NCBI GenBank assembly: GCA_034638255.1 | Contig: JAWPGT010000128.1 | Coordinates: 1-46,738, forward strand | Reading direction: 5' to 3' | DNA: 46,738 bases | Source of the DNA: Coprinus comatus | Taxonomy: Eukaryota; Basidiomycota; Agaricomycetes; Agaricales; Agaricaceae | In this document: positions 1-46,738 of the stretch, in pieces | How the letters are laid out: each line of letters opens with the position of its first letter | How positions within the stretch are numbered: position 1 is the stretch's first letter | Position numbers and translations under genes: made by a program | Notes under the pieces: generated by a model | What the model was told of the DNA's origin: nothing | The model's input: the letters and a program-made list of their open reading frames with translations, nothing else | The model's database searches: none

Positions 1-986
1 TTTCTCCTTACGCCTGCAATTTGGCAACAAAAAGGAAGTGTTCCCGGACTTGTCAAACTTTTGAAGGCATTCCTGTCTCGTGATAGCGCGCAGATGCTAG
101 CTGCTGGACAAGTGGCATCTGTCCTTGCTGTTGTCCAGCAACGATTGATCCCTTCCAAAATCAATGACTCATGGGGGTTCGAACTGTTACAATCTGTCTC
201 CCAATATGTTGAGCCGTAAGCACCCTCAACTCTTTTCCTTATTAATATAATCTTGATAAAACATGTAGGGCTGGTCTCCTTCAATACATGAAGGCTACTT
301 ATACGACTTTGTTGACGAGGATGCAGGCTAACAAAACAGACAAATATGTTTATTTGTTCGCCCGTTTCATCTTATTCACAATGGCCATTAATGCGGGATT
401 GACACCCGACCAAACGATCTCTGTTATGGAAAGCATCCAACCTGGGTAAGTTCTGCGACTTGCAACTTATCAGTACAATAGACTAAAATGATGGATATCA
501 GGCTTTGGGCACAAATTTTAACGAATTTTATCATACCCGAAGCTCCCAAAGTGCCACACAAAGACCGCAAATTGGCAGTTGTTGGAATGATTCGTCTGCT
601 GTGTCAAAGCAAACAGATGATGCAACCACCATCTGTCGCAGCCTGGTATGACGTGTCAAACTGGTTTTTTTTTTTGCTTTTCTAAATTTCTTTATGTTTC
701 CAGGCCGTTGGGTTATAGAGCGCTCCGCAAGCTGTTCAGCGAACCCCAGTACTTGTCAAAGAAGGACGAAGACCCGCACGCTGGAATTACTGACATCGAC
801 TACGAGGAGCAAACCGCCGGGTATCAGGCGGCTTATTCTCGTTTGGCGGCTTCAGAAACCCAAGAGGCAGACCCCGTCGCATTCGTTTCGAATCCGGATC
901 AATTCTTGACCCAGGAACTAGAGAACCTGAAGAACGCTTACGGCGACCGGGTTCAGGCTTTGATTGTTTCTGCCGGTTCATCATGA
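1..986 (+). CDS. CSE1: Exportin-2 / CSE1 (importin-alpha re-exporter), C-terminal part
   Basis: This is the 3' end of a gene that begins before the window. Joining exons 1-215, 269-445, 502-645 and 704-986 gives one continuous reading frame ending at TGA 984-986. All three introns are GT-AG and 53-58 nt long. The protein matches my knowledge of the CAS/CSE1 C-terminal HEAT-repeat region: a start like LLTPAIWQQKGSVPGLVKLL, then ESIQPGLWAQIL, then IIPEAPKV followed by KLAVVGMIRLL. CSE1 is a RanGTP-dependent karyopherin that returns importin-alpha from nucleus to cytoplasm. The end, an acidic stretch and FLTQELENLKNAYGDRVQAL, looks complete. No internal stop or frameshift was seen. It is probably the intact host gene. 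Confidence 0.88.
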
Positions 987-1175
987 GTTTGAACGGGTTA
1001 CTAAAACTTTATTTTCTCCCGTGAAAGAGAAGGAAATCTAGGGTTCGATTTTCCAGCAAAAAGAGACTTTCAATTATGTGCCCTCAACACACATACGCTT
1101 TTTGTCTAGGTAGCTTACGGCTTCGAATGTACAAGTATCGCGAAACAGTCATTCCAACGAAACCACATACAACCA

Positions 1176-3142
1176 TTATCTGGCATGAATACCTTTTAAT
1201 ATAAGAATGATCTGGATATCAGATTCACGCACCCCACTGAAGATTACTGCGTTGTTCCATGTGTAGTCGTCGGATTTTAGTCCTATAAGTTTTCCCTCGA
1301 TGGGAGTGCCAATAAGAAGAGCAACACCGACAATTGAAAATGCTAACCCAAGACGAACACTGGTAAAAATAAGTTGAATTGTACCCCTATGATTGACCCA
1401 TACAATTTACCCATGTTCTCTTGGATGTGAACTCAGCTGCACCAACAAGGATGGAACAAGGGAAACATCTTGAGCAGGACGTAAATGCTGCCTACTATTG
1501 GACCTCTTTGGCATAGTACTTACAGGAACCTGAGAAGAATCCATAAAGAACAGCGAATGTGGCCAAAACGGAAAATCGAGCGGCGTTGTACATCATAAAG
1601 ATGAGAAGGGATGAGATAAAGAGTGAGGGTAGAAGTATATTGTATGTCCCGAGGTTGTCTGCTAGAAAGTTGGGAATAATACGGCCTAAGACGTTACCTG
1701 TATTGAGAAAGGTAAGCTAGGGAAAAAAAATGAAAGATGATATGTGTAAGTGGACGAGGGAATTCGGAGGGATGCGAATGGCCTAACCAGATGTAATGCC
1801 TGCGATGTAGGTATACTGTTCCATAAGGCGAAGGACTGAAGGTAGAAATCTAAATTTGTGTTAGTAGTATAGTACTCCGGTTGATTCGTCTCTGGTGTGT
1901 GAAGTTGCGGACCACAAGAAATCCTCACATGGGAAGAAGAGCCCAAGATTGATGCAGAATGCCCTATTCGTAAAAGAGAGAGCAGAACCGCAAGTGAGAG
2001 ATGAGAGAACAGGCTTACGATACTATGGATACTAGATATGCATTATCCACACATAATACGGTGAAATTGAAGTTAGATTTGCTAGTGAGTTGATTCCGCA
2101 TTGAGGCAGTGATTTCAAGATTGGAGTCTCGCACTACGGAGTACAAAAAATTTGCCACAAAAAGTAGTGCACTGATGATTGCCCCAGTGATACGAACTGC
2201 GTTGGCAAAGTCCATTCTTTGGTTTATTTGATTAAGTAACAATGGCCAGATCATTCCTCCAACAGATGCACCCTGCTAACAAACAATATTAACAGCGTAC
2301 TTGATAAATCGGATAATAAGATGGATACACACAGAGACTGCTATGCTGGTTGCTAGTGCTCGTCGATGATTAAAGTGGTAGGCTATGATAGTGATTGAAG
2401 GTAAAAATAGCATTGCCTGTCCTAGTCCCATTCCGATGGCTTGAGCTAGAAACACCTAATATGTCCCGGGTAAAGAAATGAGGGTTATTCCTTCTCTAGT
2501 GCTGTTAACATAACTAACCTCGAAGTAGCGATGCCGACTAGTAAGAGAGAGCATGAAAATTGAAGCGACTTGAAGCACGGTACCAACTCTGATCAGATGG
2601 TTACTGTTACGATGATTTCGACGAATTAGCGGGCCGTGCCACTTGCTGCTCGGGCAACGTTGCATTTAAGTGAGTACTTACAAATAGCCGAGATCGAAAT
2701 TTCTCCCAACTGCGAAGCCCATTGCGTATTGTAAGAAGAGCTGGAAGCTCCCTATCCAACTTGGGTAACGTCAATACTATAAAACATCTGAAATGAGTTA
2801 GTTACCTGATCTCGGACGGCGTTTTGTTGCTTAGAAGATCTCGAGTGTAGATGTCCTCGTATACACCGAAGGCCGAAACGTGGCTAAACAAACCTTCTCC
2901 TTCCAGACCACTCTAAATCGAATAAAAGGAAATCCCTATGTGCAAAACTGTACGAGCCATCTGTAAAGAGTGAACCTTGTTATTTTCCGCTGATAAAAAA
3001 AGAGTACATACGTGCCAATGACAATAAGCCAACCTGAAGAGAACACGGGTTCTTTAGGTCTTTCTCCACCGATATGTGTTTCTAGATCACTTGTCACCGT
3101 CGGGTTAGTAACGATGTGAGGGGGTGATATACTGCTGGACAT
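1176..3142 (-). CDS. MFS transporter, monocarboxylate-transporter-like
   Basis: The gene starts at ATG 3142 (MSSSISPPHIVTNP) and ends at TAA 1176-1178, with about six or more short introns. After a hydrophilic N-terminus comes the first membrane segment (SSGWLIVIGTY), then SAFGVYEDIYTRDLLSNKTP, then an exon reading WIGSFQLFLQYAMGFAVGR. Later exons give RVGTVLQVASIFMLSLT and GASVGGMIWPLLLNQI-like blocks. The last large blocks are ARFSVLATFAVLYGFFSGS, then LVQLSSHPREHG joined across an intron (donor just after HG, acceptor at 1360) to VRLGLAFSIVGVALLIGTPI. This order is the fungal MCT (SLC16-like) family, proton-coupled carriers of small carboxylates in the plasma or organelle membrane. The substrate cannot be read. 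The extreme C-terminus (after AVIFSGV) is unlike the family and may be shortened or mis-spliced in my model. Confidence 0.8.
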
Positions 3143-4085
3143 TGGGATTACAGCGGTTTTGGTAGACCACGAAAGTTACCTTTATATACAGAACGGAATG
3201 CAAATTACGACAGCACAGACGTAGCAAGTCTAGCTCTCTTTTAGTCGTTGAGCTTCCCTTGGGGTCAATGAAGTATGTTAGACTTTCTATTACTTAGTAA
3301 AGGGCGGAAGACGGGGGGTCAGATATGAATGGTGAAAGTAAGAAAGGCTCCTGGAAGGACACCGACTGCCGGTAATTTCCGGATATGACCACGGTTTTAT
3401 CTACGCCCAACTCTCTCGCCTTTTAACGCTTAACATCCGGGCCTTCATTTTCCACTCTAACCCTCTAGCCGAATGGGTTATTAGTCTTCTCCATGTTAAA
3501 GATATTCCCAAGTATGATATGGACTCGCAAACCATTATTGTCTACCTACAATTCACTCCTTTGAACATTTAATATTACGTATTTAGTAGTAGCAGTATTG
3601 CAACACTGAACGGACGTCAAGGTAGGTGTCATCATTAAGTATCTCTTGACTCTCCAATTTATCCAGTAGCAGTTGCGAGCGGAACTTAACGGAACCCGTA
3701 AGTTACTTGCGGCTTTCATAGTTAAGAGACTTGACCACAGCCAGACAGTTTTAGTTACTCCCTCCGAAGTATCAGGTGGGGTAGAAACTGGCTAGAACGC
3801 TGACTTTTACTAAAAGGAAGTGATTACATGTGACTTCACCGGAATAGCATCCATTTATACATGCAGGGAATTAGAAGTATTAGATGTGATATAGGTATAT
3901 GGTATTGTGTAATGGTTGTTACAGAACAAAGTAATAGACAACCAAAGGAACATTACTAACGTTCTAGATATATGAATATCGAGGGGGGACATCCTGAGCT
4001 ACGGGAAGGTGTTGTATCCTTACTCCACTGTCCGCGTGCAAGATGATTGCAGGTGGTGGCGGGCGCGTCAGTAATCTTCTGTCTC
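3143..4085. other. Intergenic region upstream of the MFS gene
   Basis: No reading frame with protein-like character, tRNA or repeat was recognised in these roughly 940 bases. The stretch lies between the start of the MFS gene and the 3' end of the membrane-protein gene. It presumably holds the promoter of the former and the terminator of the latter. No convincing specific regulatory motif was identified. Confidence 0.5.
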
Positions 4086-5619
4086 TCAACCCTTCCATTT
4101 TTTTCCCGCCTCAGGGTTATATTCAATATCACCACTCACAATTTCACGAGAGAAGGAAGAACGAGTAGAAACTTTGGACGCCGGCCAGCCGTACGTAGGA
4201 TCGGAGGATGCAGAAGCTCTTTCAGCTTTCCACCGTGCCCGACTCGAACCTCGCGAACGAATCCACCAAATAAATGCAAGTAATAAGATGAGAAGTCCGA
4301 GACAGGCTCCAATCACCGATGCTGTAATGACCGACGCTTTAGGATGTTTGCTACTATTCGCATTCGGGGGCATAGCCGCAGGGCCACCTTGCATTAGAGA
4401 GTTGGACAAATGCAAATGTTGAGGGGAGCCGACCTTAGCAAAGAGATGGTGAAGGCTTAGGGCAATCGCGGAATTATCCAGCACGACCTTGAGTTTGTGT
4501 GGACGATTTTCAATGCCGGTGATGTTTAAAATAGGTTTAAAACGCCGGTCCGATGTGTCCCCCTTTCCCTTATGATCGTCGAACGACGTGGAATATGGTT
4601 CATCATCCAGATACACAGATGGAGGTCGTCCACCTCCTTCCTTGTCATAGCTACCGTACCATAGCACTGTGTCTCCTTGATCCTTTATGTTCAACTCAAG
4701 CCTTTTAAAAACATAAAAAATGGGAACCCACCTCGAAACGGTACCTCAATTGTACGGCTTCCTTCATATGGTCCCTTTTTTGACTCTAGGTACCGATGGT
4801 GGCCAAACTTTATCCATTGCCACTCTTTTTCTGGATTATATATGATATCTTTATCCGAGGAATCGATCCTCAAAGATACGTCCTCAAGGGCACTTTCATC
4901 GAATGGTTGATAGCGGATGCTATGCAAGTACGCAGGTAGGGCACTTGGGACCTTAATATCAACGCGTAATTCATGTTCGCCGTGATCAAGATCCGAACAT
5001 ATACACATACGCTTCTTCTCGTCCACTGGAATTTCGACCTTTGATTTCCCCGAATCAGACTTGGAATCTTTTTGTTGGTTGCAAGATTTGACTTGGTCAC
5101 CAACTCTTCCACCGATGCCACGAACGGTACAACTCCATTTTGGTTGAGCATCGGAAGGCACAGGAGGAAATTCGTTGCGCATACCAATAACCGCTACTGC
5201 GGCCCCTACATGATATCTGAGAAAACAAATTCGGATAAGATATGGCAGTATAAATACTGACCAGTGAAATTAAACGTCAGATAAGAATCTTGGTCGACAG
5301 TTAACAGCTCCCACTGTTGTATTTGTTTACGCTGCTTGCTTTTAACATGGTCCCAGTTATCGTCGTCATCGTCATCTTCGTCTCCCCCTTCTGAATCGTC
5401 AAACCTCCCCCTTGAGCCATCTTCGTCTCCTTCTGAATCCCCGTCATCCTTATCATGCCGCATCCTGATATCGCTATCGCTTGGCTTTACAATGACAACC
5501 CTTGGCTTTGGATCTGGCCGATGTCGGTTCCAGGGCCAGGAGTTCTTTTGTTTACCATCGAAAGAACGCTTGTTGAGAACTTGATGAGAAGAGGAGGATG
5601 ATGATGAGTCCCGACTCAT
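4086..5619 (-). CDS. Single-pass membrane protein with acidic N-terminal region (unknown function)
   Basis: Three exons are visible. The first runs from ATG 5619 (MSRDSSSSSSSHQVLNKRSF) and contains a long Asp/Glu run. It is joined by a donor GTATTT near 5254 and an acceptor near 5214 to a frame reading YHVGAAVAVIGMRNEF. A third exon begins near 4700. The C-terminal part has one strong membrane span (about VITASVIGACLGLLILLLAF), flanked by WWIRSRG on the cytoplasmic side. The body contains two-block repeats typical of a widespread basidiomycete family of extracellular-domain plus TM proteins (WSCTVRGIGGRV; EVPFRG; VLWYGSYDK; VYLDDEPY). No signal peptide is seen at the chosen start. An upstream ATG at about 5668 begins a hydrophobic stretch but is out of frame, so a missed first exon is possible. 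The function is not known to me; surface sensing or adhesion would be a guess. Confidence 0.6.
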
Positions 5620-6654
5620 GTCGACACAACTAGCTGCATCAAGCAGCGTGTTCGCAGAATTGAGAACATACGAACAAAACTTGAATGGAGCTTATAATGT
5701 AGCTCCTGGGGTCAGACAACAATCATAATGATGAGTTGGTTACATAGTGATGCCATCTTTCACTACGACCATCTAGGGTGATAAGTTCGGAAATCTTGGA
5801 ATTTTGTGATATTGATGAGCATATCAGGATCCAATACCACTCTAGCTGAACAGCATAAATACGACTAGAAAAACTGTTTTAACAGAGAACTTTAGACGAA
5901 TATGAACAGTGCATTACACGACATTCAAATCCGTTGAATATTGAAGTTTATAGAAATAATCTGCCAATCATATATCAGTCACTGCAGTTCCTTGTATTCA
6001 GATAAAAATGTTTCAACATTCAACATTTATATTATTTCATCAGTAGATCCGACATTCACGAGGCCCAGGTATTTTTCATATATTTTTTTCCCACAATGAA
6101 AGGCTGAAGCTCACTTGGTTACATGCTTAAAAATAGTAACCAGGGAGTGATGAAATTCGACTGACTCTCGTCGACTTAGCGATGTGATATATATCACTTC
6201 AAACTGTGTTACCTATCTTCATATGTATAATTATTCCCAGAGTATTATTCGATCAATGCCGATTTGAGATCGTATGGCTTGTTGATGTCAGGTTGATATT
6301 CATGATTGACATGCAGCTTCCCGGTACTATAATAGTGGCATATATATGGTACATAACATAAATACATATCACTACATCATACGGCACCATAAGGCTATTA
6401 GCTATAGATCTTACTACAATATGATTATTCTCGCCATATTGGATCATTGCTACCTCGCCAATCTATTTAGGTTGGTATTCCTCGACCAGAGGGAATCATA
6501 ATTGTATTGAGATCTAACACAACAATTACTAGAATACTTGTTCGTAGTAATGATGGTATTGACATGACAACGAGATGGGTTTGAATGATGTACACTGCCC
6601 ATGGCCATTGTAGTCATAATTATACATAATCAAAAAATCAGGGAAATGTGAAAA
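5620..6654. other. Intergenic AT-rich region
   Basis: About 1 kb between the membrane-protein gene and the 3' end of the amidase gene. The bases are AT-rich, with many stops in all frames and no recognised RNA gene, repeat or coding exon. It probably contains the promoter of the membrane-protein gene (5' side near 5620-5900). Confidence 0.5.
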
Positions 6655-8908
6655 TCACTTTGAAACGACATCTTTAAGTTGCGTTCTAGGAATGGCGGCA
6701 GGAAATGCTTTTCTCTTCAGTCTAGTATGTGTAGCTTGTTCATAAGCAAATCCAAATCCTATCAACTCGAAATCTGAAAATGCTGTTCCTAAGAAGGATA
6801 ATCCAAATGGAACTCCAGGTGCTGGATATACTAGATTTGGTCCTGCTCGCCCTATTGTTACGTTGTTCGGGAAGAAACCTAAGGGAACTAAAGGGTAATG
6901 AAGTAAATGATAGCGGGTCGAGAAATGATGATTTCAACTTACCAGTTATAATAGGATATCCCACGATGGCTTTTATAAAGGGCCAACGCTGAGTTTTTAG
7001 GACCGGAGACTCAATGTTTTAGTTTACTTACCAGCAGGTACAGTAGTAAATCCTGTTGATGGAAGGACCAAGGCATCAAGTTTATGCATTTTCAACACAG
7101 CATCAATACCCCTAGTCGAACCAAGGTCTATGTCGGCCGCTAGCGCCCTGAAAAACGTCTCGTTGAAACCTTCCGTAGCCTCCGATTCAATTAATCTTAA
7201 CGTGACGTATTACATATTAGTTTCAGTCTCTCTGGAAAGTTACGGTAACATGTATCCAAAGCTCACATTGATTGATCAGTAAAGTTAACAGGAAGTTCAA
7301 GTTCTGGGTTGTCGTTGTTGAATTTGATAAGGTCAGCAAGACTGCGTACTCCAGATGGATTTTTAAGCAAGGATGCAAACCAGTCATTAAGTTGAACCTA
7401 AAATAAATACGATGAGAAAACCCTGTACTACAAAAAAGAACGAGAAAAATTCCCTTACCTTGAATTCAGTATTAAGCACAATAGTCTCATTATCAGATCG
7501 CACAATTTCTTCAGCAGAAGGCATATCAGCAGGATCAACAATCGTAGCACCCAATCCTCTAATTATCTCAAGAGCGTTTTCAAACTCTGAAATAATAGAA
7601 GAATCATCTCCAGTTATACTTGTATTAAGAAAAACAAGACGTGGTACTCCAATTCGTTTTCCTTTAAAAGCATCTTTTCGTAAGGCGTGTGTGAAATCTG
7701 GTAATTTAGAAGGTTGAGCCAAGGTGAAGTTGTCATTGGGATCTTTTCCAGCGATTATGTTTAAAACGATAGCGGCATCTGTCATGGATCTTGTCATTGG
7801 TCCAATTGTGTCTTGATGAGCCGCTATTGGTATGACTAGAATCGAACAATTTTAGCATCAACAAATGATAGAATATAAAACCGCAATAATTGTAAACTAA
7901 CCTCCAGCACGCGAGGTAAGCCCAACTGTAGGTTTAATCCCAGCCAAATTGTTATTACTGGAAGGACAAGTAATACTTCCATCAGTCTCCGTTCCAAGTG
8001 TAACGGCAGTCAATCCAATTGAAGCCGAAACTCCTGATCCAGATGATGATCCACATGGATCAGCATTTGGGAAATATGCATTTGTATTTTGTCCTCCACG
8101 ACCGGACCATCCTGAAGGTAGTCTGTTCCCTCTGAAGTGAGCCCATTCGGACATATTGGCTTTCCCTTATGTGTATCATATATCGTGAGTCTTTGTGTAA
8201 TTAATGAAATGGAATAGTGTTAATTACCAAGAATAATTGCTCCGGCCTTTCGGAGTCGTTTTACTACACCGGCATCCTCTGGAACAATTGATTTAAGTAA
8301 ACTGAAGGAACCTGCCGTTGTGTTCATTCCTAAAAGCATAGTGCGAACGTTTAGTCATAAGACAGTTTTGTATAATGGATCTGACCTTCGGATGCAACCG
8401 TAGCAATATTGTCCTGTAAACACAATGAGAAAAATGAAAAATGAAAAATCATAGATGTCGTACTTTCAAAAGGATTGGAATACCATGTAGCAGACTTCTC
8501 TTCCGTTTCTTAGAACGTTCACGATCTAATTTGGCTGCCTGAGCTAAAGCGGATGGATTGGTCTCCAAAACTGCTCGTAAAACCGGTCCTTTTAGATTGA
8601 CTTCTTCTATCCGGGCAAAATACGCCTGGATTCATTTATTTGCTCAACTAAGAGAGAAAAGAAACACACAAAATAAATACCTTAACAAGGTCAACGCTCG
8701 TGAAACTCCCAGAATCTAACCCCTCCTGTAATTCCATTACAGAGGCCTCATACAAGTCGGGAAATTTTTGTATAGCATCTTGCGATTGCCACCATATTTG
8801 GTTTCTTCTTTGAATAAGACTAGGGCTCCAACTACCAGCGATAGTAGCTAGTAGTAACAGAACGAAAGCAAAGACCAGGTGAATTGGGATACAAGATGAG
8901 CGTCCCAT
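6655..8908 (-). CDS. Amidase-signature family hydrolase with N-terminal signal/anchor
   Basis: The start is ATG 8908, because the protein then opens with a signal-like MGRSSCIPIHLVFAFVLLLL. The longer frame upstream lacks an ATG. Stop is TGA 6655-6657. About eight short introns are present. The catalytic core is intact. The exon pair around 8462 and 8415 reads LLHGIPILLK then DNIATVASEG, giving the catalytic Lys. Then comes NTTAGSFSLLKSIVPEDAG. An exon at 7897-8154 carries the Ser-cisSer-Ser signature (PCGSSSGSGVSASIGL and GTETDGSI). Later exons include MTRSMTDAAIVLNIIAG and RIGVPRLVF, and the C-terminus has GPNLVYPAPGVPFGLSFLGT. The family hydrolyses amide bonds (acetamide, aryl-amides, fatty amides, Glu-tRNA intermediates). 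The signal sequence points to a secreted or endomembrane enzyme, close to fungal 'glutamyl-tRNA amidotransferase subunit A-like' amidases. The substrate is unknown. Confidence 0.85.
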
Positions 8909-10227
8909 CTTCAGTATGGTGCAGTAGTGGTCAGATTTCCTTTGCAATGAATTTAACACGTGTGGTATCGCATGATATGCTCTGTGAAGCCGGAATCGAC
9001 AACCTTTTCAGGCTTATCTTCTATTTAAATCCTACGGAGCGTGGAAATTGATGTGAAAAAGATAGATTATGTTTAGAGTCCAATGCGTGCGGAAGTTGAG
9101 ATCCATGTGGTGAGTGGAAGCAATGAATGGTCAGATGGCTTCGGATTGTGCAACTAGCCGTGTTTGACATTTGTCATTGATAGGCGTTTACGGAACCCAG
9201 AAATCTACATGGAGCTGTCGAGTTTGTGTAGACTTCAATTGATGTATGTAGTAACCTACTGTTGATTTGCTGGTTTGTTGCGTTAGTGAGACAGGTAGTC
9301 AGATGTTCATTTAACTTACTATGATACTGATGTATTAATGCGTTAACGGACGCTTTCAGTAATCACATACGTAGGTTAATGACATCACCTAGCGGAGGAG
9401 GCAGCAGAACCGTGTGTTAAAGATTCTTCTCCTGGAAGCATCCTTATCGCGTCTTCGAGGTGAAGCTTGAGAGAATATTTTGGTATGGCTTCGAGAGTCG
9501 GACATTTGTTCCATGTGGTGTGATTTGTGGTACGTTGAAGACCAGGTGAATTGGACATCAAATATTCTTAGATGGAGTCCAGTTAATCTTACCTTTTTTT
9601 TTTTATGGTGAACGAGTTTATGCATGATGGTACAAAGACAAAGGGTTTGCCGGCAGTCGGGCGCTCTGGTATTCCCACTCTGATATACGGGAATTCCCTT
9701 TTCGATTATTCATTGCTAGACAAAAGTACCGCTGGGAGAAAACGACTGCTATCAGCCTGTAAGAACAACTGAGAAAATACAGCCTTTAGTTTCCGAATCT
9801 CATAAAAACTTTTTTTTTCTACTGGACAATACCAGGCTGAGCGCTTGGATCGGACCGGGGTTCCCAAAACAAATGACAGAAAGTGTTTTCAACTGCATAT
9901 ATTCTCCAAGGCCATAAAAGACAGTTTTCTCGTCTCATCTTTCTCTACAAACCTCCATGGCTCGAGGTATATGCATCTTACATCCACACATTCTTATGGA
10001 ACATTGCATCATCCCCCTCATCGGTATATGGCATAACTGAGATTCGGTGTGGATGTTGAGGCTAAGGCCGGCAACGCGGTTTCTCCAGCCCATTTTTGGG
10101 ATTCTGAGGCGGTCCCAACCCTGGTCCCAGTTTGCTGCAACAGTGAGTTCTTTTGAAATATTCTTTTCGCCAAATAATCGTAACGCATTTCTCCCCATAA
10201 TCAGGGTGGCAAGAACCTTGATATAAG
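8909..10227. other. Intergenic region upstream of amidase
   Basis: Contains the amidase promoter. Short open frames at 9389-9625 and 9845-10261 have compositions unlike protein and no recognised motif. No RNA gene or repeat was seen apart from short T-runs (9596-9604, 9812-9818). Confidence 0.45.
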
Positions 10228-10353
10228 CAATATGGATTTGCAGAGTCAGAAAATTCATCATTCTACAGTCTACTCAAAGGAACATTTGATGAGGGGAAAG
10301 CATTCAGCCAGCGACGAGTCGAAGAAGATGCAAGAGTTCAACTATCGGTCCTT
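10228..10353 (+). CDS. Candidate orphan exon, unidentified protein
   Basis: A 126-base segment bounded by a plausible acceptor (AAG before 10228) and a donor (GTAAGC at 10354) translates without stops into 42 residues of natural-looking composition (for example SSFYSLLKGTFDEGKAFSQR). I do not recognise the family. Neighbouring exons could not be joined convincingly. An ATG at 9958 opens a short exon, and another frame runs at 10390-10600, but no complete gene emerges. It may be a small gene, a decayed gene or chance. Confidence 0.22.
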
Positions 10354-11249
10354 GTAAGCGTTGGTAACAGTGAGTCGATATCCGATTATATGCTGATGTT
10401 TTCTGACATGCTGCATATTCGTCCTGTGATAAAAGTGAAGGACCATACCACGGGCACTTTATACCATATTTCTAATACGTCATGCATCCAACCTCCCTCC
10501 AGTCAAAGGGTGCTTCTAGGATCATTCCAGGGGTGTTGTTCGATGATGTGCCAACTCATTCCCCCAATATTCTCAACGGAGTCTGACAGGACAATAATGC
10601 AATCAAGTAAGTAACACCAAGTCTCAGTGACTCAAAGCCTCATGATTAATCTTCAGTGAATGTTTGAAGCCTGTAAAGGTCAATGTGATCGAGTTAGACG
10701 CCTGTGTATTAAACAGCGAAGTTCTCTATCTCTCATCAAGTTTCAGATACGATACACTGTACTGCCATTCTTCGTCCTCTTTTTCTATGATTATGATTAT
10801 TTAAATGTTGTATGTTGTGAATCAACTGTGCTTGTTAATGACTCAATGGTGCAGACCGTGTAGTTATAACTTATTCATCAACGGAAAGCTCTAGTCTTTC
10901 TTGCACTCGGAAAAGACTTTGGAGTATCAACAAACCTCATCCTGCTAGTGACAGTAGAAGTGATATAGAATGAAATAATACAACAATCTGGAATGTAGAT
11001 AGAGGGATAAAAACGCAAAAATCATACACAGGAAAGGTCTTAATGTAAAGCCAAAGCCAAAGCTCCCATCACCAAGACTGGAGCATTTTGGTACAGTTAT
11101 CCTGACTCCTGGAACTCCTTCACTAATTTTTACAAGTATACGAAAATCTGACATCATTATAGTGCCGATCTATCCTTGAGTGTAAAGGGATTCCCATAAT
11201 CAATCATGGCAAATTTTGGTACTTCAATGGCATTGGGGCAGGAGACTGA
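10354..11249. other. Intergenic region between host genes and the repeat-rich part
   Basis: No supported gene. A minus-strand frame starting with a true ATG at 11157 runs into low-complexity hydrophobic residues and is not convincing. This stretch marks the boundary between the gene-bearing left end and the mobile-element nest that starts at 11250. Confidence 0.4.
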
Positions 11250-11312
11250 TATAAATGGTAACAAATAGGTACCACTAGTTGTTATAAATGGATACCACTA
11301 GTTGTTTCAAAT
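11250..11312. repeat. Terminal motif, left element
   Basis: Reads as ATGGTAACAAATAGG followed by two copies of TACCACTAGTTGT separated by a short AT spacer (11270-11303), then a third degenerate copy. The same order occurs at 38980-39031 with only a few substitutions. Confidence 0.7.
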
Positions 11313-11469
11313 AGGTACATACGTATGTATCTTACTTGGCACATATGTCTGTACCACCCTTTGTACATATATATGTATCCATTATTATTATGATAGGCAA
11401 TAGGAATGAATTAATCTGAATTTTGTACACTTTTAGATTAGAGAAATTCGAAAAATTGAAAAAAAAAAT

Positions 11470-11866
11470 TAGGTGAAGTATAGTAGATTTGTACAGGAAA
11501 CTTGTACAGATGTACTACATTTCTCATAATTGTAGTAGATTCCTACAAGTTTCCTGAAGAAATTCACTACATTTCCAATAATTGTAGTACATTTGTACAA
11601 GTTACTTGTGCAAATGTACTACATTTCTCATAATTGTGGTAGATTCCTACAGGTTACTTGTACAAATGTACTACATTTCTCATGATTGTAGTAGATTCCT
11701 ACAGGTTACTTGTACAAATGTACTACAATTCTTGGAAATATAGTAGATTCCTACAAGTTACTTATACAAATGTACTACAATTATGAGAAATGTAGTAGAT
11801 TTGTACAAGTAACTTGTAGGAATCTGCTAAAGTTACCAGAACTATAGTACATTTGTACTCAAATTA
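11470..11866. repeat. Left arm: tandem ~52-bp units with internal palindromes
   Basis: The string ATGTACTACA recurs at 11614, 11666 and 11718, that is exactly every 52 bases. Each unit carries small palindromes around AAGTTACTT and GTACAAATGTAC, and the block GTAGTAGATTCCTAC. The arm is inverted relative to 14600-15113. Confidence 0.75.
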
Positions 11867-14599
11867 GCAATTTCCAATAGTCTAATAATATGATATATGC
11901 AAAATACAGAATGTACTATAGCACAATGAAAACTTGGCCAAATCCCATCAAACTACCTTCAAATGGAAGCGCTCAGGAATGCCGTTCCAGGTGTACAAAA
12001 GGCATCTAGTATGGTGCAGTATTAGCTGAGATATTGACTAATCACCCTTTACATCATCTGTAATTTGACTTATTTCACCACAATTGATTGCTAAAGCCAT
12101 ATTCCCTTTACACCATCATGGAGTACTCCTAAATGCTGTTTTGTACGTGAATAGAAGGTTAAATTCAGACCATTATAGCATGAGATATTCTATTTTTATG
12201 AGGTCCAGAGTATATGTTGCATAACACCATGAGTAATTATTGCCTCGGGACGCCCAATACAGCGCTGGAAAAAATCAGTTCTCATTCTTTCCCTTTACTT
12301 TGCCCTTACTCTGTCCCCTCTTTCTCTTTATGCTCAATCTCAAGTAGGAGGATGCCCTGTGTCAAGTTGTATTAATGCTATTGAGGGCCCCAATAGACAT
12401 TATGCACTTGTGTGGTACCTACTTGGCCTCTTTTATGAAGGTTTTGATAGATTCTGGCATCAGACCTTAGGTCTGGGAGATATTTTATTTCTCTTGTAAG
12501 TGTTTTCTTATCTAACTTGACGAAATTAACAATCTTTTGATAAGTTTTTTATTTTATTCTATTATTACATCAAGCTATTATAATTTGGTATGTTATTGAT
12601 TTATTTTGAACATTTCTGACGCATTTTTGACAGATTTTTATTTTATATTATTAGTTATAGTATCTTAGTTATCTTTTTATACTTACTTTCTCTTTTGTAA
12701 AGTAACTTGTGAAGTTAGTGGAGTGCACACCACTAGCTTTATAAGTTATTCTTTTTTCTTTTTCTTTTCTTTATTAACTTGTTTTAAGAAGTTTGTGCAG
12801 ACTTCTTATTTCAAGTTTTTTTTTTTTTTCTTTCTTTTTTTACTTGTATGTAGAATATGGCTATGACATATTATTTTTTGCTATTTCTTTGTCCTAACCC
12901 TAACCCTAAGAGCATAATCTTATTTCTACAAGTGTTTATTGATTGATTTCATTAATAATTACAACAACTCTATATATATTTGTTTGTTTTTATGAATATA
13001 ACAACTAATTAAATAACTCTTGATTGAGTGGGACTTGTACATTATTTTCGCTTTTTGTGACATCCCAGTGTGATGTCACACTTCAAAAAAGCGTCATATA
13101 TATCTTACTCATTTCTTATTCAAGTTACTTTATTTATTTTTTCATTAGACTTCATTGACTGTTACAATTATATACATATATAGTAAGACTTAAAAGACTA
13201 AGAAATAATAATAGAAATTACTCTACTTTATATATATTATATATGTATACTACTGTAATGTTAAGAACAGAGATTAGAGTATAAATCAATAATGTTGGGA
13301 TGAGGCTTTAGCTTTAACTTATATATCTTTCTAATACTATAGTTAGCCTTACTTACAAAAGGACTAAATAATAGAAGGATATTAGTAGAAGTTCCAAAAA
13401 AGTAGAGTAAGAACAAAGAGTAGAGGATTGACTTAGAATTGGAATAAGACTTTTAGTAATATAAATATCATAAGTTAGAAGACAATCTAATACTTGAAGT
13501 CAATAATTGTAAGGGCAACTTGAGGATCAGTAACTTAGTATAATGTCTAGCAAGGAAATCTGAAGTTATATTAAGTCAAAAATGTAATATAACTAATACA
13601 CCATATCTAGTGAGGAAATCCAAATCCCAAAGAGATAAGAATTAACCTACTGTGTTACAGTTTCATATTTATCATGACTAATCATTAGAACTAATGATGG
13701 ACAATAGTGTACTTTTTCTTACTTGTTTCACATAGCCTTGGACTAGTGTTTCTACGTGCTTCCACTTGTTGTTTCTCCTATCGTTTCAGCAGTAGATAGT
13801 TTCACCTTCCTGTCTTACATGTATCATGCACAGCCTACAACCTGTACTTGTAGTTGTATAAATACATGGACAGCAACAGAGATTAAGCTTCAGCTTAATA
13901 CTCTCTTGTTTCCCACTTCTACTTCTTATCATCATTCCGCCTCTACCTTGATAAGCCTAGAACTCAGAGTCAGCTCTAACTCCTGCATGAACAGCTTACT
14001 AGTAAGGAACACCTGTGATCTACAGTCTGAGTACTGTGGAGGTTGTCCCCTGAAAGTAGTCTTAGTAAGAGTAGACATTCTCCTCCTACAAGTACCTTGA
14101 AGAGGTCCATTGTAGCATCATCTATACTGAAACGGAGGTATAGGCAAGAACTATAACATACTGGGCATCTATACTAAGTACTGCTACTGAAAAAGGAAAG
14201 TTAGCCTTCATACTGATATCAGTAAATTAACTAACTTAGTCTTTAACAAAATTGAGATGGAATAAATAGATTGAAGAAATATTGTAAGGGAACTATTTTC
14301 TGATTCTATTTCCAACTGTTTTAATGATATTATTAACTTACTAAATACTAACATTCCTGACTTTGTTACCAATGCCAATTCTAACTTGTTAAAGTTCATA
14401 TTCAAATCACTCAACTCAATAATTAATCTAGATATCTTAATAAGGTACTTTACACCAAATATAACTATCATTTCTAGAAATTGATAGCAATATATATAAG
14501 TGTATTTATTGACTATAAAAAATGATATAAAAAATAATAAGTTAGAGTTTTTTTATAACTGATTTATGAGATAATTGCTAATGAATATATTTAGTAATA
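11867..14599. other. Non-coding AT-rich centre of the left element
   Basis: No coding exon is supported. Visible features: pyrimidine-rich tracts at 12749-12840; three telomere-type CCCTAA units at 12893-12909; a strong hairpin at 13050-13094 (GTGACATC and GATGTCAC arms around CCAGT); and a TATA-like box at 13857 followed by a small hairpin (TTAAGCTTCAGCTTAA, 13885-13900) that resembles a retrotransposon leader. The plus-strand frame at 13756-14100 has no family resemblance and is probably chance. Confidence 0.45.
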
Positions 14600-15113
14600 T
14601 CTAGTATACTATAGTTGTAAAAATCTACTATGTTTATAGAAGTTATAGTATATTTGTACTCTAACTTTTTAGAGAAATATAGTATAGTTTTTGCAAATAT
14701 AGTAAAAATCTACTATATTTCCAATAATTTTAGTAGATTTGTACAAGTTACTTATACCAATGTACTACATTTCTTATAATTATAGTAGATTCCTACAAGT
14801 TGTCTAAAGAAATCTACTACATTTCTCATAATTGTGATAAATTTGTATAAGTAACTTGTAGGAATCTACTATATTTCCAAGAATTGTAGTACATTTGTAC
14901 AAGTTACTTGTACAAATCTACTACATTTCTCATAATTGTAGTACATTTGTACAAGTAGCCTGTAGGAATCTACTACAATCATGAGAAATGTAGTACATTT
15001 GTACAAGTAACCTGTAGGAATCTACCACAATTATGAGAAATGTAGTACATTTGCACAAGTAACTTGTACAAATCTACCACAATTATGAGAAATGTAGTAA
15101 ATTTGTACAGAAT
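14600..15113. repeat. Right arm: tandem ~52-bp units, inverted copy of the left arm
   Basis: The string GAGAAATGTAGTA recurs at 14983, 15035 and 15087, again with an exact 52-base period. Bases 14959-15067 are the exact reverse complement of 11597-11705. Toward the centre (14600-14750) the units decay. Confidence 0.75.
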
Positions 15114-15117
15114 AGTA

Positions 15118-15343
15118 TAAATACTTGATGTATTAGACGATTAAAGCCTTAAGCTTTAATCTCTTCTGTTGTATCCCTTATACATCTCTGTCTCCATACC
15201 TCTCGGTCACTAGGTTGAAAGGCCTTGAGATTGCAGCAGAGTGTTTATTGAACGCACGTTCCTACACGACTGCACTCTAGCATTTAAGTTCCAGGAGTGT
15301 TCAGCTTAACGGTTCATGGTCATAACAGGAAGCTCCACCAGAC
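15118..15343 (+). promoter_or_regulatory. Possible leader of the DIRS-like relic
   Basis: A TATAAATAC box at about 15118 is followed about 30 bases later by a hairpin (TAAAGCCTTAAGCTTTA) and pyrimidine-rich sequence, then by the RT frame at 15344. The same box-plus-hairpin design appears at 13857-13900. A promoter or leader role is inference. Confidence 0.3.
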
Positions 15344-16453
15344 ATGCAGGCAGCAACAATGGATGTAGATGCAGCCTTTCGTTGCTACCCAATTAGAGCA
15401 GACCAACAACATAATTTTATTGTGGGATGGAAGGAAAAATTCTATATCAATCATTGTGCTCCCTTTGGAGCTTGCAGTTCCGGAGGTGTTTTTGGCCGAC
15501 TAGCAGATACAATGGCTGCCATCATGCGCCTTAAAACAGGGTCACCAATTGAGAATTGGGTTGATGATTTTGTTTTCTTTCGACTTATACACATAAATTC
15601 ACACAACAGCACAAAATTCTACACATACAATATAAATAACATTGAAGACATTGCAAGGCCACTAGGCTGGCCATGGAAACCTTCTAAAACCAAACCCTTC
15701 TCAGAAATTTTTTGCTACCTTGGGTTCATTTGGGATTTAAAAAGAAAAACAGTTGGACTACCATTGGACAAACATGAGAAATACTGATTACAATGTATGG
15801 AATGGTCCCCTCCAGATTCGAAATTCAATCAAAAACAAGCTGAAATCCTCCTCGGCTCCCTAGTACATTGTTCACTTGCTATTCCAGAAGGCCAATCTTG
15901 GTTACCCACCTTGTCAAGATTCGTGAGTTCCTTTAGGAATAAATCACACTTCACCAAAAGAACCCCAAATGCAACAGTTCACTCCAATATACAATGGTGG
16001 GCAACATGATTATCTGAAGAAAATTGTTCCTCTCATATATACAAACCACCATCTCCTTCTAACATCAATTTTTGGGTTGATGCTTTGACTTCATGGGGCA
16101 TTAGAGTGGTATTTAATAAAGAATAAGATTCTTGGAAGCTCAAATCAGGCTGGAATCACCATCCTGAACATACAATCGGTTGGGCAGAAATCATAGTGAT
16201 TGAATGTGGTTTATGGTTAGCTATTCTTAGAGGATATACAAACATACACTTTGTACTAAAATCCGACAACATTGGAGTCATAGATGCCTTGAAAAATGGA
16301 AAGTCAAGAAGTTCGGAACAAAATAAAGTCCTACAAGACATTACCACAATCTTACAAGTCAATTCAATCTGGATGACTTCAGAATATGTTCCTTCCAAAC
16401 AGAATTTAGCAGATGACCCATCTAGGGGTATTCCCCCAAGAGGCTTCACATGA
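15344..16453 (+). pseudogene. Decayed reverse transcriptase-RNase H of a DIRS-like (tyrosine-recombinase) retroelement
   Basis: One reading frame runs through the whole interval but is broken by stops at 15785-15787, 16007-16009 and near 16124. The RT part has motif A (MDVDAAFRCYPI), a glycine-rich FGACSSGGVFGRLAD block and the catalytic WVDDFVFF, followed by CYLGFIWDLKRKTVGLP. The RNase H part has NFWVDALTSWGIRVVF, IECGLWLAI and KSDNIGVIDAL, and ends with a YVPSKQNLADDPSRGI block. This combination is what I know from basidiomycete DIRS-like elements, which retrotranspose through a circular intermediate using a tyrosine recombinase. No gag region and no recognisable recombinase domain is present, so it is a fragment. 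Confidence 0.72.
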
Positions 16454-17007
16454 TCTCATAACACCTTCCTTTTACCAGATAGCTTAGAAAAATTCCTAAT
16501 ATCATGCCCATCAATTAGATAATATTAGATGATCACATCACAAATAAACAAAATGATACATTACATGGTTAGGTACTCACTACACATTATTATATACCAA
16601 CAGACTTCTCAAACAGAAAGAGAAGATGCCAACATTCCCTTTCTTTACACCATCCATTCACAAAGAACAACAACACAAGCCAATATCCCTGACATATCAA
16701 GTAGAGGATCAGAGACCACCACTGACACTGTCAAAGTTAACAAAAGACAGAATATCAAAAACACTACACGCCCGATGTGGTTTGATGATAATTACAGAAT
16801 GAGCCCATAACCATGACTCATCCACAAACAAACATATATATTCAATGACAATTACATACAATCTCATGGTCAAACATAATACATCTACTTAAGGGTTCCT
16901 TCATATCCATGTCACTGTTGATTTAATAGTAACATCACAGTCAATTGGTTTACAGTACAATCGTGTATACCTCAGGGACCATTAGTAATTACACTGTGAT
17001 CAAAATA
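16454..17007. other. Flank of the DIRS-like relic; no clear gene
   Basis: A plus-strand frame at 16529-16810 follows the RT relic directly and could be the remains of its downstream ORF. No recombinase motif (Arg-His-Arg-Tyr) could be read, so it is not annotated as coding. The rest is the 3' flank of the minus-strand gene ending at 17008. Confidence 0.35.
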
Positions 17008-20000
17008 TTAATCACTGTCCAGATCCTCGTGTCCACTCCCACTAGCAAGTCCAAGTCCAGCTCTAATGGCTCTGGCAGATGCATGGTGTGCTCCTAAGCG
17101 GTCCTCAAATACTGGTTGAGGTGCTGTAAGGTGGCGTGGCAGTGTTTGTCGTATCAAATGTGTGTTGTGGAGTGCATGCATGTTCAGTATGTACCGAGAA
17201 GTGGGTGTGTGTGTGACTTCATGTTTCACCAAGTTCAACTCGCATTTGCATGTGACACAATCATGCTGAGCATTGAAAGAGAATAGAACATCCTAATTAA
17301 TATTTTAGTATATGACAGTTTGAGAATATCAAATAAATTCGGACGTACATTAGTTGCAACAAGATGTAGCTGATTATTTGGTTCCTGAAGAAGTACAGGC
17401 ATGTTAAGACGAGTGTCCTTGTTTGCTGCAATGTCGTATACATGAACTAAGACAAAATGTGTTGCGGAGCCTTGGTGAGTAAATATGGCACAAATTTGGC
17501 CAGCGAGTACTACAGGTACCACCTCGTTTGTCTGCCAAAATTGGTAGAATATCCAAGACAATGGTTTACAAATGTCTTGTGACCTTGCAACAAGTGAAGC
17601 ACCAGGGCACCATGCTTTTGACTTGTCGAGTGATGGCCATATATTCATATCTTGAGTGATATCAATGTTGGCACCAAAAGTCGTCATGATCTTTTCATAA
17701 ATCATTTCTTTTTGCTGCGCTTTTGGTACTAGATTTACTGAACCTAAGTAAAGTCAGTATCTGGCATGTTATAAATGATTATAGTACAAGCTTACCAACT
17801 GGTAGATTGTTGTGAGTTGTCAGACCAAGCCGTCTTCTAAGCTCATGGTTCTCATTGAGCTGATTTTGGATCAAAGGACCACAGCACACCCACTCGCTGT
17901 TGTACTTCCAGAAGCCTCCACTTACTTGGTGTTTAAAACGCTCCATTCCAGCCAGTGTCATCGCAATATCTTTGCTTGGTGCTTGGTGGTTTGATAAAAC
18001 ACTACAAAGCCGGAATACTGAGTTCCAGCATTCAAAGATCTCAGTTGCGAATAGGATGGGTGGACCAAACCACCGTATATCTTGTTCCAGGTGTTTTAGC
18101 ACATGTAACTTGTATTTGTTAACAATCCTTGATGGATCGTATTGTCCCCAAAGATCAAGAACATTATTAATGCAAATAGAAAGATCGGCCTGAAAATATT
18201 ATCATGGATCAGTGAGTCCATATATGCTATGAACAGTTGAACATACCAGGTATAGTTCCATGTCCGAGATCTCTGGGAACCAAAGTAAGGCACCCAATTC
18301 GCCAGTCGCTTTCCACAGTTGCAAAAGACCTTCATATTGTGTGTTTTCTGTGCCCAGTGCTGGCTTGAAGTATTCAGGACAGAGGTGGAAAACTGAAAGC
18401 TGTTGTAGGGCTTGGAAGTGACATCCAACAAGTGAGTTCTTGTATTGAAGCATATAAGGTGCTTGGAGTGAAGTTATTGAAAGAGCATCCAAAGATGATG
18501 ATTGTAACCACATTGAAAATGATGAATCTTGAGTTTTCTTCCATTTCTTGGTTGTTTCGTACCATACGTACTTGTCTATACCCAGTAGTATAGTATGTAA
18601 TATCTCGCATGGCGTATCTTGGTGTGGATTGGCACCTATTATTGTATTTGAGCAATGGTGATTATCGAGTATACTGTATAGTGGCTCCGCATAAAATGGT
18701 GGCTAACCTTTTAGTGATAAGAGTGGATTATAATGGTCACCAGGCCGAAGTTGCTTGCGCAAAGCTATATTAATTGTTTTATCAACTGATTAAATGTAAA
18801 ACATTGGAAAATACTTACGGGAATCCAGAGGTAACTTGTTATATTGATCTGGTGGTTGTGAAATAACCCAATTAAATAAATCGGTCTGAATCTCGGTCTT
18901 AATTGTGTTGATTATTTTTTTCCGATCTGGTTTTGATAATCGTGCTTGTAATCGTTGATCGCGAGTCTCAGGTCTTTTTGTTAGTGTCTGAATTCTTTCT
19001 TTTGCCATTGGTACAACTTGATTGATCCAATGATCTGCAATCCGATCTTTTAAGCCGGTATCTGTTTGAAGGTTGTTAACTGTTTTTTGAACACCTCGAC
19101 ATGCTGTCCATATAAGAGTAGTGATGTTGTCTACAGTGGTACTTGATGTTCGATCTTCTCCTCTCTGTTACATTTCAGATTTATAGCTTTTTTATTATTA
19201 TTATGGAAAATAGGAAATACCTACTTCATATAGTGTGTGATACCCATCATCTGTTTTTCTAAATTCTTTTGTACCACCTGACATATCTGATCTACACCAG
19301 AAATTGGCACCAGAACCTGAGTTTGATGCTAATTCTGCTTGCATTGGATTATCTGCTGCAAAAAGATGTGCAAATACTTTAAATAGAACAGTCTGACCAA
19401 GTTCACAATCATATGCTTCATGCCATGTATCGGATTGTCTATAAGAGTAAAAATTATTATTGTTTTATTATATAAACGTGAGAGATCATTGAAAACATAC
19501 AGATCTTCAGATAATGCACTAAGCATCTCACCAGCTGATGCATGTGGTGAAGTTGCACAGAACCGAACAAAATATTCTTGAGCCAATTGACGGTGTGGAA
19601 TACTTGCATTTGCAAGATATATATTCATATGGGCATTATATTGCTTGCTTCGGTTACCTGAAACATCATCAACCCAAGGCATAACCCGTAAACAAAATAC
19701 TGGGCATCCATTTGCAGTTATACGGACAGGATGAGGAGTATGGATTGGAACGGGACAACCAGTATCTAAAACCTATCAGTTAAATCAAATAATAAACAAA
19801 AAATATACTCACAATCAATGTCGATTACTTCTATGATTGATTTAAGATCAGGAAAGTTATGCCAAAGTTCATGACATGGTATTGTGATGATTGTAGGATC
19901 GTATATCTGGAACTTCCCGTCTTGTAAGATCAACTGTAATGTTTCCACTTGCTCAATACCACCAAGAATTATCCACCTTAATGGTACAATATAACTCCCA

Positions 20001-21147
20001 GACCTAAGTTGTGCAATCTCATTTACATAAAAATGTTTGCGAGGTGCATTTTTCCAATCTGCCCACATTGGCATGAGTTCACTTGTATCAATTTCATTAA
20101 CCCATTTATCTGCCTGCCAACTTTCAGAGACTGTTTGCGTAATTTCGGGGTAGATCTGAATATATTTTTGGACAAGAGGATTGGCAAAGTCCTACAGTTT
20201 CTATAGTTAGTATTAGAGTTTGGAGATAAATTATAAGTTTATAGAATACCAGCTTGAATAAATCAATTGCATGATTCATATGAAAAGAATTTCCCAGAGA
20301 TGATATGTGAGGTGTTGGTGATATAATACCTTCACTGATTTTCTTTTGGTGTTTCCTTAATGCAGTAAAGGAGGGGACATCTGGAGTTCCACACATTCGC
20401 ATAACCCAAATAATAACCTTCATTTGATCATCAGAGAGTCGAAGACGAGGAAGATGGTCAAGCAAATCAAGATAAAACATCTAAAAATATCATTTACACA
20501 ATTTATAAACATAATCAGACAATAGGAGCTGGAGGAGTACTACAGCACTGTATTAGATGACTTACAGTCTTGGACCCATGAGGAAACCAGTTAGAGTCAT
20601 TATCTAAATGAGCTTGTGAATATTGTGTGTCATCGAGTTCAATATCTGCCCTATCCAAAGACGCCACTGGTATTGTTGCATCTTCATGTTCATCTTCACA
20701 CATATCTGCAGATGAGGTTAACCCAAACAGTTCCAATGTTTCCTCTCCTGCTATGATATGCTGAAGCTCCTCATAAACCTGTTTCTCATTCCCCCGTTCA
20801 ACATGATCAAGTCCATGATAAATCCGAGCTCCATGTTTATCAAGCCAAACGTCATCAACAACCAATATTCCATCCATAAAATGAGGTTGTGGCTCAGATA
20901 GTGTATCTGTGTCTTCTTCCCTCATCATCAACTGGTCAATAAAGCTCAACTTTACTGGAGCTTTATGAACTCCATCAGACAATCCATCAGAAACTCTGAT
21001 GGCGTTATCAGGTTGCACTGATGAACCTTCACCCTGATCCATTTGTGCTAATGCCTTTTGATGGGTAAGACCTTTCCGATGATTGCTAACTGATTTCTTT
21101 TTTAATAGAACATCTTGTTGATTTCTCAGGGACCTCAGCAGCTTCTT
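17008..21147 (-). CDS. Gene 'L': large conserved basidiomycete protein, KDZ-neighbour type (main part)
   Basis: About ten exons with short introns join into one unbroken protein. In order: an N-terminal frame that continues upstream of ATG 21042 to the transposon edge at 21147 (ending SVSNHRKGLTHQKALAQ); an acidic stretch; YLDLLDHLPRLRLSDDQMKV; TPHISSLGNSFHMNH; ESWQADKW; PMWADWKNAPRKHFYVNEIA; MPWVDDVSGNRSKQYNAHMN; YFVRFCATSPHASAGEML; QDTPCEILHTILLGIDKYVW; YMLQYKNSLVGCHFQALQQL; WFGPPILFATEIFECWNSVF; RLCSVLSNHQAPSKDIA; and a last exon with AQHDCVTCKCEL and TLPRHLTAPQP. I recognise this as a very common multi-copy family of mushroom genomes, often close to KDZ transposases. Its biochemical role is unknown to me. 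The true N-terminus seems to lie beyond the inserted transposon at 29427-29612. Without that exon the protein would lose half of a putative zinc-binding region. Confidence 0.72.
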
Positions 21148-21259
21148 GATTCGATACTGTTGAATTCAAACACTAACGGATGTGATGTCTCCTTGAGTTC
21201 AACAGCCCGATAATTGGATTATCCAATCAGTCATCCGATATCTCCATAGATTACTCGAT
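21148..21259. repeat. Left terminal inverted repeat of the KDZ element
   Basis: Begins GATTCGATACTG and continues to TTACTCGAT; 111 of 112 bases match the reverse complement of 29315-29426. Beyond the match, 21260-21335 contains degenerate ATTACTCGAT/TGATTATCG units. Confidence 0.92.
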
Positions 21260-21408
21260 AAATTGATTATCGCTTCAATGGATTACTCGATTAAATAATC
21301 GATAAACTGATTCTTCGATGGCTGAAGCATTTTTTGATATCCTGATATCTCAATTTATTAAGGTACCAATAATATATCATAATCATCGTTATTAGGAATA
21401 TGATAATA

Positions 21409-24400
21409 TCAACGATTATTGGCTACATATATTTGAGCTTCACCCCAGCTCTTTTGTACCTGCTTTGTAAGTCGTGCATAGACTGCCGCCTGCCTGTATG
21501 CATATGCTGTTGATCCCTTGTTGCCCGAAGCAGCACTTTGAATAGCCATATCCAACCAAATGTGATTCCACTTCGAAAAAGCTCGCTCCGTCCTCTTGAA
21601 TTCCTCTTCCAGTATCTCCACTTCTTCTTTTAGTCGTTGTAGCCCTGCACGAGCACGGAACCATCGCACCCGATCCACTAAATAGAATAGTATAAATTTT
21701 ATTTTCTTCAATGTTCGAAAATGATAAGAAAATAAGAAAATGCTCACATTCTACCTGCCATGTTACATCTGAGACACCATTTGGCTTTCCCACCACCCAG
21801 AACCATGGCTCTCGCTTGCTAGAATCACCCATTTGCGCCAACCCATACATATCCTTACCCCATAGCTCTGTTTTCAACAAAGGACGAAGTTCGGAAGTTT
21901 CCGGAAGACCCAAGACAATGAGTGCACGATATGCCATCCGATAGCTCTCAGCACACATTACCTTGTCCTTCTCAATGGACTGCAAAATTGTATTTGCACG
22001 GGTGTTCTGACGCCCTCCAATGACATGATCCTTTTTGTGTTTTTGGTTCATGTTGTATAAATGTATGGATGCACGTAGATCGTCGATTGTATCATAGGCT
22101 TGTCCAAGTCGGATTTGGTATTCAACATTGGCAAGAGTTGTAATTTGAGGTTGCTGTTGGCTTCCAGAAACCGAAGAGAGTAGATAAGAGGGAAGGCTGA
22201 TTGGAAGTAGTTCTGCAGGTGTATTTGCACTCGAGGGCAACAACTTCATATCTGGACATGTTGCCTGCAAATCGGCTCCCCATTGAGTTAGTCTGTTTTG
22301 AAGGTTTGATCTCTCAGCATGCAACTTCTCGGTCTCAAGGGACCCTGCCCCAACCTGACGACGAAGTTTGTACCTGAAGACACCTATAAGTCGACTATAC
22401 TACAACACAAGTATAAAGGAATACATACTGGTCTAACTCGATCCTTAAAGCTTCATCTACAAGTTTGACGAGTTTTGGGTATGTGTCACGCTGGGTGTCC
22501 TGTGCCGCTATCTCAAGAAGGTGTGTCGATTGAGAAATTTGAGATGGAACTATAAAAATCAAATCAGGGGTAATTTAATAACGATCTTGATTTGAACTTA
22601 CCTTTTGCAAAATGAGCTTCATAGACGCTCCAAACCTTTCCCTGTTCATCAACAGGAGGGTTCAATTCCATTTCTTTCCAAGAATTTAGCAAGTATTCTG
22701 AGAATCGTTTCTCTAATGCATTAAACACCTCCGCTGAGTCGACCAGACGTATTGAATACTTTTTGAGCTGCGCTTTCAGGGAAGTTGATGCTATACAAAA
22801 TTAGATCAATTCGTTCGATTTATTACTTTAAAAGTACATACCCATTTGAGTAAGTTTGAGCCATCCCCAATGTATATTGTAGTCGTCAAGGGAATCATGG
22901 CGATGGCCAGCATTCTGCTCCTTTGTGCTTCCTGCTGCATGGTTTTGCTCTGACCATGCACTTTCAATACCTTCCCCGCACGTCATACCAGAGAATTTCT
23001 TATAGAAAAAAGAGTGCTCTAGCTGACACTGTCTCCCATGACCATGGATGTGCATCTTCGGGATTGCACCATTGACACATTGAAATATAGAATCCATTTT
23101 AGGGAATGAAAGATGCATACGCTTTGTTAGATTGATGCTATACTGGCACCAAATATCATAACTCAGCATTATTCCCCTGAGATCCCCTGCTTCGTCTAAG
23201 GCACTGGCTAATGCGTAATCGGTCCTATCATAACTTATCATTTGAAGAAATATTGTGTAAGTCTGAAGTCATGATAACATGTAAACAGTGAACACATACC
23301 TTTCTCCTTTTACCAGATCTACCATTCCACCAGCCCAGTAGAAGCCATGACGTGTACACTGTACAGCCACAACACCACTCACAGAGGTTCCTTTAAACTT
23401 GATCATTTCTTGTTGTCGAACAGCCTTTAACTTGGCACACATTGAAGCCTGGTAATTAATAGGTTACTGATAAATAATGATTGAGTTTTTATAATACATA
23501 CTTCAGATTTATTCTCACTTCTGAGCGAATCCAAATATAACTTGAATTTTTTGTCGTTAACAAAATAGGCATTCCCATCATTCAGGGAAATGTCATCAGG
23601 ATCACCAGGTTTATTTTTACGTGTGAGTCGAAAATTCCCATCAATTGCAAGAAATAATAAATATTTGTGTCTGTTAGAAGGTTGAAGGATGTTAAAATAG
23701 TCAATAGAACAGCATTAAGACAATTCACTTACTTTTCAGACTCTGAAGCATTCCAAACAGTTTCCTTATCTACATTGAAGCCAATCTCAGGACAAGCAGG
23801 ACATCGAAGAGCAAGAGAACCAGGACGGCGATTGGGAACATGTTCATCAATACCGTGGGATTGACCTGAGCGTCGTAAGGTAGTGAGATATCTCCACACA
23901 CGCATGACAATCAGAAGTTCACGATAGCGATCCTGATATAAAATTAGCAAGTGATAAGCTGACATGGAGAAGTAGTACTTACATCAACTTCACTTGGGAT
24001 CACAGCATCAGTGTATTCTTGTAGCGCTCGGAAATAATCAAACCCTGATATCTTTGAACATTTACTATGAATATGAAAGCTTTTAAGAAGTTGAAAAGTA
24101 AAAATTGTTGAAGGGTCCTTCATTGAGCCCGGGAAAAATTGTGCCTTCATCAATTGTGCGACTGGATCTAGCTGACTACAACCACAAAACTGTACTTTGT
24201 GATGGTGAATCCCATTGATGTGAACGAAAACAATATTCTTCGTATTTGGTGAAGGACAAGGTTGGTGCTCTGGGCTACAGAGATATAATACAAATCCTAG
24301 ATCTTGTAAGGATGTATTAGCGAAGTGGGTATCACGCCAAACTTGGATTCGGTGGAGAGGATGTTGGTGGTGGTTTTCGAGAATACAGTTTTGACAGATT

Positions 24401-24884
24401 GACTTGAGTTCTGGATTATGACAGTCAAGGCAACGGTATGAGCTCTTGTATTCTTTCAGGCATTGAGTACAGTGTGTTTGCATGACAGATTGATTATGCT
24501 CGAGTCCCATGATATATTCTTGGAGCTCAGAAATGCGCTCCATAAATGGTTTGAGCTTGGTAGAAGCACCCTATGTTATGACCACTGTAGTAAGTATATG
24601 AAATGTACTATAAATTTTTGATGACATACCTGGTAGCGACTTTTTGTGGTGTTACCCATCACTTCTTCAACATCATCGTCAGCAGTTCCAGTGATAGTAG
24701 AAAGACTGGTAGTAGGTGGAGGAGAAGTAGTACAAGAAGACTTTGTAGCAGTCTGGGGAACGTAGAGCATCGTTGAAGTAACTTTTGTTTTTTTCTTTTG
24801 GTGAAACAGAACTCGTATATCTTCAGTACCATCAACAATGTCTTCTTCCAAGTCATAGACACGTTTTTTCCGGCGAGGAGGCAT
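21409..24884 (-). CDS. KDZ-family transposase with CxC2-type cysteine cluster
   Basis: ATG 24884 starts MPPRRKKRVYDLEED and the stop is at 21409-21411; about nine introns, with no internal stop in any exon. The N-terminal zinc region reads THCTQCLKEY, YRCLDCHNPEL and SICQNCILENHHQHPLHRIQ, the CX2C cluster known in front of KDZ transposases. The RNase H-fold catalytic core is visible. The first Asp is in FLAIDGNFRL (about 23640). GVVAVQCTRHGFYWAGGMVD follows. The second Asp is in IMLSYDIWCQY (about 23150), the HIHGHGRQCQ block follows, and the Glu is in GEGIESAWSEQNHAAGSTKE (about 22960). The C-terminal half is helical, with a coiled-coil-like LQRLKEEVEILEEEFKRTER. KDZ (Kyakuja-Dileera-Zisupton) enzymes move large DNA transposons. 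All three acidic residues are present, so the enzyme may be active. Confidence 0.9.
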
Positions 24885-25625
24885 TGTTCTGGTATAAAAT
24901 TAAGGAGTATGGGTTTGAGTTGGTTCAGTGTATGCGTTTGTAATTGATGGACTGTCGGTAAGTTCCACCTCATCTTCTGTTTTTCCTAGGGCTGCCGCCC
25001 GTACTGTATACGGTTACAGCCGTACAATTTACGGTCTTAATACGGCCTTTTCCATACCATAGCCATACTATGTAATAAATATTTCAAGGTTGTTATGGTA
25101 CAGTAAAGGACATCTTACAGTACGTACTGTACTTTTACGGTATACAGGTAAGTTTATCACTGTCATTATTTCAACAAGGTCATTGAACTGGTATTAACTT
25201 GGTTCTAACCTGGCGTTAACTTATTAAACATTCAAGACTCAATATATAGAGTTATAAGTTTTCCATGCATATTCTCTACACTGCCATAATTCAAGGTACA
25301 TGGTGCGAGTTTTTTAATCCAAATGTTATCCAATACCCAACCTTATTCTATTCCCTGAGTCAAATATTGTATTGTAAACAATATTCCGCCGATTTTATCG
25401 CACTACAGTACCTAGTAATCTACCAACCTATGTGTCACATTTACACCCTGACTCTCATTATCTAACATCATTTTTGTTACGCACAATTATCCTAAAATAG
25501 CAACAGTATCAAGTTCCGAAAGTAACAAAATATAACAATTTTCATTTGTCCAAATGAGTGCTAGTGAGTCGTGACTGTGCTACTGAGTTATTAAAATAAA
25601 CCTTTCAAAATATTGTAGTAGATAG
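24885..25625. promoter_or_regulatory. Spacer upstream of the transposase gene
   Basis: Lies between the transposase start and the 3' end of the next minus-strand gene inside the transposon. It includes an unusual run at 25000-25160 in which GTACTGTA/TACGGT-like words recur on both strands (for example CGTACTGTATACGGT). No gene was seen; transposase promoter elements are likely here. Confidence 0.4.
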
Positions 25626-26521
25626 TTAGATCTCTTGGCTACACTCCCTATCATGAATAATAAAATCATCTTCACTACTAGAAGTGATTGGCTCTAAGTA
25701 ACTAGTTATAGATTCTAAAGAACATTTGGGAATTTTAGACTTCTTTTTTTTAGAAACCCGGGTGGCAGCTGATGAACGAATTGGGCCTATTTCTGGTTCC
25801 ATATTATTGGTATTATTATCATCACCAGTGTTAGTCAAATCAATGACAACTTGAGATAAAGTCACAACATTCCTGTTATCACCACCATTGTGACGTGTCA
25901 AATCAATGACCCGGGAAACTTGAGGTAGAATTAAAGGACGGTTTGCTGCAGCCAGCAAAGCATTTACATGCAAATCAAAACCCTTACAATCCCGGTCTTT
26001 GAGGTTTGATCTTCGGATCAGGATCCAGGGGTTATGGTCCAATCGGATATCCAATGATGAATGGGTGAGAATGTCGATAAACTTGACAAGATCAACATCA
26101 AAGATTTGATATCGCCGGTAAGGAAACTCCAGTCGTTCCCCAAAGTCCTGGTTGTCAAGAAAGGACAGCCTATTACTGGTGACGTTCAACATAAATTCAA
26201 TGGGTATTTTGTTTGTCTGGATGTTGTAAAATTAATAACATTATTGAGAAAGCAGTATTGAACAAGTCATACCTTTTTAAAGCAAACAACACGATAGTCC
26301 ATAGTCAAGACTTCAGTGTCATCGTTTGGAGTAGGGGGGGACTTGTACTCCAACGTCGGGTCATTGTTTAGAGCAACAACGTTAGCAGAAGAGGTAGTAG
26401 AGATTGACATGTATATCAATGGTAGTGAAGATGGTGGTCTCTGGAAGAAGGTAGTATGTTCATTTGTTACTTTATATACAGATACCACAATATAGTTCAA
26501 CGGATAATTCTTCTTCCTCAT
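25626..26521 (-). CDS. Small transposon-borne protein with two SUMO-interaction-like motifs
   Basis: Two exons. The first runs from ATG 26521 (MRKKNYPLNY), or alternatively from ATG 26410 (MSISTTSSANVV), to a donor GTATGA after VVCFKK (about 26275). The second follows an acceptor near 26223 (TNKIPIEFMLNVTSNRLSFL) and ends at 25626-25628. The middle contains FPYRRYQIFDVDLVKFIDIL. Downstream are two hydrophobic-acidic motifs, RVIDLTRHNGGDN and VVIDLTNTGDDN, then a basic KKKKSKIPK patch and an acidic Ser-rich tail. V-I-D-L-T next to acidic residues is the textbook SUMO-interaction motif. The gene lies in the same orientation as the transposase and inside the same inverted repeats. I do not recognise the family. 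A role in tethering the transposition complex to SUMOylated chromatin or proteins is a hypothesis. Confidence 0.62.
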
Positions 26522-26898
26522 AGTTATTAGTTGTCAATGGTCGTAACTCATTTACCCGCTGGCCTTTGCAGTATGGCATCGGAAAAGTATTATCACATTC
26601 AATGGCGGTTTTTAGGCTGAGTCCTGACATTCAGCGGTGGTCGTTGTTGGGCTGGCCTTTGTAGTAATCTCATGTCCGCGCGGACCTCAGACTAATATTT
26701 GGTAATGTCTGCTGTTCTATAATTGGCTACAGTAGTTTGCTGTATCATATTCGCCGCACGAGTTCCAAAAATAACCTCAAATGCATGACACTCTGAAGTC
26801 CAAACGTTCATAGATCAACTTTCCTTGTTTCCAAACTGCCAAGTCACACGTATCCCACTACTATCCATCTCTATCCCTTCCTTCAGCTACCAATAACC
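26522..26898. promoter_or_regulatory. Divergent promoter region inside the KDZ element
   Basis: About 375 bases separate the minus-strand gene starting at 26521 from the plus-strand AT-hook gene starting at 26899. No other gene fits. The stretch is presumably a shared promoter; the only visible element is a GC-containing block around 26640-26695. Confidence 0.45.
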
Positions 26899-28969
26899 AT
26901 GAATATCATATCTATGCCCATGGTCGATCCTCCTACAGAAGATATACTGGAGAGAGTTCCTGGTGATGTTTCAATGCTTCCAGTGATGGAAAGCAATCCG
27001 AGGTGTAGCTTGTCACTTGGTATGAAGGTAAGCCAACGATTTTTTTTCTTACAGACTCGCAATTTATTCGTAATTATTAGAAATTCGTAGAGGAACATAG
27101 ACTAGCCTTCAGTAACATGCACAGTAAGAATGCGTTCGGTGGAACACAAATTGGCTGGGTCCGCAAATACTTCACCATTGCCATCGTAAAGCGCTTCAAT
27201 GCTACACCCAGCCCAGACCTTCTAATAGTTGAGTTTGTACATTTTTCTTCTCTATTCCAATCTAATAAGCAATGGTTGTATCTCTAGGGTATTGACCGTT
27301 ACTTGCGTAACCACCTTAACAAAGATAGATCCAGGCTCAATAGTGGGCAAATTCCCAAACAAGGGAATCGTAGTACTTCCTGGCAGCAAAAACTCGCAGA
27401 CGACAAAGTACAAGAAATGGCAATATTGAAGATGCAGCAACAACAACTTAATGGCTCAAAGAATGCACTTCAACATCATTACGCTGCACGGAGTATTCTT
27501 GAACAAGAATGCTCTTTGGAAGAACAGGAAGTATATAAGAAAATAGCTGCAGATGAAAATGCCCAACAACAATCACCACGCACTGTCGAGGATATATTTC
27601 GGTACGACTTTATTTTAGGATTACCTTGATGGCCCTGACTTATGTTTGCTCAGCACACAGCCGAAATTGATTGATCACTTAATAGTGGTTATCGAGAAAA
27701 GCCTGGGATGGAATTCTAGACAATTTGGTGATGCATTTTGCTTTGTATCTGTAGCATATAGGCAAGAAAACGATCAAATTAGGACTACCTGGTAAGTTTT
27801 TTTATTTTTTATTTGTATTAGCTTCTGACTAGATTCTGACTATATTAGTGCATTTGTTGGAAACCCTGAAGTTGATCCTTATGACCCTCGAACTGAGTCC
27901 ATTCTTCACAAGTTCAGGGAAGACTTGGTTCCTACTATCAAATCATACGCCTCAAGCCATCTTCCGAGTAAGTGTTAATTAGTTATCTTGTTTCTAGTAT
28001 CTCTCATCATCTTACTATATCAGAACATGTGAAACAGGATGCGCCACCACTGTTTCCAATGCTAGACTTAGAGGAAATAACGAGCAAGGACCTCCGTCAG
28101 CATTTCTTGACATATATCACGTCAGCCTGGCGTAAGTGATTTTCATCTAGTTCAAGCTGTTTTCTAAATATATACTAATATTATATTCAACTACAGAACA
28201 TAGTAGTACTTCATCTGAGGTACGAACAAGTGCTAACGTGCCCTGGGAAGTATTGTCAGCTTCCGATGGCATTCATAAACTGGTAGAGAAAATAGAAGGT
28301 TTTGACACTATGCCCTCGCTTAGGCCTCAGGATATGTCGATCAATTCAATGCACACAGTAGCAGCTGCTATCAAACTAGTACCAAATGCACTTGTTTTCC
28401 GGACTCCACTAGAAACAGAGGATATCAACAGAGACGTCATGGTATGTACTTATTCACATATCACTGCCAGAGTCCGGACTTGATACTCACTCAAAATTTC
28501 CCAGTCAGTGACCCTTGAACCACTGGTGGTGGATACATCCCCTACAATCGTCCTCATACCTCACAACTGTGAAACTACTTCTGATGCCCACATTATCCCT
28601 ACCCCCAATGCTCCCGCCACCTCTGACTTGGATGCCCCTGACGTTTACACTGCCCCTAACGCCTCTGATGCTCACACTACCCCTAATGTCCCTGACGCTC
28701 ACACTCAAAGCAATAATGACAACACAAATATACCATATATACCCATTGTCCACGAAGTACCAGTCGTCAACTCTGAAGAGATTCCTCAGCCCAGTGCTGA
28801 GCCTGCGGTCAACCTAGTACTGCCTGAGAAGCGAAAGCGAGGTCGTCCACCAAAGTCAAGCCAACCCACTACCAGTGTGAGGGGACCAAGTCTCAAGAAA
28901 CCACGCCTTGACAAGGGAGCAACACAAGTTAATGTTCGTTCCCTTAGATCAGGTCGGGGCAAGAGGTAG
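26899..28969 (+). CDS. Transposon-borne AT-hook protein
   Basis: ATG 26899 begins MNIISMPMVDPPTEDIL. At least six exons follow with GT-AG introns (for example 27030-27081, 27793-27849, 28440-28503), and the stop is at 28967-28969. Exons encode FVEEHRLAFSNMHSKNAFGG, then WVRKYFTIAIVKRFNATPSP, a Gln-rich helical stretch (MQQQQLNGSKNALQHHYAAR), CFVSVAYRQENDQIRTTCAF and VPTIKSYASSHLP, then a Pro/Asn/Ala-rich linker with imperfect repeats of an APDVYTAPNASDAHTTPN type. Near the C-terminus is an AT-hook, KRKRGRPPKSS, followed by basic KKPRLDK and RSLRSGRGKR. AT-hooks bind the minor groove of AT-rich DNA, which fits the AT-rich subterminal repeats of this transposon. The N-terminal domain is not recognised. 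The start of the second exon (about 27082) was chosen by frame continuity. Confidence 0.68.
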
Positions 28970-29024
28970 GTGTGTCATGACTCCACGTCATTGACTCACT
29001 GTGTATTTGAATGATGAATAATCA

Positions 29025-29180
29025 GATGGTTCAATTATCTGATGATTCGATTATTCCCCGATAGCTCGATTATTCCCTGATAGTTTGAATATTTCCAATA
29101 GCTTGATTATTTCCCAATACTTCGATTACTTCTCGATAGCTCAATAGTTCAATAACTTGATTATTCAGTTAGTTGCTCAA
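29025..29180. repeat. Subterminal tandem repeats of the KDZ element (right side)
   Basis: Six or seven imperfect units of about 20 bases, built on CGATTATTCCCCGATAGCT, lie just inside the right inverted repeat. Related but more decayed CGAT/ATCG words occur inside the left end (21245-21335). Such arrays are typical transposase-binding regions; that role here is inference. Confidence 0.65.
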
Positions 29181-29314
29181 TATGCTAGTCTGATGATTTT
29201 CCAGACAATTAAGTCTACCACCTAAATCTTCCCATCAGCGACATGTTGCTGATCTGTGAGTCAGTGACCACTATTGTATCTAACAATATGTATCTAACAA
29301 TAGAAATGTGAATA

Positions 29315-29426
29315 ATCGAGTAATCTATGGAGATATCGGATGACTGATTGGATAATCCAATTATCGGGCTGTTGAACTCAAGGAGACATCGCATCCGTTA
29401 GTGTTTGAATTCAACAGTATCGAATC
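29315..29426. repeat. Right terminal inverted repeat of the KDZ element
   Basis: Reverse complement of 21148-21259 except for one base: C in this copy (read on the minus strand) where the left copy has T, at a CpG. Confidence 0.92.
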
Positions 29427-29612
29427 GAAAAACTTGCTGCAGCATGTGGATTTCTTGACACCTTGGAGCATACATCACATTTGACGTAGCTGGGTTTGCC
29501 TTCAACGTCATGAAAAGCTGAATAACTTCTGGTAAGTTACAGACTGATTTTAATTTCAGATAAACTTACTATCTGGGTCCCTTCGCTTGCGCTTTGTATG
29601 ATTCTTGGGCAT
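29427..29612 (-). CDS. Probable 5' exons of gene 'L', separated from the rest by the KDZ element
   Basis: ATG 29612 opens MPKNHTKRKRRDPD with a nuclear-localisation-like basic patch. A donor GTAAGT (about 29566) and an acceptor TTCAG (about 29511) join it to FHDVEGKPSYVKCDVCSKV, whose frame runs to the transposon edge at 29427. The CX2C pair here could combine with the HX5H in the frame that resumes at 21147 (HRKGLTH) to form a C2H2-type zinc-binding unit. That fits the N-terminal zinc cluster expected of the family. The join itself cannot be proved: the reading phase across the insertion depends on an unknown target duplication. Confidence 0.5.
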
Positions 29613-29755
29613 AATAGATGAGAGTTCAGATGAAAGAGCACAAGCGAATCCAACTCAGAGTGGTGAGTGGCATTATTAATAGAAATTCCACGTGACAAAA
29701 CTTGGACTTACCAAACAACACTTCAAGTTGACGAAGTCTGAACCCACCTGGAACC
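29613..29755. promoter_or_regulatory. Short bidirectional promoter between genes L and R
   Basis: Only 143 bases separate the proposed start of L (29612, minus) and the start of R (29756, plus). The two are divergent and must share regulatory sequence. No specific motif is claimed. Confidence 0.4.
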
Positions 29756-31190
29756 ATGCCTCTCAATTTTGATAACATCACAAGCTCACCTGTCCTCCCA
29801 CCTCCTCAGGAACTTTCATCACCATTTCCTGATCATATCTCTGAAGGGAGTGGAGTTAGTGGCATCCAAACACCAGGAAGTTGTGCCTCCTCATATTTAG
29901 AAGCAAGTGCATTATTTTCACATAGCAATCCTCGGAAACACGTTGGTGAAGATATTACACATTATGCAGAGGAGTGTGGTCACAATTTGAAAGCTCGTAA
30001 ACTTGATGAGCTTCATAAATACACAAAGGTATGTACCACCTATTGTTTTCTCCTTAACCTAATCGCTTACACCAGTTGTTAGCTTACTCCTGAGGAACAG
30101 GGTGTTTGGATTGCTGCACGGATATTAAAATTGGAAGAAGCCCAGGAACAGCTAGCAGCTCCGGAGGTGAAGTATGTTATTCCAAAGCGAATGAAGGTCA
30201 ACTTTGTTTCAAACTGTATTCATTTCAAAAGCTCATATTAACAATTGTTAGTCTCTTATTGATACCTTTACATTCAAGGTTATTCTCTCCCCAACACGTG
30301 TCATCTACATTGACCTCAAGGGTAATAAAGGGCCTGATACTGAAGTCTTGGTATGTTGTTTGTTAGAATCTAATTATCTATATACCATTTATTAACAACG
30401 AGCTTAGAACATGCTTTTGGAAACTGCAGGTAGTGGGTATACTCAAGAAGTTGCGTCCAACCCGAACCAACAGGAGGAGATCCGGAATGCAATATGCAAA
30501 TCCTTTAACCATCGTCGTTCACGATTGAAAGGCTTGGTACATTCTTGTTACGCATTCTCTGATTAAGTTATAACTGATTTACTATTAGATTCAAAAATTG
30601 ATTGTGAACAATATCAATATATATGAATTGACCAAGGGAGCTATTAACCAACTACAGGCTGCAGAAGTACCGATGTCAGCACGTTTGTGTAATCAAATGG
30701 CTGTCTTGGTGAGTATTTCTCTTATAAAATATTAAAGTTTATATATTAATGAGCTAAAACGATACTATTAACAGCGAACTGTGTATGTGGACAACGAGAA
30801 TAGTACAACAAGCTACTGGGAGGCGGTCACAACAGCGCTCACTCAAATCAGTGAGCGTTCTTCTGTTGCTCAAGACAAGTAAGTTCCAAACTGGTTGCAG
30901 TTATATGTTTTTATTTATATGTTTTATAAATCAGGATTTTAAAGTCAATTTTAAAACACAATGAAGAGAAATATGGCAAATCAAAGGACCTGGTTGAGCT
31001 GGTCAAAAACGGATGGAGTGCTGATGAACGTGCACAATATGAGCTGTTAGGGGCAGTTCAAGATGGATTAGGTGGAGGATCAGGACAGGTTCAGGTATCT
31101 GGTTTACAGGCTACACCTTCTATCAGCAGTACCTCAACATCATCACACAGTACTTGTAGCTCTACACCCAACAATCTTGATGTTGATTGA
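29756..31190 (+). CDS. Gene 'R': conserved-looking basidiomycete protein of unknown function
   Basis: ATG 29756 (MPLNFDNITSSPVLPPP) to TGA 31188-31190; about nine exons, several ending in TTG before a GT donor. Joined exons read continuously: a Ser/Pro-rich N-terminus; HVGEDITHYAEECGHNLKAR; LTPEEQGVWIAARILKLEEA; VILSPTRVIYIDLKG; SFNHRRSRLKGL; IVNNINIYELTKGAINQL; RTVYVDNENSTTSYWEAV; KILKSILKHNEEKYGKSKDL; then a Ser/Thr-rich tail. No catalytic motif or membrane span is seen. The middle is helical and charged. It is divergent from L. I have the impression that this type of protein accompanies L and KDZ genes in mushrooms, but I cannot name it. All splice sites used are GT-AG and no stop interrupts it. 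Confidence 0.6.
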
Positions 31191-31522
31191 TAGTACGCTT
31201 TTTTGGCTTTTTTATATTACTTTTTTTAAATTTAAATAATAATATTTTCATGATTTTCGTGCTTGGGATTATTGAATCAATATGGAAGTGTTCAAAAATG
31301 CAGCATAAGGATGACAATGTTTATGCAAAATTTAACCCCTGGATAACATTAAGTTCATCTCAAGTTCATCCGAAAACAATCTGAATCTGTGAGTGTCATT
31401 GTAATAGGCTTATTATCCAGGAGAGATGGAAGGTATGTATATGTGATGTCAAAGAAAGAAATGTAGGAAGGGCAACATGTGACAACGAAGTTATAAACCA
31501 ACGACGCATATATTTACATCCT
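31191..31522. other. Spacer between gene R and the Copia A leader
   Basis: No gene is supported. The left boundary of the Copia A 5' LTR must lie in this interval, but no paired LTR copy is available to place it. Confidence 0.4.
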
Positions 31523-31696
31523 CAGTTCCTACCATCACATCTGGGACTGAGGTATGTACACAATACACATAGTATAGAACATCCATATTAACATATTATC
31601 GTAGCTAGGAGTATATGACTATAGGTACGATAATATAACCAGTTCCTACCATCACATCTGGGACTGAGCTAGGAGTATATGACTATAGCGTTCTCA
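31523..31696 (+). repeat. Presumed 3' part of the Copia A 5' LTR, with two pairs of internal direct repeats
   Basis: A 29-bp string starting CAGTTCCTACCATC occurs at 31523-31551 and 31640-31668. A 22-bp string starting AGCTAGGAGTATATG occurs at 31603-31624 and 31667-31688. The LTR probably ends in CA at 31695-31696, two bases before the primer site. Confidence 0.5.
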
Positions 31697-31698
31697 TA

Positions 31699-31709
31699 GG
31701 TTATGGGCC
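31699..31709 (+). other. Candidate primer-binding site of Copia A (initiator tRNA-Met anticodon arm)
   Basis: GGTTATGGGCC is complementary to GGCCCATAACC, a sequence of the initiator tRNA-Met anticodon stem-loop type (CAU anticodon flanked by GGC and AACC). Priming by a half tRNA cleaved in the anticodon loop is known for Copia elements. The position just after a CA-ending LTR fits. Confidence 0.5.
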
Positions 31710-31760
31710 AAAACCTGACCGCATAGATCGACCTCCAACACCAGAAACTGTGAATATTTT

Positions 31761-34700
31761 ATGCCCAGAAGAGTCCCTTCCACTCCAGTACCGTTAACTA
31801 CGAGAAGCCGTCACGCAATAGAACTTACAAACATTCAAACCTCACAACAATTACCGTTACAAGAAGAAGAAGACGACTCATCAAACATGGGCGACTCATC
31901 GAACTCAAACACAGCTAACTCTTCCTACTCACTACAACCCGCTGCCGAAATCAATTCAAATACTCTATCACCCGGATCACTCACCCGTTTGATCGCAAAT
32001 CCTGATTTCAATAAACTCCTATCAATATTCAACTCCCAAGCATCATCAACCACAAAAGATGTAGCGAAACAAGACAATACACTGTCCACGTTCCAGATTG
32101 ATGCTATACCACCTCTTGGTAACAACTGGCATGGAACTGTTTTACAACAGGCTAAGAGCAATTGGGATGCATGGAGAAAGGAGATTACCTACCACCTCAA
32201 AAGCAACGGTGCGATATCATACGTATTGGGAACAGAAATCTCACCACCTTCATCCGATGTCAACAACCTCAGACGATGGACGAAGAACCATTCCATGATA
32301 TCTGGATTCCTACAAAGTACGATAATCAAAGAGGAGGCAGAGGAATTTGATCAATATGATAATGCTTCCGACTTATGGAAAGCATTGTATCTAAAATATG
32401 ACCACCATAAAGCCTCATCCAAACTCCAAATGGTTGCAAAATTATTCAATTCGCAATTTGACCAATCAAAAGGAAGCATGGAGCCACAATACAGGTCTAT
32501 TATATCCATGATATGCACACTTTATTCATATGGTCTACCGACAGAGGAAGAGTTCTCTCTCTATGCCATCATGCACAACTTAAACAATCCTAACAGTCGC
32601 GACCTCTACAATGAAGCGAAACTCGTACTCCATAGCAACAAAACTGCGACACACTCTGATATTCTTGATCTCATCATTACGTATGACCAAAATAGGGAAG
32701 TTGCTAATGCCGAAAGTGCTCTTTCCGCTACCACCTCCTCTTCCAACTACACCTACAACTCAAAACTATGTAGCAACTGTAACAAAAGAGGTCACCTGCT
32801 CCAATACTGTACTAGGAAAGGGGGAGGAATGGAAGGGAAGACGATAGAAGAGGCAAAAGAAGCGATGAAGCAAAAAAGATTACAGGAGAAGAAATCTAAG
32901 GAACATAAAGTCGAACGAACTGACAACGCCAACCTTGCAGTAGCAAATGAGCAAATTGCCTCCTTTGTCACGCACTCCATGACAGAGGCCGACATGGACG
33001 AACTCGCTTTCATTGCCACCTCACCTCAACACTGCACGGTTGACCTCAATGCCCACAATCCACAATTCCTTTCGTCCCACTCTGATCTACCAACACCCTT
33101 CATCATTGACTCTGGGTGCACAATCCACATGTCCCCATTCATCAATGACTTCACAAACCTCCATCCCATCGCCACGTCACTCACTGTCACTGGCATAAAT
33201 GGCTCGTCTACCAAAGCAAAAGCTATGGGGGATATCACTGTAACCAGCAAAACCATACCACCCACCACAATTACACTTCGTAATGCCCTATACATACCAG
33301 GAGCAACCGTTCGTCTCGTATCTGTTGCCCAATTAATTGATCACCTACCATGTACCATTCTGTTCAATCCCACTTTCCCAGACATTCAACTCAAGGATTA
33401 CGCCATTCCTGCCCCACGCATCAAAGGCCAAAACCTCTGGTGTCTCGACTGCAACAACACCCCTGACCACTATGCTCACTTCTCTCACCCCACTCCATCA
33501 CTATCCATCTGGCACCGTCGTCTTGGACACGCAAACAACCAAGCCATATATACAATGGCCACCAAATAACTCGTTACAGGTATGACTGTTGACTTATCAC
33601 TCTCACCACCAAAATGTGACGATTGTATACGCGGAAAACAGACACGCTCGTCGGTTCCTACTACAAGGACGAATCGGAGGAGTAATAGGAAGCTGGGAAT
33701 CGTATATGTTGATCTTACTGGACCACAATCTGTGCACTCAGCTAATGGCAACGACTACATCATGCATATCATAGACGACCACAGTAACTTCTCTTGGTGT
33801 TTTCTCTTACAACATAAATCGAATGCGTTACCCTTCTTAAAATCATGGGCTATGCGGGCTGAACGGGAATCAAATGAAAAGATAGGTATCATCAGGATTG
33901 ATAATGGCGAACTGAAGTCAAAAGACATGGACTCATGGTGCAAGGAAAACGGCTACACCAGACAACTCACTGCACCGAACACATCCGCACACATAGGCAA
34001 GGTGGAGAGACTACACAGGACTAATATGAATAAGGCTAGGGCTATGCACATCCAATGCAACGCACCCGAAAACCGCTGGGATGAATTCGCCAAAACAGCA
34101 AATTACCTTACAGTTCGCACCTTCTCAAAATCCATCACCACAACCCCTTTTGAAGCATGGTATGGCAGCAAACCAGACTTGTCACACCTACGCGAAATTG
34201 GTAGTAAAGCATTCACTCTCATCCAAAATGAACATAACCCAAAAATCAAACCACGATCTATAGAGTGTATACTAATTGGTTACGCAGATGATGCAAAAGC
34301 TTACCGGTTATACCACCGCCCTTCCCACAAAATTATCACGTCTCACCATGTCCAATTCATCGAATCCTGGCAATCAATATCCCAACCACTGTCACCTGGT
34401 ACCATCATCGACATACCCCCCACAGAGGCACCACTACCCCACAACACAGCCACAGATCAAATATCAAACGATCAAAACATCAATCCACCAGATCAACACC
34501 AGATCAATCAACAACCACTACTGCGAAGATCACCACGCCTAACACAACCACCTTCTCAAGTCAAAGACCGCCAAGATGTAAAACTCGCAATCGCATTTTC
34601 TGCACAAACAGTCACTCAGCATCAATACCCCAAACAAATTCGAAAAAAGCTCAAATCGCACAGAAGACATCTTCGTAACACGATTAAGGTGTCCTTGCAA

Positions 34701-35786
34701 TCTCATGCTTCAGACATTGCTGACGACTTTGCTATCATAGCACTATCAGCTCAAGTAACAGATGGTCCCAATGTCATAACTCCATCTGCACCACGCTCAG
34801 TCAAAGAAGCGCTCAACTCACCTGAGGGTGAAAATTGGAAATCAGCTATAGACGACGAACTTAAATCACTGAAGGATTTGGGAGTATATGAATATGTTAA
34901 ACGATCTGATGTACCACATAACAGATCCATCATGACTGGCAAATGGGTATTGACTCCAAAACAGAATGAGGAAGGACAGGTATACAGGTACAAGGCGAGA
35001 TTAGTAGCCAGAGGATTTCAACAAGTATACGGCCTTGACTACAATGACACAACATCTCCGACTACAAGATTAGAATCGTTACGCGCCCTCATACACACAG
35101 CCGCAGTACAAGATTATGACCTATGACAACTAGACATCAAGACCGCCTACCTCAATGGGGAACTACCTGAAGACGAAGTCCAATTCATGGAACAGCCGAA
35201 AGGATTTGAGCCTCAAGATAAACCGGGGAAGGAATGGGTTTGGAAATTGGTAAAAGGACTATACGGGCTGAAGCAGAGTGGACGTGTGTGGAATCAGACG
35301 ATGAATGGAGCAATGGAAGGATGGGGATTCACGAGATTAGGTTCTGAACCTTGTTCATACACCAGGACCACTGCCCAAGGGAATGTAACAGCCAATGTAC
35401 ACGTCGATGACTTCATATATGCACCATCTACTGATGAAGCAACAAAACAATTCCTAACGGATCTCGGAGGAAAATGGGAGTTTAAAGATCTCGGAGAAGC
35501 TAAGTTTTGTCTTGGCATTGCCTTCGAACGTGACAGACCAAACAGGAGAATCGGCTTATCACAAAAAGCTCTCATCGAAAAAGTTGCAACTTCTTTCCTT
35601 CCCAAAGACTTCCTCCCTACAAATCTCCCCATGGATAACAATATCAAACTACGCAAACCAACAGCAGATGAACCAATCGATGACGAAACAAAAGCTTTAC
35701 CCTATCGCTCATTAGTCGGATCAATGATGTATATCGCAATGGGAACGCGTCCAGATGTCGCTTACACTGTCAATAAACTTGCTCAA
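31761..35786 (+). pseudogene. Copia A gag-pol, decayed and 3'-truncated
   Basis: ATG 31761 (MPRRVPSTPVPLTTRSRHA). Order: gag with a CCHC knuckle (CSNCNKRGHLLQYC, about 32769), protease (FIIDSGCTIHMSPF, about 33100), the integrase zinc region (WHRRLGHANNQ ... CDDCIRG), and an integrase core with its acidic residues in IVYVDLTGP, IRIDNGELKS and HIGKVERLH. RT follows, with KWVLTPKQNE, QLDIKTAYLNGEL, GLYGLKQSGRVWNQ and the catalytic VHVDDFIYAP, up to GTRPDVAYTVNKLAQ. In-frame stops are TAA 33567-33569 and TGA 35124-35126. The element is cut at 35786, before the RNase H domain, exactly where the LTR of Copia B begins. The missing end was not found elsewhere in the window. Confidence 0.88.
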
Positions 35787-36004
35787 TGTTAAAACAAGAG
35801 CGTAGCATGTATGCTAAGGTAGGTACGACTTAGACTTACTGAGGGTGGTTGTTGAGGTAGAAAAGAACTTAAGTATATAATGCAATTACTACAAGGTTTA
35901 TATACGTTAATGCAATGGTCCGTGCGAGAACATATTTGTATCACATGTTCATCTAGCGTAATGCCATTAGAGAATGTCATTGTAGAACTAATAATAGTTC
36001 AACA
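35787..36004 (-). repeat. 3' LTR of Copia B (218 bp)
   Basis: Starts TGTTAAAAC and ends GTTCAACA on the plus strand, so it has the TG...CA ends and short inverted termini of an LTR. Reading on the minus strand it follows the element's coding region and a polypurine tract. It lies directly against the truncated Copia A frame. Confidence 0.78.
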
Positions 36005-36012
36005 CTCCCCTG
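36005..36012 (-). other. Polypurine tract of Copia B
   Basis: CAGGGGAG on the minus strand immediately upstream of the LTR. This is the expected position of the plus-strand primer for reverse transcription. Confidence 0.65.
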
Positions 36013-36040
36013 AATTCGAACATGGCAGCTTAGAAGCGCC

Positions 36041-38970
36041 CTATGTTGAGGACATATTATTTGAGCGCTTGGCAGCGCTATATGTGGGATTGGAAACCTC
36101 TAACCCGTAATAGTTATCACGGAAGTATTCAAACTTCACACGTCCGAGATTCTTCGTGAGAAGATCTGCAGGGTTCTCAGTGCCTGGGATAAAATAGAGC
36201 TGAACCTTCTTTTCATCAATTACTTGACGAATGAAGTGAAAAATGATGTCTATGTGTTTTGATCTCTTTTCGACGGCAGGATTTTGCGCGATAAAGAGAG
36301 AGCCCATATTGTCTCCACAAATATCCATTGGTTCATTGTTATGTAAACCAAGTTCAGTCATTAGGCTTCTGATCCAGATGGACTGACGACTACAATCGGA
36401 AATAGCCATGTACTCAGCCTCTGTGGACGATAACGCAATAGTCTTCTGTGATCAACTAACCCAGGCTACCGGGCATGATGCAACAGTGGACAGATAACCA
36501 GTTTGGGATCTTCGAGTAGAAGGATCACTAGCCCAATCAGAATCACTGTAAGCGATGAAGCCCTCATTATCAGAACCATCAAGCGTCATTCGGTATTCCC
36601 GAGTCGCTAATAGGTATCTACAAATGTAGAGAGCTCTCCGTAAATGTTCTTCCGTAGGGTTATGAGAATGTTGACTAAGCTTAGTCACAGCGAACGAAAT
36701 GTCCGGACGCGTGCCAATAGCAATGTACAACAATGATCCGATCACCTGTTGGTACCTAGAACGGATGGAGGAGTTGATCGGCTTGTCGTTAGGAACTGGA
36801 TAGTACCCTTCTGGCAGCGGAGTTCGCGCCGGTTTGGTGTCACGGTCAGAGCCAGTGACTTTAAACCTTTCCAGGATCTTTTCTAAATAAGCACATTGAT
36901 CAAGATAGATCTTTTGATTAGCTCGATCTCTCCTGATGCGCATACCGAGAAATTCTTTGACTTCTCCAAGGTTGCGGCATTCCCACTTTTTCATGAACTC
37001 TCCTTTAAGCTTTTTAAGCAGGGCGGAGTCATTTCCCATGAAAAGTATGTCGTCAATGTACATGACAGCAATGACAAACTTGCCATCTTTTTGACGATAA
37101 ATATATATACCAGCATCAGATTCACATCGCTTGAAGCCTAGTTTGTCCATGGAAGATGCCATCTCCTTCCACCAGGCCAAGCCGGCTTGTTTAAGGCCGT
37201 ACAATGCACGTCGTAACCTCCACACCATATGTTCCTTGCCCTTAAGTTTGAAACCTTCGGGTTGATCCATATAGATTTCCTCATCCAGTTTGCCATAGAG
37301 ATATGCTGTCTTTACATCGACAGACTCAATGTCCCAGTCTTCAAGGGTGGCTAACCCGAGCAGGATTCGAGCGGACTCATATCGTACTACTGGAGAAAAT
37401 AGTTCATCAAAGTCAATGCCCTCGACTTGAGAAAATCCTTTAGCAACTAGTCTAGCACGTTTGCGACCGTCACTCTTTTCATTAAAGACCCATCTATTTT
37501 TTACAGTTTTCCTTCCTTCCGGAAGTTTTACCAACTCGTAAACTTCTCGCTTTTTAAGCGCTGCTAGTTCTTTGAGACAGGCTTCGTGCCAGTGTTTACG
37601 TTCCTCCGGATTCAATTTTACAAGATCACGGAATTGCTCAGGAACTGTAGTTGAACTCGCTTTTGCCAATAAAAAGTTCATCAATTCTAACCCCCCTTCC
37701 TTAGTTATCTGTTGAATCTTGCAATCTGCATCTTCTTCCATTGCGTCAGGGTTTTGTTCCCTCGCATATCCCCGTGAAGCATCCTCATGTTGTCTGTGTA
37801 TTTCATCGCGACGTTCTCAGACTTCCTCGGGTGAAATTGGACGTGGATCTGCTTTGGGGCGATCTCGTTGATTGCGGATTCTAAAATCGTGTCCACGGAG
37901 ACGAACTCTCCCCTGGGGTGGAAGAGGTTCATTGTGATTGTAATCTCGTAGGATTTCTGACGGATGTGTTCTCTCCCCATAAACGTTACCTTCTCTAAAC
38001 GGAACAAACTTTTCTTGGCCAGAACGGCGAGGTAAAGGTTCAACTGGTCTAGGAGGTCATTCAGGTGATGGAGAAATGGGACGGGTGGAGTCAGATCGAG
38101 GAGCAGGGCTCGGACTCGGGTGACGAGTAGGTGATTCTGGATCAGCGTATGATAACGTGTCATCATCATCTTCAGTGACTTCCTCAACTGTTGTTTTCCT
38201 AGGAGCGGGTTTGCTCGGACTGGGAACAGGAGGTTTTTGAGAAGTAGATGGTACGGGAATCGGACCTTGCGGTCTAGGCGGTAACGGTGTTCTATCACTG
38301 TCATCTTGTCGAGATGTGTCCATAGGATCATCAGGATAAAGATCAGGTGTAGTATCCTCGTCATCTTCATCAGACGCCGGAGGAGAAGGATTTATTTTGG
38401 GGTTTTTAGAAGAACCGGAGTCCTTACGTTTTTCGTGATCTGGCTTGCATTTGGGATACCAGCCCTCGTCGAAAATAGCTGTTTTTGCAGTATAAATAAC
38501 ATTTCCTTTTTGATGTCGCATAAACGTGAAGTTAGCGCCATTATAACCAAGGAAGATCATTAATTCAGATCTGGGAGATAATTTGTCATCCCTTGATTCC
38601 TTTGGAATGAAAATGTAGGCTGCACAGCCAAACACGTGAAGCTCAGATAAATCTGGCTTTTTCCCTGTTACCATTTCCATGGGAGTTTTCCATTCAAGAT
38701 GTTTGATGGGAGTTCGATTATAACAATGAACTGCCGTGTTAAGGGCAAATTCCCACCAAGAATCTGGTAAGCATGCAGTAAGTCACATGGCTTGCGCCTT
38801 TTCCTGAAGTGTGCGGTTCAGTCTTTCTGCTCTACCGTTCTGCTGGTGTATATGTGGTGCAGACGTCTCGTGTACTATCCCTTTTGAGTGAAGGAATTCC
38901 TCAAATTGTTTAGAGACATATTCACCACCATTGTCTGTCCGGATCCGCTTAATCGTTTTGGGGCAACAGA
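36041..38970 (-). pseudogene. Copia B pol (integrase to RNase H), decayed and 5'-truncated
   Basis: Read on the minus strand, the frame starts inside the integrase (KRIRTDNGGEYVSKQFEEFL, then HQQNGRAERLNRTLQ). It continues through TPMEMVTGKKPDLSELHVFG, a long Pro/Asp-rich linker, the RT (RWVFNEKSDGRKRARLVAKG; DVKTAYLYGKLDEEIYMDQP; LYGLKQAGLAWW; catalytic MYIDDILFMG) and RNase H (IAYSDSDWASDPSTRRSQTG; KTIALSSTEAEYMAIS; HIDIIFHFIRQ), and ends at 36041-36043. It is interrupted by four in-frame stops, at 38783-38785, 38057-38059, 37817-37819 and 36452-36454, all TGA. No frameshift is needed between them. The integrase is cut near 38970 by the next element, so gag, protease and the 5' LTR are missing. 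Confidence 0.9.
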
Positions 38971-38975
38971 TCAAT

Positions 38976-39031
38976 TTATATGGTAACAAATGGGTACCAC
39001 TAGTTGTAAAAAATGGGTACCACTAGTTGTA
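38976..39031. repeat. Terminal motif, TET/JBP element
   Basis: ATGGTAACAAATGGG followed by two copies of TACCACTAGTTGT; nearly the same string and spacing as at 11251-11303. Confidence 0.72.
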
Positions 39032-39060
39032 ATTTTTGGATACAGCGGGCTGTATCCAGC

Positions 39061-39500
39061 TATATTGTAGAATCCTACTACATGCACTATAGTGTTGTAG
39101 AATTCTACTATACTTACTATACTGTAGTAGAATCATACTACTCATACTATAGGATTGAATAATTCTACTACACTCACTGTACTATAGTAGAATTCTACTA
39201 CTCACACTGTACTGTAGTAGAATTCTACTACTCACACTGTACTGTAGTAGAATCCTACTACTCGCACTGTACTGTAGTAGAATTCTACTATACTCACTGT
39301 ACTATTGTAGAATTCTACTACTTATACTATAGGATTGAATAATTCTACTACTCACACTGTACTGTAGTAGAATCCTACTACTCACACTGTACTGTAGTAG
39401 AATTCTACTACCCACACTGTACTGTAGTAGAATCCTACTACTCGCACTGTACTGTTGTAGAATTCTGCTACCTATACTCCAGTGTTGAAGAATTCCCATA
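39061..39500. repeat. Array of fourteen-plus 30-bp palindromic units
   Basis: The phase is exactly 30 bases over at least 420 bases. The consensus core is the perfect 18-bp palindrome GTAGTAGAATTCTACTAC, followed by a spacer of the CTCACACTGTACT type. Variants are mostly single substitutions in the palindrome centre (ATTC/ATCC) and in the spacer (CACACT versus CGCACT). A minus-strand reading frame (39302-39499) simply translates the repeat and is not a gene. Confidence 0.93.
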
Positions 39501-39591
39501 ATGATAGATAGTTCTTAATACTAAAATTATGGTTGTTCAAATCCAAGGTCGCACTGCACACATGATATATATTTAACCCAATACCTATCTA

Positions 39592-41549
39592 CTACTTCTT
39601 GATAGGTATATCTACTCCCCAGGTTTCCTTGTACTGCTTCCTAATCCGCTCTACTGTACGAACTGCTATAAATTGTTCATGTTCATCACTATCCCTCTCT
39701 AGTAAACCAGTGAACAGATTCCTCCAATTGAAGCCCAACTTCTTCATGTTTTGGATAAAGAATAAAATATTTCGAGGGGTTAAGGGAATGGGTCCAAAAC
39801 CTTCCTTGATAAGCGTTCCATCTATAATAGAAGAAACACTCCACTTTTTCCAAAGTAGAGCTCCTGCAATTGCAGTCTCAGGAGCGCATCCACAAGTAAG
39901 AAATCCCTGAACCTGAATTTTCGTCTCCTTCTTTCCAACACCTGCCTTTGGATAGGGAACTCCATGAATTGCAACACCTGCAATAGTTTGATCACCATCT
40001 ACATGAGATGTACTCTTATCCTTCATAAAATGGTGAACGCAATGAACATTACCAAGATCATTGGTGAGCATCTCCACAGTAAGAGCGAAAGTGGTACAAT
40101 AGGCCTCAGGCAAATAGCTGAAGCTATCTCTAACACGCTTCTTGACTTCAGCAGGAATCGGTGGTTTCTTCCCCTTGGTAGTTAGCCAAGCATGGAGTAT
40201 GGCGAGATCAGATTCTATACAATAGATTAGAGACATTCTAAAGCTAAGAGATATATGTGAACATACCATGGAATTCATCGAAATTTGGCTCAACAAATTC
40301 TTCATCCTTATTTAGCCTTCTTTTTTTCCGTCCTTTTCCTTTTTCTTTTCCTATATTATATATTAGAGTTAGATTGGAAATAAAAGAAAAACTAAACTTA
40401 CCAGTGACATTTGCGTGAGATCTCTTTTCACCTGTTGATACTTCTGGAAGTTTTACCTTAGTAAACATTTATGAAATATATTTGGAAACTTACCAATTAT
40501 ATTCTCATTATCACTCTCAACATCTACCCATTGAAGTGTAGCGCGTTTCTCCTTTCCCTTCTCCTTTCTTGTAGTTAAAGCTTTAATCAATGGAGTATCT
40601 GTATCATCATCTGATAGATCTGAGATATGCGTGTCATCAGCTGATATATCCAAAATACGTTCAACATTGTTAGTTGTAGCTAAAAACAAATGTTAGCAAA
40701 GTTTCAGAGCATAACACAGTAGTACTTACTACTTGTAGGAATAGTAAGATCAGAAGGAATGGAAGGAACAGATGACAGTTCTTTGTCCTCAGTCAATAAA
40801 GAGATGGGTAAAGAAGATCCAACGCTCATAGGAGCAGGAGCAGTACTTTGAATACTCTCTGTAATAGGCGTAGCTCCAGTACTTAGAGGGATGGAGGTTG
40901 TTTGAGTTTCGTTTGAAGTAGAAGAAGATATTGTAGTGACAGGCGTTGAAGTAGAAGTAGCATTCCTCAAGGTATTGGTGGAAATAATGGGAATAGATGA
41001 TGAAGAGGGTAAGTTGATAGAAGGTTGAACTTCAATGACGGTTTCTTTGGCTATGACTTTAGCTTAATGTTCTAAAACTAGAAATTTAAAAAAAAATATG
41101 CGTACCATCAGTCTTTACATGAGAGTCATCATCATCATCATCATCATCTTCACTTAAGTCAGAGGTAAGTGGTTCAAGATCCATATCTATTATTAAGGTT
41201 AAATAGGTTTGAAAATAAAATAAAAGTAGCGTACAAGTGTTAGAAACTCCAACATTTGCTTTCTTGAGCTTGGTGATTTGCGTTCTTATAGACTTTAACT
41301 TGTTCTTCATAGCTGTGATATGTTGTTTCTTGGATTTCACAGTTTCTGAAATGAAAACATTATCTGAGTATGAAATGAGAGGTAAGGGAATAGGAGTAAA
41401 CATACGTGGATTTTTCTTCCCTTTCTTCTTTGAGAACGTTTCAAATTGTTTAACCAAGGCTTTGATAGCAAGGTCGGTGGAACTCTCAGACTGACCAGAG
41501 AGTCAAGGTCTAAGGTTGAAACTTGGATTTCAAGAACAGATGAAGACAT
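39592..41549 (-). CDS. Unrecognised multi-exon gene beside the TET/JBP gene
   Basis: Proposed start ATG 41549 (MSSSVLEIQVSTLDLDSL); stop at 39592-39594; about eight exons. The N-terminal part is charged and helical (LVKQFETFSKKKGKKNP; KNKLKSIRTQITKLKKANVG), followed by an acidic run (DLSEDDDDDDDDSH), a long Ser/Thr-rich linker and a basic KEKGKGRKKRRLNKDEEFVE patch. The C-terminal domain looks folded: DLAILHAWLTTKGKKPPIPA, SYLPEAYCTTFALTVEML, VHCVHHFMKDKSTSHVDGD, AGVAIHGVPYPKAGV, LTCGCAPETAIAGALLW. It ends RIRKQYKETWGVDIPIKK. The His/Cys-rich VHCVHHF and LTCGCAP blocks could bind metal. I do not recognise the family. Between codons 18 and 25 the frame that continues is offset by one base from the ATG frame. 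Either the real start or first intron differs, or there is a small frameshift. Confidence 0.55.
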
Positions 41550-41889
41550 TGGAAGAAAGGAGAGTAGGAGAAAAGAGGAATGCGATATTAGAAAGCTACT
41601 ACAGGATGGTCCATTTTTAAGTAAAGGGAAGTACAATAGACTAACCATATGGGGAAAGATCTTATGAGATGAAAAGCATAAGTAATTATGTGATAAGTCA
41701 GTCAATTGTATTATACACGGGCATCAGAACAGAAGTCATCAAGTTATAACATTAAATTCATAATAATTATATAATAAAAATGCGCACAAAGTAAGTAGGA
41801 TAGTTAGATAAAAATGTAATATCTACTTAGAAGTTATTTTGGTATAAAAGTAGCTCAAACTAGCTAAAGAAAATTATAAGAGAATGTCG

Positions 41890-43236
41890 TTAACTATCTA
41901 GAAGTATGTTATTAATATTAGCCCATCCTGGATAACTAATATTTAATCTATCAAACTGAACCTTCTTAACAAAAGAAGCATAGCAAATACGATCACCTCG
42001 ATCCCAAGATCCAACTGAATGTGTTAACAAGTTACCACAAAACTGGACTACAGTTCCAGGAGGATAGTCAAAAGTAGCACCTAACTCAGGAAAATTGATA
42101 GTTACTTTGGAATAAGTACCAACCGAAACTACCTGATCAAACCAAGCATAACACCCATTCCGATCTGTATGAGGTCTTGAAGTACGATTTGAAATAACTG
42201 AAACTCCAGTAAATGCAGAAGTCCACTGAGAAGCCCAAAACTTGGTATGGTCAATATTTCGTAACTCTTGCAAGAAGTTGTAACCAGCTTGATACAAGTC
42301 AGGATGAATGAAACGAAAAATATCATTGAGGCTCTTGAAGACTTCAGTTGTGAACAATAACCAAGGTTTCGTGTGAAGTTTTCGGGTACTCAAAGATCTT
42401 GAGGTTTTGACTGAGATATCAAAGCAATACTAGACTTAACATTAGAAAGAGTTATTGAATGGAAATAATAAACTTACTCCATGACCTTGAGGGAACCATC
42501 CAGGACTGAGAGTTAATGCACCTCGGGACATAACAGACCCCTGTTGTTGCAAGAAATACTTTCCATCAACCCGCCAAAGATGACTGTTGCTCTTGAGGGA
42601 AGAATTGAAGGCTGATTTACTTCCATCCAAGATTTTCGTAGCAGTAACAAGATCATCCTAAAGTGGAAATAAAATTAACAATAAGAAATTAATGTAAAAA
42701 TCAAACATACTTGGTATTTTTCAGTCAAGACTGAAGGCAGATATACAATGAGAATATGACCTTTGGAATCAACAACAAGGGTAGGAGTCTTGATGTATCC
42801 AAGATTACAAGCTGAGAGAATTGTCGAGATCTTCTTTGGTTGAACAAGTTTCGTAATGTCAATACCAAGTACAACTTAAATGAAATAAAAAGATTAAGTT
42901 GAGTGAACATAAAGTTGATGAAAAACTTACTCTGATTTCGGATAGCTGCTGCAAGTGCATGAACAGAATTTCGGTACTGTTCCTTGGGTGATTGGTATTG
43001 CGTGAGTATTCGTGATGTACCACTTAGTGGTACAAAGCTAGGACTAATATTTCATTAGTAGATAAAAGATTTAGTTTTATATGAAACACATACCAATCTG
43101 GATTACATTGAAGATATTGTAACCTTGTATGAACAGCTTGAGAGAATTTCGAAGTAGAAGAAGAATGTTCCACAGGTATGATTTGCTTGACTTTATTCCT
43201 CCCTCGAGAACGTTTACGATTTCGATGAGAGCCCAT
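41890..43236 (-). CDS. TET/JBP-family 2-oxoglutarate/Fe(II) dioxygenase (candidate 5-methylcytosine oxidase)
   Basis: ATG 43236 (MGSHRNRKRSRGRNKVKQII, a nuclear-localisation-like start), about five exons, stop 41890-41892, roughly 375 residues, no internal stop. The middle has LVVDSKGHILIVYLPSVL, WRVDGKYFLQQQG and SRGALTLSPGWFPQGHG. The last exon holds the double-stranded beta-helix core: metal-binding HxD in SRPHTDRNGCYAWF, then FPELGATFDYPPGTVVQFCG, the distal His in LLTHSVGSWD, and the 2-oxoglutarate-binding Arg in RGDRICYASFVKKV. These features match basidiomycete TET/JBP proteins, which oxidise 5-methylcytosine in DNA and are known to be expanded together with KDZ transposons. A TATAA box lies about 45 bases upstream of the ATG. 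All metal and cofactor residues are present, so activity is plausible. Its DNA substrate and link to the neighbouring repeat array are inference. Confidence 0.85.
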
Positions 43237-43330
43237 GAGAGGGTTGAATTGGGATTGAAGGATTCTTCAACCCAGGTCTTATAAAATGGCCTGTGACGTG
43301 GCAAGGTGGAGGACAAATATTATATTGAAG

Positions 43331-44580
43331 ATTTCATAAACAATAAACATCTTAACTAATAACATTAGTACAATGATCAAACAATGGGAGGGTTACAAAC
43401 TCACATAATTTACACCAACTCCACATTTCGTCATACATGACCTACATAACTTATAACATGGTCAGTATCTTACACTTTCATGAAGTTATGAACTTACACA
43501 TGGAGTGATGTGGTTTGATGACAGCCAGGAAGACACCTTCAGTCGAAAATCTTTCAAAGGAACTAATACATTATATAATGTCAATAAATGTGTAACAAGC
43601 AGGTAAATAGATACATACCAGGCATGATTGATGACTGAGCATCATTGAGAATAATAATAATAAAATATTTGAACAATCATTAGAAAATAACGAGACAAAT
43701 TCAAGTAGTGGAACATACCAGTTGCATAACAAAGGCCTTACTTGAATAAGAATAGAGGGAGCATCAGGGTTTGTTGATGTGAATACAGGGGCAAGAGTTT
43801 TGGATTGCGTCAAGGGCAGGAAGAGAAACACTGAGGGGGGACATATAGAGCAGGTTGAAGAGACAAAAACCAACGTTGAGGCCAGCAAGGTCAGCATTGA
43901 GGAGATTCGTGAGGTCATCAAGCATATCGAAGCTGAAAGAGCACGTCAAGGTGAGTGTGGGGGGGGAGGGAAGGAAAACAGAGCATGGGGCAGATACCTG
44001 ACCTTGAGGATGTAGCAGATAGAAGTGTCGAGGTGTTGAGGATGTAGCAGATAGTAGAGTTGAGGTGTCAAGGGTGTAGCAGACAGCAGGTTGGCAGGCT
44101 GGAGAGAGAGAGAGAGAGGGAACCAAGAAGAACGTGAACGCAGGTGCATCTTAAGTACCTGCCAGCAGGTGACGTGTCAGTATGTGTCAGTACGTTAGGC
44201 AGATGATGTGTGTCAGATGATGTGTCAGTACGTTAGGCAGATGACGAAAACACGGAGACCGCTCAAACCCATTGGGGTGCAGGGTATTGGCGGTCACTTG
44301 AAGACCCTGCCTAGACCACGGAGATTGTCCGGATGAGAAGGGGATTCCAATCCATATACATACACACAAAAAGAGAAACATAAGTAAGCTAATCATCACA
44401 GTTTAATAATACTCACTGTAAATCTTCATGGTTATTCTTTAAAGGACGAGAGAGGTACAAGGATTAGGAGGGGAAATGGGGGGGAAAACAAGGTGAGAAG
44501 CACCATGCATGATTGATGGCGTCGTGGTAACAGCCTTCCAGGGTCACAGTGCTATTTTGTAATGGCTCAGCAGTCAGATC
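43331..44580. other. Unassigned region with short tandem repeats
   Basis: No gene is supported. A plus-strand frame (43779-44015) lacks an ATG and a recognised motif. 44001-44095 contains three imperfect copies of a unit of about 33 bases (TTGAGGATGTAGCAGATAG...), followed by a GA run. 44178-44245 contains two copies of GTCAGTACGTTAGGCAGATGA. The minus strand of 44255-44345 has weak tRNA-like A and B boxes. The right end of the TET/JBP element may lie here. Confidence 0.4.
44001..44120. repeat. Imperfect minisatellite and GA microsatellite
   Basis: Three tandem copies of a unit of about 33 bases containing GATGTAGCAGATAG, followed by (GA)n at about 44100-44118. Confidence 0.7.
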
Positions 44581-46128
44581 ATGATCAAGAAATGCCTGAG
44601 TAAATCCGTCATTTTTAGCTGGAAAGCGTGGCTTCTCCTCGATGGCTTAGGAGAAAAGTGGGACCCCAGATGGATCAATAGACGTGAAGAGAGGAATGAA
44701 CACCACAAGAGAAGTGCAAAACGCCTGCAAGAAATTGATAGAGACCTTAGCATTATTCCGAAAATGAAGGAAACAAACAAGCTAAGCCACACCTTCTATG
44801 TCTTTGTCCAATGCACACCACAGGATGAAGTGGTGAAACCCAACTCCCTAAACTTGCCTGAGAATCATATCCCTGACGAAGGAGCGCAACCCGCCCTGCA
44901 TAAAGCATGGGTAGATTGTGTAACCACCATTGGTGCACCAGGAGACCCAGACGTACTGGGTCTGCCAACAATACCCCAGCGACTGCCTGAACCGTGCGAG
45001 TCAGACTCCAGAGTATGACTGTGAAAATCCCCCCTGACATGCTTCAGAGCAAGGAGAATGCGAAGTTGGCAGTGATGCTACAGATAATAGAGCGAACACC
45101 AGGCCATGTGGACCTGGTCATACAAAATGTACCTAAACCAATTATTGAGTACTTGACAACAAGGATAGAGCAGTACTCGAACTAGGATTGGACGTACCAT
45201 GAAGGGGCAACTCTGCTACGAGCCCTCACCAAACGCCTGCAGGAGCGAGTAGGTGCAACAGCACTCGAGAAACCCCGAAACACCCGCATACAGGGCTACA
45301 GCTGCTGCCAATAACCGCCCAATAGAGATATGTGTGCAAACCACACGCAAAGGCATGCGTCTGCCTGGGGTCTCCCAAGCTCTACTGTATCGGAAAATGA
45401 GAGAATTGAAACGACCGGAGAAAAGGCGAGATACCATGATGAACCTGGATATTGCAAGACATGCCGCCAGACAGGACCCGACCGAGGATGAACCATTGCC
45501 CACTGAAAGCCAAATGTGGTGCTCGCTAAGGGACATAGACCTGTCGAGAAGTGTCAGATCGGTATTATGGAAAGCCATGCATGGAACCCTAAGAATTGGG
45601 TCGTACTGGGAATGCATACCAGGATATGAAATAAGAGGACAATGTGGAATGTGTGACGTGTCCGAAACCCTGGAACATATACTGACAGAGTGCCGTGGTA
45701 ATGGACAAGAAGAAGTTTGGAAGCTTGTAAACACAGCTGCCGCCAACAAGAATATTGAGCGTGTCCCAGAAACACTAGGCAGTGTGCTAGCATGCAGCAT
45801 GTATAAGGTCAAGAACCAAAACGGCAAGACGGCGGTGGGAAAAACAAGGTTCCATAAGACAATAATAGCTGAGTCGGCCCTGGTTATATGGAAACTACGC
45901 AACGAGAAATCCGTCGCAATGGAGGAGTAAATGAGACACCTACCAAGGCAGAGGTGAAGCGAAGATAGGAATCTGCCATGAACCAGCACATCTCACAGGT
46001 ATTTATGGTAAAAGATATCCACGTCCAGGACATTCTCTTCGATCGCTGGTAGCTGGCCCCTAACTTGTGGTAGGGACCGGATACAGTGAAAGCGCACACA
46101 AAAAAAGAAAAAGAAAAAAGAAAGAAAG
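44581..46128 (+). mobile_element. 5'-truncated LINE (Tad-like non-LTR retrotransposon), 3' end
   Basis: Only the C-terminal part of ORF2 is present. 45000-45250 resembles a decayed RNase H domain (PPDMLQSKENAKLAVMLQII ... TLLRALTKRLQERVGATALE), broken by stops at 45016-45018 and 45183-45185. The frame 45253-45930 reads PGVSQALLYRKMRELKRPEK, MWCSLRDIDLSRSVRSVLWK, MHGTLRIGSYWECIPGYEIR and the zinc knuckle CGMCDVSETLEHILTEC, the characteristic tail of fungal LINEs. A 3' UTR of about 170 bases follows, ending in an A-rich tail (46098-46128). The start given is where a related frame begins; the true 5' truncation point is uncertain. Confidence 0.72.
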
Positions 46129-46152
46129 TCCTGTTCCCTCCATACAAGGTAC

Positions 46153-46738
46153 ACGATTCAAACTAGTGCTAGCCTGTTTCATAACCATCATCTCTTAAAT
46201 CATATCCTCTTCATCCGCATCCAAGAAATTAGCAAGCTTCTGTGCATCTAAACTTGTGTACAACTTCAAGAAACTCCTGAGTGTAGGTACAGGTGGTTGG
46301 GCAGTGACATCAGCAAGGAAGCAACTGAGGTGGTGTTGTGTTGAATCATAACCAGATAAAGGGGCTTCAGATGGCCTGGAAGGAATAAGGAGAGTGGCGA
46401 CAGCAGCAGGATCTTCATATAGTGGGGTGTTGGCAGTGATGAATTTAGGGCAAGAGTAGAGGAAGAGCTCTTCGAATGTGCTTAGAGCTTCTTGTCTGTA
46501 TATATATGCGAGTATTTAATTATAATTCTTTTTTCTATTTGAAAACATACCCTCCACGAGCGATTTTGGCATATTGCTCACTGAACCCCTCCTTTGCAAT
46601 AATATTGTCATCCAACCGTGTTGGAGATAGCGAGTTGTAGATGGGAAAGATGGCATACATGCCGTCAGCTGTTTTGCTAATCTATATTCTTTTGTCAATT
46701 CACCAAAACTTAAGATTGGGAAAAAAGTGAATCAAAAC
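46153..46738 (-). pseudogene. Broken 3' part of translation initiation factor eIF3 subunit L
   Basis: Minus-strand exons 46551-46676 and 46195-46495, joined across a 55-nt GT-AG intron, encode TADGMYAIFPIYNSLSPTRL, EGFSEQYAKIARGG, TFEELFLYSCPKFITANTPL and PVPTLRSFLKLYTSLDAQKL, followed by ANFLDADEEDMI. This is clearly the PCI-proximal region of eIF3l, a subunit of the eIF3 complex that recruits mRNA to the 40S ribosome. A TAA at 46195-46197 interrupts it, yet the same frame goes on with family-like EMMVMKQASTSLNR to 46153. Then LINE sequence begins at about 46128. The remaining C-terminal part (roughly the last 80-100 residues) is absent, so this copy is probably non-functional. The gene continues beyond the right edge of the window. 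Confidence 0.8.

Follow-up and report, generated by a model that had tools for sequence, protein, structure and literature searches.

A TET/JBP Gene, a Partner Gene, and Palindromic Arrays on a Probable KDZ-Type Transposon of Coprinus comatus

Location and Edges of the Element

The window, a Coprinus comatus contig of 46,738 bp analyzed at its full length, contained a Copia retrotransposon (36041..38959, minus strand; RVT_2, E-value of 1.6e-70, and integrase) that was interrupted by a mobile element. The minus-strand frame to the left of the junction encoded the integrase, contained one internal stop, and was cut at the junction, in agreement with the insertion into a Copia integrase proposed by the first-pass annotation. 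The element started at position 38960 (GGGGCA...) rather than at 38976 as previously placed, because homology to the copies on C43, C10, C33, and C108 set in at 38959/38960 (C-numbers denote contigs of the one C. comatus genome). Its left terminus (38960..38981, plus strand; 5'-GGGGCAACAG...) was shared with other copies of family A, and these outermost ~22 bp lay outside the inverted repeat. Positions 38952-38959 should be one half of an 8-bp target duplication, with the partner half beyond the contig, since perfect 8-bp duplications surrounded the copies on C33 and C108. The left-end pattern occurred at 37 places in the loci examined, 34 of which began with GGGG, and the flanks of these places differed except at two duplicated sites.

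The element did not end at 43330, the right edge given earlier, but extended past the contig end at 46738. The identity of its interior (43237..46738, no strand assigned) to C43, C10, and C33 stayed at 98.3-98.8% as far as the window reaches; the same held for C73 up to the point where that contig stopped. A remnant resembling a non-LTR retrotransposon, with ORFs at 44563-45018 and 45253-45930, was located in this interior and was also present in C33; its zf-RVT match in Pfam scored 20.1 bits, below the cut-off of 27.5. The window therefore holds, in all likelihood, the leftmost ~7.8 kb of a large DNA transposon of the KDZ type, whose basic size is ~19-20 kb.

TET/JBP and Partner Genes

A TET/JBP dioxygenase gene (41890..43236, minus strand) was open over 379 amino acids in a splice model set by hand from GT-AG sites, with five exons (43236-43094, 43043-42931, 42874-42711, 42657-42478, and 42429-41890). 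The product matched PF12851 with an E-value of 6.7e-17 (61.6 bits against a cut-off of 34.9) and contained HTD, the distal His, and Arg, which upholds the earlier description of a TET/JBP-type dioxygenase with its catalytic residues. By sequence, its closest solved relative was CcTET of Coprinopsis cinerea (PDB 7vpn, 7w5p; also 8jkk; E-value of 5.9e-12). With the last TET exon as the query, ~130 residues were aligned; these covered HxD, Gly331, and Asp337 as well as the region of the distal His. In the alignment to 7vpn, the window stretch HTDRNGCYAWFD corresponded to HRDTSGPIEGMD of CcTET, and the equivalents of H326, D328, G331, and D337 were conserved. These CcTET residues have been tied to the oxidation of 5mC and 6mA (PMC12730594). 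With HxD, the distal His, and the Gly331 and Asp337 equivalents, the window protein is of the AG type. The PE type, which has HxE instead of HxD, was rejected, as the window had HTD, C108 and C40 had HID, and the copies of family B had HFD.

The second gene, here termed the partner, was located 340 bp from the TET/JBP gene on the same strand (39592..41549, minus). The gene model and the comparison of copies gave eight exons (41549-41406, 41345-41235, 41186-41106, 41056-40730, 40679-40494, 40443-40402, 40350-40267, and 40214-39592). The two genes had been described as intact and on the same strand; both were indeed on the minus strand and the TET/JBP gene was open, but exon 1 of the window partner differed by one base from C33, C10, and C43, which shifts its frame. 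The partner copy on C10 had an open frame of 532 amino acids, and that on C43 could not be spliced with the sites of the model. By eye, the protein, apparently nuclear, comprised a basic segment, acidic and Ser/Thr-rich stretches, a basic patch, and, at the C-terminus, a conserved domain in which Cys/His are invariant. No relative was found in Pfam or PDB, and two AlphaFold models of the domain were unreliable (mean pLDDT of 54.1 and 56.8).

Four of the five near-identical TET copies were broken, a stop lay within the TET domain of both complete copies described below, and no copy examined had the partner, TET, and transposase genes all open. Because different copies kept different genes open, the gene products probably act in trans.

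Terminal Inverted Repeats and Subterminal Arrays

The terminal inverted repeat began inside the left terminus (38982..39066, plus strand), as determined by aligning the left end of C33 to its reverse-complemented right end; that alignment ran from element base 23 onward and through the array. A tandem 23-bp motif occupied 38983-39032 within the start of the repeat. The array of 30-bp palindromic units reported earlier was recovered at 39067..39471 (no strand assigned), where a 30-bp unit was repeated 13.5 times at an 81% match. Its consensus contained an 18-bp perfect palindrome (GTAGTAGAATTCTACTAC), and the array was almost devoid of CpG (observed/expected ratio of 0.17). Self-complementarity of the whole array was 0.56, compared with a mean of 0.45 and a maximum of 0.62 in 300 unit permutations; the array was thus no more self-complementary than the best permutation, and the palindrome is a property of the unit core. 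The arrays of C33 lay within the inverted repeats at both ends, with 33 motif matches on the left and 24 on the right. Families A, B, C, and D all had arrays near their ends; the units, of 30, 31, or 52 bp, were specific to the family and mostly built around a TAGTAGAATYCTACTA-like core.

Complete Copies and Transposase

Two relatives within this genome were complete, namely C108 (17527-36611; 19,085 bp) and C33 (185381-218667; 33,287 bp, with nested insertions), flanked by the perfect 8-bp target duplications AACATGGT and GAGAGTAG, respectively. Their termini were GGGGCA... on the left and CACGTAGC... on the right, read inward. In both copies, the left part contained the partner and TET/JBP genes, which were oriented toward the left end; a CxC4/KDZ-type transposase lay close to the right end and was oriented toward the right. 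The right part of C33 matched CxC4 (PF18717) with an E-value of 4.3e-42 and KDZ (PF18758) with an E-value of 2.9e-5, the latter at 24.3 bits and below the cut-off of 26.6, in a gene that was split by a nested element. The CxC4 loci were not among the matches of a genome scan with PF18758, and PF18717 yielded 22 rows genome-wide. CxC4 transposase genes adjoined right ends or arrays of family A on C3, C98, C102, C108, and C127. For nine TET loci, the contig continued for 40 kb or more to the right; a CxC4/KDZ match was located within 25 kb in six of them but was absent from the other three (C40, C95, and C42).

Further 8-bp duplications were found around a nested D copy (TCCTAAAT) and, as read by eye, at C97/C5 (AAGTCTCC; one duplicated site) and C3 (ACCTGCTG); the flanks of C19 matched at only 7 of 8 bp. 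The right-end pattern was not recognized in the 1.4-1.6 kb pieces of the elements on C6, C24, and C13, and matching flanks were missing from the short elements on C24 and C89 that have GGGGCA at both ends. A left end at 273385 and a right end at 256262 on C27 were not taken as one element, as the flanks did not match.

Judged by its sequence, the element itself is very probably of the KDZ type, given the CxC4/KDZ-type transposase near the right end of the complete copies and their 8-bp target duplications, and it belongs to a different lineage from that of the CxC2 KDZ transposon ~14 kb to its left. The anatomy and the KDZ assignment of the TET-carrying element are held with high confidence.

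Distribution of the TET/JBP and Partner Genes

Array, partner, and TET/JBP gene were found together on many contigs, which bears out the suggestion that array and both genes belong together on one mobile element. At 17 of the 18 TET loci, the partner lay no more than 3 kb away and on the same strand, and a left-type end adjoined it at 16 of these 17, the exception being C42, where the contig stops. Thirteen Tet_JBP rows were above the cut-off on their own, all of them inside this element family, as were 20 of all 21 Tet_JBP rows in the genome. On the other hand, 9 of 26 partner loci had no TET. In family C, the partner was present and TET was undetected (five loci with left ends), and TET is therefore not needed by every member. 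The related families of this one genome thus include A and B, which have TET, and C, which has the partner and no detected TET.

Two other accounts of the locus may be considered together. The first-pass annotation had allowed that the genes and the array are neighbors merely by chance or that the array is a separate satellite. Its tandem structure and its variable length from copy to copy would suit a satellite, but the position of the C33 arrays inside both inverted repeats and the family-specific units near the ends of four families make the satellite reading practically negligible, and the adjoining same-strand partner at all but one TET locus counters a chance neighborhood. The annotation had also proposed a separate, possibly non-autonomous TET family that is distinct from KDZ and lacks a transposase. 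That no transposase is visible holds for the window, whose contig ends at 46738, and the contigs of C40, C95, and C42 showed no CxC4/KDZ match; it does not hold for the family, because C33 and C108 contain a CxC4/KDZ-type transposase between ends that are bounded by perfect 8-bp duplications. A transposase-less family is consequently very improbable and, by the sequence of these copies, is already refuted at the family level, the copies of the window, C40, C95, and C42 aside.

CpG Decay and Purifying Selection

Among five near-identical copies, 33 of 39 singleton substitutions were C>T, and 24 of these C>T changes lay at CpG, an excess over the CpG share among cytosines (298/2879; Fisher p = 1.6e-17). 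This count kept only columns that had at least four copies and no more than one odd copy; C33 was aligned without trimming at the common seed. This decay in recent copies points to methylation of the element. All seven LTR differences of a Gypsy element nested in C33 were also at CpG, so methylation would be general and TET appears to give no evident full protection. In a pair of D elements, 3 of 69 differences were at CpG and a signal was thus absent, but D was poor in CpG.

The dN/dS values (NG86), calculated after dropping stop codons and with dS above 1 whenever C40 or family B was compared, were 0.14 for TET (window-C108), 0.11-0.33 for the partner, 0.17 for CxC4, and 0.30 for the KDZ piece. 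By these ratios, all four are under purifying selection.

Putative Function of the Element-Borne Genes

In the proposed mechanism, the transposase would bind the array-bearing ends and move the element by cut and paste. TET would oxidize 5-methylcytosine, and perhaps N6-methyladenine too, on element DNA, and the element genes and ends would thereby escape methylation-based silencing. The partner would cooperate with the ends, whether to aid transposition or to point TET at element copies. The sequences lean slightly toward TET being an anti-silencing enzyme, and the case for a partner that acts at the element ends appears evenly balanced.

The partner may be an array-binding accessory of transposition, like TnpA of En/Spm, and unrelated to demethylation, with TET as an independent later addition. 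The partner without TET in family C and at about a third of the partner loci (9/26), together with its position beside the end and array wherever a left end was found, is consistent with this reading, which nevertheless falls a little short of being probable: array binding by the partner is itself putative, and TET nearly always occurs with the partner (17/18), on the same strand and in the window only 340 bp away. It is rather unlikely that TET is kept for something other than clearing silencing marks from its own element, be it the oxidation of TE methylation without targeting, 6mA oxidation, or a role at the level of the host. Such a role would accord with the conserved residues tied to 6mA activity, with CpG decay that affects the nested Gypsy as well as this element, and with oxidized methylcytosine that also covers retrotransposons in Coprinopsis and Laccaria, for which non-targeted action has been suggested (PMC12730594). 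In contrast, the confinement of 20 of 21 Tet_JBP rows to this element family points to element fitness.

An anti-silencing TET could further be combined with the partner into a self-addressed eraser in two parts, in which the partner would recognize the arrays of its own family and bring TET, so that the element would demethylate its own copies; this appears quite unlikely at present. The VANDAL/VANC system of Arabidopsis, in which an element-encoded anti-silencing factor acts on tandem repeats that vary from one related element to another, served as a working model only (PMC5735166, accessible part). The likeness is one of principle rather than of demonstrated sequence relation, the system is from plants, and no TET enzyme was mentioned in that part of the source. 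If such an eraser exists, array unit and partner would co-evolve between families, as in the VANC/VANDAL arms race, and, unlike VANC/VANDAL, the element would supply the enzyme as well. The questions raised are whether an element-borne TET acts on its own copies and whether a conserved left-end partner supplies its address. Since one fungus holds families with TET and one without, along with precisely bounded complete copies, arrays specific to each family, and a substitution pattern resembling that of CpG methylation, both questions are directly testable in a single genome.

Comparison with Known Elements

The original association between TET and KDZ was reportedly made by Iyer et al. in 2014. 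TET-carrying KDZ transposons (Kyakuja and Zisupton) of Agaricomycetes have been published (Kojima, 2025; PMC12730594, accessible text), and they resemble the present family in the KDZ-type transposase, the TET/JBP gene, and the AG-type residues. According to the same text, transposon-borne TET genes occur in several fungal groups, with their function lacking experimental validation. The general kind of element is thus known; the partner family, the offset termini, the CpG-poor arrays that differ by family, and the overall anatomy look new. The words CxC, subterminal, and tandem repeat were absent from the main text of PMC12730594 as far as it was accessible.

Target duplications are described there as 8 bp for Zisupton and Dileera and 7 bp for Kyakuja. 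Zisupton and the window family share 8-bp duplications, although duplication length alone is insufficient for a placement in Zisupton. TET-carrying Kyakuja, by their description in the accessible text (PMC12730594), have 7-bp duplications, 5'-CA..TG-3' termini, and no TIRs, whereas the window family has 8-bp duplications, GGGGCA.../CACGTAGC... termini, TIRs that are offset by ~22 bp and carry palindromic arrays, a CxC4 transposase, and the partner gene. Assignment to the published Kyakuja was rejected because termini of GGGGCA...CTACGTG, an 8-bp duplication, and a TIR do not fit. KDZ1-KDZ3 of Cryptococcus combine a KDZ core with a cysteine cluster, have TIRs of 139-241 bp, and produce duplications of 8 bp (KDZ1) or 4-8 bp (KDZ2/3), but they have CxC1 instead of CxC4 and are about half the size (9-11 kb), and no TET was mentioned in the accessible part of that report (PMC12810828). 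TET-carrying IS3EU elements, with TAYGG..CCRTA termini and a 6-bp duplication, were likewise rejected in view of the GGGGCA ends and 8-bp duplications. The motif TATGG, located ~20 bp inside the left end and near the earlier edge call, had prompted the idea of IS3EU.

Extent and ends of the element

When compared by BLAST with copies elsewhere in this genome of 35.7 Mb (134 contigs), the region showed homology from 38959/38960 of the window onward, instead of from 38975 as proposed in the first-pass annotation. The claim that the feature is mobile was borne out: the terminus GGGGCAACAG... was found again in other copies of the same family (family A), where it is preceded by unrelated flanks, and complete copies carry perfect 8-bp duplications. 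Rightward, identity of 98.3-98.8% to the copies on contigs C43, C10, and C33 continues up to the window end, and to that on C73 until the contig stops. The earlier right limit of 43330 is therefore not an edge, and the element runs off the end of contig C128, which the window covers entirely. The feature first noted is the left end of a real, recently mobile TET-carrying KDZ-type transposon family of a CxC4 lineage.

Mapping of both ends and their target duplications, which had been proposed as a check, yielded two complete copies. The C33 copy (33,287 bp, contig pieces joined by coordinates) begins with GGGGCAAC, ends with CTACGTG, and is flanked on both sides by a perfect 8-bp duplication, GAGAGTAG. 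The C108 copy extends from its left end at 17527 to its right end at 36611 (19,085 bp, with approximately 10.4 kb of C108 unread), again with a perfect duplication, AACATGGT. The C33 copy contained a nested Gypsy element, which is flanked by a 5-bp repeat (CTCCT) and has its LTRs at element positions 15204-15720 and 23004-23520, and, inside the transposase gene, a 4.6-kb element of the TET-less D type, with its own 8-bp duplication, TCCTAAAT; without these two insertions it measures 20,356 bp. The outer 22 bp or so are unlike between the two ends (GGGGCAACAG... versus CACGTAGCGG...), and the inverted repeat starts at approximately base 23 and continues through the arrays.

Among the short elements, those with left-type (GGGGCA) ends on both sides (locus pieces L069 and L075) had non-matching 8-bp flanks, whereas the flanks match in C97/C5 and C3, whose two ends differ in type; this suggests that normal insertion needs both end types. 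Contigs C10 (base 1 of piece L062) and C43 (base 5991 of L061) stop at the same element base, near 196690 of C33, probably an assembly break within the repeat. ORFs resembling a hAT transposase (L063, 4120-5362; labeled by eye, best Pfam score 14.8 bits, below the cut-off) lie inside the element in a stretch common to C33, C43, and C10, and are likely an old passenger.

The transposase

The first-pass annotation saw no transposase on the element and suggested a separate, possibly non-autonomous family, a reading that fails at the family level. Near the right end of the C33 copy, a 353-aa ORF matched the cysteine cluster CxC4 (PF18717, E 4.3e-42), and a 203-aa frame beyond the nested D element matched the KDZ core (PF18758, E 2.9e-5; 24.3 bits, below the cut-off of 26.6). 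A CxCx8CxH string upstream is SWIM-like. Genome searches with these pieces returned 28 KDZ and 30 CxC4 matches; those on C3, C98, C102, C108, and C127 adjoin family-A right ends or arrays, with identities for the best matches of 90-97% (CxC4) and 72-98% (KDZ). Among nine TET loci with at least 40 kb of contig to the right, a CxC4/KDZ match lay at most 25 kb away at six (C6, C24, C33, C65, C108, and C27:270k) and was not found at C40, C42, and C95. Named CxC4 relatives, a minority of the 69 relatives, come from mushrooms, among them Agaricus bisporus, Mycena, and Galerina, and the host is probably an agaricomycete.

The KDZ transposase in the window itself (22867-24570; KDZ 22867-23657, PF18758 135.5 bits; CxC2 23944-24570) is of the common CxC2 type and has an internal stop codon, and no Tet_JBP match was found near it on contig C128. 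The element had been considered distinct from this neighbor; the genome's usual KDZ, including this one, is indeed a different lineage from the CxC4 transposase, but the element is itself KDZ-type.

The TET and partner genes

When grouped by our own merging, 22 TET matches formed 18 loci, and 33 matches to the uncharacterized partner gene formed 26. The earlier proposal that the TET/JBP gene, the array, and the second gene belong together held, in that 17 of the 18 TET loci had a same-strand partner within 3 kb (exception, C83:254-796); a recognized left end adjoins the partner at 16 of these 17. The partner is the more constant member of the pair, since nine of its 26 loci had no TET nearby, among them five loci of the TET-less family C that have left ends; the sequence retrieved from C1, C13, and C126 yielded no TET. 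The C-terminal domain of the partner has invariant Cys/His residues (C62, H64, H65, H74, H87, C111, and C113 in the domain alignment). Five relatives were present in a set of 5.8 billion proteins, all named only as hypothetical protein, and none was found in Pfam or PDB. The sole Tet_JBP match outside the element family, C63:48569-48940 (20.8 bits, below the cut-off), may be another TET-like gene.

Four copies (C10, C33, C43, and C73) are near-identical to that in the window, and C108 is more distant. Both window genes had been described as intact; the TET frame is open, but the partner is frameshifted in exon 1. In C10, TET carries a stop as well as a His-to-Tyr substitution in HxD; it has a stop in C33, small indels in C43 and C73, and also a stop in C108. 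The partner is truncated in the last exon in C33 and is an open frame of 532 aa in C10. The products could act in trans. Between window and C108, the NG86 dN/dS of TET was 0.14 and that of the partner 0.33; against C40, where dS is saturated, the values were 0.18 and 0.11. Between C33 and C108, they were 0.17 for CxC4 and 0.30 for KDZ.

Arrays and methylation footprint

The array unit is 30 bp in family A, 30 bp but diverged in C40, 31 bp in family B (also with TET), and 52 bp in families C and D, and as read by eye is mostly built around a core like TAGTAGAATYCTACTA. Counted with at most one mismatch to GTAGAATTCTAC, the motif occurred 33 times in the left and 24 times in the right C33 array, and 11 times at the left end in the window. 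CpG observed/expected was low in the arrays (window 0.17, C33 0.14-0.16, both D arrays 0), compared with 0.43 and 0.52 in the two genes and 0.29 in the C33 transposase region.

Of the 39 singleton substitutions in the five near-identical copies, C>T changes made up 33, and 24 of these fell at CpG, where the CpG share of cytosines is 298/2879 (Fisher p 1.6e-17). The nested Gypsy LTRs showed seven differences, all CpG transitions. The natural reading of these sequence patterns is CpG methylation followed by deamination. As CpG decay is not specific to TET elements, TET does not give its own element full protection.

Comparison with known systems

TET-carrying Kyakuja, Zisupton, and other transposons have been described, with escape from silencing proposed (Kojima, 2025; PMC12730594), and the present element fits that kind as presented in the main text. 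It differs from the TET-carrying Kyakuja described there in termini, duplication length, and TIRs, and the terms CxC, subterminal, and tandem repeat are absent from that main text. It may be the same as one of that study's TET-carrying Zisupton consensus sequences. Cryptococcus KDZ1 likewise makes 8-bp duplications (PMC12810828). VANC proteins target tandem repeats (PMC5735166) and are the model for the proposed partner-based targeting. No description of such a partner protein was found in searches of open-licence papers on KDZ, TET, and VANC. The novelty lies in the variant: the partner protein, the end design, and a natural comparison of TET-carrying and TET-less families.

A related element in the window

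The window also contained a D-type relative at 11235-15110, with a GGGGCAGGAG... end, 52-bp palindromic arrays near both ends, and no TET or partner match. It shares 98.2% identity across 3885 aligned bases with the D element that interrupts the transposase gene of the C33 copy, and its homology ends at approximately 15110, before the right terminus. An RVT_1-like ORF (15326-15787; 22.3 bits, below the cut-off) lies close to its array.
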